Source: Deltaproteobacteria bacterium (lineage in GTDB: Bacteria; Myxococcota_A; UBA796; GCA-2862545). From it: 64,000 nt of DNA. Position numbers and translations under genes: made by a program. The stretch is from positions 62,001-126,000 of the forward strand of contig SBGP01000077.1 of the NCBI GenBank assembly GCA_006226595.1, written 5' to 3'. The notes below the pieces were generated by a model. The model was given only the letters and a program-made list of their open reading frames with translations, was not told where the DNA came from and ran no database searches. Positions 1-64,000 of the stretch are shown one piece after another (position 1 is the stretch's first letter; each line of letters begins with the position of its first letter).

Positions 1-1
1 G

Positions 2-529
2 ACGCGAGGTCGCGAGGTCGACGGTCGCGTCGAGTTCAAGGCCCCCCTGGCGGCGCTCCCCGAAGAGGCGCCCTCACCGCTGGGCTGGCGTCCCGCCTCG
101 ATCCCGGAGGCGGCTCGGCTGCTGGAGCGCTGCTCGCACGCGAGTCCCGACGGTCTCGAGCCCGGTGACGACGCGGACGAGGTGCTCGCCGGCTACCTGA
201 GCGCCGAAGAGATGACGACGGATCCGGCCGACTGCCTGCACGTCGGCTCGCTCGACGGGGAGGACGTGGCCCTGGTCTGCGCCCAGGTGGAGGTCGCCTC
301 GGGTTGGTCCACCCTCACGTTCATGGGCCTCGTGCCCGAGGCGCGCGGCCAGGGCCTCGGCGGTGCGGTGCAGCGCCACGGCATGGCGATGCTGCGAAGC
401 CAGGGAGGCACGCACTACCACGGCGGCACGAGCATGCGGAACCAGGCGATGCGCGCGTGTTTCGCAGCGAACGGCGTCCCGGAGCTCGTGCGCTACCGCG
501 TCTTCGAGTGGCGCCAGACCGGCGCCTGA
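2..529 (+). CDS. GNAT-family N-acetyltransferase (5' part outside window)
   Basis: The reading frame is open from the left edge of the window, so the N-terminus is missing. The C-terminal ~115 residues hold a GNAT acetyl-CoA binding core: the strand ending in TFMGLVPEARGQGLGG carries the family's R/Q-x-x-G-x-G/A pyrophosphate-binding loop (ARGQGLG), followed by the expected helix and the N-containing MRNQAMRACFAANG segment that packs against CoA. GNAT enzymes move an acetyl group from acetyl-CoA to an amine; the acceptor cannot be told here. The preceding ~60 residues (Pro/Ala/Glu-rich) may be the end of a second GNAT-like half, as seen in two-domain members. The next gene is convergent, 12 bp away. 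Confidence 0.75.
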   Translation, partial: TRGREVDGRVEFKAPLAALPEEAPSPLGWRPASIPEAARLLERCSHASPDGLEPGDDADEVLAGYLSAEEMTTDPADCLHVGSLDGEDVALVCAQVEVASGWSTLTFMGLVPEARGQGLGGAVQRHGMAMLRSQGGTHYHGGTSMRNQAMRACFAANGVPELVRYRVFEWRQTGA

Positions 530-541
530 GATGCCAGGTCC

Positions 542-1360
542 TCAGGTCGACCCGACCTCGGCGGTCGAGCGGCCCACCAGCGCATCCAACGCTGGCGGCA
601 CCGCTCCCGCGAGCTCGGCTTGGCGACGGGCGATCTCTTCGTACACGGCGGGGACCTCGGCACTGCGAAGAAGGACCCGCTCCTCGCCGCGTGCTCCCCG
701 GGCGACGAGGACCCACTCGCCGTCCTCTTCGACCTGGTGAACCTCGGACGCTGGAATGGGCTCGTGCCCCTCGACGTGCACCATCGCCCCCCGCAGCGCC
801 ACGACCCGCGCTCGCTCGCGGAAGGCATCCATGTCGAGAAAGCCGCTGACGACCTCCTGCACCGCGGCGACCAGGGCCAGTGCCGCCAGGGTGACCAGAA
901 ACGGCGCCCCGAGCACCTTGACCAGACCCGCGGCAAGCGCGAGCAGCGAGGCCAGCGCCCACCAGCCGCGCTTCGGCGACGCCCGGCGAAGGTGGGTCAC
1001 CGTCGCCGCGACGCGGTCCAGGGACTCCTCCTGCCACACGACCTGGCGCTCGTCCGGGCGCTCCCGGCGGAGCTTGCGGTACAGCGCGGGGCGCCGCTCC
1101 GGGTCTGCCGGTTCATCGCCGAGGAGCAGCTCACCCGCCACCTCGCGGAGCACCACGCGAGGACCGAAGGCCTGCCACGCGAGCCACGTCACGGCGAGTC
1201 CCCAGGCCAGCGTGAGCCAGGCGCCGAGCACGACCCCCGGTGGAGGCAGGAAGGACGACTCGGCCCACCCGCCCTGAACCGCAGCGAGCGTGGCGCCCAG
1301 GCCCCATGCCCATGGGGGCAGGTCCCGTACGATGGTCATCCTGCGCTCAGCCCGGTCCAT
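542..1360 (-). CDS. Hypothetical membrane protein
   Basis: Unrecognised protein of 272 residues. Two hydrophobic segments lie near the N-terminus (about residues 18-38 and 45-65) and a further pair near residues 135-165, with a charged Arg/Glu-rich stretch between them (about 75-125) and a polar C-terminal domain of ~100 residues that would be cytoplasmic. No enzyme motif was seen. The first ATG is chosen because AGGA lies ~10 nt upstream; a second ATG seven codons later is possible. It is convergent with the acetyltransferase fragment and probably monocistronic. Confidence 0.6.
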   Translation of the reverse strand: MDRAERRMTIVRDLPPWAWGLGATLAAVQGGWAESSFLPPPGVVLGAWLTLAWGLAVTWLAWQAFGPRVVLREVAGELLLGDEPADPERRPALYRKLRRERPDERQVVWQEESLDRVAATVTHLRRASPKRGWWALASLLALAAGLVKVLGAPFLVTLAALALVAAVQEVVSGFLDMDAFRERARVVALRGAMVHVEGHEPIPASEVHQVEEDGEWVLVARGARGEERVLLRSAEVPAVYEEIARRQAELAGAVPPALDALVGRSTAEVGST

Positions 1361-1547
1361 GCCTTCATCCTCGAGCCCGTCTCAGCGGCGTCCGACCGCT
1401 GGCCTGCGCGGGTCATGGGCCGACCAGTCTCTCACACGAACCCGCGCCAACTACACCTCGTCGCCGGTCCAGACCCAGGACCACCGAAAGTCCACGGTCC
1501 CCGACAGCAGGCCGCCCTCTGCCTGGCGCTGCGAAGCCGAGCCGCGC

Positions 1548-1835
1548 TCAGCCCTCCGTGAACTCGTAGATCACCGTGAACCGCTGGCAAGCCCCGCACA
1601 GCAGCTCGGCGTCATCCCACGAGTTGCCGTTTGGGTAGCTGAACCCCCAGTTCCCGTAGATCTGGAGGTTGCCGGCGACGTTCTCGCAGTGGCCGCAGGG
1701 CTCGGCACTGGGCCGCCCCGAGCCGTGCCAGGTCTCGAACAGGCCATCGCCGTCGCGCGTCACGACACGGTCCGCCAGGGAGCGAAAGTCCGCGGGCGCA
1801 TGTGTCGGATGACTGGACAACTTGACGGTACGCAT
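1548..1835 (-). CDS. Small protein with paired CxxC motifs
   Basis: Unrecognised 95-residue protein. It has two cysteine pairs, CGHC near the middle and CGAC close to the C-terminus, spaced like a zinc-ribbon knuckle, so a structural zinc site is plausible. There is no signal peptide or membrane segment. The start at 1835 is preferred over the more upstream ATG of the same frame because GGGAGGT lies just before it. It is followed upstream by another minus-strand gene after about 90 bp and may be transcribed alone. Confidence 0.6.
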   Translation of the reverse strand: MRTVKLSSHPTHAPADFRSLADRVVTRDGDGLFETWHGSGRPSAEPCGHCENVAGNLQIYGNWGFSYPNGNSWDDAELLCGACQRFTVIYEFTEG

Positions 1836-1922
1836 GGCACCTCCCATGACCATCCTCGTCCACCCCCCCTTGCCGAACCATCCGATTCCAGACACTTCGA
1901 GGTTCGCGTCACCCTCCGGAAC

Positions 1923-2252
1923 CTAGAGCTGCTCCTGGAGCAGTACGCACACCCCGGCGTCGCACGCGGCGGACACCGCACCGCAGCCCATCAGGGTGCA
2001 GTCCTCGCCGCCACCGCAGTCCTCGGCCATCGCAGCCTCGACCTCACCGACGGCGTCGGCGCGCACCGAGACCGCTGCACCGCCGTTGCAGTGGTCGCAG
2101 CAACCGAGCTGCACCACCACGCAGGCCTCGCCGTCGGCACAGTCGGTCCACGCCGGATCCAGGCTCTCCTGCTCGGGCGGATTCCACGGCACAGTCTGCG
2201 CCGTCCCGCATGCGACCATGATCAGCAGCCACCAGCCGGGGTTCGCGCGCAT
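1923..2252 (-). CDS. Small Cys-rich lipoprotein
   Basis: A 109-residue predicted lipoprotein. The N-terminus is a short hydrophobic signal ending in the lipobox MVAC, so Cys15 should be lipidated. The mature part is acidic and contains about ten cysteines, including a GCCDHC cluster, which suggests disulfide bonding outside the cytoplasm. The start is fixed by GGAGGTGAG directly before the ATG. A -10-like TATCAT box (2269-2274, minus strand) sits 16 nt upstream. Function unknown; similar small Cys-rich lipoproteins are common in Myxococcota (general knowledge, not checked here). Confidence 0.65.
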   Translation of the reverse strand: MRANPGWWLLIMVACGTAQTVPWNPPEQESLDPAWTDCADGEACVVVQLGCCDHCNGGAAVSVRADAVGEVEAAMAEDCGGGEDCTLMGCGAVSAACDAGVCVLLQEQL

Positions 2253-2431
2253 CTCACCTCCGAGGGGGATGATAGCCGAGCCTGGCCACTGTCCAGCACC
2301 GGCCCCCTTCCTTGCCGCGTCTCGGAGGAAAGACGGTGTAGGCCCAAGCCACCTTTGCAGAGAGCGGCGCACGCCGACCGATCCGCCGACGACACCCCTG
2401 GTACGGTTGGCGCACACCGACTGGCCACACC

Positions 2432-3685
2432 GTGCACTTTCTCGACGAGTCCCACATCCTCCTCTTCCTCGTGCAGCTGGTCGTGCTGCTCGCGACCGCG
2501 CGCACCCTGGGGGTGCTCTGCGAAGAGGTGAAGATTCCCGCACTCGCGGGCGAGATCCTCGCCGGCGTCCTGCTCGGCCCGACGGTGCTCGGTCGGGCAG
2601 CCCCCGCCCTCCAGGCGGGTCTGTTCCCGCACGAGGCCGCGCAGTCCACGATGCTCGAGACCGTCTCGTGGCTCGGTGTGTTCTTCCTGCTCCTCGCCTC
2701 GGGCTTTCACGTAGACGTGCCCCAGGCCCTGCGCAGCGGTCGGGCCGCGATGTCCGTCGGCATCGTCGGCGTGGTGGTCCCACTGCTGCTGGGCGTCCCC
2801 GTGTTCTGGCTGTTCCCCGAGGAGGCCTGGGGAGATGCCGCGAACCAGCTGTCCTTCGCGCTGTTTCTGAGCGTCGCCGCATCGATCACCGCCATCTCGG
2901 TCGTCGCCCGCGCCCTCGGTGACCTCGGGCTCACGCGGACCCCGCAAGGCACGCTGGCCCTCGCCGCCTGCGCGGTGAACGATCTGTTCGGCTGGCTGCT
3001 GTTCACCGTGGTCATGGCCTACGCCACGAGCACGGACGTCGCCCCCACCGAGCTCGGGCTCACCTTCTTCGGGGCCATCGGCTTCGTGGTCGTCTGCCTC
3101 GGGCCTGGCAGTCGCGTCATGGGACTCGCGGCCTCCGCCGTTCGTCGCACCAGCCTCGCGCAGCCCGCGGCGTTGCAGACGCTCATCGTCAGCGCCGGGC
3201 TGTTGTGCGGAGTGATCACCCAGTGGCTCGGGATCCACGCCATCCTCGGGTTCTTCCTCGCGGGCGCCATGGCCGGCAGCGCGGACGGGATCTCGGACGA
3301 GCTCCGTGAGTCCTTCTCGGAGACGATGCACGCGCTGTTCGTGCCGCTGTTCTTCGCCACCCTCGGGCTCAAGATCGACTTCCTCACCGGCCTCGACCCG
3401 TGGAGTACCGCGGTCTTCACTGCCGTGGCGGTGGTCGGAAAGTTCGTCGGGGCCTGGCTCGGCGCGCGCATCGCGGGAATCGACGGCTCCCAGGCCGTGC
3501 TGCTCGGCCTGATCTTCGTGCCCGGAGGCGCGATGGAGATCGTTGTCGCCACGCTCGCCATGGAGCTGGAGCTGATCCGCCTGCCCATCTTCGTCGCCAT
3601 CGTGTTCGCGGCCCTGGCCTCGTCCATTGCCGCGGGACCGCTCGTCGCATGGCGCGCAGGCCGCGCACCCCCCCCCCGCCGCTGA
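2432..3685 (+). CDS. Cation/proton antiporter (CPA family)
   Basis: Integral membrane protein of 417 residues with about 12 hydrophobic segments covering nearly the whole chain, as in the Na+/H+ exchanger domain of CPA antiporters (KefB/NapA-like). The N-terminal motif with ALAGEILAGVLLGPTVLG (about 37-54) is the typical first helical hairpin. The ion-binding pair in the fifth/sixth helix is Asn183-Asp184 (AVNDLFGW), not the Asp-Asp of most electrogenic CPA2 members. It should exchange Na+ or K+ for H+ at the inner membrane. No RCK/TrkA-N regulatory domain follows. The start is GTG, without a clear SD; TACGGT (2402-2407) could be its -10. Confidence 0.85.
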   Translation: MHFLDESHILLFLVQLVVLLATARTLGVLCEEVKIPALAGEILAGVLLGPTVLGRAAPALQAGLFPHEAAQSTMLETVSWLGVFFLLLASGFHVDVPQALRSGRAAMSVGIVGVVVPLLLGVPVFWLFPEEAWGDAANQLSFALFLSVAASITAISVVARALGDLGLTRTPQGTLALAACAVNDLFGWLLFTVVMAYATSTDVAPTELGLTFFGAIGFVVVCLGPGSRVMGLAASAVRRTSLAQPAALQTLIVSAGLLCGVITQWLGIHAILGFFLAGAMAGSADGISDELRESFSETMHALFVPLFFATLGLKIDFLTGLDPWSTAVFTAVAVVGKFVGAWLGARIAGIDGSQAVLLGLIFVPGGAMEIVVATLAMELELIRLPIFVAIVFAALASSIAAGPLVAWRAGRAPPPRR

Positions 3686-3933
3686 GCCGATCCGGGTGCT
3701 GGTTCGGCCTCCCTGGCTGTGCTACAACCCGCGTCCCGCCACCCCTCTGCGGTGCCGGGGACTCTCCCGAGGGTCGTCGCACGCAACCGGGCGACGACCA
3801 AAGCGACCATCGCCACGGGTCGAACTGGAGCCACACTGCATCCACGGGCAAGCCGGCACGCGCTCCCCATCCTCGCGATGACCGGTGCACACTCAGAGCC
3901 GCGGACGGGCTCTCTCGGGAAGCAGGGGCTCTG

Positions 3934-5643
3934 ATGCACGCGCTGTTCCTGGTCATGAACCTGCTCGGTGCGCTGGGCATCTTCCTCTACGGCATGAAGC
4001 TCATGTCCGAGGCACTGCAGAAGGTCGCCGGCGCGCGCCTGCAGGTGATGCTGAACGCCATCACCTCGAACCGCTTCTCGGCGGTGCTGACCGGCTTCCT
4101 CGCGACCACCGTCATCCAGTCGAGCTCGGCGACCACGGTCATGGTCGTCGGCTTCGTGAGCGCGGGCCTGCTCACGCTGACCCAGGCCATCGGCGTCATC
4201 CTCGGCGCGAACATCGGCACGACGATTACGGGCTGGATTGTCGCGCTGCTCGGCTTCAAGGTGAAGATCACCGCCTTTGCCCTGCCCGCCTGCGGCATCG
4301 GCCTGGTGATGACCATGGCCAAGAGCACCCGCACTCGGTACTGGGGCGAGGCCGCGCTCGGCTTCGGGCTGCTGTTCCTCGGGCTCGCCCTGCTCAAGGA
4401 CAGCGTACCGCCCGTCACCGAAGAGCAGATGGTGTGGATCCACGGCATGAGCGGCTACGGCATCGCGTCGACACTGCTCTTCGTCGCCATCGGCACGCTA
4501 CTCACCATCGTGCTCCAGTCCTCCTCGGCCACGATGGCGCTGACCCTGACGACGACCGTCGCCGGCTACCTGCCCTACGAGGGCGCCATCGCGATGATCC
4601 TCGGCGAGAACATCGGCACCACCATCACCGCGAACCTGGCGTCGATGGGCATGCAGGCGGCCGCCAAGCGCGCCGCACGCGCCCACTTCCTGTTCAACAT
4701 CATCGGCGCCGTGTGGGCGGTGATGCTGATGCACGTGGCGCTGCTGCCGCTCGTCGACCTGCTCGTGCCCGGAGACCCGGTCGCCGCCCTCTCCGTCGAG
4801 GACCGCACCGCCGCCGCAACCACACTCACCGCGCACCTCGCGGCCTTCCACACCACGTTCAACGTGCTGAACACGGCGCTGGCGCTGCCGTTCGTGCACC
4901 AGCTCGCGTCCATCGTCACCCGCTGGGTTCCCGAGGCCGACGACGAGCCCGAGTGGACGCGGGTCACCACGCATCTCTCCGCGGTCATTCCGCACACGCC
5001 CGGCCTGACCATCGCGCAGGTCCGCCACGAGATGCAGCACATGGTGCAGGTGCTCACCGACATGCACCTGCTCGTGTTCGAGGCGCTGACCCACCCCGAC
5101 ACACCGCTGGGCGAGAACGTGACCGTCGTCGGCGAGCACGAGCGCACGACCGACGAGCTCGAGATGGCGATCGGCGAGGTCCTGAGCCTGGTCACCGAGG
5201 CCGGCATCGCCGAGGACCTCTCCGACAGCATTCGGGGACTGGCGGCCGACACGCACCGCATGGAGCGCATCGGCGACCACCTCAAGAAGCTGATGGCCCT
5301 CGCCGAGCGGCAGAACCAGTCCGCGAAGCGCCGCATGAGCGCCGAGTCCATCGCGTTCTTCGCCGAGATGGGTGAGTCCCTCGGCAGCGCCCTCGCCGAG
5401 CTCGACGTCTACCTCTCTCCCGAGGGAGACATGTCGCACGCCGAGCTGCTGCAGGTGCGGGTCGACCGCGGCCGAGCGCGCATCCGTCGGTTCAGCAAGC
5501 TGCTGCTCAAGTCCGACGAGCGCGCTTCGAAGTCGCTGATGCTGACGATGGACGCGGTGCACGTCGTCTCCGACATCTTCGACCGTCTCGGAAGCATCGC
5601 GTACAACTACGCGAGCATCGACGTCGACGACCCGGCGCCCTAG
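3934..5643 (+). CDS. Na+/phosphate cotransporter with C-terminal PhoU domain
   Basis: This 569-residue protein has the two inverted NptA/SLC34-type repeats, each with the signature QSSSATT/QSSSATM (near residues 65 and 195), each followed by an ILGANIGTT or ILGENIGTT loop, in about eight membrane helices. The last ~200 residues form a soluble, His/Glu-rich helical PhoU-like domain. It should import phosphate driven by Na+; the PhoU domain probably regulates uptake. The start at 3934 begins directly with the first hydrophobic helix and has AGGGG upstream; the frame extends further upstream only into non-conserved sequence. Its stop overlaps the convergent P450 stop by 4 bp. Together with PPK2 and the VTC protein in this window it points to active phosphate metabolism. 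Confidence 0.85.
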   Translation: MHALFLVMNLLGALGIFLYGMKLMSEALQKVAGARLQVMLNAITSNRFSAVLTGFLATTVIQSSSATTVMVVGFVSAGLLTLTQAIGVILGANIGTTITGWIVALLGFKVKITAFALPACGIGLVMTMAKSTRTRYWGEAALGFGLLFLGLALLKDSVPPVTEEQMVWIHGMSGYGIASTLLFVAIGTLLTIVLQSSSATMALTLTTTVAGYLPYEGAIAMILGENIGTTITANLASMGMQAAAKRAARAHFLFNIIGAVWAVMLMHVALLPLVDLLVPGDPVAALSVEDRTAAATTLTAHLAAFHTTFNVLNTALALPFVHQLASIVTRWVPEADDEPEWTRVTTHLSAVIPHTPGLTIAQVRHEMQHMVQVLTDMHLLVFEALTHPDTPLGENVTVVGEHERTTDELEMAIGEVLSLVTEAGIAEDLSDSIRGLAADTHRMERIGDHLKKLMALAERQNQSAKRRMSAESIAFFAEMGESLGSALAELDVYLSPEGDMSHAELLQVRVDRGRARIRRFSKLLLKSDERASKSLMLTMDAVHVVSDIFDRLGSIAYNYASIDVDDPAP

Positions 5644-7043
5644 CCTCGGCGACGCGCCACGACGCACACGCCATCCGAGGGGCCGACCGTCATCCCGCGC
5701 ATCGCCGGGGTCGGGGCGCTGCCCTCGGCACGCGCGAGATCGAGCCTGAGCAGGACCTCGGCAAGCGCGATGCGCATCTCCACGCTCGCGAAGGCCCGTC
5801 CGATGCAGTGACGGCGCCCTCCCCCGAAGGGGAACCAGTCGTTGGGCGAGACCTTGCCGTCGAGGAAGCGCTCCGGGCGGAAGCGCTCGGGCTCCTCCCA
5901 GCGCTCGGGGTCGTGATGGGCCAGGATGGACGACACCCACAGGTCCGTGCCCACGGGCAGCGTCCACGCGCCGAGGCGTAGCTCTCGCGCCAGTCGACGT
6001 GGAGCCGCAAGCGAGACCGGGCACAGGCGCATGCTCTCGTCCAGGCACGCGGAGAGCCACGGGAGCTCGTCGAGTCGGGTCGGGTCCACACCGGTCTCGG
6101 CAAAGGCCGCATCCACCTCGGCACGGGCCCGCGCCATCGCCTCGGGATGGTCCAGCAGGTGATGGATACACCAGGCAAGTGTGTTCGCGGTGGTCTCGAC
6201 GCCGCCCACCCCCATGGTCACGATCTCGTCGACGATCTCGTCGTCGGCGAGCGCCCCACCCTCGGCGAGGCGCGTACGGGCGAGCATGGAGAGCACGTCG
6301 TGGGCCTCGTCGTCCGCGTGGGCCCGCACAGCCGCCAGCCGCTCCCGGATCACCGCCATCACGTAGGCCTTGCGGTCGGCGAGGCGATTCCACGGGAGGT
6401 GGCGGCGACGTCCCGACCCATCCGCACGCACTCGGCTGCGCATCGCCCGGCGGTCGAAGAAGGCCCGTACCTTTCGCGCCGGGAGCAGCTGGACCATGGC
6501 GAAGGACAGCGGGGTGAGCATGCCGTCCATCCACCCGATGAAGGCCGCGCCGAGCTTCTCGGACTGCTCGGGGTCGAGCTCCCCGACCGCGCACTCGAGC
6601 ACCACGTCGAGGGCCAGGCGCTGAAACAGCGGCAGCACAGGCGCCGGCTCGCCGAGCGGCCAGGCATCCACCATCTGCCGCGCGCGTCGCGACATGTCGC
6701 CTGCTTGCGCCCGCAGCGCCTTTCCGTGCAGCGGCGGGGTGAGCAGCTTGCGGTGGCGCGCGTGCTGTTCGCCGTCGAGCAGGATCAGGCCGTTGGGACC
6801 GAGGTTGATCGGCAGACCGGGCTGGGTGGCGGCGTCGATCTGCTCGGGGGTCATGGCCCACAGCGCCTTCACGAGCCCGGCCTCGCCGACGACGACAGCC
6901 CGGCGGTCGTTCGGGAGGGACAGCGTGAACACGGGACCGAGCTCGCGAGCCTGTTCGAGCAGAAAGGCGTAGGGATCGGTGCCGAGCGCGATGGCCTGAC
7001 GCATCGGGGACAGCGAGGGAGTCGGTGGCAGGCGGTCATGCAT
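5640..7043 (-). CDS. Cytochrome P450
   Basis: A 467-residue bacterial P450. The heme-ligand signature FPFGGGRRHCIGRAF places the thiolate at Cys413. The K-helix ExxR (ESMR) and the I-helix oxygen-activation motif GGVETT are intact. There is no N-terminal membrane anchor, so it is soluble and should need separate ferredoxin/reductase partners, none of which is encoded nearby. It would monooxygenate a hydrophobic substrate; the resemblance to CYP102/CYP110-like fatty-acid or terpenoid hydroxylases in the C-terminal half is only an impression. The start at 7043 (MHDRLP) skips a 27-codon upstream extension with biased composition. Confidence 0.9.
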   Translation of the reverse strand: MHDRLPPTPSLSPMRQAIALGTDPYAFLLEQARELGPVFTLSLPNDRRAVVVGEAGLVKALWAMTPEQIDAATQPGLPINLGPNGLILLDGEQHARHRKLLTPPLHGKALRAQAGDMSRRARQMVDAWPLGEPAPVLPLFQRLALDVVLECAVGELDPEQSEKLGAAFIGWMDGMLTPLSFAMVQLLPARKVRAFFDRRAMRSRVRADGSGRRRHLPWNRLADRKAYVMAVIRERLAAVRAHADDEAHDVLSMLARTRLAEGGALADDEIVDEIVTMGVGGVETTANTLAWCIHHLLDHPEAMARARAEVDAAFAETGVDPTRLDELPWLSACLDESMRLCPVSLAAPRRLARELRLGAWTLPVGTDLWVSSILAHHDPERWEEPERFRPERFLDGKVSPNDWFPFGGGRRHCIGRAFASVEMRIALAEVLLRLDLARAEGSAPTPAMRGMTVGPSDGVCVVARRRG

Positions 7044-7224
7044 GGACGCATCCTGCCAGCCGTCCGCCCCGCCCACACTGCGCACGGGGGGCACGCGCAG
7101 ACCCCTCCTGCAAGAGGCGCCCATTGACCGGCTTGGCGCAACCCTTCCGCCACCGACTCCGCGAGCAACGACACACGAACGTCGTCGACGCCACCGCGAG
7201 CGCGACGGACGCGTGGGCGCGTGG

Positions 7225-8235
7225 CTACCCCGGGGTCCAGCCCGCCTTGCGATACGGCGGCCCGGTGACCCGACGGGTGGGCTCGAGGCTCTGCAGGTAG
7301 CGGAAGATCGAGCGGAGATCGTTCTCGGTCATCAGCCCGAAGTTCTCCCACGGCATGGGCGAGTGCTCGACAGCCCGCCCGCCGCGGAAGCGGGACACGA
7401 AGGCATCCTCGGACCACGCGGCGAGAAAGCCCGTCTCCGGGTCGGGCGTGAGGTTCGGCGCGCACAGCTCCATCTCCGGATCCAGCGGGTCCGGGTCCGG
7501 GGTGATGCAGCCCGCGAAGCGCGGCTCGACGACGCCCAGCCGTGGGCTCAGCACGGGCTGGGAGTGACAGGCGAAGCAGAACGCCGGGCCGTTCGCGAGG
7601 TAGTTGCCGCGGGCGACGCTGATCTCGCCGTCATCCACCCGCGGCGGCAGCGGCCAGTCGGGCTTGGGCGCGAGGTAGGCCGGCGCCATCAGGGGCATCA
7701 CCACCTTGCCCATCGTGGTGAGCTCACTGGGCTGGACCTTGTTCTTCACCGGCGGCAGCGACCGGATGTACGACATGACGGCGACCAGGTCCTCGTCGGC
7801 CATCGGACCCACCGCGACCATCATCACCTTCGGGTCGCCGTCGGCGTCCACCGCGTGCTTCAGAATGCGCGCGAGCTCCGCATCGGACATCGCGCCGATA
7901 CCCGTCTCGGGATCGCTGGTGATGTTCGCAGAGCGCACGGTGCCCATCGGCCCCATCACCCACTCGTGGCCCCCGCTCGGGAGGATGCCCTCGACGCTGT
8001 CCCGCGCCTTGAAGTCCTCCTCGCGGGTGTGGCACACGGTGCAGTGGGCCACGGCGTCGACGAGGTAGCGCCCCTTGGCGATCACCTCGGGGTCGGTGCT
8101 CGGCCGCAGGTCGGACTGAGGCTCGTCCGGGAAGGTCGGCGGGAACACGGACAGGCGATAGCCGACGAAGGCCCCCCCACCGACGAGAACGACCCCTACG
8201 AGTCCCAACGCTCCGAGACCGAGCTTCCTCCACAT
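7225..8235 (-). CDS. Membrane-anchored diheme cytochrome c
   Basis: A 336-residue protein with an uncleaved N-terminal membrane anchor (about residues 5-27) and two cytochrome c domains, each with a CxxCH heme site: CTVCH at 65-69 and CFACH at 220-224. Methionines downstream of each site could be the axial ligands. The architecture resembles the cytochrome c subunits of membrane-bound dehydrogenases (gluconate/alcohol type), but with two hemes rather than three and no dehydrogenase gene adjacent. It should carry electrons in the periplasm. GGAGG lies 7 nt before the ATG, and a TAGCGT box (8256-8261, minus) 20 nt upstream is a likely -10. Confidence 0.85.
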   Translation of the reverse strand: MWRKLGLGALGLVGVVLVGGGAFVGYRLSVFPPTFPDEPQSDLRPSTDPEVIAKGRYLVDAVAHCTVCHTREEDFKARDSVEGILPSGGHEWVMGPMGTVRSANITSDPETGIGAMSDAELARILKHAVDADGDPKVMMVAVGPMADEDLVAVMSYIRSLPPVKNKVQPSELTTMGKVVMPLMAPAYLAPKPDWPLPPRVDDGEISVARGNYLANGPAFCFACHSQPVLSPRLGVVEPRFAGCITPDPDPLDPEMELCAPNLTPDPETGFLAAWSEDAFVSRFRGGRAVEHSPMPWENFGLMTENDLRSIFRYLQSLEPTRRVTGPPYRKAGWTPG

Positions 8236-8255
8236 GCTGCCACCTCCGCAGGGCG

Positions 8256-8261
8256 ACGCTA
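8256..8261 (-). promoter_or_regulatory. Putative -10 box (TAGCGT) of the diheme cytochrome c gene
   Basis: Reads TAGCGT on the minus strand, 20 nt before the start codon. It belongs to a recurrent TAnnnT pattern seen at a similar distance before many genes in the window. No clear -35 element. Confidence 0.4.
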
Positions 8262-8461
8262 GCAGAGGCGGGCGGCGAGCAGGCGACAAGCGCATGAGCC
8301 GAGAGCACAGGCGAACCCCGCACTCTCACCGAATGGCAAGAACCTCGGGCGCAGCCGGTGCTCCGCCTCCGCGCCTCCGGTCATCGCCACTCACCGCGAC
8401 GCGCATGGTCGGTTGACGACGCGCCAGTTACCCGATCCGTTCCATCATCGAGGAGGGACGA

Positions 8462-8581
8462 ATGTCCAACCGGATCAAGGCGAAGCTCAAGGCCAAGAAG
8501 CGCAAGGAGCGCCTGCGCAAGAACCACCAGCTCAAGGTGCGCAAGCCCGGCGGCCGCCAGCGCAAGGTCCTCAAGGCCTAG
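8462..8581 (+). CDS. 39-residue, highly basic protein
   Basis: A short ORF with all the signs of a real gene: GAGGAGGGA immediately upstream of the ATG, a stop after 39 codons, and a GC-rich hairpin just beyond the stop. The product contains 11 Lys and 7 Arg in 39 residues, only one Glu and no Asp, Cys or Trp; the first half is an alternating Lys/Arg helix beginning MSNRIKAKLKAKK. Such a composition is typical of small ribosome-associated or nucleic-acid-binding proteins (bTHX- and mS38/AURKAIP1-like proteins come to mind), but I cannot assign it to a family. The Lys codons are all AAG. It is divergent from the cytochrome c gene, with 226 bp between. Confidence 0.75.
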   Translation: MSNRIKAKLKAKKRKERLRKNHQLKVRKPGGRQRKVLKA

Positions 8582-8592
8582 CACGCGACGGT

Positions 8593-8612
8593 GGGGAGGG
8601 CTTCGCCTCCCC
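8593..8612 (+). terminator. Hairpin after the 39-residue basic protein gene
   Basis: GGGGAGG (8593-8599) pairs with CCTCCCC (8606-8612) around a GCTTCG loop, 11 bp after the stop codon. There is no U-tract, so intrinsic termination is uncertain; being palindromic it could also serve the convergent gene. Confidence 0.5.
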
Positions 8613-8652
8613 CCGCGCACCGCGGCACGACGCGACGAACGCGCTCGTTCCG

Positions 8653-9081
8653 CTAGTGGAGCCCGGCCGCGAGCTCGTGGACGCGGCGCCCGGCTGCGAT
8701 GCCGAGCGCGCCGAGCAAGGCGTAGACAAGCCCCGAGAGCGCGACCTCCGGCGAGGCCATGAGCACGACCGCTCCGGCCATCCCGATCCCCGGGATCAGG
8801 AACCACAGCACCATGCCCGCGAAGGTCATCACCAGGCCGAGCGCGAGCAGGAAGAATGCCGGGTTGGTGCCCACGTGCAGCAGCACGGCAATCGGCCACG
8901 GCACGAGCCGATGAGCGCCCGCCACCGCGGTGAGGCCAGCCGGAAGCGCGCACAGGCCCGCCAGCAGCCACAAGCCCGTCGGCGCGCCATCGGGAAGCGA
9001 GCCGTCGAGCGCCAGTCCCATCAGCAGGGCACCGAGCAACGCGAGCGAGCCTCCGACCAGGACGGGAGCAGCGCGCAGCAT
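8653..9081 (-). CDS. Small integral membrane protein
   Basis: A 142-residue protein made almost entirely of four hydrophobic segments (about residues 5-27, 38-60, 68-90 and 95-135) with short polar loops. No catalytic motif is visible. GGAGG lies 5 nt before the ATG. It converges on the 39-residue basic protein gene with the hairpin between them. Function unknown. Confidence 0.65.
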   Translation of the reverse strand: MLRAAPVLVGGSLALLGALLMGLALDGSLPDGAPTGLWLLAGLCALPAGLTAVAGAHRLVPWPIAVLLHVGTNPAFFLLALGLVMTFAGMVLWFLIPGIGMAGAVVLMASPEVALSGLVYALLGALGIAAGRRVHELAAGLH

Positions 9082-9168
9082 CGGATCCTCCAGGGTACGC
9101 GGAGATTCATGACGGCCGTCTGGAATGTAGCCACGAGACCCGTGGACGGCCAGGTGCGGGCCGCGAGA

Positions 9169-10026
9169 TCAGGCGCGGAACGGAGTCGTTCGGCAGTACG
9201 TCGCGAACGAGGTCGGCTCGGGCAGGTGCTCGTGCACGGCGTCCATCGAGAACTGCCAGCCGACCTCGTTGTTCCAGGCCAGCTGCCGCGCGAACTCGCG
9301 GTTGAGCAGCTTCACCGCGAAGAAGGGCATGCGCCACCCGCGGGGTGCGCGTCCGCGTGCCGCCTCGTAGTCCGCCTTCATCTCGCCGACGGTGCGTACG
9401 TCGCTCGCGATGTCCACCGCCAGCCCGAGATAGCGATCGCGCTCGGCGAACATGCGCGCGACCAGGCGCCCGATGTCGTCGACCACGACGCCGTGGAACG
9501 GGAGGTCCGGGCGCAAGGCGCCGGTGAGCAGCGGAAACAGCAGACTTCCGCCGTTGGGGTCGACGAAGTTGTCGTAGAAGAACACGGTGCGGACCGCACT
9601 CCATGGGAGCCCCCGCTCCTTCGCGTAGTCCTCGACCGCGAACTTGCAGCGGAAGTGCTCGGGATGCTCGGCATCCGCGCACGGTCCCTTGGCGACCGAC
9701 GCCTGGACGAAGTGCGCGACGCCCACCTCGCGGGCGGCGTCGACGAGGGCCTTTCCCTGGCGCACCTCGCCGTGGAAGCCCACCCCCTTCTCCCAGTAGT
9801 TCTGCACCGAAAACACGCCGGCGCAGCCGTCCATGGCGGGGCGCAGCGTCGCGGGGTCGTCGAGGTCCGCGCGCACGCAGCGAGCGCCGAGCTCGCCGAG
9901 CGCGGTGGCGCTGGGCTTGGAGGGGTCGCGCGTGGCCGCTCGGACCTCGAATCCCGCGGCGAGCAGGTGCCGGACCACGGCCCCTCCCTGGCGACCGGTC
10001 GCGCCGACGACGAACACCTCTGCCAC
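9169..10026 (-). CDS. NmrA-like NAD(P)-binding oxidoreductase / sensor
   Basis: A 285-residue protein of the atypical short-chain dehydrogenase (NmrA/HSCARG) type. The N-terminus carries the Rossmann NADP-binding loop VVGATGRQGGAV (GxxGxxG) at about residues 4-17, with an Arg after the second strand (ATRDP) favouring NADP(H). The catalytic Tyr-xxx-Lys of classical SDRs is not evident, so it may be a redox sensor or an atypical reductase. Two in-frame GTG codons compete: the one at 10032 overlaps the SD GGAGG, while the one at 10026 has it at a proper 5-nt spacing and is chosen. TAGGCT (10045-10050, minus) lies 18 nt upstream. Confidence 0.85.
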   Translation of the reverse strand: MAEVFVVGATGRQGGAVVRHLLAAGFEVRAATRDPSKPSATALGELGARCVRADLDDPATLRPAMDGCAGVFSVQNYWEKGVGFHGEVRQGKALVDAAREVGVAHFVQASVAKGPCADAEHPEHFRCKFAVEDYAKERGLPWSAVRTVFFYDNFVDPNGGSLLFPLLTGALRPDLPFHGVVVDDIGRLVARMFAERDRYLGLAVDIASDVRTVGEMKADYEAARGRAPRGWRMPFFAVKLLNREFARQLAWNNEVGWQFSMDAVHEHLPEPTSFATYCRTTPFRA

Positions 10027-10044
10027 TGCCACCTCCGGGACGAG

Positions 10045-10050
10045 AGCCTA
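10045..10050 (-). promoter_or_regulatory. Putative -10 box (TAGGCT) of the NmrA-like gene
   Basis: TAGGCT on the minus strand, 18 nt before the GTG start; one of the recurrent TAnnnT boxes. Confidence 0.4.
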
Positions 10051-10296
10051 CCGCTCGCGACGACCGATCCAGCGAGCAGCACGGACCGCCCCCCCGCGAT
10101 GCCACCGCCCCTCCGGCTCGGTTCCCGGGCCCACGTCGACTCCACCGGCCAGCGTGATGACGCCCGAAGCCTCGCCCCTGGGACCGAACCTGAACCCGCT
10201 GGCGACGGGACTGGATTCCTCTTCCACGGTATCGACGGTCATCTCGACCGCCGAGGCGACCTGGTAGCCACAGGCGAGCTGGTTTCTCGCCTGGCG

Positions 10297-10302
10297 TAGA
10301 AT
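10297..10302 (+). promoter_or_regulatory. Putative -10 box (TAGAAT) of the surface lipoprotein gene
   Basis: TAGAAT, 16 nt before the ATG at 10319. It predicts a leader only long enough to hold the SD sequence. The upstream 290 bp back to the NmrA-like gene contain no supported gene. Confidence 0.45.
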
Positions 10303-10318
10303 CTCGACGGGAGTGCCG

Positions 10319-11614
10319 ATGCGACCTGCCCTGTTCCTTTTGTCCACCCTGCTAGTGCCTGGTTTGTCCGCGTGTACCGGAGAGCCCGGAGAGTTCGAAG
10401 GGGACGCAGCCGGCGAATGTACCGACGACGCCGACAACGACCAGGACGGCCTCTTCGACTGTGACGACCCGGACTGTGCCGGTGCGGCGGCCTGCAGCGA
10501 AGAAGCTGACGCCGATACGGACGCCGACGCCGACGCCGACGCCGATACGGACACGGACACGGACACGGACACCGACCCATGCACACAGAACTCTGTGGTC
10601 GAGGTGTTTCCCGCCAATGGGGTCACCAACGCCTACTACCGGACGCGCGTGGACGTGACTCTCGACAACCCAGATCCCACGGCGACACTTGCGCTCTCCA
10701 CCGGTAGCAGCGCCGTGGGCGGTTCGGCCTCACAGGTGGAGGACCGGCTGTCGTTCGTGCCCGACGCACCGCTGGCCCCTGCGACCGCGTACGACGTGGC
10801 GGTGACGTACGCGAACGGGGCCTGCTCTGTGGACACGCGCTTCACGACATCCGAGGTTGGCGGCTCACTGAGCGACACCAGCTCGCTGGTAGGCAAGGCC
10901 TACGATGTCGACCTCGCGTCAGGTCGGTTTGTCGAGCCGCCAGGCATTGGTTCGCTACTCGGCAAGTACCTGGGTGACGTGACCTTCTACCTGTCCCCCA
11001 AGAGAATCAATGCCACCGAACTCACCATGATCGGCGCGCTCGGCAACGACGCTGGGACTGGGCAGTCGGTGTGCGACCCGACCATGGACCTTCCTGCGGC
11101 TGACTTCACCGAGGACCCGTACTTCGATATCGATGCGACGGGCAGCACGACCAACCTAACCTTTCAGGGGGTCACGACTGCCATCGACGACCTCCGCATT
11201 TCCGGGGCATTCGCGCCCGACGGTTCCTACATTTCCGGCATGGTGTTCGCGGGTTCCGTGGACACCCGCCCCTTGGTCGACTTGGTTGAGGAGGGCGGCA
11301 ATCCCGACGCAATTTGTGAGCTCGCAAGCGCCATCGGCGTCCAGTGCGAGGACTGCGGTGGTGGCGAGGTCTTCTGCCTGTCGGTCTACGTCGATAACGT
11401 GAGCGCCGTCGAGGCGACTGGCGTGACCATCACCGAGCAGGCCGATCCCTACGACCCGTGTGTGGACCATGCCGCCGAGTGCGCCTGCGTCAATGGCACC
11501 TACACGCCTTCGCCGACCTGTAGCATTGCGAGCGCCGCGCTCGTGTCCCTACCCACCCTGTTCCTGGTGGTGCCTCTGACACGGCGGCGTCGAGAGCCTG
11601 GCCAGCCTGCGTAG
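10319..11614 (+). CDS. Surface lipoprotein with Asp-rich linker, Ig-like domain and MYXO-CTERM-like tail
   Basis: A 431-residue predicted lipoprotein. The signal peptide ends in lipobox LSAC. The mature N-terminus has a MopE-like acidic, Cys-containing motif (DADNDQDGLFDCDDPDC), then an Asp/Ala/Thr linker (residues about 63-87), then an Ig-like fold resembling the Big_5/SbsA domain (FPANG... to about residue 170). The middle is unassigned. The C-terminus has a lone Cys, a ~18-residue hydrophobic segment and an Arg cluster (TRRRR), the layout of MYXO-CTERM sorting tails. Having both an N-terminal lipid and a C-terminal sorting tail is unusual. Start at 10319 has GGGAG upstream; an in-frame GTG two codons earlier is less well placed. 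Confidence 0.75.
   Translation: MRPALFLLSTLLVPGLSACTGEPGEFEGDAAGECTDDADNDQDGLFDCDDPDCAGAAACSEEADADTDADADADADTDTDTDTDTDPCTQNSVVEVFPANGVTNAYYRTRVDVTLDNPDPTATLALSTGSSAVGGSASQVEDRLSFVPDAPLAPATAYDVAVTYANGACSVDTRFTTSEVGGSLSDTSSLVGKAYDVDLASGRFVEPPGIGSLLGKYLGDVTFYLSPKRINATELTMIGALGNDAGTGQSVCDPTMDLPAADFTEDPYFDIDATGSTTNLTFQGVTTAIDDLRISGAFAPDGSYISGMVFAGSVDTRPLVDLVEEGGNPDAICELASAIGVQCEDCGGGEVFCLSVYVDNVSAVEATGVTITEQADPYDPCVDHAAECACVNGTYTPSPTCSIASAALVSLPTLFLVVPLTRRRREPGQPA
10505..10577 (+). repeat. Asp-x repeat linker coding tract
   Basis: Hexanucleotide-like repeats of GAC plus GCC/ACG encode (Asp-Ala/Thr)n directly behind the lipid-anchor region of the lipoprotein. Same type of tract as at 33775-33909 and 62065-62199. 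Confidence 0.8.
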
Positions 11615-11874
11615 CCTAGGAGCACCGGGTTGCCAGGCGCGAGAGGGCGTTGCGTGTCGGATTGCTGGTCTAGGCGGACGCAGGAACGCGGGCAGGGGGA
11701 CCACGCGCGCCAGTCGTGGCCTCGAAGCGTTGTATCGCGGCGGTGGCGAGGCCACGCCCGCCCCTCTTGAACTCTCCCACCCGAAGTTCTTCGCGAGGCA
11801 AATCGGACCCAATGAGTCCAGTCCGACGACTCCGCGTCCTCCCAGATGGCAGCCGGACCGGGGTATGGTGCGCC

Positions 11875-13692
11875 ATGCCCGCTCATCCTTCGGCTGACGA
11901 AGCTCCCACTCTTGGCACCCTCGCAGCGCTTGTGGGAGCCCCCGCGGCGTTCGAGGCGGTCCTGAGGCGCATCACCGGCGGCCCCCTGGGCCTCTCGGAC
12001 TGGACGGGGGTCGCGTTCGCCTTCGCCAGCCTGGTCGCGCTGTGCTGGGGGGTACGCCACGCCAAGCACCCAGCAGTCCCGGCCCTGGCGAAGGTCCTGA
12101 TCGTCGCCACCTACGGCGGCGGCATCCTCGTGCCCCTCGGCCTTCAGTTCGACCAGCCCGCGATGCTGATGCTGCCCATGGCCGGCGCGCTCGCCATCGC
12201 CGGGCTCGGCGGTCCGGTTCTCCGCCGAGAACCGCTGCGATGGGGACCCCGAACCGTGCTCGGGTGGACAGTGGGTATCTCGGCCGTCGCATTCCTCCTG
12301 CTCGCGCGCCGCAATGCGCTGGCACCCCCGGTCGAGGTGGCCCTTCCACTTCTCGCGTTCATTGCGCTCGGGCTGCTCCTCGAGCGATGGGCGGGCGCTC
12401 TGGTGCTCGCCGCCCTCGTCCCCGGTCCCTCCGAGCACTGGACCGTCGACGGCCCGGCACCCGCCGCCCCGGACGTGGTGTTGATCAGCATCGACACCCT
12501 GCGGCTGGACGCCGCCCGCAGCATGGCGAGCCTGCAGCGCCTCGCCGACCAGGGGGTGTTCCTCGACGCCCAGGCTCCCTCGCCATGGACGCTTCCCTCG
12601 ATGGTCTCGCTCATGACCGGACTCGAGCCGGCACATCACGCGGCGATCAAGACGCCGATGGGCTTTCCACGCCTCTCCGACGACATCCCCACCCTCGCCG
12701 AGCAACTGAGCGCTGCGGGCTATGACACCGCCGCGACCGCAGAGAACCCGTTCACGGGCCCGCGCTTCGGACTGGAACGCGGCTTCGCGCGCTATCGCCA
12801 CGACGCCGCCAAGCCCTGGGCCCTGCCGCAGGTACCGTTCACGACGACGCCGCGAACCACAGGCACCATGCTCCTTGCCGCAGCGGGACTCATCACCCCG
12901 GACGACGGCATCGACCTCAGGCTGCGTGACGCGCGTGAGCTGATGGCCTCTCGTCGCGAGCGGCCTCTGTTCTTGTGGGTGCACATTCTCGAGCCGCACC
13001 TGCCGTACACCCACGCCCTGGACCTGGAGGGTGTCCGGCTGGCCGAGCGGCTCGCCCTCCTCACCGCGAATCGACTCCACGCCGCGCTCCCAGACGAGGC
13101 CACCCTCGCGCTCTACCGCAAGGCATACGCCCACGAGGTCGACGTGACCAACGCGGCGCTGGGCACCTGGCTCGACGAGCTTCCCCCCCCGCCCGCCGCG
13201 GGTCGGGTGATCTTCGTGGTCGCCGATCACGGCGAAGCCTTCGGCGAACACGGCGGCTGGGAGCACGGCCACAGCATGTACCAGGAGGTCGTCGCCGTCC
13301 CGATGGTGATCTCGGGGCTCGACGGAGTGGTCCGCCAGGGCCCCGTGGGCCTGATCGACGTGACCCCCACGGTGCTCGCCCTCGCCGGTGTCCCTTCGGG
13401 CGACCTCGATGGACAGGACCTGCGAAGCCACCAGAGCGTGCCGTACACGTCCAGCAACCCGCTGTACGGCGACCTCACGCTGCGCGCAGTGCGCATGGAC
13501 GACGCCAAGCTCATCGCCCAGTCTGATCGCCGCATCTCCTTCGACCTCGCCACAGACCCGGACGAACTGTCCCCAGGCTCGCAGGTGGCGCTGGAGCCGT
13601 TCCTGCCCCCTGCCGTCCTCCACGCCAGCGAGTCGATCGAGCTCGACGACACCACCCGCGAGCAACTCCGGGGGCTCGGCTACCTCGAGTAG
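11875..13692 (+). CDS. Sulfatase-like membrane enzyme with Thr at the nucleophile position
   Basis: A 605-residue protein. Residues ~40-185 contain five or six membrane helices; the rest is an extracytoplasmic alkaline-phosphatase/sulfatase domain. Metal ligands are visible in VVLISIDTLRLD (Asp207) and VADHGEAFGEHGG. The position of the formylglycine-forming Cys (C-x-P-x-R) reads T-L-P-S-M, putting Thr239 at the nucleophile site. Sulfatases need Cys or Ser there, whereas phosphoethanolamine and phosphoglycerol transferases of the same fold (EptA, LtaS) use Thr, so it could be a lipid-head-group transferase or phosphodiesterase instead of a sulfatase. An alternative ATG at 11812 would add 21 residues. 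The gene converges on a hypothetical gene 64 bp downstream. Confidence 0.8.
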   Translation: MPAHPSADEAPTLGTLAALVGAPAAFEAVLRRITGGPLGLSDWTGVAFAFASLVALCWGVRHAKHPAVPALAKVLIVATYGGGILVPLGLQFDQPAMLMLPMAGALAIAGLGGPVLRREPLRWGPRTVLGWTVGISAVAFLLLARRNALAPPVEVALPLLAFIALGLLLERWAGALVLAALVPGPSEHWTVDGPAPAAPDVVLISIDTLRLDAARSMASLQRLADQGVFLDAQAPSPWTLPSMVSLMTGLEPAHHAAIKTPMGFPRLSDDIPTLAEQLSAAGYDTAATAENPFTGPRFGLERGFARYRHDAAKPWALPQVPFTTTPRTTGTMLLAAAGLITPDDGIDLRLRDARELMASRRERPLFLWVHILEPHLPYTHALDLEGVRLAERLALLTANRLHAALPDEATLALYRKAYAHEVDVTNAALGTWLDELPPPPAAGRVIFVVADHGEAFGEHGGWEHGHSMYQEVVAVPMVISGLDGVVRQGPVGLIDVTPTVLALAGVPSGDLDGQDLRSHQSVPYTSSNPLYGDLTLRAVRMDDAKLIAQSDRRISFDLATDPDELSPGSQVALEPFLPPAVLHASESIELDDTTREQLRGLGYLE

Positions 13693-13756
13693 CGAGGCTG
13701 ACCAGCTTCTTGGCTACCTCGAAGTCGAGTCCCCCTGGACCACGCGTCCGGGCCGG

Positions 13757-14491
13757 TCAGGCGAACACGGCCTGATCGAGCACGCTCCACGGACCGAGGG
13801 CCCACAACCAGGCCTCCTGCTCGGCGGTGAGCGCCTCTGGCACCGCGGGGAACAGGGGCAACCCCTCATGCTCGGAGTCGAACGCGAGGTCGAGCAGCGG
13901 CACCTCGGGACCCTCGTCGAAGGCGATGGCCCCCCACCGGACGTCGTCTCCCCACGTCCCGAACGGCGTCGACACGATCAGCGACCCGGACCGACGCTTG
14001 AGCAGGCCGAGTCGGCGACCGTCCACGTCGCAGAACACGCCCTTGCGATCGAAGGTGCCGAGCGGTCGGCCCGCGTGCTCGACCGTGAACCGGGAGCCCT
14101 GCCGGCGGATCACGCTGACGTGGGTTGCGGTGGTGAGCAGCCACAGGGCGTACTCGGACCCTAGTCCGGTGATCACGTACTGAAAGTGCACGCCGTGACG
14201 CCCGTCGGCCGCGCACAGCCAGCCACCGCCGCGACGTACGAAGAGCTGGAGGAACCAGCCGTCCGACGACTGGCGATTGGTGAGCTCCCCGAGACCCACC
14301 ACCTCGAGGTCGTGGTGGCGTCGCTCGGAGCGCTTCACGGCCCGGGCCCGCCACCGCGCCCACTTCGCTTCACTGGGGTTGCGACCCGAGAGGTACAGCG
14401 TACCGCCAAGGATGCTCACGCCGCCGAGCACGATGAACGCGAGCCCCGCGAGCCACAGGGCGACGAAGGCGAGGACACAGAGGATTTCCAT
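13757..14491 (-). CDS. Hypothetical protein with N-terminal membrane segment
   Basis: Unrecognised protein of 244 residues. One long or two short hydrophobic helices occupy residues ~3-35; the remainder is a soluble domain rich in Trp/Gly beta-type segments. No known motif. TAGGCT (14507-14512, minus) lies 15 nt before the ATG and GGGAG just upstream, so the start is credible. It may lie in one unit with the upstream minus-strand gene at 14562, 70 bp away, although the -10 box suggests its own promoter. Confidence 0.6.
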   Translation of the reverse strand: MEILCVLAFVALWLAGLAFIVLGGVSILGGTLYLSGRNPSEAKWARWRARAVKRSERRHHDLEVVGLGELTNRQSSDGWFLQLFVRRGGGWLCAADGRHGVHFQYVITGLGSEYALWLLTTATHVSVIRRQGSRFTVEHAGRPLGTFDRKGVFCDVDGRRLGLLKRRSGSLIVSTPFGTWGDDVRWGAIAFDEGPEVPLLDLAFDSEHEGLPLFPAVPEALTAEQEAWLWALGPWSVLDQAVFA

Positions 14492-14506
14492 CGGGCTCCC
14501 GCCCCC

Positions 14507-14512
14507 AGCCTA
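14507..14512 (-). promoter_or_regulatory. Putative -10 box (TAGGCT) of the 244-residue hypothetical gene
   Basis: TAGGCT on the minus strand, 15 nt before the start codon; member of the recurrent TAnnnT set. Confidence 0.35.
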
Positions 14513-14561
14513 GCAGGCCCAGTCCCCCCGAGCCCGGAACTCGCGGGGCTCCGGGAGCGGA

Positions 14562-15155
14562 CTAGCCCGCCGCGCGTACCTCACGGAACCAGTCCCACCA
14601 GCCGGTCCGCGGCTGGGCTCCGGGACCGGGCAGCACCAGCGACTGCCCGCGCATGCGCTGCACCCGCCGCAGCTGTTCCATGACGGATGCCGTGGGCGCC
14701 ACGTACAGCGCCATGCCAGGTTCCACCGAAGGCACGAACCACGAGGGCACGGCGGCTCCCTCGTCGAGGGAGCACGTCGCACTCGGCTTCGGCCAGAGCC
14801 ACACGTCAGGCCCAAGCGCGAGTGCATCCGCGAGCAGGCGGCTCCAGCTGTCGGACAGCACGAGCACGTCACAGCGAGGCATGCTCTCGATCATCGCCTC
14901 CAGCCCGACCGCTGCGCGGCCGAAGACGACGACGGGACGCTCGGTCCGCCCATGTCGCGCGAGCACCTCACGGATGCGGTCCGCACAGCTCCAGCCCCAG
15001 GCGTCGCGCAGGCCGACCCGCACACAGTCGGGGGCCAGCACGAGGCGCACACGCACCCGGTCGTCGGGGAGCGTGGAGCCGAGCACGCCCTCGAGCGCGA
15101 CGAGCAAAGCATCGAGGTCCGTTCCGAACACAGCGAACTGGCGACGGCGACTCAT
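14562..15155 (-). CDS. Hypothetical cytoplasmic protein
   Basis: Unrecognised 197-residue protein without signal peptide or membrane segment. The central part (VVVFGRAAVGLEAMIESMPRC) could be a response-regulator-like or Rossmann-like alternating fold, but the Asp/Lys needed for a receiver domain are not convincing. GGGAGGCAGG immediately precedes the ATG. It is divergent from the beta-barrel gene at 15365. Confidence 0.55.
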   Translation of the reverse strand: MSRRRQFAVFGTDLDALLVALEGVLGSTLPDDRVRVRLVLAPDCVRVGLRDAWGWSCADRIREVLARHGRTERPVVVFGRAAVGLEAMIESMPRCDVLVLSDSWSRLLADALALGPDVWLWPKPSATCSLDEGAAVPSWFVPSVEPGMALYVAPTASVMEQLRRVQRMRGQSLVLPGPGAQPRTGWWDWFREVRAAG

Positions 15156-15326
15156 CCTGCCTCCCGAACCTTGGTTAGCCCGAATGAATGCCCGCCAAAA
15201 ATGGGAAATACCGAATTACTGCATCGGCTTTCTCCAGTCGGCACCGACGCGAACGCCCATGTTCGCGGAACTCACGCGCTTCCCGCCGACCGCGCCGCGA
15301 CAGCGGGGCCGGCCGACCGACAAACC

Positions 15327-15342
15327 TGGCACGCGCCCTGCA
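15327..15342 (+). promoter_or_regulatory. Sigma-54-type -24/-12 promoter
   Basis: TGGCACGCGCCCTGCA matches the RpoN consensus TGGCAC-R-N4-TTGC-W with one mismatch, GG and GC being separated by the required 10 nt. The predicted start point (~15353) gives a ~12-nt leader that just contains the SD GGGAGGT. The core is nearly identical to that at 26963. Confidence 0.6.
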
Positions 15343-15364
15343 AATCCCTCGGCGGGAGGTCCCC

Positions 15365-15961
15365 ATGCTCGCACTCCTGCTTGCCCTGTCGACCGCGACT
15401 TCCGCTCCCGCCGAGTCCGGCATCGAGCTGTCCGCCGGCTACAGCCGGACCTACGAGGCCGGTGCCCACGACCCCGGCTACCGCTTCGACTTCGACGCGT
15501 ACTACCCGGGAAGCCAGTGGATGGCGGGATACCGCCGACTCGGCTGGATGGGCGAGTCCCGCTTCGCCATCGGCTACACCCTCCGCTACGGCATCGTGAC
15601 CTCGGGCGAGCGGGTTCCGCCCCCGCCCTCCCACAGCGGTGGCCTCGGTCTGGGCGGCAGCTTCCCGAATCCGATGGCCCTTCCCTGGGGTCAGGCGAGC
15701 TTCGTGACCCTGTACTGCCCCCCTGTCGCCAAGCCCAGGCCCTACGCGGGCATGGAGCTCGGGGTCGACGTCGTGATCATCCTTCCGACACCCCTGCACG
15801 CGAACCTGATCGCCGGTGCGCGCTTGCCCACCCGCGGCGGAGGCTCGGTGTGGCTCGGCGCGTGGACAGGCGCCTTCCTCACACCGCTCGGCCCGTCGCT
15901 ACTCTTCCGCGGCGGGCTCTCCTTCTCGGTGATGTTCGATCTCCATCCGGAGGATGGGTGA
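15365..15961 (+). CDS. Secreted/outer-membrane beta-barrel-like protein
   Basis: A 198-residue protein with a short signal peptide (MLALLLALSTATSAPA). The mature chain is rich in alternating Gly/aromatic residues and Tyr, in short strands typical of a small 8-stranded outer-membrane barrel, and ends in hydrophobic strands followed by an acidic tail. No family assigned. The start at 15365 follows GGGAGGT and fits the sigma-54-type promoter at 15327-15342; the frame continues upstream only into unlikely sequence. Confidence 0.65.
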   Translation: MLALLLALSTATSAPAESGIELSAGYSRTYEAGAHDPGYRFDFDAYYPGSQWMAGYRRLGWMGESRFAIGYTLRYGIVTSGERVPPPPSHSGGLGLGGSFPNPMALPWGQASFVTLYCPPVAKPRPYAGMELGVDVVIILPTPLHANLIAGARLPTRGGGSVWLGAWTGAFLTPLGPSLLFRGGLSFSVMFDLHPEDG

Positions 15962-15980
15962 ACTCGCCCAGTCGGATGGG

Positions 15981-16808
15981 CTAGCCGGGCGCGCGAATGT
16001 GGGTCACGACGGACCCCGCCAGCCGCAGGCCCTTGCCCGTGCCCTCGATGAGTCGGTCGACGCGATGATGCACGCGAGACATCGCGCGAACCGCCGGGCG
16101 CGCGGCCTTCGGCAGCACCTGTCCGTACAGCTTGTCGAGCATGGTGAACCAGCCGGCGGGCACGAGCTCGACCTCGAAGTCTGCGAAGTAGTCGAAGATC
16201 AGCTGCCGCGTGAGGATGACGTCGCCGAGGCGCTCCATCTTCTCGCGATCGTGGAACAGGTGGTAGGCGCGGTTCTCTCCGAAGGCATCGGCGAAGAACC
16301 CCTCTCCGCCCGGACGGAGCACGCGCAGCAGCTCCGAGGGCACGCCCTCGTACTTGATGAAGTGATGGAGCGCGCCGTGGCCGATCACGAAGTCCACCGA
16401 GTCGTCCGGCAGGGACAAGGACTCGAGGCTCTCGGTGAGGAAGCTCGCCCGCTCGGACACACCGAGCGCCTCGGCGAGCTCGCCGGAGACGCGCGTCGCG
16501 GACTCGGAGACGTCCACGCCGGTCACCCGGAAGCCCTGCAGGGCGAGGTACACGGACAGCTTGCCGGAGCCGCAGCCCGTATCGATCACGTGGATCTGGT
16601 CCCGCGGACGTCCGAGGCGGTCGGCGGCATCGAGCAGCGCCCGGACCGCGAGCCCCCGCACGTAGCCCTTGGTCGTGCCGCCATGGCCGTGCGGCGACAT
16701 CTGCTCGCGCTCGAAGCGAGCCACGAAGGCTCCAGCCTCGGCCGGGAGGTTCGCGTCTCGCGAGTAGAAGTCCCGGTAGGCCTCGCGCTCGACATGGGGC
16801 TGACCCAT
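15981..16808 (-). CDS. SAM-dependent class I methyltransferase
   Basis: A 275-residue protein with the seven-strand methyltransferase core at about residues 75-190. Motif I VIDTGCGSGKLSVYLA binds S-adenosylmethionine; the acidic end of strand 2 (VTGVDVSE), motif II/post-I (VDFVIGHGALHHF) and the LRVLRPGGEGFFAD segment follow in the right order. The C-terminal ~80 residues are helical and basic. It resembles UbiE/COQ5-type and methyltransferase-11 enzymes, but the acceptor is unknown. The start at 16808 (MGQPHVE) has GGAG upstream; earlier in-frame ATGs read through non-conserved sequence. Confidence 0.85.
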   Translation of the reverse strand: MGQPHVEREAYRDFYSRDANLPAEAGAFVARFEREQMSPHGHGGTTKGYVRGLAVRALLDAADRLGRPRDQIHVIDTGCGSGKLSVYLALQGFRVTGVDVSESATRVSGELAEALGVSERASFLTESLESLSLPDDSVDFVIGHGALHHFIKYEGVPSELLRVLRPGGEGFFADAFGENRAYHLFHDREKMERLGDVILTRQLIFDYFADFEVELVPAGWFTMLDKLYGQVLPKAARPAVRAMSRVHHRVDRLIEGTGKGLRLAGSVVTHIRAPG

Positions 16809-16949
16809 TTCCCAACTCCGTGGTCGTCGTGTCCGCGGGTCGGGCCAAGGCGCGACGCCGCCAACACAGTCGATGAGCGGCACATAGCACTGCGCTCGGC
16901 GATGTGCCGCGCGGTGCCTCGGCCCTCCCCTGCCTGCGAACGATGTTGT

Positions 16950-16955
16950 TAGGCT
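16950..16955 (+). promoter_or_regulatory. Putative -10 box (TAGGCT) of the mini-ORF/ppk2 unit
   Basis: TAGGCT, 17 nt before the ATG of the 22-codon ORF at 16973, with GTGGAGG between. Identical in sequence and placement to the boxes before several other genes. Confidence 0.45.
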
Positions 16956-16972
16956 TCGCCCGTGGAGGCTCC

Positions 16973-17041
16973 ATGCACTCGCCGCCGCCCGCCCATGCCC
17001 CAGCACCGCCGGCCCACATCTCCCTGAGGGCCGCGCGATGA
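16973..17041 (+). CDS. 22-codon upstream ORF coupled to ppk2
   Basis: A Pro/Ala/His-rich peptide (begins MHSPPPAHAPAP) with its own SD (GTGGAGG), a TAGGCT -10 box at the standard distance, and a stop codon that overlaps the ppk2 start as ATGA. The geometry is that of translational coupling or of a regulatory leader peptide. It could also be a non-functional product of a long ppk2 leader; no conservation data are available. Confidence 0.45.
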   Translation: MHSPPPAHAPAPPAHISLRAAR

Positions 17042-17790
17042 CCGACCGCTCTCAGCTCCCGATGGAGGCCTCGCTCACCGAGGCACAGCTCTTCGAGCTC
17101 GACGCCCTGCAGACCGAGCTCGTCCAGCTGCAGCACGCGATGTCCGAGGACGGACGCCGTCTCGTCATCCTGTTCGAAGGTCGCGACACCGCCGGCAAGG
17201 GCGGCGCCATCCTGCGGTTCATGCGCTACCTCAACCCCCGCCAGGCCCGCACCGTCGCGCTCTCCAAGCCCAGCGACCGCGAGCGCGGGGAGTGGTACTT
17301 CCAGCGCTACATCCGCCACCTGCCCACCTCCGGAGAGATGGTGCTCTTCGACCGGAGCTGGTACAACCGCGCGGTGGTCGAGCCGGGTCTCGGGTTCTGC
17401 ACCGACGCGGAGTACGAGCAGTTCCTCGACCAGGTGCCCGTGTTCGAGGGCATGCTCGCCGCCGAGGGCATCACGCTCATCAAGCTCTGGTTCTCGATCT
17501 CGAAGCAGACCCAGCAGGAGCGGCTCGACGCGCGGCGCTTCGACCCGCGAAAGCAGTGGAAGCTGTCGCCGGTCGACCAGATGGCGCAGGACCACTGGGA
17601 GCGGTTCACGGAGCTGAAAGAGGCGATGTACCAGCGCACGAGCACGCCCGACGCGCCATGGTTCATCGTGAAGGGCGAGGACAAGTACCTCGCGCGCACC
17701 GAGGCGATGCGGCACGTGCTGCACGTCATGGGCTGCGAGTCCACTCACCGCCTGACCCCGGACCCCGCGGTGCTCGCGCGCTATGCGTAG
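17038..17790 (+). CDS. ppk2: Polyphosphate kinase 2 (PPK2)
   Basis: A 250-residue PPK2, the full size of a one-domain (class I) enzyme. The Walker A loop is GRDTAGKGG (about residues 45-53), the Walker B/catalytic Asp lies in VLFDRSWYNRA, and the lid segment RFDPRKQWKLSPVDQMA is present. PPK2 enzymes transfer phosphate between polyphosphate and nucleotides, usually making GTP or ATP at the expense of polyphosphate. ATG overlaps the stop of a 22-codon upstream ORF (ATGA); GAGGG 8 nt upstream could also serve as its SD. It is the only gene in the unit besides the mini-ORF before a Nudix gene 115 bp downstream. Confidence 0.95.
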   Translation: MTDRSQLPMEASLTEAQLFELDALQTELVQLQHAMSEDGRRLVILFEGRDTAGKGGAILRFMRYLNPRQARTVALSKPSDRERGEWYFQRYIRHLPTSGEMVLFDRSWYNRAVVEPGLGFCTDAEYEQFLDQVPVFEGMLAAEGITLIKLWFSISKQTQQERLDARRFDPRKQWKLSPVDQMAQDHWERFTELKEAMYQRTSTPDAPWFIVKGEDKYLARTEAMRHVLHVMGCESTHRLTPDPAVLARYA

Positions 17791-17882
17791 CCGCCGCTCC
17801 TCGAGCCAGGTCTCGACCTCCTTGGCGCGGTGAGCCTGGACGGTCTCCGGACGGGTCGCCGTGATGGGCGCACGCCGCCGGT

Positions 17883-17888
17883 TAGCCT
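17883..17888 (+). promoter_or_regulatory. Putative -10 box (TAGCCT) of the Nudix gene
   Basis: TAGCCT, 16 nt before the ATG at 17905, followed by AGGAGG. Confidence 0.4.
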
Positions 17889-17904
17889 GGAGACAGGAGG
17901 CCTC

Positions 17905-18318
17905 ATGCAGTTCGGCGAGCCACCCGAGGGCCCGTTTCGCGAGCGCCCCGGCGCGTATGCCGTCATCCTCGACCACACGGGGAGAGTCGCGGTGGCGTGC
18001 GTCGGAGAGGCCGCGCACCTGCCCGGCGGCGGCATCGAGGAGGGCGAGACCCCGCTCGACGCCCTGCACCGCGAGGTCTTCGAGGAGACCGGTCTCGGGG
18101 TCTCCATCGTCCAGCCCCTCGGCGTGGCCCGGCAGTACGTACGCTTTCGCGGCGAGGACTGGAACAAGATCGGCCACTTCTACGCGTGCCGACCCGTGCG
18201 CTTCGGCGAGCCCGTCGAGATCGACCACGAGCTCGCGTGGTGGAGGCCGGCCCAGGCGCTGAGCGGGCTCCACCACCCGTACTACACCTGGGCCCTGCTA
18301 CGGGCCCTGCGCAGCTAG
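17905..18318 (+). CDS. Nudix hydrolase
   Basis: A 137-residue single-domain Nudix protein. The Nudix box GGGIEEGETPLDALHREVFEETG (written here in parts: G-x5-E-x7-REVFEETG) is complete, so it should hydrolyse a nucleoside diphosphate linked to another moiety in a Mg2+-dependent way; the substrate is not predictable. The start is fixed by AGGAGG 6 nt before ATG and a TAGCCT box further upstream, rather than by the longer frame that begins at 17830. Its stop overlaps the convergent hemerythrin-like gene by 4 bp. Confidence 0.85.
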   Translation: MQFGEPPEGPFRERPGAYAVILDHTGRVAVACVGEAAHLPGGGIEEGETPLDALHREVFEETGLGVSIVQPLGVARQYVRFRGEDWNKIGHFYACRPVRFGEPVEIDHELAWWRPAQALSGLHHPYYTWALLRALRS

Positions 18319-18965
18319 GCGAGGGCCTCGACGCGCTCACAGAGCATGGACCACTGCGCGGGCACGAGCCCATCGGCGAGCCAGGTCCGCGTGCGCGCGA
18401 ACACCTCCGGCGGCTGCACCCGCGAGAGCATGGTGACGTAGGCGACCGCCTCGTCATCGGGGTTGCGGGCGACGATCCACGGGATGAGCACCGGAAACTG
18501 CTCCTTCGGGATCACCGCGAGGATGGCCTGGATGATGCCCCCCTGCTCCGGTGGACTGAACAGCTCCTCGGTCTTCGGCCACAGCTCGTTCTCTTCGCGA
18601 GACATGTGGGCATCGCTGTGGTCGCGCAGGTGCGCGAGCTCGGCCTGGATCGCGGCGAGCTCGTCGGCCGTGCCACACGACGCGATGGCCTCGGCGAGCT
18701 TGCCGAGAACGACCTTCTCGTCCGCGTGGTCCTGGGAGTAGGCCGCGCACAGCGGTCCCGCGCGCTCGTCGAGGGTCCCGAAGTAGCCCTCGTCCTCCCC
18801 AATGGCGTGCCCGATGAGGGCGTCGGCGAGCAGGCCGAAGTCGTCCCCGAGGGCGGCGACCTCGGCCGGGTCCTCGATGGACGCGGCCCGATCGGCGAGC
18901 GAAGCCGTCTCGTTGCGAATGGCGGTGTGTACGAAGCGAAGTCCTCGGATCGGTCCTGGCGGCAT
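18315..18965 (-). CDS. Hemerythrin-like HHE-domain protein
   Basis: A 216-residue all-helical protein with two His-rich stretches arranged as in hemerythrin-like cation-binding proteins: a first His at residue 13, then HAIGEDEGYF, DHADE, and HLRDHSDAHMSREENELWP near residue 115. These could bind a di-iron centre used for O2/NO sensing or iron storage. There is no signal peptide, so it is cytoplasmic. GGAGGG precedes the ATG, and TAGGGT (18983-18988, minus) lies 17 nt upstream. It overlaps the Nudix stop by 4 bp. Confidence 0.75.
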   Translation of the reverse strand: MPPGPIRGLRFVHTAIRNETASLADRAASIEDPAEVAALGDDFGLLADALIGHAIGEDEGYFGTLDERAGPLCAAYSQDHADEKVVLGKLAEAIASCGTADELAAIQAELAHLRDHSDAHMSREENELWPKTEELFSPPEQGGIIQAILAVIPKEQFPVLIPWIVARNPDDEAVAYVTMLSRVQPPEVFARTRTWLADGLVPAQWSMLCERVEALA

Positions 18966-18982
18966 GAGCCCTCCCTGGCGGC

Positions 18983-18988
18983 ACCCTA
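18983..18988 (-). promoter_or_regulatory. Putative -10 box (TAGGGT) of the hemerythrin-like gene
   Basis: TAGGGT on the minus strand, 17 nt before the start codon; recurrent TAnnnT box. Confidence 0.4.
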
Positions 18989-19106
18989 CCGCTGGCCGCC
19001 CGTAGCTTCAGCCGCGGGTTCACCAACCCGCGCCGCACAGGGATCCACACGTTGCCCCTCGCCTCCCCACCCCCTGGGACGCGCGCCCGAGGCCGGCCCG
19101 CAGACG

Positions 19107-21557
19107 CTACGACCGGGTCGGAAGCACGGCCTTCAGGACCTCCAGGGAGAGCGCGCTGACCACGAACACGCCGCCGATCGCCTGCCAGTCCGCCACGGTG
19201 AGCGGGACCAGGTGGAACGCGCCCGCCAGCGGTGTGTACAGCAACACCAGGTGCACGACCGCGACGCCGGCGATCGCCCGCAGCAGCCACGGGTTGCCTC
19301 GCAGCCCCACCCGCCACAGGGGAAGCTCCGAGCGCGCGGACATGGCGAGGAACAGCTCGATGGCGATGGCCAGCGTGATGGTCGACGAGCGGATCTCGTC
19401 GATCGGCTCACCGGCCTGGTAGCGCCACAGGAAGAAGCCCATGATCGACGCGAAGCCGAGCAGGGCCGCGCCCACGAGCTGAGCCATGCTGCCCGCGAGC
19501 AGGTGCTGGTGCGCCGGCCGCGGAGGCCGCTGCATGACCCCGGGTACCGCAGGCTCGTTGGCCAGCGCCAGCGCCGGCGGCCCGTCGGTCATCAGGTTGA
19601 GCCACAGGATGTGGATGGGCAGCAGCGGCAGCGGCAGGTTGAAGGCAACGGCGGTGAGCACCACAAGCAGTTCGTCGAAGTTCGCGCGGAGCAGGAAGAG
19701 CACGAAGCGTCGGATGTTGTCGTGGATACGGCGCCCCTCGCGCACGGCGTGGACGATGGTCGCGAAGTGGTCGTCGGCGAGCACGACGGCCGCAGCCTCG
19801 CGCGCGACGTCGGTGCCCCGCAGCCCCATGGCCACCCCCACGTGGGCCCGCTTGAGCGCGGGCGCATCGTTCACGCCGTCGCCGGACATCGCCACCACCT
19901 CGCCGTTCGCGAGCAGCGCCTCGCACAGGGCGACCTTGTGCTGGGGTGAGACGCGCGCGTAGATCGCCGTGTCTCGGACGTCCTCGCGGAGCGCCTGCTC
20001 GTCGAGTTCGTCGAGCTCGCGGCCGGTGCGCACCCGTCCCTCGATGCCGACCTGGGCGCCGATGGCCGCCGCGGTGAGCGGGTCGTCGCCGGTGATCATC
20101 ACCGTGCGAATGCCCGCCTGACGGGCCTCGGCCACCGCCTCGCGCACGCCGCCACGCGGCGGGTCGGTCATGCCGACCCAGCCCACCACGCGCAGGCCGC
20201 CGTCCCCTGCTTCCGCCGCCGCGAGCACGCGCAAGCCCCGGCGTCCCGCTGCCTCGGTCTCCTCGGCGAGCCAGGCGGGAACCGCATCGGCCAGTGCGGC
20301 GAGCTTCTCGGGGCTGCCCTTGAGGAACACGCGACCGCCATGGCGGGTGCGCATGTACTTGGCCTCGGAGGTGAACGGGACCTCCTCCTCGTCGATGGGA
20401 AGCCGCTGCGCACCGATCGCCTCTGCCCACGCGAGCAGCGCGAGCTCGGTGGGGTCTCCCGCATCGGGAAGGTCGCCGTGGCTGCACGAGGCGAACACCG
20501 TGGCAAGGGCGACCTCGTCGAGGCCGTCGCCCCGGTGCTCGACCACGGTCATGCGGTTCTCGGTGATGGTGCCGGTCTTGTCGGAGCACACCACCGTCAC
20601 CGCCCCGAGGGTCTCGAGAGCGTCGAGGCGTCGCACCAGCGCGTTCTGGCGGGCCATGCGCCGCACGCCGAGCGCGAAGCACACGGTGACCACCGCCGGC
20701 AGCCCCTCAGGCACCGCACTCACCGCGAGGCTCGTCGCGATGAGCAGCACCTCGAGCACGTGCAGCTCGCGGAGCAGCCCGACGAGCGCGACCAGGCCAC
20801 AGAGCACGAGCGCGACGACGCCGAGGTTGCGACCCAGCTGCTGCAGGCGCTGCTGAAGCGGCGTCATCGGGATGTGGGTCTCCGCGACCAGCGTGGCGAT
20901 CTGCCCGAGCTGTGTGTGCACGCCCGTCGCCGAGACCACCGCCTCCCCCGCCCCGCGCGTGACCAGCGTGCCCGCGAACACCTCGCTGTTCCGCTCGGCC
21001 AGCGGCGCCCCGGCCTCGGCCGGGTCGAGCGACTTGACCACCGGCTCCGCCTCGCCGGTCAGCGTGGACTCGTCCACCGTGAGGTGGCTGACGTGCACGA
21101 GGCGCGCATCCGCCGACAAGCGGTCCCCCGCCTCGAGCAACAGCCGGTCGCCGGGCACGAGCTCGGCCGCGTCGACGAGGACCACGGTTCCGTCGCGTCG
21201 CACCCGGGCCCGAGGTGCGTGCAGGCGGTCGAGCTCCGCAATGGCGCGCTCGGCCTGATACTCCTGAGCGATGCCCAGCGTGGCGTTGAGCACCAGGATC
21301 ACGCCGATGACGAACGCGTCGAGAAAGCGACCGAGCGTGAGGGGTCCACCCTCGAGGAATGGGGTCGCGATGCTGATCGCGAGCGCCGCGAGCAGGATGT
21401 ACACGAGCGCATCCTGCAGCTGACGGCGGACCAGCGCGAACAGCGAGCGCGGCGCCTCGGGCAGGCGGTTGGGCCCCCACTCCGCCAGCGCCTGCTGGAC
21501 CTCTTCCGCGCTCAGGCCCGGCGCACCGTTGCCACGGGGCTCGAGAGGCTCCGTCAT
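19107..21557 (-). CDS. P-type cation-transporting ATPase (type II)
   Basis: An 816-residue P2-type ATPase. The N-terminal cation-ATPase domain precedes two helices (about 48-95), the actuator loop with LTGE (167-169 TGE), the ion-path motif PEGLP (283-287), the phosphorylation site DKTGT (Asp326), the nucleotide-domain TGD, and the hinge SGDGVNDAPALK. About eight helices follow or precede, and the protein ends about 80 residues earlier than typical SERCA/PMCA-like members. It should export Ca2+, or possibly Na+/H+, at the inner membrane using ATP. It starts 6 bp after the ppsA stop, so both belong to one operon and share the sigma-54-type promoter at 23993. Confidence 0.9.
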   Translation of the reverse strand: MTEPLEPRGNGAPGLSAEEVQQALAEWGPNRLPEAPRSLFALVRRQLQDALVYILLAALAISIATPFLEGGPLTLGRFLDAFVIGVILVLNATLGIAQEYQAERAIAELDRLHAPRARVRRDGTVVLVDAAELVPGDRLLLEAGDRLSADARLVHVSHLTVDESTLTGEAEPVVKSLDPAEAGAPLAERNSEVFAGTLVTRGAGEAVVSATGVHTQLGQIATLVAETHIPMTPLQQRLQQLGRNLGVVALVLCGLVALVGLLRELHVLEVLLIATSLAVSAVPEGLPAVVTVCFALGVRRMARQNALVRRLDALETLGAVTVVCSDKTGTITENRMTVVEHRGDGLDEVALATVFASCSHGDLPDAGDPTELALLAWAEAIGAQRLPIDEEEVPFTSEAKYMRTRHGGRVFLKGSPEKLAALADAVPAWLAEETEAAGRRGLRVLAAAEAGDGGLRVVGWVGMTDPPRGGVREAVAEARQAGIRTVMITGDDPLTAAAIGAQVGIEGRVRTGRELDELDEQALREDVRDTAIYARVSPQHKVALCEALLANGEVVAMSGDGVNDAPALKRAHVGVAMGLRGTDVAREAAAVVLADDHFATIVHAVREGRRIHDNIRRFVLFLLRANFDELLVVLTAVAFNLPLPLLPIHILWLNLMTDGPPALALANEPAVPGVMQRPPRPAHQHLLAGSMAQLVGAALLGFASIMGFFLWRYQAGEPIDEIRSSTITLAIAIELFLAMSARSELPLWRVGLRGNPWLLRAIAGVAVVHLVLLYTPLAGAFHLVPLTVADWQAIGGVFVVSALSLEVLKAVLPTRS

Positions 21558-21563
21558 CTCACC

Positions 21564-23969
21564 TCACCTCGTCTCGCTCGCCTCGGCACGCGCGATCACC
21601 TGGATAGCCCGGGCGACCGCATCTGGTGTGAGGCTGATCGAGCGAATACCATGGGCGACAAGAAACGCGGCGAACTCGGGGTGATCCGAGGGTGCCTGCC
21701 CGCAGATGCCCACCGGCGTGCTCGTGGCGTGCGCGCGCTCGAGCAACATCGCAATCGCGCGGCGCAGCGCGGGCCCCTCGTCGTCGAACATCACCGAGAC
21801 CTCGGACGAGTCGCGGTCGACGCCGTACACGAGCTGGGTCAGGTCGTTCGAGCCGATGGAGAAGCCATCGAAGCGCGCTGCGAACTCCTCGGCCAGCAGG
21901 ACATTCGCAGGGATCTCCGCCATGACCCACACCCGCGGTCCGCCCTCGGCGCCCCGCACGATGCCGCCCTCGGCCATCACCGCGAGCACGGCATCGCCCT
22001 CCTCGGGGGTGCGACAGAACGGCACCATCACCTCGAGGTTGGTGAGTCCCATGACCTCGCGCACGCGGCGCACCGCGGCCACCTCCATCAAGAAGGCTGG
22101 CTTGAACCTCGGATCCCGGTAGCGGGACGCGCCGCGCCAGCCGATCATCGGGTTGGCCTCGACAGGCTCGAACAGCGCCCCCCCGAGCAGGCCGGCGTAC
22201 TCGTTGGTCTTGAAGTCCGAGAAGCGCACGATCACCGGGCGCGGCCAGAACGCCGAGGTCAAGGTCGCGATGCCCTCGGCGAGTCGGCTCGTGTACCACT
22301 CCACCGGGTCGGTGCCGCCGGTGCGCTCCGCAAGGGCCGCGCGGGTGTCGTCGTCGAGCCGCTCGGGCTGCAGGATGGCCGTGGGGTGCACGCCAATCCA
22401 CGACGAGAGGATGAACTCCATGCGCGCCAGGCCGACGCCATCCACGGGCAGCTGGGCGAGGTCGAAGGCCGTGTCCGGGTCCCCCGCGTTGACCATGACC
22501 TTCGTGCGCAGGTCCGCGGGTCGCTCGAGAGGGATCTCCTCGATGTCGATGTCGGCCAATCCCTCATACACGCGACCGGTCGAGCCCTCGGCGCAGCTCA
22601 CCGTGGCGTGCGGGGTCCCGGCGAGGGCCTGCATGGCGCCGGCCGCGCCGACGAGCGCCGGCAGGCCGTGCTCGCGGGCGACGATGGCGGCGTGCGAGGT
22701 TCGGCCGCCGCGCTCGGTGACGATGGCCGCGCAGCGCTTCATGACCGGCTCCCAGTCCGGGTCGGTGCTCTCGGCGACGAGGACGTCACCGTCCTCGACC
22801 GACGCCATCGCGCTGGGATCGGCGACGACGCGGACCGCGCCGGCCGCGGCCGCCGAGCCCACGGCGAGCCCTTCCACGAGCGAAGGTCCGGCCGGGCGGA
22901 CCCGGTACCGGCGCACGAACGCATCCGTGCTCTGCGCGTGCACGGTCTCGGGACGGGCCTGGAGGATGAACAACTCGCCGGTGACGCCGTCCCGCGCCCA
23001 CTCGATGTCCATCGGCGTAGGCGTGCCGCGCTGCGTCGAGAACCAGTCCTCGATGCGCATGGCCCAGTCCGCGAGGGTGAGCACCTCGGCGTCGGTCACG
23101 GTCCACTGCGCCTGTCTCTCGGCCTCGACGGCCTGCTCGAGCGTGCGTCCATCCGGGTCGAGGACCATCTCCACGCGCTTGGTGCCCAGCTGCCGGCGCA
23201 CGATCGACGCGAAGCCCTGCCTTGCCGTGGGCTTGTGCACGTGGAACGCATCCGGCATCACCCGTCCCTGGACCACGGTCTCGCCGAGCCCCCACGCCGA
23301 GGTGAGGTACACGAAGTCGCGGTGCCCGGAGTCGGGGTCGAGGGTGAACAGGACTCCCGAAGCCCCCGTGTCCGCGTGGACGAGGCGCTGCACGCCGACG
23401 GACAGGGCCACCTGCAGGTGCTCGAAGCCATTGTGGGTGCGGTAGCTGATCGCACGGGCGGTGAACAGGCTCGCGAAGCAGTCGCGGGTCCGCTCGACCA
23501 CGTCATCCGCACCCACGACGTGCAGGTAGGTCTCCTGCTGCCCGGCAAAGCTCGCCGTCGGCAGGTCCTCGGCGGTCGCCGACGAGCGCACGGCCGTGGC
23601 GACCTCGTCGACGCCAGACCGCCGGCAGAGCTCGGCATAGGCCTCGCGAATGGCGCGCTCGAGCTCGGGAGGGAATGCACCCGCGCGGATGCGCTCGCGA
23701 ATCGCGCGCGCCCGCTGCTCGAGCGCCGTCACGTCGCGCACGTCGAGGTCGGCGAGCTCACGGGCAATCGGCCCCTCGAGCTCGTTGTGCGCGAGGAAGG
23801 ACCGATAGGCCCCCGCCGTCACCGCGAAGCCGTCGGGCACGCGCACCCCGGTGGGCACGAGCTGCGAGATCAACTCGCCCAGCGCTGCGTTCTTGCCGCC
23901 GACCTGAGCGAGGTCCTTCGAGCGCAGCTGGTCGAACCACAGAATCGACGCGTCCGGTGTCACAGGCAT
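21564..23969 (-). CDS. ppsA: Phosphoenolpyruvate synthase
   Basis: An 801-residue PEP synthase (pyruvate, water dikinase), full length for the family. The N-terminal ATP-grasp part (about 1-340) begins with the SKDLAQVGGKNAALGE motif; the swivelling domain holds the phospho-histidine signature GGRTSHAAIVAREHG (His426); the C-terminal PEP/pyruvate barrel ends with the active-site CGQAPSDHPEFA segment. It converts pyruvate and ATP to PEP, AMP and phosphate, supporting gluconeogenesis. GGGAGG precedes the ATG. A perfect -24/-12 promoter lies just upstream, implying activation by sigma-54. The P-type ATPase gene follows 6 bp downstream. Confidence 0.95.
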   Translation of the reverse strand: MPVTPDASILWFDQLRSKDLAQVGGKNAALGELISQLVPTGVRVPDGFAVTAGAYRSFLAHNELEGPIARELADLDVRDVTALEQRARAIRERIRAGAFPPELERAIREAYAELCRRSGVDEVATAVRSSATAEDLPTASFAGQQETYLHVVGADDVVERTRDCFASLFTARAISYRTHNGFEHLQVALSVGVQRLVHADTGASGVLFTLDPDSGHRDFVYLTSAWGLGETVVQGRVMPDAFHVHKPTARQGFASIVRRQLGTKRVEMVLDPDGRTLEQAVEAERQAQWTVTDAEVLTLADWAMRIEDWFSTQRGTPTPMDIEWARDGVTGELFILQARPETVHAQSTDAFVRRYRVRPAGPSLVEGLAVGSAAAAGAVRVVADPSAMASVEDGDVLVAESTDPDWEPVMKRCAAIVTERGGRTSHAAIVAREHGLPALVGAAGAMQALAGTPHATVSCAEGSTGRVYEGLADIDIEEIPLERPADLRTKVMVNAGDPDTAFDLAQLPVDGVGLARMEFILSSWIGVHPTAILQPERLDDDTRAALAERTGGTDPVEWYTSRLAEGIATLTSAFWPRPVIVRFSDFKTNEYAGLLGGALFEPVEANPMIGWRGASRYRDPRFKPAFLMEVAAVRRVREVMGLTNLEVMVPFCRTPEEGDAVLAVMAEGGIVRGAEGGPRVWVMAEIPANVLLAEEFAARFDGFSIGSNDLTQLVYGVDRDSSEVSVMFDDEGPALRRAIAMLLERAHATSTPVGICGQAPSDHPEFAAFLVAHGIRSISLTPDAVARAIQVIARAEASETR

Positions 23970-23992
23970 GGAGCCTCCCTGCTCTCACCTCC

Positions 23993-24008
23993 AGCAAGCG
24001 TCGTGCCA
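23993..24008 (-). promoter_or_regulatory. Sigma-54-type promoter of ppsA (perfect consensus)
   Basis: On the minus strand this reads TGGCACGACGCTTGCT, an exact match to TGGCAC-R-N4-TTGC-W. The predicted start (~23982) leaves a ~13-nt leader holding the GGGAGG SD of ppsA. The site lies in the 76-bp gap to the divergent flavoprotein gene. Confidence 0.7.
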
Positions 24009-24023
24009 GACTCTCGCCGAGGT

Positions 24024-24029
24024 TAGGCT
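24024..24029 (+). promoter_or_regulatory. Putative -10 box (TAGGCT) of the flavoprotein gene at 24046
   Basis: TAGGCT, 16 nt before the ATG at 24046, followed by the GGAGG SD. Confidence 0.45.
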
Positions 24030-24045
24030 GAGGCTCGGAGGTCGC

Positions 24046-25272
24046 ATGCGCGTCGCCATCATCGGCGGAGGAAGCGCTGGGCTGGTGACGGCGTACCTGC
24101 TCGACCGGACACACGACGTCACCGTGCTCGAGAAGCAGCCCATCCTCGGCGGGCACGTGCGCACGCTCAACGGAAACGTGCTCACACCCCTCCCGTCGCA
24201 CCTGCGCCTGGATGCCGGTGTCATCGAGTTCGAGACCCGGAACTTTCCGCAGCTGATGCGGCTGTTCGACGAGCTGGGCTGCGAGACCCGCCCCGTGCGT
24301 GGCACCACGACCTTCTACAGCGCGGACGGGCACCACCACCTCTCTCCGGGCTCGATGCAGCGGGCGCAACACCCCTGGCCCCAGCGCATCCGCGAGCTGG
24401 TCGATCTCGTCGGCATGCGTGTTCAGGGTATGCGCTTCGAGCAGCGCACCGACGTCGCCGAGTCCCTGGCCGGCCGCCCTCTCGGAGACTTCCTCACCGA
24501 CGCCCCCACGGATCGCTGGCTGGCCCTGCTCACGACCTATGCCTACTCGATCCCCTACGAGCGGGTGCGCCAGGTCCCCGCGGCCCTCGCCGTCCCGATG
24601 CTCCACGCCTTCCTCCACGCCGAGAGCTGGGTGAGCCTCGTCGGCGGCGCGTGGTGCTACCTCGACCGAATCCTCGCCGGTCTCCGGGGCCCGGTGCACA
24701 CCGATGCGCACCTGACCTCGGTCGCCCGCGACGAGCGCGGCGTGACCCTGACCTTTGCGGGTGGCGAGCGCGCGCGCTTCGACAAGGTCGTGTTCGCGTG
24801 CCCTCCGGATCAGACCCTCGCGCTGCTCGCCGACCCCAGCGAAGCGGAGGTCCGGCGCTTCGGCGCGTGGCGCGCCAACCACGTCCACACGCTGGTCCAC
24901 ACCGATCGCCAGCCGTACGACCGCCGCAAGCTGGACGTGGCCACCGAGTTCGACGTGTTCGAGCTCGGCAGCGGACGCGGCGGCTACAACGCGTACCTCA
25001 ACGAGCTGTGCGGCCTTCCCGCCGACGGCCCCCAATACGGGCTCGCCTTTGGCATGGACGAGGAGATCCGGCCAGAGACCGTGCTCCATCGCCAGCCGCA
25101 CCACACCCCCGACTACACCGTCGAGGCCTACCGCTGGTGCTCCGAGATCCGGGCGACCAACGGGGAGCGGCACACCCTGCACGCGGGCGCCTGGCTAGGC
25201 AACGGGCTCCAGGAGGGCGCGATCTGCTCGGCGCTGGCCGTCTCGGACCGGCTCGGCGGCCACCGCCTGTGA
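24046..25272 (+). CDS. FAD-dependent amine oxidase-like oxidoreductase
   Basis: A 408-residue flavoprotein. The N-terminus has the dinucleotide-binding fold VAIIGGGSAGLVTAYLL with the acidic end of strand 2 in VTVLEKQPILGGHVRT, typical of the amine oxidase/protoporphyrinogen oxidase/phytoene desaturase superfamily. The C-terminal GAWLGNGLQEGAICSA segment closes the FAD site. The related NAD(P)-binding amine oxidase genes next to fatty-acid cyclopropanation clusters look similar, but no such partner is present. Substrate unknown. GGAGG is 5 nt from the ATG. It ends 1 bp before the stop of the convergent flavoprotein gene. Confidence 0.8.
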   Translation: MRVAIIGGGSAGLVTAYLLDRTHDVTVLEKQPILGGHVRTLNGNVLTPLPSHLRLDAGVIEFETRNFPQLMRLFDELGCETRPVRGTTTFYSADGHHHLSPGSMQRAQHPWPQRIRELVDLVGMRVQGMRFEQRTDVAESLAGRPLGDFLTDAPTDRWLALLTTYAYSIPYERVRQVPAALAVPMLHAFLHAESWVSLVGGAWCYLDRILAGLRGPVHTDAHLTSVARDERGVTLTFAGGERARFDKVVFACPPDQTLALLADPSEAEVRRFGAWRANHVHTLVHTDRQPYDRRKLDVATEFDVFELGSGRGGYNAYLNELCGLPADGPQYGLAFGMDEEIRPETVLHRQPHHTPDYTVEAYRWCSEIRATNGERHTLHAGAWLGNGLQEGAICSALAVSDRLGGHRL

Positions 25273-25273
25273 C

Positions 25274-26836
25274 TCATTCGTAGAGGAAGCGGTCTCCCGT
25301 CAGCTCCTCGTACAGGTTGGCGCCCGTCCAGAAGGTCCCCGCGAAGCCCGCGTAGCCCGACGAGGCGTTGCAGAACGAGAGTCCGGGGATCGACGACTCC
25401 CATGTCAGTCGCCCGGGACCCATGTTCTCGGGGGTCATGTTCGAGCCGTAGGAGTTGCCGCGCGGGCTGTTGACGTAGCGCTCGTTGGTGGTCGGGCTCC
25501 CGAGCATCTTGAACACGAGGTGCTCGGAGAAACCGGGCACGTAGTCGCGCTCGACGATGGCCACCATGCGCTCGAAGACCTCCTTCTTCTTCTGCGTGTA
25601 CGCCTTGGGCTTCGCAAAGCGCAGGTGCCGGAAGCGGTCGTAGTCGGCCACGGTGAGCAGCTCGACGATCTGGCGGTCGGGCGCGCAGTCCGTGCGCTCT
25701 TCGGTGAGCAGCGTGGGCACCGTCATCGCAAAGCTCGGCCGGCTGTAGTCGCCGAACTCGACCATCTCGCGAAACGCGACGTTGAGGTCGGACTGCTCGG
25801 TGTGGAACAGGTTCGAGCGGCCGAAGCCGTGCGCGCGCAGGTCGAGCCCCTCGACGACGCAGTAGGCCATGAAGTTCGACACGGAGTACTCGTAGTCGAG
25901 CTGCTTGCGGACCTTTCGACTGAACCGCTCGAGGCCGATGAGCTCGGCCGCGCGGCGCGGGTCCATGTTGCACACGACGTGCGCGCCGCCGAAGCGCGCC
26001 ACCTCGCCGGTGGCCACGCCGTCGGTGTCCACCGCCTCGGCCATCGCGCCGCACACGCGGTCACCGTCGAGCACGAAGGAGGTCACCCGCTGCTGGAGCA
26101 GGACCTCGCCACCATGGGCGCGGATCGTGGCCACCAGGGACTCGATGACGTGCTCGAAGTGACGGGTCGGGTAGTACGCCCCGCGCATGTACCCGGTGAA
26201 CAGCATCACCCAGGCGAAGAACGAGAGCTGGGCCGGCGGAAGCAGGAAGTCCGGCCACTGCAGCGCGAGCAGGGTCTGCGCGGGATGCGGCAGGCCGAAG
26301 CGGTCGAAGACGTCCTGCAGGGTCGCCTGGCGGTAGCGGATCAGCCGGCGGTAGCGGTGGGCCTTGGGCAGCATGCGCAGGCCGCGCTTGGAGGCGGGCG
26401 GCAGCGCCGCGATCTCGTCGGCCACCGCCATGACCTCGTCGACAAAGGCGGCGCAGGGGCCGGCGTGCTCCGGAAACAGCGCGGCAAGGCGCGCGGCGAG
26501 CACTGCGGGGTCCGACGGTATGTCGAGGGCGTAGCCGGGCATGCGCATGCGGTCGAAGCCGTCGGGGTCGAAGCGCTCGAAGGTGACCTCGTCCTCGAGC
26601 CCGAGCTTGCGCAGCACCCGCCCAACCGGCTCGTCCGGACCGCAGTTCCACACGTAGTGGAACTGGGCGTTGAAGCTCACGCGGTCCGCGCCCTCGCCGT
26701 AGTGGAACGTGTGCCCATAGCCGCCGGGCGCGTCGTGGGCCTCGAGCACGCGCACCACGCGCCCCGACCTCGCCATGAGTGCTCCGAATGCGAGGGCCGA
26801 CAGGCCGCTGCCGACGATGAGGTAGTCCGCTTGCAC
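25274..26836 (-). CDS. Phytoene-desaturase-like FAD oxidoreductase
   Basis: A 520-residue flavoprotein of the CrtI/carotenoid isomerase/retinol saturase type. It begins [18 protein letters not shown] (GxGxxA/G FAD site) followed by [18 protein letters not shown], and ends with [20 protein letters not shown], the C-terminal FAD contact. It should act on a polyene or other hydrophobic alkene, but no carotenoid synthesis gene is nearby. The start is a GTG at 26836, chosen because GGAGGGAG lies 6 nt upstream and no better codon follows. TAGGGT (26857-26862, minus) sits 20 nt upstream. Confidence 0.8.
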
Positions 26837-26856
26837 GATCGCTCCCTCCGAGGCTG

Positions 26857-26862
26857 ACCCTA
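26857..26862 (-). promoter_or_regulatory. Putative -10 box (TAGGGT) of the phytoene-desaturase-like gene
   Basis: TAGGGT on the minus strand, 20 nt before the GTG start at 26836; recurrent TAnnnT box. Confidence 0.4.
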
Positions 26863-26962
26863 CCCCGACGCACCGGCCGTGGGACCGGGGCGATTTCGCA
26901 CGAATGGCCGAGGCATTTCGCCCACCCCACACGCCGACCGCCGGGTCCATCGCGCTTCGCGC

Positions 26963-26978
26963 TGGCACGCGCCGTGCA
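26963..26978 (+). promoter_or_regulatory. Sigma-54-type promoter of the acyl-CoA synthetase/2-oxoacid dehydrogenase operon
   Basis: TGGCACGCGCCGTGCA fits TGGCAC-R-N4-TTGC-W with one mismatch (G for the first T of TTGC) and correct GG-GC spacing. The predicted start (~26989) precedes the GGGAGG SD and the ATG at 27000. It differs by one base from the site at 15327. Confidence 0.6.
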
Positions 26979-26999
26979 CCCATGAAAGCGGGAGGCTGC

Positions 27000-28688
27000 A
27001 TGGACTGGGATCGGCTCCGCGAAGACTTCGACTGGGAGCGCGCGCGCGGCGACGAGCTGCACCCCTTCCCCGACGGGGGCATCAACCTCTTTCACGAGGC
27101 GGTCGGCCACCACGTCGCCGAGGGCCGCGGCGCCCAGGTCGCGATGCGCTGGCTCGGCAAGGACGGAAGCCGCCAGGACCTGACCTACAGCGACCTCGAC
27201 GACCTCGCCGGGCGGTTTGCGGGTGTGCTCGAGTCGCTCGGCACCTCGCGTGGCGACCGCGTGTTCACTCTGCTGGGACGCGTACCCGAGCTGTACGTGG
27301 CCGCCCTCGGCACCCTGCGCGCCGGGCGGGTGTTCTGCCCGCTGTTCTCGGCTTTCGGCCCCGAGCCCATTGCCAGCCGCGTCGGACCGGGCGACGGCCG
27401 CGTGCTCGTCACCACGCCGCGGCTCTACCAGCGCAAGGTCGCCCCCATCCGCGACCAGCTGCCCCAGCTCGAGCACGTGCTGCTCGTCGGCGATGACACG
27501 CTGGATGGCTGCGAGGCCCTGGCGCCTCGCCTCGCCGCGGCCACGCCGCTCCCCACCGCGTCCATGGACCCCGAAGACATGGCGCTGCTGCACTTCACCT
27601 CGGGAACCACCGGCAAGCCCAAGGGCGCGGTGCACGTGCACGCGGCGGTCCTCGCCCACAAGCTCACCGGACGCTGGGTCTTCGACCTTCACCCCGGCGA
27701 CGTGTACTGGTGTACCGCCGACCCCGGCTGGGTCACGGGCACGAGCTACGGCATCGTCGCCCCCCTGGCCCTCGGCGCCACGCTCGTCATCGACGAGGCC
27801 GAGTTCGACGGGCCACGCTGGTACGGCATCCTCGAGCGCGAGAAGGTCGCGGTCTGGTACACGGCCCCCACCGCCATCCGCATGCTCATGAAGATGGGAC
27901 TCGAGGTCGCCCGGGACTTCGACCTGTCCTCGGTCCGGCACGCGCTGTCGGTCGGGGAGCCCCTCGCGCCGGACGGCGTCGCCTTTGGCGAGGTGCTGCT
28001 CGGCACCCCGTTCCACGACACCTGGTGGCAGTCCGAGACCGGCGCAATCATGATCGCGAACCTGCCAGGCCAGCCGGTTCGCCCGGGGTCCATGGGCAAG
28101 CCGGTGCCGGGCATCACCGCCGCCATCGTCGAGCACGACGGCGACGACCGGCTGGAGGTGCTCGCCGACGATGCCGAGGGCGAGCTCGCGCTGCGACCCG
28201 GGTGGCCGTCGATGTTCCGCACCTACCTGCACAACGACGAGCGCTACCAGCGCTCGTTCAAGGACGGCTGGTACCTCTCGGGCGACCTCGCGAAGCGCGA
28301 CGCCGACGGGTACTACTGGTTCGTCGGGCGCGCGGACGACGTGTTCAAGAGCGCGGGACACCTCATCGGCCCCTTCGAGGTCGAGAGCGCCCTCGTCGAG
28401 CACCCGGACATCGCCGAGGCCGCGGTCATCGGCAAGCCCGACCCGGTCGCCGGCGCCATCGTCAAGGCCTTCCTCGTGGTGCGGCCTGGCGTGACGGTCG
28501 ACGCAGCCCTCGAGCGCAGCGTGCGCGGCCACGCCCGCAAGCGGCTCGGCCCCGCGGTGGCCCCGCGCGAGGTCACCTTCGTCGACAGCCTCCCCCACAC
28601 CCGAAGCGGCAAGGTCATGCGGCGCCTGCTCAAGGCTCGCGAGCTCGGCCTGCCCGAGGGCGACACGTCCACCCTGGAGAACCCATGA
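27000..28688 (+). CDS. AMP-forming acyl-CoA synthetase (acetyl-CoA synthetase-like)
   Basis: A 562-residue ANL-superfamily ligase. Motifs in order: [13 protein letters not shown] (A3 phosphate loop, ~200), the WWQSETG segment (A5), [24 protein letters not shown] (A7/A8; given in parts [10 protein letters not shown] and WFVGRADDV) and the C-terminal [10 protein letters not shown] with the catalytic Lys. Overall layout and the ending [14 protein letters not shown] recall Bacillus-type AcsA. It activates a short carboxylic acid, probably acetate or propionate, to its CoA thioester. The start is fixed by GGGAGG. The stop overlaps the E1 alpha start by 4 bp (ATGA), making this the first gene of a five-gene operon. 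Confidence 0.85.
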
Positions 28689-29662
28689 CCGCCCTGCCCG
28701 GAAGAGGCCACGCGCTGCACCTGCTCACGCAGATGGTGCGCATCCGTCGGTTCGAGGAACGCTGCGCCGAGCTGTACTCCGCCGGCAAGATCCGCGGGTT
28801 CCTGCACCTGTACATCGGCGAGGAGGCCGTCGCGACCGGCGCTCTACGTGCGCTCGGCCCCGACGATGCCCTGCTGTGCACCTACCGCGAGCACGGGCAC
28901 GCGCTCGTGCGCGGGGTGCCGATGAACAAGGTGATGGCCGAGATGTTCGGCAAGCAGGAAGGCTGCTCGCGCGGACGCGGCGGCTCGATGCACCTGTTCG
29001 ACGCCGAGCACCGCCTGTACGGCGGAAACGCCATCGTCGCCGGACACCTGCCCCTGGCCGTCGGCATGGGCCTCGGCGACCAGATGGCCGGACGACAGCG
29101 CGTCACCGCCTGCTTCTTCGGCGAGGGAGCCATCGCGGAGGGCGAGTTCCACGAGTCCATGAACCTGGCGGCGCTGTGGAAGCTGCCCGTGCTCTTCGCC
29201 TGCGAGAACAACGGCTATGCGATGGGCACCGCCCTGGCGCGCAGCGAGTCCCAGACCGCGCTGACGGTGAAGGCGGCGAGCTACGGCATGCCGGCGGTGA
29301 GCGTGGACGGCATGGATGTGGTCGCCGTCGAGACCGAGACCCGCGCCATCGTCGATGCCATCCGAGCTGGCGGCGGCCCCGCGTTCATCGAGTACAAGAC
29401 CTACCGCTTCCGCGCGCACTCGATGTTCGACGCCGAGCTGTACCGGGACAAGGCCGAGGTCGACGAGCACCGCAAGCGCGACCCCATCCCGTCCTTCCTG
29501 CGCCGGATGATCGCGGCGAACACGCTCACCGAGGAGGACCTCGCCCACATCGAGGCCAAGGTGGCCGAAGAGCTGTCCGAGGCCGTGGCCTTCGCCGAGG
29601 CCGGGACCTGGGAGCCCATCGAGGAGCTGACCCGAGACGTGTACACGGAGGTGGGCGCATGA
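28685..29662 (+). CDS. 2-oxoacid (pyruvate/acetoin) dehydrogenase E1 component, alpha subunit
   Basis: A 325-residue thiamine-diphosphate-dependent E1 alpha. The TPP-binding region runs from [14 protein letters not shown] to ENNGYAMGT, with the usual GDG reading GEG, and the phosphorylation-loop region [15 protein letters not shown] and the HGHALVRGV motif are present. With E1 beta it decarboxylates a 2-oxoacid and passes the acyl group to lipoate on E2. Similarity to PdhA/AcoA does not settle whether pyruvate, acetoin or a branched oxoacid is used. It overlaps the ligase gene and the E1 beta gene by ATGA on either side. Confidence 0.9.
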
Positions 29663-30639
29663 GCGAGGTGACCTTCCGCGAGGCCGTACGCATGGCCCTT
29701 CGCGAGTCGATGCACGCGGACGAGCGCGTGTTCCTGATGGGCGAGGACGTCGGCCGCTACGGCGGCTCCTATGCGTGCAGCATGGGCCTGCTCGAAGAGT
29801 TCGGCGAGGCGCGCATCCGCGACACGCCGCTCTCCGAGTCGGGCTTCGTCGGCGCCGGCATCGGTGCAGCGCTGGTCGGCATGAAGCCCATCGTCGAGGT
29901 GATGACCGTCAACTTCAGCCTGCTCGCCCTCGACCAGATCATCAACAACGCCGCCACCCTGCGGCACATGTCCGGCGGCCAGGTGAACGTGCCGGTGGTC
30001 ATCCGCATGTCCACCGGGGCGGGCAAGCAGCTCGCGGCCCAGCACAGCCACAGCTGGGAGGCCTTCTACACCCACGTGCCCGGGCTCAAGGTGCTGAGTC
30101 CGGCGACTGTGGTAGATGCGCGCGGCATGCTGCTCGCCGCACTCGACGACCCCGATCCGGTCGTGATCTTCGAGCACTCCGGCCTGTACAACATGAAGGG
30201 CGAGATGCCGGAGCCCCCGCCCGCCGTCGACCTGACCCATGCGCGGGTCGCGCGGGAAGGCACGGACGTGACCCTGATCACCCACGGTGGCTGCCTTCGC
30301 CGGACCACAGAGGCCGCGGCAGCCCTCGCCGAGCGCGGCATCTCCGCCGAGGTGCTCGACCTGCGCGTCCTGCGCCCGCTGGACTGGAACACCGTGTTCG
30401 AGAGCGTCGCGAAGACGCACCGCGCCGTCATCGTCGACGAAGGCTGGAAGTCCTGGGGCTTCTCCGCCGAGGTCTCGGCGCGCATCGCCGAGGACGCGTT
30501 CTGGATGCTGGATGCGCCCGTACGGCGGGTCGCGGGGGTCGAGGTCCCGATTCCCTACCCGACGCACCTCGAGCAGGCGTCCATTCCCCAGACGGCACAG
30601 GTCATCGCCGCGGCCCTCGAGGTGGTGGGCCATGGGTGA
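29659..30639 (+). CDS. 2-oxoacid dehydrogenase E1 component, beta subunit
   Basis: A 326-residue transketolase-like E1 beta. It begins with [14 protein letters not shown] and [10 protein letters not shown], the conserved start of PdhB/AcoB proteins, followed by the pyrimidine-binding segment [18 protein letters not shown], where the catalytic Glu activates TPP. The C-terminal transketolase domain carries [16 protein letters not shown]. It forms the alpha2beta2 E1 with the preceding gene, to which it is joined by an ATGA overlap, and overlaps the E2 gene by 8 bp. Confidence 0.9.
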
Positions 30640-31810
30640 CTTCGTCATGCCGAGCCTCGGCGCCGACATGGAGCGAGGCATCCTCAACGAGTGGCTCGTG
30701 AAGCCCGGCGATGCCGTGGCCAAGGGCGACATCATCGCGGTGGTCGAGACCGACAAGGGCGCCATCGAGGTCGAGGTGTGGTCGGCGGGCGTCATCGAGG
30801 AGCTGTGCGTCGACGAAGGCACGGACACGCCCGTGGGGACCGTGCTCGCGCGCATCCGCGAGACCGAAAACCCGGCGTCCGAGCCGTCGGCGGCCGCGAC
30901 CGCCACGCCCTCTCCGCCTCCCGAGCCAGTAGCCACCACACCGGCACCGCCCGCGCCCGCCCCATCCGCGCCGGCCGAGGCGAGAGGACGGGTGATGGCA
31001 AGCCCGTGGGCCCGACACCTGGCCGCCGAGCGCGGCGTGGCGCTCACCGGCGTCACGGGCTCGGGTCCGCTGGGCGCCGTGCTCGGTCGGGACGTGCCCG
31101 CGGCTGCCGCGAAGACCGCGCACCCGAAGCCCGACAAGGTCGATCAGCTCGCCGCCATGCGCCGTGCCGTCGCCAAGGCGATGGCTCGCTCGAAGCGGGA
31201 GATCCCCCACTACTACCTGGGCACCGACGTCGACGTCACCGGGGCCCTCGCCTGGCTCGCCCGGCGCAACGCGTCAGTGCCGCCCCCGGAGCGGCTGCTG
31301 CCGGCCGTGATCTGGCTCAAGGCGGTAGCGGCCGCGATCCGCAAGGTGCCCCAGGTCAACGGCTTCTGGCAGGACGATGCGCTGCGCCTCTCCGAGCCCA
31401 TCCACCTCGGCTTCGCGGTGTCTCTGCGCGGGGGCGGACTCGTCGCCCCCGCCCTCCACGACGTGGACCAGCGCACGCCCGTGGAGCTGATGCGCGCCAT
31501 GACGGACCTCGTCACCCGCGCACGCCGCGGTCGACTGCGCGGCGCCGAGATGACCGATGCGACCCTGACCGTCACCTCGATGGGCGAGCGCGGCGTCGAG
31601 CGCGTCGACGGCGTCATCTACCCGCCCCAGGTCGCGATCGTCGGGCTCGGCAAGGTGGTCGAGCGCCCGTGGGTCGTCGACGGCGAGGTCGCGGTGCGGA
31701 AGGTCATGCACGTCTCGCTCGCCGGCGACCATCGCGCCCACGATGGCCACACCGGTGGCCTGTTTCTCAATGCCCTCGCCGATGCCCTCTCGGCCCCGGA
31801 GGCCCTGTGA
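30632..31810 (+). CDS. Dihydrolipoamide acyltransferase (E2)
   Basis: A 392-residue E2 with one lipoyl domain (Lys42 in [13 protein letters not shown]), a Pro/Ala-rich hinge (about 83-118), a peripheral-subunit-binding domain ([13 protein letters not shown] ... [11 protein letters not shown]) and a catalytic domain ending in the acyltransferase motif DHRAHDG (His-x3-Asp). It takes the acyl group from E1 and hands it to CoA. The domain layout is minimal but complete. No dihydrolipoamide dehydrogenase (E3) is encoded in the operon, so E3 must come from elsewhere. Confidence 0.9.
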
Positions 31811-32046
31811 CCGAAGCCATCCAGACCACCGTGCTCGACCTGCTCGTCGAGCTCGCCCCCGAGTTCGAAGCCGGGGACATCGATCTCGACGAGGATCTCC
31901 GCGACCAGCTCGACATCGACTCGATGGACATCCACCAGCTCGCGACGCGCCTGTACGAGACCTTCGGCGTGGACGTCCCCGAGAGCGACCGGGCCGAGCT
32001 GACCACAGTGCGCCGGTGCGTCGCCTACATCGCGTCGAACCGCTAG
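31807..32046 (+). CDS. Stand-alone acyl carrier protein
   Basis: A 79-residue acidic helical protein with the phosphopantetheine attachment motif LDIDSMDIHQL (Ser39). Its GTG start overlaps the E2 stop (GTGA), so it is translationally coupled to the dehydrogenase genes. This is not the housekeeping AcpP context (no fab genes). ACP-like proteins following PDH-type operons may accept acyl groups or serve as regulatory partners, but that role is inference. Confidence 0.85.
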   Translation: MTEAIQTTVLDLLVELAPEFEAGDIDLDEDLRDQLDIDSMDIHQLATRLYETFGVDVPESDRAELTTVRRCVAYIASNR

Positions 32047-32117
32047 CGCGCTCGCACGACAAGCCCGCCCGAGGAGCGCGCGACAATCCGTGTCATGACG
32101 TAGCCCCCTCAAATGAG

Positions 32118-32123
32118 TAGCCT
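32118..32123 (+). promoter_or_regulatory. Putative -10 box (TAGCCT) of the beta-barrel gene at 32146
   Basis: TAGCCT, 22 nt before the TTG start proposed at 32146, with GGAG between. Supports the TTG start over the upstream ATG at 32113, which has no SD. Confidence 0.4.
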
Positions 32124-32145
32124 TTGCACATACCTTGGAGCCCCT

Positions 32146-32949
32146 TTGTCAGCTCTTCTGCTCACCGCTCTCGCGCTCGCCAACCCGACACTCAACGACC
32201 CGGATCGCCCGTACGCCGTCGAGCTCACCGCCGAGCTCGGCTTCCTCGCCCCGATGAGCCACAAGCTCCAGTTTGGGTCCGACGGCACCCTGTTCGACTA
32301 CGTGAAGGACGGCGGCCAGGACAACCTCTTCCCCAGCGCGCGCGCATCCGCGGCCCTGCACTGGCGTCGCCAGGTGTTCACCGCGGTGTACCAACCACTG
32401 GATCTGCGCAGCACCGTGGTCACCGACCAGGATCTGCGCGTCGATGACCTGACGTTCACCGCGGGAACGCCGATGAACCTTCGGTACGGCTTCTCCTACT
32501 GGCGCTTGTCCTGGGGCCACCGGGTGCTCGACCGCGACGCCGCCGAGATCACGGTCGGGCTCGGGCTGCAGATCCGCAACGCCACCATCGGATTCACGAG
32601 CGTCGATGGCAGCCAGTCGGAGTTCAACCGCGACATCGGGCCCGTGCCGCTGCTCGAGTTCGAGTACCGGCGCCGCTTCGACGACGGCTTCTTCTTCGAG
32701 ACCGAGGTGGACGGGTTCTACGCGCCGATCAAGTACCTGAACGGGCGCGACGTGGACGTGATCGGCGCCATCGCCGACATTCAGCTCCGCGCGGGTCTCG
32801 ACCTCGCGGACCCCGTCGAGGCCTACCTCGGGCTGCGCTATATCGGCGGCGGCGGCGAGGGCACGGGCACGCCGGACGGCACGGGCGACGGCTTCGTGCG
32901 CAACTGGCTGCACTTCGCCGCGCTCACCATCGGCGGCAGAGTTCGCTGA
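32146..32949 (+). CDS. Outer-membrane beta-barrel protein
   Basis: A 267-residue exported protein. From the TTG start it has a compact signal peptide (LSALLLTALALAN) and a mature chain of about ten alternating amphipathic strands with aromatic girdles (FFFETEVDGFYAP, YLGLRYIGGGG), as in OmpW-like or small channel barrels. The TTG at 32146 is preferred to the in-frame ATG at 32113 because GGAG lies 5 nt before it and TAGCCT upstream. The last strand ends HFAALTIGGRVR. Substrate unknown. It lies 99 bp after the ACP gene and probably has its own promoter. Confidence 0.7.
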   Translation: MSALLLTALALANPTLNDPDRPYAVELTAELGFLAPMSHKLQFGSDGTLFDYVKDGGQDNLFPSARASAALHWRRQVFTAVYQPLDLRSTVVTDQDLRVDDLTFTAGTPMNLRYGFSYWRLSWGHRVLDRDAAEITVGLGLQIRNATIGFTSVDGSQSEFNRDIGPVPLLEFEYRRRFDDGFFFETEVDGFYAPIKYLNGRDVDVIGAIADIQLRAGLDLADPVEAYLGLRYIGGGGEGTGTPDGTGDGFVRNWLHFAALTIGGRVR

Positions 32950-32967
32950 CGCTCCTCCGCGTGCGGC

Positions 32968-33201
32968 CTACTCGTCGTCTTCGTCGTCGTCGACGGGCAC
33001 GGACTGGCTCATCGCCACCCGGCGCCAGCCATCGCTGCCGAGCTCGTAGATCGCATTCTCGTCGGCCACGAAGCACGAAGCCCCAGGGCGAGCCGCGAGT
33101 GAATCCAGCTCGTCGACGCGGTCGACGGGCCCGACCCACTGCATGTCCGTGTAGCGAATGGTGACGGGGTCGAGATCAGACTCTTCGGTGGGTGCGGACA
33201 T
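32968..33201 (-). CDS. Small acidic hypothetical protein
   Basis: Unrecognised 77-residue protein ending in a run of Asp/Glu (DDDEDDE). No signal peptide. AGGAGGG 6 nt before the ATG supports it as a gene. It converges on the beta-barrel gene. It has the same general make-up as the other small protein at 63050 but no obvious shared motif. Confidence 0.6.
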   Translation of the reverse strand: MSAPTEESDLDPVTIRYTDMQWVGPVDRVDELDSLAARPGASCFVADENAIYELGSDGWRRVAMSQSVPVDDDEDDE

Positions 33202-33675
33202 GGTGCCCTCCTAAGAACTACCCACATGATACGCCGACAATCGCCACCCGCAGAAACATTTTCTCCCGCCGTTTTCGGGTCGCGCCATCTGGTACAATGA
33301 GCCGCGCTCGTCGACGTGCCAACCGGGCTAGAAGCGCAGATTCAGGGACGGCGCCCGGCGTTTCGGGCCCGGACTGCACGGTTTTCGACGAAGACGAGCC
33401 GCTGCGGCGCCAGGATCCCACGCAAGACGCGAGGTGATCGCATGCACTGAGTCGCGGTGCCTCCCCACACACCGGCAGCGTCCCGCGTGCAGCGAGTCCG
33501 AGGGTGGCCCCGTTCGCCACCTCGAGCGAGCGCGGGCCTGACCGTTCAACAGCGCTGCGGCCGCGGGCCGACGCGGCCCAAAACAACGCATCCACGCGCA
33601 CTCTCCCGCGCCCGGTGGGGTCCTGGTGGGATCGCGTGGGTCCGCACCGCAGTACGACGGCGAAAAGGAGAGCCC
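33202..33675. other. 474-bp gene-poor stretch
   Basis: No supported protein gene. It contains a good -10-like TACAAT at 33293-33298 (plus strand) within the most AT-rich part of the gap, and a 47-codon ORF starting at 33297 that lacks an SD. It may be a long leader of the lipoprotein gene at 33676 or carry a small RNA. Confidence 0.4.
33293..33298 (+). promoter_or_regulatory. Putative -10 box TACAAT
   Basis: TACAAT in a locally AT-rich patch; a weak TTTTCG lies 16-17 nt upstream as possible -35. It is 378 nt before the next plus-strand start, so the transcript would have a long leader or be an independent small RNA. Confidence 0.3.
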
Positions 33676-35001
33676 ATGTCGCTACGCCCGCTCCTCATCG
33701 CCGCCCTGCTCGTCGCCTGCACCGATGCCGCCGAGGACGAACTCGACACCGGAACCGCCGAGGACAGCGGCTCCGAGACCGACACCGACACCGACACCGA
33801 CGCGGACACGGATACCGACACGGACGCGGATACAGACGCCGACGCCGACACGGATGCCGACACCGACACCGACACCGACACCGATGCGGACACCGACACC
33901 GACACGGAGCCCCAGGTCAGCGCCCGTCCCGCCGCCGGCCGCTGGCTGGCCAAGGACTTCGGGTGGTCGACGAACACCTGCATGCTGCCCGAGCTACCGC
34001 CTGGCACCTTGATCAGCGACGACGGCACCAACGTCAGCCTGCACACCGAAGACCTGCGCTTCCTCCGCAACACCGTCCAGGGCGTGCTGCCCGGCACCGA
34101 CCTGACCTGCACCGACCTGACCTCGAGCTGGCGCTGCTCCGGCCAGCTCGAAGTGGCCACGGGTGTGAACGCCAGCGTGCAGTTCGACATGCTGTTCACC
34201 GACACCACGCATGGCGAGGCCGTCATCGAGATCGGCATCCCCGGCACCTGCTCGACCATCGCGACCACGACCTTCGAGCACTGGGAACGCCCAGCACACA
34301 CGTGCAGCACCCCGCCGAGCCTGCCGACTGCCACGGCGACCGGCCGTACCACCGAGCTCCGGTTCAGCGTCTCCGAGCAGCGCCCGTGGGCTCACCTGTC
34401 GATGTGGACCCCGGCCGCAGACCCGTACTTCGAGGACGACCTCGGCGGAACCGCCACGCCGTACACCAACCAGGGCATCACCACGTTCAACTCGATGGTG
34501 CCGCCCAACGAGGTCGTGCGCTCGGAGGTCGAGGCGAACGCGTCCTACGCCTCCGAGTTCTTCCCCACGCACTGGTACGGCTACTACCTGGGTAGCTACG
34601 ACTACGCGTCCGCGCGCCTGTACCGCCGCTCGAATTTCCAGCAGATCCTGACCTCGGGCGGCTTTGGCCCGCCCCACGCGGAGTACGGCCTGCTCGAGGT
34701 GTACACGCCGCAGCTCTACGAGGTGGAGGTCTCGGTGACGGGCCAGGGCTTCGAGACCGCGTTCGTGCTCGGCAACAACGGGGAGAGCCACTACGCGCTC
34801 GAGGCCACGGACCAGCGCACCAGCCAGGGCAATGTGTTCTTCTCGAACGTGTGCCCGGGCCCGGTGACGGTCTCGGCTGTGCGCACCGACAACGGCCTGC
34901 CGTGCTCTTTGAAGACCGACCTCGTCGTGAACAGCATCGAGGCCCACGTGGTCGCGGACACCCTCACCGAGGTCCGGTTCGCGAACTGCCCGGACGAGTA
35001 G
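33676..35001 (+). CDS. Asp/Thr-linker lipoprotein, function unknown
   Basis: A 441-residue lipoprotein. The signal MSLRPLLIAALLVAC has a canonical lipobox (LVAC). A long acidic linker of Asp-Thr/Ala repeats (residues ~33-78) separates the anchor from a ~360-residue extracellular part rich in Thr, Ser and aromatic residues, with six or so cysteines that could form disulfides. No known domain. AAGGAG lies before the ATG. A bidirectional hairpin follows the gene. Confidence 0.75.
   Translation: MSLRPLLIAALLVACTDAAEDELDTGTAEDSGSETDTDTDTDADTDTDTDADTDADADTDADTDTDTDTDADTDTDTEPQVSARPAAGRWLAKDFGWSTNTCMLPELPPGTLISDDGTNVSLHTEDLRFLRNTVQGVLPGTDLTCTDLTSSWRCSGQLEVATGVNASVQFDMLFTDTTHGEAVIEIGIPGTCSTIATTTFEHWERPAHTCSTPPSLPTATATGRTTELRFSVSEQRPWAHLSMWTPAADPYFEDDLGGTATPYTNQGITTFNSMVPPNEVVRSEVEANASYASEFFPTHWYGYYLGSYDYASARLYRRSNFQQILTSGGFGPPHAEYGLLEVYTPQLYEVEVSVTGQGFETAFVLGNNGESHYALEATDQRTSQGNVFFSNVCPGPVTVSAVRTDNGLPCSLKTDLVVNSIEAHVVADTLTEVRFANCPDE
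33775..33909 (+). repeat. Asp-Thr/Ala repeat linker coding tract
   Basis: About 22 Asp-x dipeptides encoded by GAC/GAT alternating with ACC, ACG or GCG. Codons vary (GAC/GAT, ACC/ACG), so the protein repeat is conserved more than the DNA repeat. Confidence 0.8.
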
Positions 35002-35012
35002 GCTTGGGCGGC

Positions 35013-35048
35013 GACGACGGATCCACCCTGCGGTGGACCCGTGTCGTC
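35013..35048. terminator. Bidirectional hairpin between convergent genes
   Basis: GGATCCACC pairs with GGTGGACCC around CTGC (one mismatch), and outer arms GACGAC/GTCGTC extend the stem. It sits 11 bp after the lipoprotein stop and 18 bp from the stop of the OmpA-family gene on the other strand. Confidence 0.6.
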
Positions 35049-35066
35049 ACCGGCTGCCCGTGAGAC

Positions 35067-37037
35067 TCACTCGCCGCCTTCCCCTTCCGGCTGCACGGTC
35101 TTGGTGCCCTTGATGGTGATCGCCTCGGCCTTGCGGGCGGGGTTTCCATCCTGACAGGGCACGCCGCTCGACGGCACCGGGTCGGTGATGATGAACTGCA
35201 CCCGGCGGTTGTTCGCGCGGCCCTCGTCCGTGCTGTTCGTGTCGATGGGACAGGCCTCTCCGTAGCCCACGGCGCTCAGCCGCTCGGCCTCGACGCCGGC
35301 GTCGACCATGAACTGCATGACCGCATCCACGCGTCGCTGGGACAACGTCTGGTTGTAGCGGTTCGAGCCCTTGCTGTCGGTGTGTCCCTGGACCTGCACC
35401 GCCCGGATCTCCGGATGCGTGAGCAGGTTGTTGCTGACCTCGGTGAGCAGCGCCTTGGACGACTCCTGGATGACGGCCTGATCGAACTCGAAGTGCACCT
35501 GGTCGAGGATGACGACTTCTTCCGTCGTGATCTCGACCACCGCGGGCTTGAGCGTCACCTCGATGATCACCAGTGAGCGCGTATTCGGCTCGATGGCGAC
35601 CTCGCGGCGCTCGGTTCCGAAGGTCTCGGCGCTGACGAGCAGGGTCCACTCACCGGGACTCAGGACGAAGATCTCCTCGCCATCTTCACCCAGCTCCTCG
35701 GGGCTGCGCTTCTCCGGGCCGCGGAACACGACGACCGAGTCGACGATGGCGCCGGTATCGGAGCGGGTGATCACCTTGACAGCGCCGGGCATCCACTGGA
35801 GGTCGACGGTGGTCTCGAGGTCACCCTCGACAAGGGTGATCTCCTGGGGCTCGCTGGGCGCATACCCGGTCTTCGGATGCGTGCGAACCTCGATCTTCTG
35901 CACGGGTCCAGGCGGCAGGTCCCGCCGGTCGAACACGCCCTCGGCGTTGGTGGTCCCGACCACCTCCCCGTCGACGAGGACCTCCGCGCCCGGTAGCGGT
36001 GCGCCGCTCGGGTCCTTCACGACGACGCGGTGGTTGCCGAGACCATCGGGGCAGCCATCCTCGTCGAGGTAGGCGTTCACCGTCTCGGGCTCGAGGGGGC
36101 ACGCATCGTCCCGATCGGCGAGGCCGTCGAGGTCGGTGTCGCGCTGACCATCCTTGCCCCAGGTGAAGCCCGCACCGGCGAAGATCCGGAACGCTGCCGC
36201 CGAGGCGCCGCGCGTGAATGCGCTCGACGCGCCGCCCGTCCACCGGAAGCCCGAGGAGTGCTTGCCGCGGACCGAGGCGATGACCTCACCGGGGCTCTCC
36301 GTGAGCTTGTAGTCGTTCTTCGAGAGGTTCGGACGCAGGTTGGCCTCGAGTCGCAAGCCGAGGGCATCGTTAGGCAAGAAGGACAACGCCGCGCCCGACA
36401 GCAACGACGCGCCACCGTGCAGGTTCTCGAAGGCCATCGAGGGGTTGGCCTCGAAGCCGGCGTTGAGCGAGACCTGCACCGGCCCGTACCCATATGCGAC
36501 CGCGCCGAGCACACCGCCGCCGAAGCCGCCGTTGCCGAGGAACTTCGCCTCGGCGCCGGTCGGAACATCGGCGAAGGGCACCACCGACAGCCCCACGTTG
36601 CCCTCTCCCGCGGTGTCGTCCTCGGCGGCGAGCACCGTCACCGGGACGTACAGACGCAGGTCACCAAGCCCGGCTCCCTGGGCCCCATCCGCACCCGCGG
36701 AGGTGAAGAACACAGGCAGGGACAAGGCGACCGCCACGCGCTTGTGGGGCGCGTACTGACCGGCGAGGTTGAGCGCGAACACGTTGTCGAGCAGCGACTC
36801 GGTCGTGTAGCTCACCCCGTCCTCGCTACGGGTCGCGAGGACCAGGGGCCGGTCGGCATACTCGAACAGGCCGTTCGCAGACCACGAGCCCTGGACCTGG
36901 GCCTCGGGACGGAACACCGTGAGCGGGTCCGCGAGGTCGAGGTCGCCTGGGGCTTGCGCGAAGCCATGAGCGTTGAAGCCGTCCTGTGCGGATGCGGCGA
37001 GCGGCGCGAGCAGCGCTACGAGAGACAGGGCGCGCAT
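35067..37037 (-). CDS. OmpA-family outer-membrane protein
   Basis: A 656-residue exported protein (signal MRALSLVALLAPLAASA). Residues ~25-285 look like a beta-barrel, followed by a thrombospondin-3-like acidic loop (DTDLDGLADRDDACP), a carboxypeptidase-regulatory-like/Ig domain (~325-400), a second beta domain, and a C-terminal OmpA peptidoglycan-binding domain with GHTDSKGSNRYNQTLSQRR. It should link the outer membrane to the cell wall. The ATG overlaps the TGA of the preceding 1,794-codon gene (TGATG), with AAGGAG within that gene's end, so the two are translationally coupled. Confidence 0.85.
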   Translation of the reverse strand: MRALSLVALLAPLAASAQDGFNAHGFAQAPGDLDLADPLTVFRPEAQVQGSWSANGLFEYADRPLVLATRSEDGVSYTTESLLDNVFALNLAGQYAPHKRVAVALSLPVFFTSAGADGAQGAGLGDLRLYVPVTVLAAEDDTAGEGNVGLSVVPFADVPTGAEAKFLGNGGFGGGVLGAVAYGYGPVQVSLNAGFEANPSMAFENLHGGASLLSGAALSFLPNDALGLRLEANLRPNLSKNDYKLTESPGEVIASVRGKHSSGFRWTGGASSAFTRGASAAAFRIFAGAGFTWGKDGQRDTDLDGLADRDDACPLEPETVNAYLDEDGCPDGLGNHRVVVKDPSGAPLPGAEVLVDGEVVGTTNAEGVFDRRDLPPGPVQKIEVRTHPKTGYAPSEPQEITLVEGDLETTVDLQWMPGAVKVITRSDTGAIVDSVVVFRGPEKRSPEELGEDGEEIFVLSPGEWTLLVSAETFGTERREVAIEPNTRSLVIIEVTLKPAVVEITTEEVVILDQVHFEFDQAVIQESSKALLTEVSNNLLTHPEIRAVQVQGHTDSKGSNRYNQTLSQRRVDAVMQFMVDAGVEAERLSAVGYGEACPIDTNSTDEGRANNRRVQFIITDPVPSSGVPCQDGNPARKAEAITIKGTKTVQPEGEGGE

Positions 37038-40000
37038 CAGTTGTGCTCCTTGCGGCGAAGGCCGACCACGGCGATCAGGGTCAGGGCAAGCCAGGTCGCG
37101 CCGCCATTGGCGCTGTTGCAGTCACAGCCACCCTGGACCCACTGCTCCGGCGGCTCTTCCTCGGGGAAGTCGTCGCCACCGTTCAGCGGGTCGCTGCCTC
37201 GGTCGACCTCTTCGCCGTCGGGCACGCCGCCACCGTCGGTGTCCTCGTTGTTCGGGTCGGTCTCGGTCTCGTCCACGAGACCGTCGTGGTCGACGTCTTC
37301 CTCGCCATCGGTCAGGCCGTCGTCGTCACTGTCATCGTCGAGCGGGTCCGTCGTCGTGGTCGGGTCTTCGTCGGGCGTGCACTCGCCAGCCGCGGTGCCC
37401 GTGCCCTGGGGCTCGGTGAGACCGGACTCCGTGCCGTCCTGCACGCCGTCGTCATCGCTGTCCTCGTCGTTCGGATCCGTCTCGCCAGCGTCGACCGCAC
37501 CGTCCGCATCGGCATCTTCGTTGCCATCCGTGATGCAGTCGTCGTCGCTGTCGTCGTCGAGCGGGTCCGTCGTCGTGGTCGGGTCGTTGTCCGGCTCGCA
37601 CACGGTGGTGTCCGTGTCGTTGCCCTGAGGCCCGGTGACCCCGGACTCGGTGCCGTCCTGCACGCCGTCGCCATCGCTATCGACGTCGAGCGGATCCGTG
37701 CCGTTGGTCACCTCGTTGCCGTCCGTGATGCAGTCGTTGTCCGTGTCATCGTCGTACGGGTCGGTGCCGAGCTTGGTCTCCTCGCCGTCCGGAATGCCGT
37801 CGCCATCGGTGTCGATGCACAGCAGGTCGTCGGTGATGTCGAGCGGATCGCACTCGCCGAGGTTCGGTTCGTACGAACCGTTGAAGTTCCCGTCCTCCAC
37901 GCCGTCCGGGGTGGTGCCGGTGTCGGTATCCGCCACCAGCGGATCGGTCTGCGTGGTGGGGTCCGCGTCGGGCACGAACACCCCCGTGTTCGTGTCGTCG
38001 CCCTGCGGCGTGTCGATGCCGGACTCGGTGCCGTCCTGGATGTTGTCGTCGTCGCTGTCGATGTCGAGCGGGCTCGTCTCGCCGGTGTCCTGCGTACCGT
38101 TGTGGTTCGCGTCCTCGGTGCCGTCGAGCAGTCCGTCTTCGTCGCTGTCGTCGTCGTTCGGGTCGGTCTCGCCCGTGTCCACGCCGCCGTCGATGTCCAC
38201 GTCCTCGACGCCGTCGAGCAGGCCATCGTCGTCGCTGTCGTCGTCGAGCGGGTCCGTGGTCTCGTTCGGGTCGGTGTCCGCGATGAACACACCGACGCTC
38301 TGGTCGGTGTCACCCGCATTCTCGGGTGCCGTCAGACCGCTCTCGGTGCCGTCATAGACGCCATCCGCGTCGGTGTCGGGATCGTTCGGGTCGAGCTCGA
38401 CGCCCGAGTCGACGGCGCCGTTCGCGTCACTGTCCTCGCTTCCGTCGAGCAGACCGTCGTCGTCGCTGTCCGCATCGAGCGGATCGGTGGTCGTCGTGTC
38501 GTCCGCGTCCGGGACGAAGACCGACAGGTCGGTGGCGCCCGCGAGCTGCGGATCGGTGAGGCCTCCCTCCGTGCCGTCCTGAACGCCGTCCCCGTCCGTG
38601 TCCGGGTCGAGGTAGTCCAGGCCGTTGCCGAGGAAGTACTCCCAGTAGTCGACGTAGCCATCGTTGTCGGTGTCGAGACAGGCGCTGATCACCGTGGTGC
38701 CGTCGGAGGCGAGAGAGCCATCGACGATGCCGTCGCAGTTGCCGTCGGTGCCGTCACAGACCTCACCTGCGGCCACGCCCTCCTGGGCGTCGCACTCGGT
38801 GCCGTTGCCATCGGGCAGGCACACCCAGAAGCCCGTCGCCTGGCACTCGCCCGTGCCGACGGTGCACTCGCTGCCCACCTCCTCGAAGCCGTTGAGCGGG
38901 TCGCCATCGCAGTCGTGATCGAGGTCGTCGCAGAGCTCCGTGCCCGGCGTGCCAGCGACCGCATCGCACTCGGTGCCGGAGCCGTTGGCGAGGCACACGG
39001 TGAGCCCCGTGGCCGCGCACTCGCCGAGGCCGACGGTGCACACCTCGTCGATGACGAAGCCGTTCATCGGGTCGCCATCGCAGTCGTGGTCGAGATCGTC
39101 GCACAGCTCGTCAGAGGGCGTGCCGGCCTGGGCCGAGCACTCGAGGGTCATCACCCGGTTGCCGACGATGCACTCCCACACCCCGGTGTCCTCGCACTCG
39201 CCGACGCCCTCGGAGCAGGTCTCGCCCACGAGGGTGTCTTCGTCGACGGTGCCGTCACAGTCGTTGTCGAGGCCGTCGCAGGGCCAGCCGGTGACGAGCT
39301 GCCCCTGGTCCGTCGTCTGCTGCGCCAGGCCGTCGGGGCAGTCCGGGTTGACGTTCACGTCCACGGGCTCGGCCACGACCGGCAGCAGGTTCGAGGTCCA
39401 GGTCTCCATCACCGTGCGGATCACGGTGGCGTCGACGCCGTTGCCCTGCTCGGTCACGCAGACCCGGGCGGTGTACACGTTGTTGTCGCGGGTATTGCCG
39501 TCCCAGGGTGCGGTGCCGCGAGGCTCGGCATCCGTGATGTCCATCTGGCCATACTCGATGGCCACCCAGCGCACGCTGGCCTGGGTGAGTCCGATGATGC
39601 CGAGTCGGGTCGCGTCACACGGAACGCCGGCGCCCGTGCTGCATTGCTGCCAGCCGTTGGCGGAGAGCGTCGTGGCATTCCCCAGCGCGGGGGCGTTGCC
39701 CGTGTGCACCCACACCGCCACGGAGTCCGGAGACGAACCGGTGCGGTACTCGGTGGTACCGCTGTTTGCGGCGGAGAGGCTGGTCGGGTCGGCCTGGGCG
39801 GCGTCCGGAATCCACATGTAGGACACGCCGTCGAAGGAGGGCAGGCGCGCCCAGCCCGCGTCGAGGGTCGGGGTGCCGCTGTTGTCGAAGGCGTGGCTGT
39901 CGTGCTCGTAGTCGTAGCAGACGTAGGTGCTCGAGCCGATCGTGGTGCCCGGGCTCACCGACGAGCTGGTCTCGATGCGCGAGATGCCCGACACGTTGTA

Positions 40001-42421
40001 GAAGCCGCCGACGAAGTTCACGTCGTGGGTCTGGGGGTCGCCCGAGGCCAGCTGGCCCTGGATCGTGCCCTGGCCGGTCGTGAGGTCCGTGTAGCGGAAC
40101 ACCGACCGCGGCAGCGCGCCGGGGATGAAGCGGAACACCGAGTGCACCGCGACGACCTCGTTCGCCTCGAGCGTGAACCCGCTGTCCGCGATCTGCACGC
40201 ACAGCTCGCCAGCGATGGCGGCGTCCACGGTGTCCGGCGTCCACGTGTAGGTGTACTCGCTGGGGTCGAGCAGGGTCGCCGCACCGCTACCGGTACTCGC
40301 CGAGCGCGGCCCGCGGGCCACAGCCGGCTTGAACCGATCCGCCCCGTCGACCACGTTCTCGAAGCGCATGCCGATCGGGACCGGCGTACACATCTCGACG
40401 GGCCCGGTCACGTTCGGCAGCGTGCCCGCGTTCTGGATGCCGTAGCTGAACGTGCGCACGTCCCCGATGGTCGCACCGGTTCCGTTGGCTCCACTGGTCG
40501 AGCAGCTCGGCGGCTGGGAGTAGCTCGTGCCGTTGCCCGAGCCCGGGTACACGCCGCACGGAAGCACCTTGGACTCGGTCGAGACCTCGCCCGTCACCGT
40601 TCCAGAGGCATCCTCGGTCGAGGCGTCCTCGAGGTCGAGGTGGAAGCTGGTTGCCACGCCGAGTGCCGCGAGCGCGGTGTCCGTGGGGTCGGTGGCGCCG
40701 CCGTCGATGGTGGAGACGGCATCGTCGTGTACCACCCAGTCCATGGCCGCGGTCCAGCGCGCCTGCGTGCTCCAGTCCTGGTACGAGTAGGCCCGCGGCC
40801 GCATGTTGGTCAGGTCGAAGCGCACCTGCTCGACGTCCGCCAGCGGGAACGGAAGAGAGGTGTCGTCGCACACCCAGTACGGGTTGTCGAAGCCGTTGCC
40901 GGCCGTGACCGTGCACTCGGTCCACGTCGTGCCCGCGGCGGGCACGTCACGCGTGGTGACGTCCGAGGCCGTGCCGCTGCCCGTGTAGTCCGCAGCATCC
41001 GTGCTCACGAAGATGCGCACCTCGTCGGCAGCAGCGTTTCCAGTCGCCGCCCCGTACGCGGGCAGGCCGTTGCCGGTCGCGATGCCAATCGCGATCTCGG
41101 TGAGGTCCACCGCGCGCCCGTTGTCCGAGTCGCCAGGGACCTGGGCATAGAGCACGCCGTCGCCATGCAGGGAGGTGGCGTTGTGAAAGCGCAGCACGGT
41201 GGTCCCGGTCGCGCCGGGCAGGTAGGGACGCGACTCGTCCGTGCACGAGGCGGTGCTCGTGACGCCCGGACAGAACAGGTGGTCCGCGGAGACCGACAGC
41301 TGCTCGTCCGCGACCAGCGTGGTCGTGTCCGAGGAGCACCAGGTCGCGTCATCGGCGGACACGGCTCCGGTCTGGTCGGACTCGACACACACCTGCGAGG
41401 TCAGGCGCGCGCCGGCGGTGAGTGCCTGGCCCGGGAGTGCGGGGTTGTAGGGGCCGTCCCACCGAAGTCGCCAGTTGGCGTGGCCCGCGTAGGCCTGGAG
41501 GATCGTCTCGGAGGCGAACCACGGCCCGAACTCGCCGGTGAGGGTGTTCGTGGTCGCGTCGTAGACCAGATGCTGGTTCGAATTCGGCCCCGAAGCCGGA
41601 CCCGTGGTGGAGCCGGGCTCGAGGAACAGCGAGATGTCCGAGCTCTGGTACTGCCCGAGCAGGGTCAGCAGGCCCTCGTGGTCGCCCTCGGCAATCACCG
41701 GCGTGTGCGCGCTGGGATCGAAGCCGTCGCCGTTCTGCCAGGCGCTGCCGTCCCAATAGGGCAGGTACACGCGGAGGCGCGCGTTGGTGTGCGCGTTGGA
41801 GGAGTTGCCAGGATGGACACGAGAGCCGCCCACAAAGTGCCGGTCGACCTGCGACTGCGCGATGGGGTGGATGTCGATGCGCGGGTCGGACATGTCCCAG
41901 GAGTGGGTGTGCACGATGCCCGCACCGTCATCCACGCCGTCGATCGAGGCGATGACCCGCATCTCTACCGACGTGACCGGGAACGCCTGGTCCTGGACCA
42001 TGTTGAACAGCACCTCGCTGGAGGTGTTGTCCGGCACGTCGCCGACGAAGAACTCCGCGGTCTGCGCGGCGTCGTTGTAGGCAGGCGACGGGCTTCCGGC
42101 CACGCGGTTCACCGCGCGCACGAGCTGCCAGGTCTGGGTGGTCGAGTCCACCAGCCCCGGAACGCCATCGGGCAGCGCCGTGGCGAAGTTCGTCGTCGTC
42201 GCGGTGTCGATCTCGAAGCGCACGCGCACGTTCGTCAGGTCCGCACCCGAGGCGTTCGTGTAGTCGATGCTGCACGTTCGCTGGCCCAGGCTCGTGAGGG
42301 ACCAGGTCGTGGTGTCGCCGACGGTCTCGTAGGCGCAGCTGAAGCCCAGATCCAGCGACTGGGCCTGCGCCGGCGCAGTGAGGAGGAGGGCCGTCAGGCC
42401 CAGGATTACGCGTGAGGACAT
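37037..42421 (-). CDS. Giant surface repeat protein with MopE-like and TSP3-type repeats and MYXO-CTERM-like tail
   Basis: A 1,794-residue exported protein (signal peptide SRVILGLTALLLTAPAQA). The first ~1,050 residues are beta-rich, DUF11/adhesin-like. Then three Cys-containing MopE-type repeats follow (DGLDNDCDGTVDED, LDHDCDGDPMNG twice). The last ~600 residues are a ladder of Ca2+-binding thrombospondin-3-like Asp repeats with the recurring form DDDSDDDGLLDG. The C-terminus GGCDCNSANGG plus a hydrophobic stretch and RRKEHN resembles the MYXO-CTERM sorting tail, which would anchor it at the surface. GGAG precedes the ATG at 42421. It is coupled to the OmpA-family gene by TGATG. Confidence 0.8.
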   Translation of the reverse strand: MSSRVILGLTALLLTAPAQAQSLDLGFSCAYETVGDTTTWSLTSLGQRTCSIDYTNASGADLTNVRVRFEIDTATTTNFATALPDGVPGLVDSTTQTWQLVRAVNRVAGSPSPAYNDAAQTAEFFVGDVPDNTSSEVLFNMVQDQAFPVTSVEMRVIASIDGVDDGAGIVHTHSWDMSDPRIDIHPIAQSQVDRHFVGGSRVHPGNSSNAHTNARLRVYLPYWDGSAWQNGDGFDPSAHTPVIAEGDHEGLLTLLGQYQSSDISLFLEPGSTTGPASGPNSNQHLVYDATTNTLTGEFGPWFASETILQAYAGHANWRLRWDGPYNPALPGQALTAGARLTSQVCVESDQTGAVSADDATWCSSDTTTLVADEQLSVSADHLFCPGVTSTASCTDESRPYLPGATGTTVLRFHNATSLHGDGVLYAQVPGDSDNGRAVDLTEIAIGIATGNGLPAYGAATGNAAADEVRIFVSTDAADYTGSGTASDVTTRDVPAAGTTWTECTVTAGNGFDNPYWVCDDTSLPFPLADVEQVRFDLTNMRPRAYSYQDWSTQARWTAAMDWVVHDDAVSTIDGGATDPTDTALAALGVATSFHLDLEDASTEDASGTVTGEVSTESKVLPCGVYPGSGNGTSYSQPPSCSTSGANGTGATIGDVRTFSYGIQNAGTLPNVTGPVEMCTPVPIGMRFENVVDGADRFKPAVARGPRSASTGSGAATLLDPSEYTYTWTPDTVDAAIAGELCVQIADSGFTLEANEVVAVHSVFRFIPGALPRSVFRYTDLTTGQGTIQGQLASGDPQTHDVNFVGGFYNVSGISRIETSSSVSPGTTIGSSTYVCYDYEHDSHAFDNSGTPTLDAGWARLPSFDGVSYMWIPDAAQADPTSLSAANSGTTEYRTGSSPDSVAVWVHTGNAPALGNATTLSANGWQQCSTGAGVPCDATRLGIIGLTQASVRWVAIEYGQMDITDAEPRGTAPWDGNTRDNNVYTARVCVTEQGNGVDATVIRTVMETWTSNLLPVVAEPVDVNVNPDCPDGLAQQTTDQGQLVTGWPCDGLDNDCDGTVDEDTLVGETCSEGVGECEDTGVWECIVGNRVMTLECSAQAGTPSDELCDDLDHDCDGDPMNGFVIDEVCTVGLGECAATGLTVCLANGSGTECDAVAGTPGTELCDDLDHDCDGDPLNGFEEVGSECTVGTGECQATGFWVCLPDGNGTECDAQEGVAAGEVCDGTDGNCDGIVDGSLASDGTTVISACLDTDNDGYVDYWEYFLGNGLDYLDPDTDGDGVQDGTEGGLTDPQLAGATDLSVFVPDADDTTTTDPLDADSDDDGLLDGSEDSDANGAVDSGVELDPNDPDTDADGVYDGTESGLTAPENAGDTDQSVGVFIADTDPNETTDPLDDDSDDDGLLDGVEDVDIDGGVDTGETDPNDDDSDEDGLLDGTEDANHNGTQDTGETSPLDIDSDDDNIQDGTESGIDTPQGDDTNTGVFVPDADPTTQTDPLVADTDTGTTPDGVEDGNFNGSYEPNLGECDPLDITDDLLCIDTDGDGIPDGEETKLGTDPYDDDTDNDCITDGNEVTNGTDPLDVDSDGDGVQDGTESGVTGPQGNDTDTTVCEPDNDPTTTTDPLDDDSDDDCITDGNEDADADGAVDAGETDPNDEDSDDDGVQDGTESGLTEPQGTGTAAGECTPDEDPTTTTDPLDDDSDDDGLTDGEEDVDHDGLVDETETDPNNEDTDGGGVPDGEEVDRGSDPLNGGDDFPEEEPPEQWVQGGCDCNSANGGATWLALTLIAVVGLRRKEHN

Positions 42422-42913
42422 CGAGTGGCTCCAGAAGAGGGTGCCGAGAAGGGAGGCGCGTGCACGCACTGCGGGGGTTCGGAGCGAGCGTCCGAAGGCC
42501 AGCTCGCCAGCGGGGTCGAACCCCGAGGATCGGGCTCGACAGCGCCATCCGCCCTACCTGTCGAGCGCGGCGCGGTCACGAAGCCGCGCGGATTGTGAAC
42601 TAGGTCACAGCGAGGCATGCGCGCGACCCACATGGGGCCGTCGCCCGTGCACTGCCGCACGCCCTGCGCCGCGGGCGCTTGCTGGCAGCTATCCGTCGCG
42701 TCCCTGGGCACGAGACCTCCGCAGGTGCGAGGCTGCCGGAGCGCGCAATCCGTACGCCTGACATCTGCATGACATGCGCGTCACGTCCGCATCCTGGACG
42801 TCAGAGCCGCGGGCAGCAGTTCGGCAGAAGCGTCGCCCTCGGCTCGTCACCCTGCCCCACCGGGGGCGAGCACCGTCCTGCCGCGGCGTCATCTCGCCAC
42901 GCCCGCTCCAACG
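42422..42913. other. 492-bp intergenic region
   Basis: No supported gene. It contains the long leader of the giant surface protein gene, a TAGGGC -10 candidate (42551-42556, minus) and a perfect TGTGA-N6-TCACA palindrome at 42594. The remainder up to the stop of the gene at 42914 shows nothing recognisable. Confidence 0.5.
42594..42609. promoter_or_regulatory. CRP/FNR-family operator (TGTGA-N6-TCACA)
   Basis: TGTGAACTAGGTCACA is an exact match to the CRP half-site consensus TGTGA-N6-TCACA. Its centre lies about 57 bp upstream of the start point expected from the TAGGGC box at 42551-42556 (minus), a class I activator position for the giant surface protein/OmpA operon. Confidence 0.5.
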
Positions 42914-43420
42914 CTAGAAACGCCCGGACAACGCGATGGCCGCTCGTCGCTCTCGTGCAGCGGCATCGAGATGCAGGCCGACACCCGTGCCGATCAGGCC
43001 CGCGGAGACTACGGCGGTGCCGGTGGAGAGCGCGTGATCATCGCGAAGCCCCCAGCCCTCGAGGACGGACAGCAGCAGCGCCCCAACGAGACCCGCACTA
43101 CCCAGGGCGACACTGCTACTTCCGACGACACGCTCCGCGTTCCATGGCTTGCCGCCGGTTCGAGGCAACGGGCGTTGCGCCGGGAGCGACGTGGCGGGCG
43201 GGACCGGGGCGGGCGTATCGAGGAGCGCAGCCTGTCGCGCCAGGCGCAGCTCCGCGGTCTCGGCACATCGCTGCGCCGTCAGCGGACTCTCGTGGGCATC
43301 GACAGCGGCCTGCACGGCCTCCGCGGGGGCATCGACCACCACGAGGGCGTCGATGGGGTCGCACGGATGGCCCAGCGCGAGGGCGGGGACGAGGAGCACA
43401 GAGACGAGCAGTGAACGCAT
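42914..43420 (-). CDS. Exported hypothetical protein
   Basis: Unrecognised 168-residue protein with a signal peptide (MRSLLVSVLLVPALALG). A polar Ala/Glu-rich middle is followed by one or two hydrophobic segments (about 95-150: SSSVALGSAGLVGALLLS and TAVVSAGLIGTGVGLHL) near the C-terminus. GGAG lies before the ATG, and a sigma-54-like site lies at 43448-43463. It may share regulation with the kinase gene just upstream on the same strand. Confidence 0.55.
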   Translation of the reverse strand: MRSLLVSVLLVPALALGHPCDPIDALVVVDAPAEAVQAAVDAHESPLTAQRCAETAELRLARQAALLDTPAPVPPATSLPAQRPLPRTGGKPWNAERVVGSSSVALGSAGLVGALLLSVLEGWGLRDDHALSTGTAVVSAGLIGTGVGLHLDAAARERRAAIALSGRF

Positions 43421-43447
43421 GGCACACTCCGGATGACATCACGGAGG

Positions 43448-43463
43448 TGCATCCTCCATGCCA
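43448..43463 (-). promoter_or_regulatory. Weak sigma-54-like promoter
   Basis: On the minus strand TGGCATGGAGGATGCA keeps the GG and GC dinucleotides at the correct spacing but departs from consensus at the -24 and -12 flanks. The predicted start (~43437) would again give a short leader (~17 nt) for the gene at 43420. Confidence 0.3.
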
Positions 43464-43569
43464 CGCAGACGGCGTCGTGGACGCGCTGACCGTCGACATC
43501 CACACCACCCGCGCCGAGAGCGTACTGTCGCCATTCCACGACAGCGTCGACGACCGTGGACGACCTCGA

Positions 43570-46500
43570 CTAGCGGACGCCCGCGAGTACGACCTCGGCC
43601 CACTCGAGGGCGTGGGTGTGCGGCTGTCCCCCCGCGTGCAGCGACGCCGCGGTGCTCTGCGCCTCGGCGAGCCAGTGCTCGGCCTCCTCGACGTCGAGGC
43701 GGCGGGCCGCGCGTCGCGACAGCGAGGCCAGGGCCCGGACGAGGGTGGGCGTGGCGCCGAGCTTGCGGAGCCGCTCGAGTGGCGGCGCCAGATCGTCGGT
43801 CGCGTCCTCGGTCGCCTGGCGCACCTCGCCGAGCCCGATCGTGAACAGGTCCTCGTAGGTGGCCATGCGCCCGTCGAGCAGCGCGACGGACTGATCGAGC
43901 TGCTCGCGCGCCTCGGCGAAGTAGCCACGCTCGAGAAGGAGCATGCCGAGCTCGCCCGACCACACGCCTTCCAGGGCCGAGATGCCGAGCTCGTGGGCGA
44001 GGTCACGGGCCCGCTCGTAGGCCCGGCGAGCCGGCGCGTAGTGCCGACGCGCGTGATGCAGCGTGCCCAGGTTGCCCAGGCACACGCCCTCGGAGCGGCG
44101 GTTGCCGACGTCGCGGTGGATGGCGAGGGCCTGCTCGAAGTGGAGCTGGGCTTCTTCGAGCTTGCCGCGGCGAAGCTCCATGGACCCGAGGTTGCTGCGA
44201 GACACCGCCTCTCGGCGCCGCTGGCCGTCTTGTCGCTGCATGGTCAGGGCGGCGGTGTAGTAGCGCTCGGCGGCGTCGAACTGGCCCTGCTCGAGGTCCA
44301 TGTTGCCGAGGTTCGACAGCGTCGCCGCCTCGAAGGCCCGGGCGCCGTGGGCCCGGAACTGAGCCAGAGCCCGGCGGTAGGTCGAGCGCGCGAGATCGAT
44401 GTGACCGCGGTCCGCGTGGATGTGGGCGAGCGACGCGAGGGCCTCGCCGGCCGCGGGATGCGGCGGGTGCGCACCCAGCGCGCGGATCGCCTCGAAGGCG
44501 CGCACACCTTCGTCGTAGTCACCGCGCTGATAGGCGATGGTGCCCGCCTCGAGCTCGATGTAGCCCCGGACCATGTCGGTCTGCGCCAGGCTCCGGGCGG
44601 TCTCGAGCGAGGCGAGGGCCACGTCCATCTCGCCCGCCACGCGCTGTGCGGAGGCGACGCCGACCCACGCGGCCGCCGCCTGGTCGGGGCTCGCCTCCTC
44701 CGTCCACTGCACCGCCCGCTCGAGATACAGCCTGGCCACCGCGTTGTTGCCGGCGACCGCCGAGAGCTCGCCGGCCAGCTGATGCGCGACCAGCCGGTCA
44801 TCGGCATCGAGGCCGAGATCCGCGACCTGCATGGCCAGGTCCAGCGTCGCGCCGACCGGGCCGCGATGAATCACCACCTGGGCAGCGCCCGCGACGCACC
44901 CGAGGGCGAGCTCGTTCCACCCGTGCCCCAGGCTGCGACGCACGGCGGCGAGCAGGTTGCCGAGCTCGGGACCGAGGGCGTTCGTGTGGTGCTGCGCGCG
45001 CGCCGTGCGACCGAGCTCGGCGAAGAAGCGCGCGTGGCGCTGTTCCACCTCGTAGGGATCGAGCAGACGCTCGCGCGCGTACAGCCGCGTGGACTCGTAC
45101 ATCGCGAGGCGTCCGTCCCCGCGGGTGTGCACCAGCGACTTGTCGATCAGTGACTCGACCACGTCCAGCGCCCACACGCCGCGCACGTCGAGGATGGCCT
45201 CGGCGGCCTCGACCGTGAACCCGTCCTCGAACACGGCGCACTGTGCAAACGCGCTCTGCTCCTCGCGCGAGAGGAGATCCCAGCTCCAGTCGAGCGCCCC
45301 GCGCAGCGTGTCCTGGCGGTGAGAGGTGGCGCTCGACCGACTGCGGAGCAGCTGCAGTCGCTCGTCGAGGCGATCCACCATGTCCCGCACCGAGAGCAGC
45401 CCGAAGCGCCCGGCGGCCAGCTCCAGGGCAAGCGGAATGCAGTCCAGACGCCGCGCGAGCTCGGGCAGCGCCGGGTCGCCGTCGACATGCCGGCCCTTGG
45501 CCCGGGCCCGGTCGACCAGCAGCTCCACGCTCTCCTCGAGAGTTAGCGGCTCGAGCTGCACCACCTGTTCGTGCGCGGTGCGCAGTGGCTCCCGGGAGGT
45601 CACCAGCAGTCGCAGCCTCGGCGCCTGCCCCGCCCAGCGCACGGCGACGGACGCCGCCTCACGCACCTGCTCGAAGTTGTCGAGGACCAGGACCAGGTCC
45701 CCTCGGCTCTTCAGAGCCCAGCCCACCTGCTCGACCTGCGCGTCCTCGTCTTCCGAGGTGAGCAGGATGCCGAGCGCATCCGCCACGTGGCGCACGACCT
45801 GGTCGGAACGGGAGCAGGCGGAGAGATCCGCGAACCACGCCTCACCGAGCGTGTGCTCACGCCACTGCCGCGCCGCGCGCCGCGCCAACCGGGTCTTGCC
45901 GAGTCCACCGATGCCCTTGAGCGTGACCATGCCCGGAGTCCGCAGGAGGGTGACCAGCTGCGCGACCTCCCGCTCGCGGCCGACGTAGGTGTCGGGCTCG
46001 CCAGGAATGTTCGTCGTCTGCGGGGTGGGCTCGCTGCCCGGGCCGTCGAAGAGGAAGGTGTCCACCGACTGGCTGCTCACGCTCGGCGGCGCCTCCCGAG
46101 CGGACAGATCGGCGAGCCCGGGTCCCGACACCGGCAGCTCGAGGAGCGCGGCGGCGACCTCGCGCATGGACGAAAAGCGCTCCTCAGGGCGCTCGGCGAG
46201 GCAACGGGCAAGCACCGGTGCCAGCCACGACACGAGCTCCGGGTCGCGCGCCGGGTTGCCGGTGGCAAGCTCGAGCAGCACGACGCCGAGGGTGTAGATG
46301 TCGGTGCGCGCGTCCACGGTGTGTCGAGCCCGCTGCTCGGGCGCCATGTACGTCGGCGTTCCGGCGGACCCACCGTCCTTCGTGAAGCCCCGCGCCTGGC
46401 TGATCCCGAGGTCACCCACCTTCACGGTGCCGTGGTGGAGCAGCAGATTGGCCGGCTTCAGATCGAGATGCACGAGCCCCACCGCCTCGTGCGCGTGCGC

Positions 46501-46869
46501 GAGCCCACGGGCGACGCCGATGCCGGTCTCGATCACGGCGCGAGAGGGCATCGGGATGTAGCGGTCGAGCGAGCCCCCCGCGACGAACTCCATCGCCGCG
46601 ACCCAGCGCTCACCGACCTTCTCGAGCGCGTAGACCTCGACGAGGTTGGGGTGCTGCAGCAGACCGCCGAGCTTTGCCTCGTGGACCAGCCCGCTGCCGC
46701 CGGTCTTCAGCTGCTTGAGCGCCACGCGCTTCGTAAACCCGGCCGGGCCGTGGAGGATGGCCTCACACACGGTGCCCATGCCGCCCTCACCGAGGGTGCG
46801 GACGATCTCGTAGCGGCCGATGCGGGAACCGGGAGTCAGGGGGTGCTCCAGACGAGCGGGGGGCGCCAG
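43570..46869 (-). CDS. Ser/Thr protein kinase fused to NB-ARC-like ATPase and TPR domain
   Basis: A signalling protein of about 1,099 residues. The kinase domain has the Gly loop LGEGGMGTV, VALKQL, HLDLKPANLL (Arg of HRD replaced by Leu), DLG instead of DFG, and MAPEQ. Then comes an AfsR/LAL-type STAND ATPase with P-loop GIGGLGKTRLARR, Walker B LVLVLDNFEQV, sensor LLVTSREPLR and PLALELAAGR, a winged-helix region and ~400 residues of TPRs. The first ATG (46779) lies inside the Gly loop, so translation must begin earlier; between the in-frame TAG at 46879-46881 and the loop only CTG codons exist, and the one at 46869 follows AGGAGG. TAGCGT (46882-46887) is a likely -10. It probably integrates a ligand signal through the TPRs. 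Confidence 0.85.
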   Translation of the reverse strand: MAPPARLEHPLTPGSRIGRYEIVRTLGEGGMGTVCEAILHGPAGFTKRVALKQLKTGGSGLVHEAKLGGLLQHPNLVEVYALEKVGERWVAAMEFVAGGSLDRYIPMPSRAVIETGIGVARGLAHAHEAVGLVHLDLKPANLLLHHGTVKVGDLGISQARGFTKDGGSAGTPTYMAPEQRARHTVDARTDIYTLGVVLLELATGNPARDPELVSWLAPVLARCLAERPEERFSSMREVAAALLELPVSGPGLADLSAREAPPSVSSQSVDTFLFDGPGSEPTPQTTNIPGEPDTYVGREREVAQLVTLLRTPGMVTLKGIGGLGKTRLARRAARQWREHTLGEAWFADLSACSRSDQVVRHVADALGILLTSEDEDAQVEQVGWALKSRGDLVLVLDNFEQVREAASVAVRWAGQAPRLRLLVTSREPLRTAHEQVVQLEPLTLEESVELLVDRARAKGRHVDGDPALPELARRLDCIPLALELAAGRFGLLSVRDMVDRLDERLQLLRSRSSATSHRQDTLRGALDWSWDLLSREEQSAFAQCAVFEDGFTVEAAEAILDVRGVWALDVVESLIDKSLVHTRGDGRLAMYESTRLYARERLLDPYEVEQRHARFFAELGRTARAQHHTNALGPELGNLLAAVRRSLGHGWNELALGCVAGAAQVVIHRGPVGATLDLAMQVADLGLDADDRLVAHQLAGELSAVAGNNAVARLYLERAVQWTEEASPDQAAAAWVGVASAQRVAGEMDVALASLETARSLAQTDMVRGYIELEAGTIAYQRGDYDEGVRAFEAIRALGAHPPHPAAGEALASLAHIHADRGHIDLARSTYRRALAQFRAHGARAFEAATLSNLGNMDLEQGQFDAAERYYTAALTMQRQDGQRRREAVSRSNLGSMELRRGKLEEAQLHFEQALAIHRDVGNRRSEGVCLGNLGTLHHARRHYAPARRAYERARDLAHELGISALEGVWSGELGMLLLERGYFAEAREQLDQSVALLDGRMATYEDLFTIGLGEVRQATEDATDDLAPPLERLRKLGATPTLVRALASLSRRAARRLDVEEAEHWLAEAQSTAASLHAGGQPHTHALEWAEVVLAGVR

Positions 46870-46881
46870 CCGCCTCCTCTA

Positions 46882-46887
46882 ACGCTA
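46882..46887 (-). promoter_or_regulatory. Putative -10 box (TAGCGT) of the kinase gene
   Basis: TAGCGT on the minus strand, 12 nt before the proposed CTG start, overlapping no other gene. Confidence 0.35.
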
Positions 46888-46964
46888 TCTGACCGGTCCC
46901 GCGCCCGCGTGTCGTCCACCCGACGGTCCGGAGCCCGATAGGCCCCCTGCGCCGCCGGGAGACC

Positions 46965-47906
46965 TCACAGGCCGAGGTCGAGATCGGCGAAGGTCAGCGT
47001 GTCGCCATCGTCTTCGCTGCACACGTCGTGGACGTTGCAGGTCTGCACGTCGATCGTGCCCGCGGCCGGGTCGATGCGCATCTGTCGCATGCGCCCGAAG
47101 CCCGCGAGCAGCAGGTCCTGGTAGTTGCTGAACAGCTCCAGCACCTCGGAGCCGTCGTCCCGAGCGCGGCGGCGGTCCGCAGCGACATCGCCGAGGAAGT
47201 GCCCGTTGAGCACGAGCTCGACGTTCGGAAACGGGTCGACGATCCGCGCCTGGAGCTGGTCGCCCTGGGTCGACGTCGTCCCGCTCGGGGTCAGGTAGGC
47301 GTGGGTGAGCACGATGATGCGGTGATCCGGGTGGTCGGCGACGAGCTGCTCCGCCCAGGTGAGTGCCTCGTCCCTCGGGCTGTACTTCAGCGACAGGATC
47401 ATCCAGTCGACCCCACCCGCCGAGAACACGTGGGCGTGGTCATCGGCGCTGTCCTCGCTGGCCGACGCGTAGAAGGTCTCGTGCTGACGCCAGCGGTCCA
47501 GGCCGAAGTACTGGTTGTAGAGCACCGCCTCTCGGCTGGTCGTGTCCATGTCGTGGTTGCCGACACACACGGCGTAGGGCACCACGCCGTCGAGCTTCGC
47601 GAAGGCGGCGTCGGCGACCTCCCAGGCCGGGACGTCGTTCTGGTGGGTGATGTCCCCTTCCTGCACGACCATCGCGATGTTCAGCTCGTCCTTGTGGTCG
47701 ACGATCCAGTCCATCATGTTGCCGAGCACGCCGTAGGAGTCGAGGTCGTTGGTCAGGTACTGGATGTCCGGGATCACCATCAGCGTGAACCACGGGTCCT
47801 CGGCGTCCGGGGAGCCCGTCTCCACACCCGTGTCGGTGGGGTCGCCCCCCTCGGGGGTCGAGCAGCCGACGAGCAGCGCGAGGGACAGGGCGGTGAGGAT
47901 CCGCAT
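46965..47906 (-). CDS. Metallophosphoesterase lipoprotein
   Basis: A 313-residue lipoprotein (lipobox LVGC) with a calcineurin-like phosphoesterase domain. The five metal/active-site motifs are present in order: PDIQ (D-x-H/Q), EGDI (GD), VGNHD (GNHD), HAYL (H) and LNGHFLGD (GHxxx). It should hydrolyse phosphomonoesters or diesters on the cell surface or in the periplasm; the close resemblance of the PDIQYL start to secreted 3',5'-phosphodiesterase-like enzymes is only suggestive. AGGAGG lies before the ATG and TAGAAC (47928-47933, minus) further upstream. Confidence 0.8.
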   Translation of the reverse strand: MRILTALSLALLVGCSTPEGGDPTDTGVETGSPDAEDPWFTLMVIPDIQYLTNDLDSYGVLGNMMDWIVDHKDELNIAMVVQEGDITHQNDVPAWEVADAAFAKLDGVVPYAVCVGNHDMDTTSREAVLYNQYFGLDRWRQHETFYASASEDSADDHAHVFSAGGVDWMILSLKYSPRDEALTWAEQLVADHPDHRIIVLTHAYLTPSGTTSTQGDQLQARIVDPFPNVELVLNGHFLGDVAADRRRARDDGSEVLELFSNYQDLLLAGFGRMRQMRIDPAAGTIDVQTCNVHDVCSEDDGDTLTFADLDLGL

Positions 47907-48036
47907 ACACGCCTCCTGATCCTCCGCGTTCTACCTTGCTCGCCGCTCCTCGGGCACATCACGTTCCGGTGACGCCGCCCGCACCCGGTCGGTCCGCCGA
48001 CTTGCGGGCGCACGACGCGAGGAGCAAGGTCGGTGC

Positions 48037-48390
48037 ATGGCCAGGCACCGCATCTACTCCATGAGCTTCGCGAGCGTGTACCCCTTGTACGTGGCCAAGG
48101 CCGAGAAGAAGGGCCGGACCCGGGACGAGGTCGACGCCATCATCGGCTGGCTCACGGGCTACGAGGGCGACGCGCTCGCCGCCGCCCTCGAGGACCGGCG
48201 CGACTTCGAGGCCTTCTTCGACCAGGCGCCAGCCCTCAACCCCGACCGCAGCCTGATCCGTGGCGTCGTCTGCGGCGTGCGGGTCGAGGAGGTCGACGAG
48301 CCGCTGATGCGGGAGATCCGCTACCTCGACAAGCTCGTGGACGAGCTGGCCCGCGGCAAGGCGATGGCGAAGATCCTGCGCACGCCGTAG
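48037..48390 (+). CDS. DUF2200 family protein
   Basis: A 117-residue cytoplasmic protein that matches my memory of DUF2200: start [24 protein letters not shown], then the conserved [13 protein letters not shown] (shown in parts). The function of the family is unknown; it is often found as a single gene. GAGGAGC lies ~8 nt before the ATG. It is not obviously cotranscribed with serB, 84 bp downstream. Confidence 0.75.
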
Positions 48391-48474
48391 CCAGGCGCGG
48401 CTGTTGCCCAGTTGTTGCTGCCCGCGAACCCGCATGGACACGCGGTTCGCATATGTACCGCCCATGGAGGCCCC

Positions 48475-49644
48475 ATGGGCGTGCTCGTCACAGTCACCGG
48501 TTCCGATCACCCAGGCATCACCGCGGCCCTCGCCAGCGTGCTCGCGGACCACGGCGTAGCCCTCGAGGACATCGAGCAGGTGGTCGTCCACGGACGCCTG
48601 ACGCTGTGCCTGCTGCTCGACCTGCCGGGCACCGACTCCCCCGCCCTCCGCGACCTGCTGTTCCGCGCCAAGGAGCTCGGCCTGGCCCTCGACTTCGAGT
48701 CGCTCCCGGACGCGCGGCCGAGGCCGCCGACGACCGAGGTGGCCGTCACCGCGCTCGCGAACCCCATCTCGCCCGTGCATCTCACCGCTCTCGCCCGGGT
48801 TCTCGCCCACCACGAGGCGAACATCCGCGCCATCGACCGGCTGTCGGCGCGCGGTCTGTCCGCCCTCGAGCTCAAGGCCGAGGTCCTCGGCGACGGCGAC
48901 CGGCTCGCACGCCTGCGCCACGCCCTGCTCGAGCTCGCCATCGCCGAGAACGTCGATCTCGCCGTGCAGCCCCTCGGTCTCGCGCGCCGCAGCTTGCGTC
49001 TCGTCGCGATGGACATGGACTCCACGCTGATCCAGGTCGAGGTCATCGACGAGCTCGCCCGCGCGCACGGCGTCGGCGAACAGGTCGCACGCATCACCGC
49101 CGAGGCCATGGCCGGCGACCTGGACTACGAGCAGAGCCTGCGCAAGCGCGTGTCGCTGCTGGAGGGCCTCTCGGTCGAGGCCGTGGAACAGGTCGCGGAC
49201 GGCCTGCCGCTCACCGACGGCGCCGAGACGCTCGTGCGCACGCTCAAGCGCCTCGGTTGCAAGACCGCGGTGATCAGCGGCGGCTTCGACGTGGCAGCCC
49301 GTCGCGTTCAGCAACGCCTCGGGCTGGACCATGCGCACAGCAACGCCCTCGAGGTCGTGGACGGACGCCTCACCGGGCGCGTGCTCGAGCCCATCGTCAC
49401 CCCTGAGCGCAAGGTGCAGCTGCTCGAGCAGATCGCCGCCGCCGAGGGCATTCCGCTCACCCAGACCGTCGCCATCGGCGATGGGGCCAACGACCTGATG
49501 ATGATCGAGCGCGCCGGCCTCGGCATCGCGTTCCACGCCAAGGCCCGCCTGCGCGCCGCGGCCGACACCGCCCTCACCCACGGCGGTCTCGACCGGGTGC
49601 TGTACCTGCTCGGCGTGCGCGACCGCGAGCTCGACCCCGCGTGA
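48475..49644 (+). CDS. serB: Phosphoserine phosphatase with N-terminal ACT domains
   Basis: A 389-residue SerB. Residues ~1-165 hold two ACT-like regulatory domains (VTVTGSDHPGITAAL begins the first), followed by the HAD phosphatase with the nucleophile motif MDMDSTLIQVE (Asp180/Asp182), motif II ISGGF, motif III Lys in TPERK and motif IV IGDGANDLMM. It makes L-serine from phosphoserine, the last step of serine synthesis; the ACT domains are likely to sense serine. GGAGG lies 5 nt before the ATG. It converges on the DUF2490 gene. Confidence 0.95.
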   Translation: MGVLVTVTGSDHPGITAALASVLADHGVALEDIEQVVVHGRLTLCLLLDLPGTDSPALRDLLFRAKELGLALDFESLPDARPRPPTTEVAVTALANPISPVHLTALARVLAHHEANIRAIDRLSARGLSALELKAEVLGDGDRLARLRHALLELAIAENVDLAVQPLGLARRSLRLVAMDMDSTLIQVEVIDELARAHGVGEQVARITAEAMAGDLDYEQSLRKRVSLLEGLSVEAVEQVADGLPLTDGAETLVRTLKRLGCKTAVISGGFDVAARRVQQRLGLDHAHSNALEVVDGRLTGRVLEPIVTPERKVQLLEQIAAAEGIPLTQTVAIGDGANDLMMIERAGLGIAFHAKARLRAAADTALTHGGLDRVLYLLGVRDRELDPA

Positions 49645-49657
49645 CCCTGCGAGCGCG

Positions 49658-50302
49658 CTACTCCCCGTCCCCCCTCGGCCTGGCCCGCGGCACGTCGAAC
49701 TTGAACGCCAGGCCGGCAATGTGGACCGTCGGGTCCTCGGTGGCCGGCATCGCCAGGTCCATCCGGTAGAACAGCGACAGCTTGTGCTCGCCGATCGGCA
49801 CGTCGACGCCCGCGCTGTTCCGCCACTTGGTCAGCCCGAGACCCAGCTCGACGAAGGGCTCGGTCGACACGAAGGGCTGCACGGGCAAGGCCTCGCTCTT
49901 GAGCTTCGCGGCGAGCCGCGTGCGAAACACGTGGCGCTCCGAGTTGTGGTCGGTGCCGACGCGCAGCTGGTAGCGCTCGCGGAGGGAGAGCTTGAGCCCC
50001 TCGACCTTGAGCGGAACGGTCGCGTCGAAGGCCAGCCGATGCCGCGTCTCCGGCTTGTCCCCGAGGTCCACGAACCCGAGGCGGTACGCCGCCCCGAGCT
50101 CGAGGTGCTCGAAGACCTCGAAGCTCGCGCCGAGATCGGTGAGCGCCTCGGCCGAGTCCAGCGGCGTCATGCCCATCCTGAGGTGCTGCGCGACCTCGAG
50201 GCTCACTGCCTTGCTCGCCTCGACCTCGACCTCGGCCGCGGTCCAAACCTCGCCCTCGGCCGCCTGCACGGGAGCGGAGAGCAGGAAGATCAGGGGAATC
50301 AT
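49658..50302 (-). CDS. DUF2490-like outer-membrane protein (last gene of CotH operon)
   Basis: A 214-residue exported protein (signal MIPLIFLLSAPVQA) with ~10 amphipathic strands alternating with short turns, matching the DUF2490 pattern of outer-membrane barrel-like proteins (WTAAEVEVEASKAVSL near the start, ERYQLRVG in the middle and a final GLAFKFDV strand). Its ATG overlaps the TGA of the DUF4956 gene (ATGA), so it is the fourth gene in the CotH-VTC-DUF4956-DUF2490 operon. The role could be export or anchoring of a product made by the other three. Confidence 0.7.
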   Translation of the reverse strand: MIPLIFLLSAPVQAAEGEVWTAAEVEVEASKAVSLEVAQHLRMGMTPLDSAEALTDLGASFEVFEHLELGAAYRLGFVDLGDKPETRHRLAFDATVPLKVEGLKLSLRERYQLRVGTDHNSERHVFRTRLAAKLKSEALPVQPFVSTEPFVELGLGLTKWRNSAGVDVPIGEHKLSLFYRMDLAMPATEDPTVHIAGLAFKFDVPRARPRGDGE

Positions 50303-50901
50303 GCGGCCCTCCGCGGCTCGTGGACGACCACGGTGAGCTCCACGGTGTCGCGGAGGAGGTCGATGGGACCGACCCGAACCTCACTGCACACCACGCCGAG
50401 GCGTCGCTGCAGGTCGGCGTGCAGGTCGGCGGTGCGCGACTCGGTGAGCAGGTCGATGCGGTCGTACAGCAACGTCACGGTGCGGCCGCCGTCCCGGGCG
50501 CCGCTCCACTCGAGCAGCGCGGGCATGCCGATGGCCACCATGTCCAGGAGCAGGACCTCGCCGAGCGAGATGGACGCGTGGTCGATGCCGTTGATCACCG
50601 CGAGCCCGATGGCCACGAACAGGTACGTGAGGTCCGCGATGCGCAGGGCCTGCGTGCGGTAGCGGAGGATGCCGAAGATCGCGAACAAGCCGAGCCCGAA
50701 CCCGATGTCCATCGGCACCCGGTTCATCAGGTACGCGAGCGAGAACGTGACCAGGTTGAGCATGACGTGGGTAAACGCGAACTCCCGCGAGGGGCGGTAG
50801 GTCAGGTACACGCCGCGCACGAGCAACCCGACGCAGGCGAGGTCGAGGGCGAGCCTCAGCGCCAGGTGAGACACGGCCTCGGAGCCGAAGAGTGTGGTCA
50901 T
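50299..50901 (-). CDS. DUF4956 family membrane protein
   Basis: A 200-residue protein with four membrane helices in the first ~125 residues and a soluble C-terminal domain of ~75 residues, the usual DUF4956 layout. The motif NRVPMDIGFGLGLFAIFGILRYRT (in parts: MDIGFGLGLFAIF, GILRYRT) matches my memory of the family. DUF4956 genes are commonly next to VTC-domain and CotH genes, as here. Its ATG overlaps the end of the VTC gene by 4 bp, and its stop overlaps the next start. Confidence 0.8.
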   Translation of the reverse strand: MTTLFGSEAVSHLALRLALDLACVGLLVRGVYLTYRPSREFAFTHVMLNLVTFSLAYLMNRVPMDIGFGLGLFAIFGILRYRTQALRIADLTYLFVAIGLAVINGIDHASISLGEVLLLDMVAIGMPALLEWSGARDGGRTVTLLYDRIDLLTESRTADLHADLQRRLGVVCSEVRVGPIDLLRDTVELTVVVHEPRRAA

Positions 50902-51665
50902 GACGCCTCCAGACGAGACAGGGTGCGCAGCACGGGAAGAAACCGGTTCGCGCGGATCTCGGGGTTCACGAGGGCGGTGCCTACGCAGTACTTGGACATG
51001 CGGGTCGGTCGCAGGCCGCACGCCGCGAAGGCCTGGAGTGCGGGCGTCCGTGCCCGACCGGACGCGGACTTCACCTCGGCGACCACCACCCCATGAATCG
51101 CCCGACGGCGGTCCCCTTCCGAGAAGGACAGGGCGAGGTCGAAGGTCACCCGCTGGGCGTCGTGCACGCCGAGCAGGGTCAGGCGGCGGAACTGGTTCGC
51201 GAGCACCGGTCGCAGCTGCTCGGGATGCAGCGGAGAGTGGGTAGCCACGAAGCGGCTGCCCTCCCAGTCCAGGCGGTGGTCCTGGAACGAGCGCGGCATG
51301 CGCTCCTTGACCGTGCCGCTGCACAGCTTGCGCTTCACCTCGAGCATCGTCACCCGCCGATCGGCGTAGGTCCGTGCGCGCACCTTGAAGCGACGCGGGC
51401 GCCCGCGGCGGTGATCGTGAAAGCAGCGACGATCCGCGGTGTCGAAGTACAGCGTCTCGTAGCGCGCCAACACCGCCGAGCCCGCCCACAGCACGGCGTG
51501 GTCGTCGGCGAGTCGCTCGAGGAGCTCGGGCAGGACGTCGAGCGGCAGCAGGAACTTCCAGTCCTGACGGCTCTGCAGCACTCGGTCGGCGAGCAGCTGA
51601 GGGGACGCGGGCGCGAGCAGGCGGGCCACCGCCTCCACGCGGGCCACGCCGGCCTCAGCGACCAT
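50898..51665 (-). CDS. VTC-domain protein (polyphosphate polymerase-like)
   Basis: A 255-residue single VTC domain, a triphosphate tunnel fold. Basic and acidic tunnel residues are seen in KFLLPLD, YETLYFDTAD, RRFKVRARTY, TMLEVKRK, VVVAEVKS and SKYC, in the order of the polyphosphate polymerase domain of Vtc4. It could synthesise or bind polyphosphate; no SPX domain and no membrane helices are present, so it must work with the DUF4956 membrane protein. It overlaps the CotH gene by 11 bp and the DUF4956 gene by 4 bp. Confidence 0.85.
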   Translation of the reverse strand: MVAEAGVARVEAVARLLAPASPQLLADRVLQSRQDWKFLLPLDVLPELLERLADDHAVLWAGSAVLARYETLYFDTADRRCFHDHRRGRPRRFKVRARTYADRRVTMLEVKRKLCSGTVKERMPRSFQDHRLDWEGSRFVATHSPLHPEQLRPVLANQFRRLTLLGVHDAQRVTFDLALSFSEGDRRRAIHGVVVAEVKSASGRARTPALQAFAACGLRPTRMSKYCVGTALVNPEIRANRFLPVLRTLSRLEAS

Positions 51666-52992
51666 CGAGGGCCTCCTCGACCAGCGCGTGCCGGGAGCGG
51701 ATGTGGTCGGCGAGCTCGTCGACGGAGGTCTCGAAGGCAGACTGCGACGAGATGGTCATCGAGCCCGACTGCTCGGCGGCCACGGAGGGCGCGATCAGCG
51801 CGTGCAGCTCTTCGAGCCGTGCCACGGCCGCCTGCTCCTCGAACAGTCCCGTCGTCGCCCGCTGGACCTCGGCCTCGTACACATCGGCGTACACGTCGTC
51901 AGCGAGGATCTTCGCGATCAGCGGCCAGCTCGTCGCGCTCACCGTGGTGTGGAAGATCTCCTCGGTCGCCGTCAGGTCTCCGCCGCCGGGGCCCGGGCCA
52001 GAGCGGTCGAGCAGCGCCTCGTTGTGATCCCACGGGACCCACACCAGGCGCCCGTCGTCGAGCGGGTCACCGTACAGGTAGTAGTTGTGAGCGATCGTCC
52101 CGTACACGTCCCAGTTCTTCATCACCGTGTTCATCGCGAGCCACGACACGAACGCGTCGACGTCGACCACGGACTCGAGCTCGGCACGCCACGCCGCCGG
52201 GTCGGACTGTGAGGCGTTCAGCGCGCTCACCGCGGCCTGCACGTCCGAGAAGTCCGCCTCGCTCTCGTTCGTCTTCTTCTCGAACTCGGACTCGGCGAAG
52301 CTCGCCCAGGTGGACTCCGGCTTGTACATGTTGCCGTCGTCGTCGGAGAACACGCGCTGCCGGAACGGGTTGTCCGAGGGGTCCTCGATCATCGTGTACA
52401 GGCCCCAGTACTCGGCGCCGGAGCCGGTATCGACGTAGACCTCGGTGAACGCCCACCGCGCGGAGGCCACGCCGAAGGACGCGAAGAGCTCGGCGGCGAA
52501 CGCCTCGTGGAGCTGGGAGTCGTCCATGTAGTTGGGCGAGAAGGTCAGCTCCTCGAAGCCGAGCAGCTCCTGGCCGTCGGTCTCGGGGTACTCGTCCGCC
52601 ATCTTGTCCATGTTGAGGCGGAAGGGCTTCTTGCGGTTGCCCTGCTGGTACAGCGTCCTCAGGCTGGAGTTGCCCTTGTAGCGCATGCCCACGGCATCGA
52701 GGGTCTCGCCGTCGAGGGAGATGTCGGCGGCGACGTACATCGGGTCCTCGCTGGTCTCGGGGCCGCCGGGGCCGCCACCGCCACCGCCGTACAGGCCGTC
52801 GAGATCGGCCTGCATCGCGGCGTAGTCCGCGGCGTCGATCACGATGTCGAGCCGGTGGACGACCGTGTTGTCGAACACCGTGTCGTAGGCCGCGTCCGAG
52901 CTGCCGTTGCCGTCGGTGTCGACCTGGCCGTCGGTCTGACACGCGGCGAGGGAGAGGGCGAGAGAGAGGAGGAAGGTGGGGCGGCTGGTCAT
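51655..52992 (-). CDS. CotH-family lipoprotein (atypical kinase)
   Basis: A 445-residue lipoprotein with lipobox LAAC. Family segments: HRLDIVIDAADYAAM, GMRYKGNSSLR (the CotH G-x-R-x-KGNSS loop that binds ATP), KKPFRLNMDKM, LTFSPNYMDDS with LHEAFAAELF, EVYVD, and the C-terminal WVPWDHNEAL. CotH proteins phosphorylate surface proteins in Bacillus spores and fungi (known for the family); here it would act outside the cytoplasm. First gene of the four-gene operon; preceded by a TACAAT -10 and a response-regulator-like box. Confidence 0.85.
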   Translation of the reverse strand: MTSRPTFLLSLALSLAACQTDGQVDTDGNGSSDAAYDTVFDNTVVHRLDIVIDAADYAAMQADLDGLYGGGGGGPGGPETSEDPMYVAADISLDGETLDAVGMRYKGNSSLRTLYQQGNRKKPFRLNMDKMADEYPETDGQELLGFEELTFSPNYMDDSQLHEAFAAELFASFGVASARWAFTEVYVDTGSGAEYWGLYTMIEDPSDNPFRQRVFSDDDGNMYKPESTWASFAESEFEKKTNESEADFSDVQAAVSALNASQSDPAAWRAELESVVDVDAFVSWLAMNTVMKNWDVYGTIAHNYYLYGDPLDDGRLVWVPWDHNEALLDRSGPGPGGGDLTATEEIFHTTVSATSWPLIAKILADDVYADVYEAEVQRATTGLFEEQAAVARLEELHALIAPSVAAEQSGSMTISSQSAFETSVDELADHIRSRHALVEEALDGR

Positions 52993-53069
52993 CGAGAGCT
53001 CCGGGGCAGGCGGGTGTTCGCAGCACCCACGTCAACCTCGCCCGAGCGTCGCCCGTCGACAGTGGCGGT

Positions 53070-53075
53070 ATTGTA
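53070..53075 (-). promoter_or_regulatory. -10 box (TACAAT) of the CotH operon
   Basis: TACAAT on the minus strand, 6 nt downstream of the direct-repeat box at 53082-53096. Start ~53063, leader ~70 nt. Confidence 0.55.
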
Positions 53076-53081
53076 CGGCGC

Positions 53082-53096
53082 GACACAAACCGATAC
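53082..53096 (-). promoter_or_regulatory. Response-regulator box of the CotH operon
   Basis: Minus strand: GTATCGGTTTGTGTC, two GTRTC half-sites 10 bp apart, in the arrangement used by OmpR/PhoB-family regulators. The same core with R positions swapped (GTGTCGGTTTGTATC) lies at 55070. It overlaps the -35 position of the TACAAT promoter, as for a class II activator. Confidence 0.6.
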
Positions 53097-53159
53097 ACGC
53101 GGGCGCCGAGCCAGCCGCGAACGGCGTTTCCGAGGACCTCGGGGGCGGACCTGCCGCCG

Positions 53160-54341
53160 CTACGCGAAGTCGATCCGCACCCTCGCACCGCCGAGCTCGT
53201 CGGCACGCTCGAGGGTGACCGAGCCGCGGTGCCGCTCGACGATGCGCTGCACGATGGACAGGCCCAGTCCACTGCGGCCGTCGGCGCGCGAAGCGTCGGC
53301 AGTGGCGAAGGGCTCGAGCAGCCGCGCGGCGTCCTCGGGGAAGCCGGGACCGTCGTCCTCGACGAGGAGCGTCCACCCAGAACCCGAGCGACGCGCCCCG
53401 ATCCGCACGCGCGTCGAGGCGTAGCGAAGCGCGTTGCCGACGAGGTTGTCGAGCAGCCGCTCCACGTCCCGCTCGGTGTGCCGCACGCGGAAGTCGGGGG
53501 CGACATCGACCTCGACGGCCAGCTCGTCGCCGCCGAGGCGAGACGCCGCACGTGTCGCTGCCTCGCGCAGGTCGACCTCCACGAGCTCGCCGACGGGTGC
53601 CTCCGCCTGGAGCCAGTCCATGAGCTCGCCGATCAGTGCATCGACCTCGTCGAGCTCGTCATCCACGGCCCGGACCATCGCTGGATCCGCACCGTCCGCG
53701 AGTTCCTCGACCTGGAAGCGCAAGCGCGCGAGCGGGGTGCGCAGCTCGTGGGAAACGGCCCGCAGCAGGTCGCGCTGACCGACGACCAGCGCCTGGACCC
53801 TCGAGGCGAGGCGGTTGATCTCGGTGGCGAGCGGCTGCACCGGTCCCGGAGGCTCGGGGACCCGCGCGCTGAGGTCGTCGTCGCGCAGCCGGCCCACCGC
53901 GAGCTCGAGCGCTCGCAGGTCGCGCATCAGCGGCGCGGCGAGCATCCACGCTACGAACGACGCCGAGACGAGGATGAACAGCCCCTGCGCCACGAGGGCC
54001 GGCAGCATCGAGCGACGACGCGGCGGGGCCAGCGCCACGAGACGCATGCCGTCGCTCAGCGGGTGGACGACGTGATCGGGAGGCACCGGCGCATCGGCGG
54101 GCACCAGGTCCAGCGGACCGCGGAGGATCGGGCGAAACGCGCGCAGGCGCTCCTCGCGCTCCTCGCCCTCGAGCCCGTCGAGCTCCGCGGCAATCATGGC
54201 GAGCTGGGAATCGAGCACCTCGGACAGCTGCTCGGACGGAGGTCCGCGGGTCGCGAAGAGGAACACCACGCTTCCCCCGACCCACGCGAGGAACACCGCG
54301 ACGAGGATGCCGAACACGGCCCGTGCGAACAGCGACCTCAC
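53160..54341 (-). CDS. Sensor histidine kinase (RstB-like)
   Basis: A 393-residue sensor with two membrane helices (about 5-30 and 113-137) enclosing an ~80-residue periplasmic segment, a HAMP domain, the dimerisation/H-box AVSHELRTPLARLRF (His198), and the ATPase domain with N-box LLDNLVGNALRYA, G1 VEDDGPGFP and G2 SGLGLSIV. The H-box matches the RstB/CpxA group. It should phosphorylate the response regulator encoded just upstream on the same strand, with which it overlaps by ATGA. The periplasmic domain has no recognised ligand site. Confidence 0.9.
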   Translation of the reverse strand: MRSLFARAVFGILVAVFLAWVGGSVVFLFATRGPPSEQLSEVLDSQLAMIAAELDGLEGEEREERLRAFRPILRGPLDLVPADAPVPPDHVVHPLSDGMRLVALAPPRRRSMLPALVAQGLFILVSASFVAWMLAAPLMRDLRALELAVGRLRDDDLSARVPEPPGPVQPLATEINRLASRVQALVVGQRDLLRAVSHELRTPLARLRFQVEELADGADPAMVRAVDDELDEVDALIGELMDWLQAEAPVGELVEVDLREAATRAASRLGGDELAVEVDVAPDFRVRHTERDVERLLDNLVGNALRYASTRVRIGARRSGSGWTLLVEDDGPGFPEDAARLLEPFATADASRADGRSGLGLSIVQRIVERHRGSVTLERADELGGARVRIDFA

Positions 54342-55024
54342 GACTCGCTCGCCAGGAGGTAGCCCGCGCCGCGCACGGACTTGATGAGGTCGCCGCGCTC
54401 ACCGAGCTTGCGCCGCACCCGACTGACGCGCAGGTCGATGGAGCGGTCGAGTCCGTCCCACTCGATGCCGCGCAGGTCCCGGTACAGGCTCTCCCGCTCG
54501 ACCGGCGTACCCGCGCGCTCAGCGAGGTACCACAGCAGGTCGAACTCGGCGGTCGACAGCTCGACGGGCTCGCCATCGACCTCGACCGCACGGCGACTCG
54601 CGCTGATCGTGAGCGCCCCGATGGACAGGTCGCGGGGAACGCTGGGCCCGCCAGCACGACTGCGTCGCATCAGCGCCTGCGCCCGAGCGAGCAGTACCCG
54701 CGGACGCACGGGCTTGGCCATGTAGTCGTCCGCGCCGACCTCGAGGCCGATGATCTCGTCCATGTCGTCGCCGCGCGCGGTGAGCATGAGCACGGGCCCC
54801 TCCCAGTGCCGACGCAGGTCGCGGCACACGGACAAGCCGTCGAGACCCGGGAGCATGAGATCGAGCACGACGAGGTCCGGCCGCAAGCGCAAGACGTGCG
54901 CAACGGCCTCGTCCCCGCGGTGCTGGAGCTCGACGACGAACCCGTGCTTTCGCAGGAAGGAACCCACGAGATCCGCGAGCTTGAGGTCGTCCTCGACGAC
55001 CAGGATGGTGCCCAATTCGTCCAC
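54338..55024 (-). CDS. OmpR-family response regulator (RstA-like)
   Basis: A 228-residue regulator: receiver domain (acidic pocket VVEDD, phospho-acceptor Asp55 in VVLDLMLPG, Thr in MLTARG, Lys in MAKPVRP) and a winged-helix DNA-binding domain ending in RVRRKLGERGDLIKSVRGAGY (in parts: RVRRKL, IKSVRGAGY). The start is a GTG at 55024, so close to a TATAGT box (55031-55036, minus) that the transcript may be nearly leaderless. The likely targets are the two GTRTC-N5-GTRTC boxes at 53082 and 55070. Confidence 0.9.
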   Translation of the reverse strand: MDELGTILVVEDDLKLADLVGSFLRKHGFVVELQHRGDEAVAHVLRLRPDLVVLDLMLPGLDGLSVCRDLRRHWEGPVLMLTARGDDMDEIIGLEVGADDYMAKPVRPRVLLARAQALMRRSRAGGPSVPRDLSIGALTISASRRAVEVDGEPVELSTAEFDLLWYLAERAGTPVERESLYRDLRGIEWDGLDRSIDLRVSRVRRKLGERGDLIKSVRGAGYLLASES

Positions 55025-55069
55025 GCTCCGACTATAGGCAGCCGGCTTCGCCGTGTCTGCTCCCGGAGG

Positions 55070-55084
55070 GTGTCGGTTTGTATC
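55070..55084 (+). promoter_or_regulatory. Response-regulator box upstream of the EF-hand gene
   Basis: GTGTCGGTTTGTATC, the same direct-repeat core as at 53082. It is followed by GATAC at 55090-55094, giving an additional inverted half-site. It lies between the two-component genes and the EF-hand gene, so it could govern both. Confidence 0.55.
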
Positions 55085-55193
55085 CAGCCGATACGAAGCG
55101 CGACGCGACCGCGACGGAACGCCCGGTCGGGGCGCCCTAGGCTGCAAGTGAACCTCAACCCCGGTCTCGTCGACCGGCCCCTCGGGAGCCACC

Positions 55194-55652
55194 ATGCTGC
55201 CTCTGCTCACCGTCCTGATCGCCACAGCCGTCGCTCACCCGCCCGGCGGCGACCTGCCCCCGGAGCTGTCCTGCCCGGCGCTCGAGGCTCACGCTCCCGA
55301 GGGCGCGCCGCCGCCCATGCCGCTGTTCGCCTTCGCCTACGACGAAGACGACTCCGGCGACCTCGACCCGGCCGAGATGGACCTGCTCGTACAGGACTTC
55401 CAGGACGGATGCGACGCGTTCACCAAGCGCGGTGCCCCCACCGACGCGCCTCCTCCGCCGCCGCCGCCGCGGGGCGAGCGCCCACCAAAGGGCGAGCTTC
55501 CCCCGCCGATCATCCACGCCTTCGACACCGACGGCGACGGCCAGCTCGACGCGCGCGAGCGCGGAGCCGCCAGGGCGCGCATTCAGCAGGCGATTCGCGA
55601 GGGTCGCCCGCCGGTTCCGCCCCCACCGCGAGGCGAGCGGCCCGAGCGATAG
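55194..55652 (+). CDS. Exported EF-hand protein
   Basis: A 152-residue secreted protein (signal MLPLLTVLIATAVAH) with two EF-hand calcium loops, DEDDSGDLDPAEMD (about 50-63) and DTDGDGQLDARE near residue 111, separated by Pro-rich linkers. It is expected to bind Ca2+ in the periplasm, as a sensor or buffer. It is divergent from the histidine kinase-response regulator operon; a box shared with the CotH promoter lies ~110 bp upstream and TAGGCT (55138-55143) closer. Possible signal input or output of the two-component system. Confidence 0.75.
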   Translation: MLPLLTVLIATAVAHPPGGDLPPELSCPALEAHAPEGAPPPMPLFAFAYDEDDSGDLDPAEMDLLVQDFQDGCDAFTKRGAPTDAPPPPPPPRGERPPKGELPPPIIHAFDTDGDGQLDARERGAARARIQQAIREGRPPVPPPPRGERPER

Positions 55653-55675
55653 CCCGCGCACTCCGGCCTCGGTGC

Positions 55676-55696
55676 GGGGACCCGCGGGTGGTCCCC
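55676..55696 (+). terminator. Hairpin after the EF-hand gene
   Basis: GGGGACC (55676-55682) pairs perfectly with GGTCCCC (55690-55696) around a 7-nt loop, 23 bp after the stop codon. No U-tract. Confidence 0.5.
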
Positions 55697-55743
55697 TCGC
55701 CCCTCCGCGTTAGCCGGGCCGTTTGCGCAGCCCGGGACGCACC

Positions 55744-56988
55744 ATGAAGATCGGCATCGACTTCGGAACCACCAACTCGGCGGTGGCCGTGCTCGACGAG
55801 GCTGGCACCGCTCGCATCCTCGAGCTCGCTCCTGGCGAGGCGGTGCAGCGGAGCGTGATTCACGCCGATCCCGACGGCAACGTGCGCTTCGGCAACGAGG
55901 CGATGCGCGCGTACCAGGCGTCCGACCTCCAGGGTCGCTTCCTGCGCTCGCTCAAGGCCTTTCTCTCCCACGACGTGCCCAAGACGACGCTCGGCCGCCA
56001 GCGGCTGTCGTACACCGAGGTCGTCGGCGCCTACGTGAGCTTCCTGGTGCGGGAGACCGAGCGCGTGACCGGCGAGAAGGTCACGGGGGCGGTGGTCGGT
56101 CGTCCCGTGCGCTTCCACGACGACCCCAAACGCAACGACCTCGCCGAAGGACGTCTGCTCGAGGCCCTCGAGATCGCCGGCATCCGCGACCCCCACATGC
56201 AGATGGAGCCCGTGGCCGCCGCCCGCCGCTACGAAGCGGGGTTGAGCCAGGACCGCACCGTGCTCATCGGCGACTTCGGCGGCGGTACCGCGGACTTCGC
56301 CGTGTTGAAGGTCGGCCCCTCCCGCCGGGTTCGCGAGGACCGCGCCGAGGACGTGCTCGCCGTGACCGGCGTCGCCAAGGCCGGTGATGCCCTGGACGGC
56401 CGGTTCATGGACGCGTTCCTCATGCCCTGGTTCGGACGCGGCGCCGTCTTCCGGCGGCCGTACACCGACGAGCCCGAGGACTGGGACCACCATTTGTTCC
56501 ACCAGATCCTCGAGCTCTACTACCTGCACCAGCTACGGGACTCGGAGCTCGAGCGCAGCCTCAAGCAGATCCAGCGCCGCATGGACGACCCCCAGGTCGT
56601 GCGCCGCCTGCTCCACCTCGTGTTCGACGACCTCGGCTACCCCATGGCCTGGGCCATCGAGGGCACCAAGCGCGCGCTGTCGAGCGAGGAGCACGCGCTG
56701 TTCCGCTTCGAGGAGTTCCCGTTCGCGTCGCTGGCCATCGAGCAGCCGGTGAGCCGAGGGGCCTTCGCGGAAGCGTCGAGCGGCATCCTCGCCGCCTATC
56801 GGGAGGCCGTGTCCGAGGCCCTGGACACCGCGGGTGTGCGCGCCGACGAGGTCGACGAGGCCTTCCTCACCGGCGGCACGTCGCAGCTTCCGTTCGTGCG
56901 ACAGCTGTTCGTGGACCTGCTCGGACCCGGCAAGGTGAGCGAGGCGAACGCGTTCACCAGTGTGTGCGAGGGGCTGGCGCTGTCCTGA
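55744..56988 (+). CDS. Hsp70/YegD-like ATPase
   Basis: A 414-residue actin-fold protein of the Hsp70/YegD type without a substrate-binding domain. The phosphate-1 loop is IDFGTTNSAVAVLD, phosphate-2 VLIGDFGGGTADFAVLK and the adenosine motif FLTGGTSQLPFVRQLF (about residues 379-394). YegD-like proteins are putative chaperone ATPases; the substrate is unknown. The last ~125 bp of the gene is duplicated 3.8 kb downstream (60646-60769). Confidence 0.85.
   Translation: MKIGIDFGTTNSAVAVLDEAGTARILELAPGEAVQRSVIHADPDGNVRFGNEAMRAYQASDLQGRFLRSLKAFLSHDVPKTTLGRQRLSYTEVVGAYVSFLVRETERVTGEKVTGAVVGRPVRFHDDPKRNDLAEGRLLEALEIAGIRDPHMQMEPVAAARRYEAGLSQDRTVLIGDFGGGTADFAVLKVGPSRRVREDRAEDVLAVTGVAKAGDALDGRFMDAFLMPWFGRGAVFRRPYTDEPEDWDHHLFHQILELYYLHQLRDSELERSLKQIQRRMDDPQVVRRLLHLVFDDLGYPMAWAIEGTKRALSSEEHALFRFEEFPFASLAIEQPVSRGAFAEASSGILAAYREAVSEALDTAGVRADEVDEAFLTGGTSQLPFVRQLFVDLLGPGKVSEANAFTSVCEGLALS
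56864..56988 (+). repeat. Direct repeat, copy 1 (3' end of the Hsp70-like gene)
   Basis: Matches 60646-60769 with a single 1-nt deletion and three substitutions; two of the substitutions are synonymous changes in the last two codons before the stop, and one changes Phe to Ser. Identity ends sharply at the stop codon. Confidence 0.9.
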
Positions 56989-57003
56989 TCGCGCAGGCGA
57001 CCG

Positions 57004-57663
57004 CTACTCCGGCAGGGCGACGAGGCCCGCGCAGGCGGCGGCCGAGTCGACCTCGAACCAGTTCTCGCCTCTCGCCGAGCTCCACGATGCCGTCTCGTTC
57101 TCGATGCCGTAGGTCAGATCCCAGCGGGCCTTGAACTCGAGGTGGCCCGTGCAGGCGTCGCCTTCCCGGACCCGCAGCCTGGTGATCTCGATCTCGCCGT
57201 CCATGGGCTCGGGGATGTAGTGCGCGAAGAACCCGAGTGCGTCCACGGTGCCCTCGATGCTGTCTCCGGCCGAGGGACCGTTGGTGTACCAGTAGTTGGC
57301 TCCGGCGACGATGCCGTCCCCCACCGTGACGGTCTCCCCCTCGCGAATCCGATCCACGGGGATGACCGCCTCGACCCACCAGTTCAGGGCCACGTTCCAG
57401 TCCACCGCGTCGTTGCGGTGGTCGACGTCGATATCGAGGTGCAGCACGTGCACGCCGGTGTGGGAGATGCTGGGCTCGAAGTAGACCGTCGAGTTGCGAC
57501 CCGTCTCGGTGACCGGGTGCATGCACTTCTGCTTGAAGTGCCCGCCGATCGGGATCTCCCCCGCCTTGTTGTCGATGTAGGTGACTGGGATGTCCCCCTC
57601 GAAGCGGAAGTCTCCGCACGAGAGGTTCTGGCAGCCGAGCAGCGTGAGCGAGAGCAGGACCAT
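57004..57663 (-). CDS. Hypothetical lipoprotein
   Basis: A 219-residue lipoprotein (lipobox LLGC) with a beta-rich mature chain and four or five Cys. No family recognised. Its ATG lies 2 bp after the TAG of the FG-GAP gene upstream, so both are one translational unit. Its stop is 15 bp from the convergent Hsp70-like gene's stop, inside the 3.8-kb segment flanked by direct repeats. Confidence 0.65.
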   Translation of the reverse strand: MVLLSLTLLGCQNLSCGDFRFEGDIPVTYIDNKAGEIPIGGHFKQKCMHPVTETGRNSTVYFEPSISHTGVHVLHLDIDVDHRNDAVDWNVALNWWVEAVIPVDRIREGETVTVGDGIVAGANYWYTNGPSAGDSIEGTVDALGFFAHYIPEPMDGEIEITRLRVREGDACTGHLEFKARWDLTYGIENETASWSSARGENWFEVDSAAACAGLVALPE

Positions 57664-57665
57664 GG

Positions 57666-58529
57666 CTAGATCTCGTTCAGGCGACGGACGTCCGTCATGA
57701 TGCCGGCCCAGCTGACCGGGATGCCGCTCCGCGACACGTTCACGAGGCCGTCCGCCTCGGCTTTCTGGCGCTCGAGGCGACTTCCGCCGCGGTAGACGAA
57801 GCCGAACGGGGACCCCATCACCAGGTAGTCGCGGTAGCCATCCCCATCGATGTCGCCGAAGCTGCCCTGGGCCTCGCCGAATTGGAACCGATCGAAGTCG
57901 AGGTTCACGTCGGTGACGGTGTCGAGAGCGCCGGCGAACGAGTCGTAGAGCCACGGATCGACGGACTGCACCATGAGTGGCTCGTCGTCGTCGCTGGGCA
58001 TGGGCGTCGCGTGACCGGCGTCCGTGCCTCCGTAGATCGCGTAGTAGAAGCCTGGCTCCTCGGGGATGGACGCAGCCGGGTTGACGTGGTCCCCGACCGT
58101 CGACAGCGCATCCGGCACGCCGTCGCCGGTGATGTCCCGCACGTCGACCTCGCCGTACATGAACCAGTTGAAGTCCTGGACCGGCACCCCATCGGCGTTG
58201 CCGAGCCAGACGCCGTCCGACGTCTGCCCCAGCGCCACCATGTCGTCGTAGCCGTCGCCATCGAGGTCACTCGGCCCGAAACGTATCTGGGCGTTCATCC
58301 CGGGCAGCACGCCGGTGGCCTCCATGCCGTTGGGTCCGCCGAGGACCAGCTCGCCCCCCCAGACGATGTCGCTGCATCCGTCGCCATTGACGTCACCCAC
58401 GGGACGCGTCCCGTAAACGCTGCCGGCACCCCCGGGGTAGGCCTCCCAGCCCGGTCCCTGCCGCACCGCGGCATCGGCGAGGTTGGCCACCGGGTCGGGG
58501 CCCCCGTACAACACGCCCGCTGGCCGGTG
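57666..58529 (-). pseudogene. FG-GAP (integrin-type) repeat protein, 5'-truncated
   Basis: The frame encodes about five FG-GAP/VCBS-type repeats with calcium loops DVNGDGCSD, DLDGDGYDD, DITGDGVPD and DIDGDGYRD. It has no start codon with SD, no signal peptide, and begins in the middle of a repeat (LYGGPDPVANL), running without break into the antisense of the WG gene. It looks like the 3' part of a longer exported beta-propeller gene cut at ~58530. It lies 2 bp upstream of a lipoprotein gene on the same strand. Confidence 0.7.
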
Positions 58530-60461
58530 ATGCGTGACGACAAGTGGGGCCTCGTCAGCGCAGACCGAGGAACCCTCGTCCTCGAGCCCGCGTTCGACCA
58601 GCTCGTGCCGTGGAGCCAGAACCAGATCCTGGTGCGCAAGGACGGCAAGGTCGGCGTGTACACCGCCGATGGCGAGGTGGTCGTCGAGGCGTCCTACGAT
58701 CGCATCGCGCGGATCGACGCGGGGTTCAAGGTGGAACGGGACGGCAAGCAGGGCATCGTCGACGCCGATGGGACCCTCCGGATCGACCCCGCATACGACC
58801 TCGTCGAGCCCCGCAAGGACGGCTTTCACGTCGAGCTGGACGGCCGGACGGGCAAGCTCGCAGCCGACGGACGGGTCCTCCTCTCCCCCAAGTTCGACCA
58901 GGTCCGGGAGAGCTTCCGCCTCTATGTGGACGGCACGAAGGGCCCGGTCGAGTTCTTCGTGGTCGGGGAGGCCGGTCGCTGGGGTCTCTACAACGAGGCG
59001 ACCGGCTTCGTCGTCCCCCCGGAGTACAGCGCCATCACGGCCGGCGAGAACGTCTTCGTGAACGTCCGCGGCCCCGAGGGCTGGGGGGTGTACCGCACGA
59101 CCGGGGAGCTGTGGGTGCCGCCGCGGTACGACCGCGCCACCCTCCGCGACGGTGGGTACCACGACGTACAGAAGGGCGGCCAGCACGGCATCGTCGCCGA
59201 TGGCCAGGAGGTCCTCGCGCCTCGCTACCTGCGGACCGCAGGCTGGTCCGCAGACCATCGGGTCGCGGCGGTCCAGTCCGAGGAGGGCTGGGGGCTCGTC
59301 CGCCCGGACGGGAGCTGGGCTCTCGGTCCAGGGCAACAACCGCTCCTCCTCACTGGAAGCGGCCTGTACGTGCTTCGCACCCCCAAGGAGGACGACGGGA
59401 TCCGACCGCCCCGCGAGGCCATCGTGTCGGGACCCCGCCCGCTTGCGGACGTCTTCACAGAGGGCGACCCTTCGCTCCTCTACGAACGCCTCGACAGGGA
59501 GGTGGACGGCCTTGGGGTCGTGTCCTGGAAGGGCAAGGTCGGCCTGATGGCGGACGACCGGGTCGTGGTCCCCCCCGACTGGGACGACATCGCCCGCGCC
59601 TGGCACGGACGGGCGCTCGTGAAGCGGGGCGACGGGGTGGGCTTGGTCGACACCGAGACGGGTCGCGTCGCACTCTCGCCCGACTGGGAGCGCATCGGAC
59701 GCGGCTTCGACGGGTGGGTCCCGGTGCGAGGGGAGCGGGGCTGGGGCGTCCTCCACGAGGCGACCGGGGAGTTCCTCTTCGAGCCGACCCACCGGGACAT
59801 CGAGAGCAAAAAGGCGGCCGGGCGCAGCTGGTGGTTCGTCGAGGGCCGGGAGGGTCAAGCCCTGTACACGGCGGACGGGGTTCGGGTGACGGAACCCTAT
59901 GGATACGTGCGGGTGCTCGGGAACGGCCTGGTGCCGGTCCGCACGCACGACCGACACCATGGCCTCCTCCGCCTGCCCGCGGAGGGAGAGGTGGTCGAGG
60001 TTCTTCTCGAAGCCGATCTGGACGACCTCGACCAGGGACCGGGATGGCTGGCCACTCGCGGCGAGGAGGTCGCGTTTCTCGACGACGACGGGACCTCCAT
60101 CGTCGCGTTCGGCGAGTACGACCAGATCGAGCCCATGAGCCTGGAGGAGACGTACCTGCTCGTCCGCGGGGACGGGCGCACCGGGGTGCTGGACCGGCGC
60201 GGAGAGCCCGTCATCCCGGTCGAATGGGCCGAGCTTCGCCTGGCCAGCTGGACGCGCGGGAAGAACGACCACCACGCCTGGATCAGTGTCGACGACCAGG
60301 GGCGCCAGGGCGTGCTGTGGCCCAACGGGCTCGAGCTGCTGCCGCCTCGCTGTGACGCGGTGACCGTCGACCCCGGAGACTTCGGACACTTTGGCCTGTG
60401 CGAGCGACGGGGCAAGACCTTCGTCTTGCAGAGGGATGGCAAACTGAAGCGCGCCCCATAG
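58530..60461 (+). CDS. WG-repeat protein (possibly 5'-truncated)
   Basis: A 643-residue protein composed of about 17 WG/KWG-type repeats, each of the form GKxGVxxxxGxVxxxPxYDxI; clear copies include DDKWGLVSADRG, EAGRWGLYNEATG and GERGWGVLHEATG. These form beta-sheets and occur in bacterial proteins of unknown role. The ATG at 58530 begins exactly at a repeat and lacks an SD, so the true N-terminus, including any signal peptide, may be missing. It meets the 5'-truncated FG-GAP frame head-to-head at this point. Confidence 0.75.
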   Translation: MRDDKWGLVSADRGTLVLEPAFDQLVPWSQNQILVRKDGKVGVYTADGEVVVEASYDRIARIDAGFKVERDGKQGIVDADGTLRIDPAYDLVEPRKDGFHVELDGRTGKLAADGRVLLSPKFDQVRESFRLYVDGTKGPVEFFVVGEAGRWGLYNEATGFVVPPEYSAITAGENVFVNVRGPEGWGVYRTTGELWVPPRYDRATLRDGGYHDVQKGGQHGIVADGQEVLAPRYLRTAGWSADHRVAAVQSEEGWGLVRPDGSWALGPGQQPLLLTGSGLYVLRTPKEDDGIRPPREAIVSGPRPLADVFTEGDPSLLYERLDREVDGLGVVSWKGKVGLMADDRVVVPPDWDDIARAWHGRALVKRGDGVGLVDTETGRVALSPDWERIGRGFDGWVPVRGERGWGVLHEATGEFLFEPTHRDIESKKAAGRSWWFVEGREGQALYTADGVRVTEPYGYVRVLGNGLVPVRTHDRHHGLLRLPAEGEVVEVLLEADLDDLDQGPGWLATRGEEVAFLDDDGTSIVAFGEYDQIEPMSLEETYLLVRGDGRTGVLDRRGEPVIPVEWAELRLASWTRGKNDHHAWISVDDQGRQGVLWPNGLELLPPRCDAVTVDPGDFGHFGLCERRGKTFVLQRDGKLKRAP

Positions 60462-60497
60462 CGGCCGCTCACGCGTACACCAGGCGCGGAGGCCCCG

Positions 60498-60719
60498 ATG
60501 CCGCGATTCCTGCGCTTCGCGCTGCTCTTGTTCATCGTCGTGCAGGCCGCCTACGCGGGCCGCGACCGGTGCACCTTGTGCGGCGGAAGAGGCTTCGTCT
60601 ACGACCCGCCGACGGAGTGGGAGTTCCAGGCGCAGCGGACGCTGATCCTCACCGGCGGCACGTCGCAGTTCCGTTCGTGCGACAGCTGTCCGTGGACCTG
60701 CTCGGACCCGGCAAGGTGA
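60498..60719 (+). CDS. Small exported protein with CxxC motif, 3' end replaced by repeat
   Basis: A 73-residue ORF with a good SD (GGAGG) and a signal peptide (MPRFLRFALLLFIVVQAAYA), followed by CTLCGGRGFVYDP, a DnaJ-type zinc-knuckle half. From about residue 50 the reading frame enters copy 2 of the Hsp70 repeat in a different frame and ends FRSCDSCPWTC, which by chance adds two more CxxC. The original C-terminus was probably lost. Confidence 0.5.
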   Translation: MPRFLRFALLLFIVVQAAYAGRDRCTLCGGRGFVYDPPTEWEFQAQRTLILTGGTSQFRSCDSCPWTCSDPAR

Positions 60720-60769
60720 GCGAGGCGAACGCGTTCACCAGTGTGTGCGAGGGGCTGGCGCTCTCGTGA
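60646..60769 (+). repeat. Direct repeat, copy 2 (Hsp70-like 3' fragment)
   Basis: Frame +1 relative to the small gene still encodes the Hsp70-like C-terminus (GPGKVSEANAFTSVCEGLALS, in two parts GPGKVSEANAF and TSVCEGLALS). A 1-nt deletion separates it from any start, so it is a non-functional gene fragment followed by a strong hairpin. Confidence 0.85.
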
Positions 60770-60772
60770 GCG

Positions 60773-60809
60773 GGGCCCCGGACACACGCAGCGCGCGTGT
60801 CCCGGGCCC
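60773..60809. terminator. Long hairpin between convergent units
   Basis: GGGCCCCGGACACACG (60773-60788) pairs with CGCGTGTCCCGGGCCC (60794-60809), 16 positions with two mismatches, loop CAGCG. It lies just behind repeat copy 2 and 12 bp from the stop of the minus-strand lipoprotein gene, so it can end transcription from both sides. Confidence 0.7.
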
Positions 60810-60821
60810 GGACAGCGCCGG

Positions 60822-62294
<1,473 letters not shown>

Positions 62295-62320
62295 CGTGCA
62301 ACCTCCAGGATGCGCCGCGA

Positions 62321-62326
62321 TATCTA
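62321..62326 (-). promoter_or_regulatory. -10 box (TAGATA) of the FG-GAP lipoprotein gene
   Basis: With TTGTCT at 62344-62349 (minus) and an exact 17-nt spacer it forms a good sigma-70-type promoter. The TetR operator fills the whole spacer. Confidence 0.55.
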
Positions 62327-62344
62327 CCGACCGGTTGGTTGATA
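62321..62344. promoter_or_regulatory. 24-bp TetR operator
   Basis: Left arm TATCTACCGACC and right arm GGTTGGTTGATA are inverted repeats with only two mismatched pairs, centred at 62332.5. It overlaps the -10/-35 of the lipoprotein promoter and the -35 (TTGATA, 62339-62344) of the tetR promoter, an arrangement for simultaneous repression of both genes. Confidence 0.7.
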
Positions 62345-62367
62345 GACAAGAGGGCGGAGAGTACTTT
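62339..62367 (+). promoter_or_regulatory. tetR promoter (TTGATA - 17 nt - TACTTT)
   Basis: -35 TTGATA at 62339-62344 and -10 TACTTT at 62362-62367 with a 17-nt spacer. The -35 lies inside the operator, suggesting autorepression. Confidence 0.6.
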
Positions 62368-62391
62368 GCACTCTCCCGACAGGAGGTTTCC

Positions 62392-63030
62392 TTGAGCCCA
62401 TCCTCGCGACGAGGCCCGGGGCGTCCCGCTCGGCCAATCGAGCGTTCCGAGCTTCTTTCCGCCGCGCGCAGCCTGTTCGCAGACCACGGGTACGCCGGCA
62501 CGTCGATGCGGACTGTTGCCGAGGCCCTCGGCCTCACCAAGGCCTCGCTCTTCCACCACGTCGGCTCGAAGGACGAGCTCTACGACGAGATCTTCGCGTC
62601 CCTGATCCACGAGCTCGCTCAGCTACTGCCCCAGGCTGCGGCCACCGCAGACGACTTCCCCGCGCAGCTCGACGCGCTGGGCACCCTGGTCACGCGTTAC
62701 CTCGGGACCCAGCCGGCCGCAGCGCGACTGCTGATCCGCGAGCTGCTGGGTGGGGCGGTCGCCGAGCATCCAATGCGCGCCTCCGTCACCGCGACGCTGG
62801 AGGCGACGACGGCGTTCCTCGCTGACGGTATCGCCCGGACGGGTCTACCCGAACAGGACCCGCGCCACCTCGCGCTGTCGATCATCGGCCTGCACCTCAC
62901 GTGGTTCGCTGCGGCTGAAGTGAGCGGCGCGCTCATCGGCGGAGACGTCTACGACGAAGCCATGGTCGAAGCCCGCGTCGCAGCGGTGCTGCCGCAGGTT
63001 CGCCGAATGGTCGGTCTTCCCGCGGCCTGA
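62392..63030 (+). CDS. TetR-family transcriptional regulator
   Basis: A 212-residue TetR-type repressor. The N-terminal HTH runs from LLSAARSLFADHGYAG through TSMRTVAEALGLTKASLFHHV (in parts: TSMRTVAEALGLT, KASLFHHVGSKDEL), the standard recognition helix. The C-terminal domain (~60-212) is helical and would bind a small ligand; its composition gives no hint of which. The start is TTG at 62392, because AGGAGGT lies 4 nt before it and no ATG or GTG of the frame is better. Divergent from the FG-GAP lipoprotein gene. Confidence 0.9.
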   Translation: MSPSSRRGPGRPARPIERSELLSAARSLFADHGYAGTSMRTVAEALGLTKASLFHHVGSKDELYDEIFASLIHELAQLLPQAAATADDFPAQLDALGTLVTRYLGTQPAAARLLIRELLGGAVAEHPMRASVTATLEATTAFLADGIARTGLPEQDPRHLALSIIGLHLTWFAAAEVSGALIGGDVYDEAMVEARVAAVLPQVRRMVGLPAA

Positions 63031-63036
63031 CCGTCG

Positions 63037-63050
63037 GGCGCGCTAGCGCC
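63037..63050. terminator. Short hairpin between tetR and the convergent small gene
   Basis: GGCGC/GCGCC around GCTA, 6 bp after the tetR stop. Weak evidence. Confidence 0.25.
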
Positions 63051-63256
63051 TACACGCGGAATCCGTCGTCGACGTCACCCACGCCGAGCTCACCGAGGTC
63101 GGACTCGGTGAGCGGTCCCACCTCGACCGAGCCACGCGGGCTGGAGGCCTGCGTCGCGCGCTTCGGCGGGGCATCCCAGCGGGGAGCCTCGATGTAGAGG
63201 GGCAGCTGGGCCCGGGGGGCCTCGATGGAGCGGTCGGCGGTACGTGGCTTGGCCAT
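63050..63256 (-). CDS. Small hypothetical protein with duplicated IEAPR motif
   Basis: A 68-residue protein: basic N-terminal half with the short motif IEAPR twice (SIEAPRAQLPLYIEAPRWD) and an acidic C-terminal half (LTESDLGELGVGDVDDGF). No signal peptide. GGAGGAG lies 6 nt before the ATG. Its two-part composition would fit a RiPP precursor or an adaptor, but no modifying enzyme is nearby and I do not assign a role. Converges on tetR. Confidence 0.55.
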   Translation of the reverse strand: MAKPRTADRSIEAPRAQLPLYIEAPRWDAPPKRATQASSPRGSVEVGPLTESDLGELGVGDVDDGFRV

Positions 63257-63491
63257 GTCGAACTCCTCCAGAAGTGCCTGTTGTCGTTATGGCAACGCGC
63301 GAGCCCGTCGTCCCTTTCAACGGCGTGACAAAACATGGCCGGTGGGGCCCGTCGCGACTCGTGAGGTCTCGCCCGGGAACGGGGACTCACGAGGCGACCG
63401 ATCGGCCCGACGATCGAACGGCGCCACGGGTCGGGCAGTGCCGCCGGCGCGGGACTGGTCGCGCATCGTGACGGTGTTACCTGCCCTGCGC

Positions 63492-63497
63492 TATGTT
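63492..63497 (+). promoter_or_regulatory. -10 box (TATGTT) of the last gene
   Basis: TATGTT, 19 nt before the ATG at 63517; it rules out the in-frame ATG at 63493, which lies inside it. Confidence 0.4.
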
Positions 63498-63516
63498 GAG
63501 CGTTGGGAGACTGGCC

Positions 63517-64000
63517 ATGAATCGGGCGTTGGGATGGGCAGGTGCGGCCGCGAGGGTCGTGCCGGTGTTCGGGCTGATGGCGTGCGTGGAGGCTCCGCCG
63601 GAGTCCGCGGGCGACGTCATCGAAGGGCTGCTCGAGCAGCGCCCGGCGATGACGCTGGATGTGGGCTGTGAAGCCGGCGAGACGGTGCTCGCGTGGACCG
63701 TCGAGGCGCATCCGCTGATCAGCCGCTACGACGCGGTCGTCACCGCCGGCGAGTCCGTCGTCGAGCGCATCGCCCTCGGCTACGAGGGTTCCGCTACCCG
63801 CGCACTCGCCGAGAGCACCGCGGTGGCCTGCGGCCGCGGCTGCACCGTGACGCTGGTCGGCGTGCTCGCCGATGGACAGACCGACCCCCTGCTCGCCGTG
63901 GACCTCGACCTCGACGACGATGGGGACGGGTACACGGGGCTCGCCTGTGGGGGCGACGACTGCGACGACGCCGACGATGCAGTGAACCCGGGCGCGCTCG
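63517..64000 (+). CDS. MopE-like lipoprotein (3' part outside window)
   Basis: The frame stays open to the window's right edge (161 codons). The signal ends in lipobox LMAC. A ~110-residue domain follows, and then acidic, Cys-containing MopE-type repeats start (DDDGDGYTGLACGGDDCDD), which bind metals. GGGAG lies 8 nt before the ATG. In-frame ATG at 63493 is less likely since the TATGTT -10 box overlaps it. Similar domains appear in the giant surface protein of this window. Confidence 0.75.
   Translation, partial: MNRALGWAGAAARVVPVFGLMACVEAPPESAGDVIEGLLEQRPAMTLDVGCEAGETVLAWTVEAHPLISRYDAVVTAGESVVERIALGYEGSATRALAESTAVACGRGCTVTLVGVLADGQTDPLLAVDLDLDDDGDGYTGLACGGDDCDDADDAVNPGAL

Follow-up and report, generated by a model that had tools for sequence, protein, structure and literature searches.

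In the 64,000-nucleotide stretch of DNA analysed here (the window), the phosphoenolpyruvate (PEP) synthase gene ppsA and an operon encoding acetate--CoA ligase, pyruvate dehydrogenase (PDH) and an acyl carrier protein (ACP) each lie behind a predicted -24/-12 promoter. Motif quality, genome-wide enrichment, the presence of RpoN and enhancer-binding proteins (EBPs), and conservation within the class all lend good support to the proposal of an earlier note on this sequence that both are under sigma-54 control. We consider it somewhat better than an even bet that these boxes are real RpoN promoters, that the acs-PDH operon belongs to a low-oxygen regulon governed by an NtrC-type regulator, and that the ppsA run is likely expressed under the same condition. 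The note had also envisaged a joint switch of the two operons by one EBP. Sigma-54 boxes are indeed found at both, but a joint switch is unproven: the tandem activator motif occurs at acs promoters of the class and finds no support at the window's ppsA. An operon dependent on sigma-54 stays silent until an ATP-driven EBP opens its promoter, an all-or-none system usually linked to nitrogen, motility or surface functions.

The promoters and the genes behind them

All three boxes listed in the earlier note are present. The ppsA promoter (positions 23993–24008, minus strand; TGGCACGACGCTTGCT) matches TGGCACGN4TTGCW without a mismatch and was rightly called perfect. The boxes of the acs-PDH-ACP operon (26963–26978, plus strand; TGGCACGCGCCGTGCA) and of a secreted protein gene (15327–15342, plus strand; TGGCACGCGCCCTGCA) each depart from it at a single position in the TT of TTGC. 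In the form TGGCACRN4TTGCW, the GG and GC elements are 10 nt apart, with an exact match at ppsA and one mismatch at the other two. The start codon follows the end of the box by ~20–23 nt (23 at ppsA, 21 at acs and 22 at the 15327 site), with a GGGAGG Shine-Dalgarno (SD) sequence in between at all three genes. Counted from the -12 C as reference, transcription is predicted to start at ~23982 for ppsA and ~26989 for acs, so the leaders would be 11–13 nt long, in agreement with the ~12 nt given in the earlier note. The third box shares this geometry. The product of the gene behind it (15365–15961, plus strand), the barrel protein of the note, has 198 residues and an apparent signal peptide, and matches nothing in Pfam. 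A fourth box (43448–43463, minus strand; TGGCATGGAGGATGCA) lies 27 nt from an ATG at 43420, which opens a reading frame (43420–42914, minus strand) of 168 residues, whose product likewise appears to have a signal peptide and lacks Pfam matches.

The ppsA gene (21564–23969, minus strand) encodes an 801-residue PEP synthase that scores above the cut-offs of both NF005057 (1056 bits) and TIGR01418 (1025 bits). Six nucleotides after it begins the gene of a cation-transporting P-type ATPase (19107–21557, minus strand; Pfam E1-E2_ATPase and Cation_ATPase_N/C), probably co-transcribed with ppsA judging by the spacing of the coordinates; in relatives the ATPase gene does not adjoin ppsA in the same way. 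The third gene of the run, separated by a 141-nt gap, encodes a hemerythrin-domain protein (18315–18965, minus strand; PF01814, E 4e-8). A PPK2 polyphosphate kinase gene (17038–17790, plus strand) faces this run. Between the ppsA and acs promoters lie two flavin amine-oxidase-type genes (24046–25272, plus strand, and 25274–26836, minus strand), each of which is transcribed divergently from one of the two operons.

The second operon comprises five genes on the plus strand, whose junctions overlap. The first (27000–28688) encodes an acetate--CoA ligase of the AcsA type (NF003313, 818.8 bits against a cut-off of 729), followed by the pyruvate dehydrogenase E1 alpha (28685–29662; TIGR03182, 446 bits, cut-off 394) and E1 beta subunits (29659–30639; NF006667, 406 bits, cut-off 321). 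The next gene (30632–31810) encodes a 2-oxoacid dehydrogenase E2 with a lipoyl domain, whose best model, TIGR01349, matches with an E-value of 9e-66 and a score below its cut-off. Its end is overlapped by an acyl carrier protein gene (31807–32046), which matches several ACP models below their cut-offs (best E 4e-11). The gene names in the earlier note are therefore correct but incomplete, since the operon reads acs-E1alpha-E1beta-E2-ACP and ppsA is followed by the P-type ATPase and hemerythrin genes. An acetoin dehydrogenase reading of the operon is less likely because E1 alpha and E1 beta score above PDH cut-offs, PDH models being the ones compared. A text search of open-licence papers, a scope that makes the result weak evidence, returned none describing an acs-PDH-ACP operon.

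Enrichment and conservation of the boxes

In a GC-rich genome the boxes could in principle have arisen by chance or through codon usage, and two counts lean that way. With up to two mismatches allowed, the window alone contains 4 matches against 8.3 expected, a count that does not rise above shuffled sequences and is uninformative, and the relaxed motif TGGCACRN5TGCW occurs only 66 times in the genome compared with 36 in the reversed control. The genome-wide scan proposed in the earlier note as a check on rarity gave 22 occurrences of the strict motif against none in the reversed control. This excess is mostly repeated in 28 relatives and is weak or absent in a few smaller ones. Moreover, 44 of the 66 relaxed sites have an SD-preceded start codon within 12–62 nt, as do 10% of random positions (binomial ~6e-28). 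The strict count, the start-codon geometry, and the conservation in the class with near-absence in outgroups, described below, render a chance origin of the boxes highly improbable.

Orthologous loci of the class, with ~50–63% protein identity (~50–60% for ppsA), were scored with a weight matrix that is our own approximation of the published consensus. A box precedes 7 of 14 ppsA orthologues, the window's own copy excluded, and 7 of 9 orthologues of the acs operon. Against backgrounds of ~2% and ~1% per upstream region, the binomial probabilities are 3e-9 for ppsA and 5e-13 for acs, values that overstate independence as the genomes include close relatives, among them two congeneric pairs. The gene order acs-E1alpha-E1beta-E2-ACP is common in other phyla, where it occurs in most of 80 named loci, largely from Pseudomonadota. 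However, a box was found at only 1–2 of 79 named outgroup loci and was absent from the remaining 77–78 (Fisher ~6e-9 to 3e-8 for class versus outgroup). Sigma-54 control thus appears to be a property of the lineage rather than of the operon, and suggests that a five-gene operon, common elsewhere without the box, underwent lineage-specific promoter capture.

The genome encodes one RpoN (PF04552, E 1e-59) and has 24 strong matches to the sigma-54 interaction domain of EBPs (PF00158). None of the EBP genes lies within the window; the nearest on the contig is ~49 kb beyond it. Most of the sigma-54 targets in the genome start like lipoproteins or secreted proteins, as judged by eye and not with a signal-peptide program, and have very short leaders of ~10–30 nt. 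The gene at 15365 seems, from its sequence, to fit this largest, secreted/lipoprotein group of targets, and the 15327 site consequently adds nothing to the metabolic argument. Sigma-54 boxes also precede cytosolic genes, among them (named by sequence reading except where Pfam is cited) those for HemN, two UspA proteins, a CBS-domain protein, a persulfide dioxygenase-like protein and SulP.

Several other arrangements were observed in this genome. An RtcB-like gene with a sigma-54 box adjoins a divergent EBP gene (L058/L046, G000:C8 ~43500–44700; sequence reading); this resembles the known rtcBA-RtcR pair and makes a useful internal positive control. The SulP transporter and persulfide-dioxygenase-like genes (L255, G000:C80:40000–58000) have a sigma-54 box each, with a short EBP that lacks a receiver domain encoded a few kb away, and form a possible sulfide regulon. 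At a further locus (L200, G000:C51 ~104390), the gene of a sigma-70-family factor stands behind a sigma-54 box, which suggests a sigma cascade.

Candidate activator sites and regulator

A palindrome, TGTGnG-N6-CnCACA, was first spotted by eye upstream of the CBS and Usp boxes and of some acs promoters. On its own, with one mismatch allowed, it occurs at 9 places in the genome compared with 4 in the control, and only those at the CBS and Usp genes adjoin sigma-54 boxes; for this reason, the combination of motif and sigma-54 box was searched for in 71 genomes of the class instead. At each of two spacings, 6 composite matches were found against 0 in the reversed controls. The genes behind convincing matches encode a CBS-domain protein, an acyl-CoA synthetase, UspA (in three genomes), an NtrC-type EBP and a CcoN-like protein, the last, a cbb3 oxidase component, being named from the gene start by sequence reading, not Pfam, and belonging to a relative rather than to the window's genome. 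Five of the 12 matches have, on our reading, no clear gene behind them (L250, L251, L260, L263 and L264). A de novo motif search of mixed acs, ppsA and Usp/CBS upstream regions yielded nothing above control.

Tandem pairs of the motif, 21–24 bp apart, were detected at 6 of 8 acs promoters of the class with a matrix trained without acs and ppsA sequences. The combined p is ~1e-10 against unselected genome pieces, and a fairer control, the other sigma-54 promoters of the genome, gives a Fisher value of 4e-5; these p-values are optimistic because the motif had first been noticed by eye in some of the tested promoters. The window's own candidate pair (CCGGGGCGATTTCGCACG / CGAGGCATTTCGCCCACC, 24 bp apart; 26885–26926, plus strand) is located 36 nt upstream of the -24 box. 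It is degenerate, scoring p 0.005–0.009 against the unselected genome; since comparable scores are reached by 4 of 62 other sigma-54 promoters, its resemblance to the class enhancer is no more than suggestive. At the window's ppsA promoter the class enhancer finds no support (p 0.08–0.17), and the activator pairs of the ppsA promoters as a group do not differ from the internal control (p 0.23); two ppsA orthologues, L113 and L109, do carry plausible pairs.

The EBP behind a composite match (G039) has its best counterpart in the window's genome at L036/L254, 8781–10145, with 62% identity. The protein encoded there consists of a receiver domain, a Sigma54_activat AAA+ domain with the GAFTDA loop and a Fis-type helix-turn-helix (HTH_8), that is, an NtrC-like response regulator as in an NmpR-type regulon. 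Directly downstream (10400–12018), a sigma-54 box, CGGCACGACCGTTGCT, and a tandem pair of palindromes spaced 20 bp apart precede genes for a TauE/SafE-like protein (by sequence reading) and a hemerythrin. No promoter of this EBP gene itself was identified in the window's genome. On the basis of its sequence and surroundings, the EBP at 8781–10145, with its adjoining hemerythrin gene, is the best candidate regulator.

By their sequences, genes that combine the TGTGnG-N6-CnCACA motif with a sigma-54 box constitute a probable low-oxygen regulon across the class, and acs-PDH probably belongs to it. An oxygen-linked activator is likely for this operon, and the data point to oxygen limitation, rather than a gluconeogenic signal, as the best-supported signal. 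A single EBP that responds to a gluconeogenic or acetate signal and, independently of oxygen, controls ppsA and acs-PDH jointly would account for the conserved boxes at both operons in the class and for the enzymology, since pyruvate and acetyl-CoA are the metabolites that connect PEP synthase, PDH and acetate--CoA ligase. We regard it as rather improbable, however: no activator motif common to both promoter sets stands out, several genomes of the class carry one gene set without the other, and the activator motif of the acs promoters goes with cbb3, Usp and CBS genes. A second alternative places the operons in separate sigma-54 regulons, acs-PDH in the low-oxygen one and ppsA-ATPase-hemerythrin under another of the ~24 EBPs. 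Although the number of EBPs in the genome and the presence of the motif at acs but not at the window's ppsA speak for such a division, it seems unlikely to us, given the plausible pairs at the L113 and L109 orthologues and the hemerythrin gene behind ppsA, of the same family as the gene that adjoins the candidate low-oxygen EBP.

In the favoured explanation, the boxes are very likely real -24/-12 promoters read by RNA polymerase with RpoN, and each operon would remain silent until its EBP opens the promoter. The acs-PDH-ACP operon would most likely be activated from tandem TGTGnG-N6-CnCACA sites by an NtrC-type response regulator, the assignment of this copy being inferred, within a low-oxygen regulon that would also include the cbb3 oxidase, UspA, CBS-domain proteins and the regulator's own gene. 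The ppsA-ATPase-hemerythrin run would likely be turned on under the same low-energy condition, through one of the genome's EBPs. Oxygen shortage would then induce high-affinity respiration and, along with it, the activation of acetate, the oxidation of pyruvate and the synthesis of PEP. We offer as a tentative extension, possible yet doubtful, that central carbon metabolism itself has come under a low-oxygen regulator of the sigma-54 type throughout the class, such that the PDH-ACP-acetate--CoA ligase operon and the ppsA-ATPase-hemerythrin run are silent in air and opened as oxygen falls. If so, acetate activation, pyruvate dehydrogenase and PEP synthase would be under sigma-54 along with cbb3 oxidase and universal stress proteins, and oxygen supply would gate the handling of pyruvate and acetate throughout this little-studied bacterial class. 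The enhancer motif and the candidate regulator described here are both concrete enough to be tested.

Comparison with known regulons

The acetoin (aco) operons depend on sigma-54 and AcoR, have a sigma-54 promoter ahead of E1alpha-E1beta-E2 genes, and in some species adjoin an acetyl-CoA synthetase gene. The operon described here is similar in both the promoter and the neighbouring synthetase gene. It differs in that its E1 alpha exceeds the PDH (TIGR03182) cut-off, it ends in an acyl carrier protein, and no EBP gene lies in the window. AcoR is also covered in a paper that assigns sigma-54 a controlling role over the bacterial exterior (PMC3162934). In the present genome, the lipoprotein- or secreted-like starts of most other sigma-54 targets agree with that role, whereas ppsA and acs-PDH encode cytosolic enzymes.

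Neither PEP synthase nor acetyl-CoA synthetase nor pyruvate dehydrogenase is mentioned in the main text of a 2025 survey of sigma-54 regulons (PMC12316311), weak evidence in that open-licence literature was covered. Pyruvate metabolism is under sigma-54 in Desulfovibrio vulgaris as well, which has pyruvate and lactate regulons, but there the targets are pyruvate formate-lyase operons with their own EBPs, and PEP synthase is unmentioned in the paper (PMC4641369). In a microoxia comparison of Bradyrhizobium, PEP synthase appears alongside Usp, CBS, HemN and cbb3 proteins, under other regulators (PMC6515984).

The HemN, UspA, CBS and other genes among the sigma-54 targets recall the set of NmpR of Myxococcus xanthus, a hypoxia-responsive sigma-54 EBP with CBS, Usp, HemN-hemerythrin and cbb3 genes under its control (PMC11841059). 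The NmpRSTU oxygen-utilization regulon also counts a P-type ATPase, the cbb3 oxidase and the regulator itself among its targets, and its enhancer consists of paired palindromic GCGCA-N5-TGCGC sites (PMC11841059). That motif is not above background upstream of the sigma-54 promoters analysed here, so the proposed regulon would work like NmpR and is not a demonstrated member. Within the target set, CBS, Usp, EBP and cbb3 genes share the TGTGnG-N6-CnCACA enhancer across the class, the cbb3 gene coming from a relative; the HemN gene has a sigma-54 box, and the activator site was not found there. The two systems resemble each other in an NtrC-like sigma-54 EBP, a candidate here, in paired palindromic enhancer sites and, as far as the sequences across the class suggest, in CBS, Usp, cbb3 and regulator targets. 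They differ in the enhancer sequence, TGTGnG-N6-CnCACA here and GCGCA-N5-TGCGC there, and in that the targets described for M. xanthus include neither ppsA nor an acs-PDH-ACP operon (PMC11841059).
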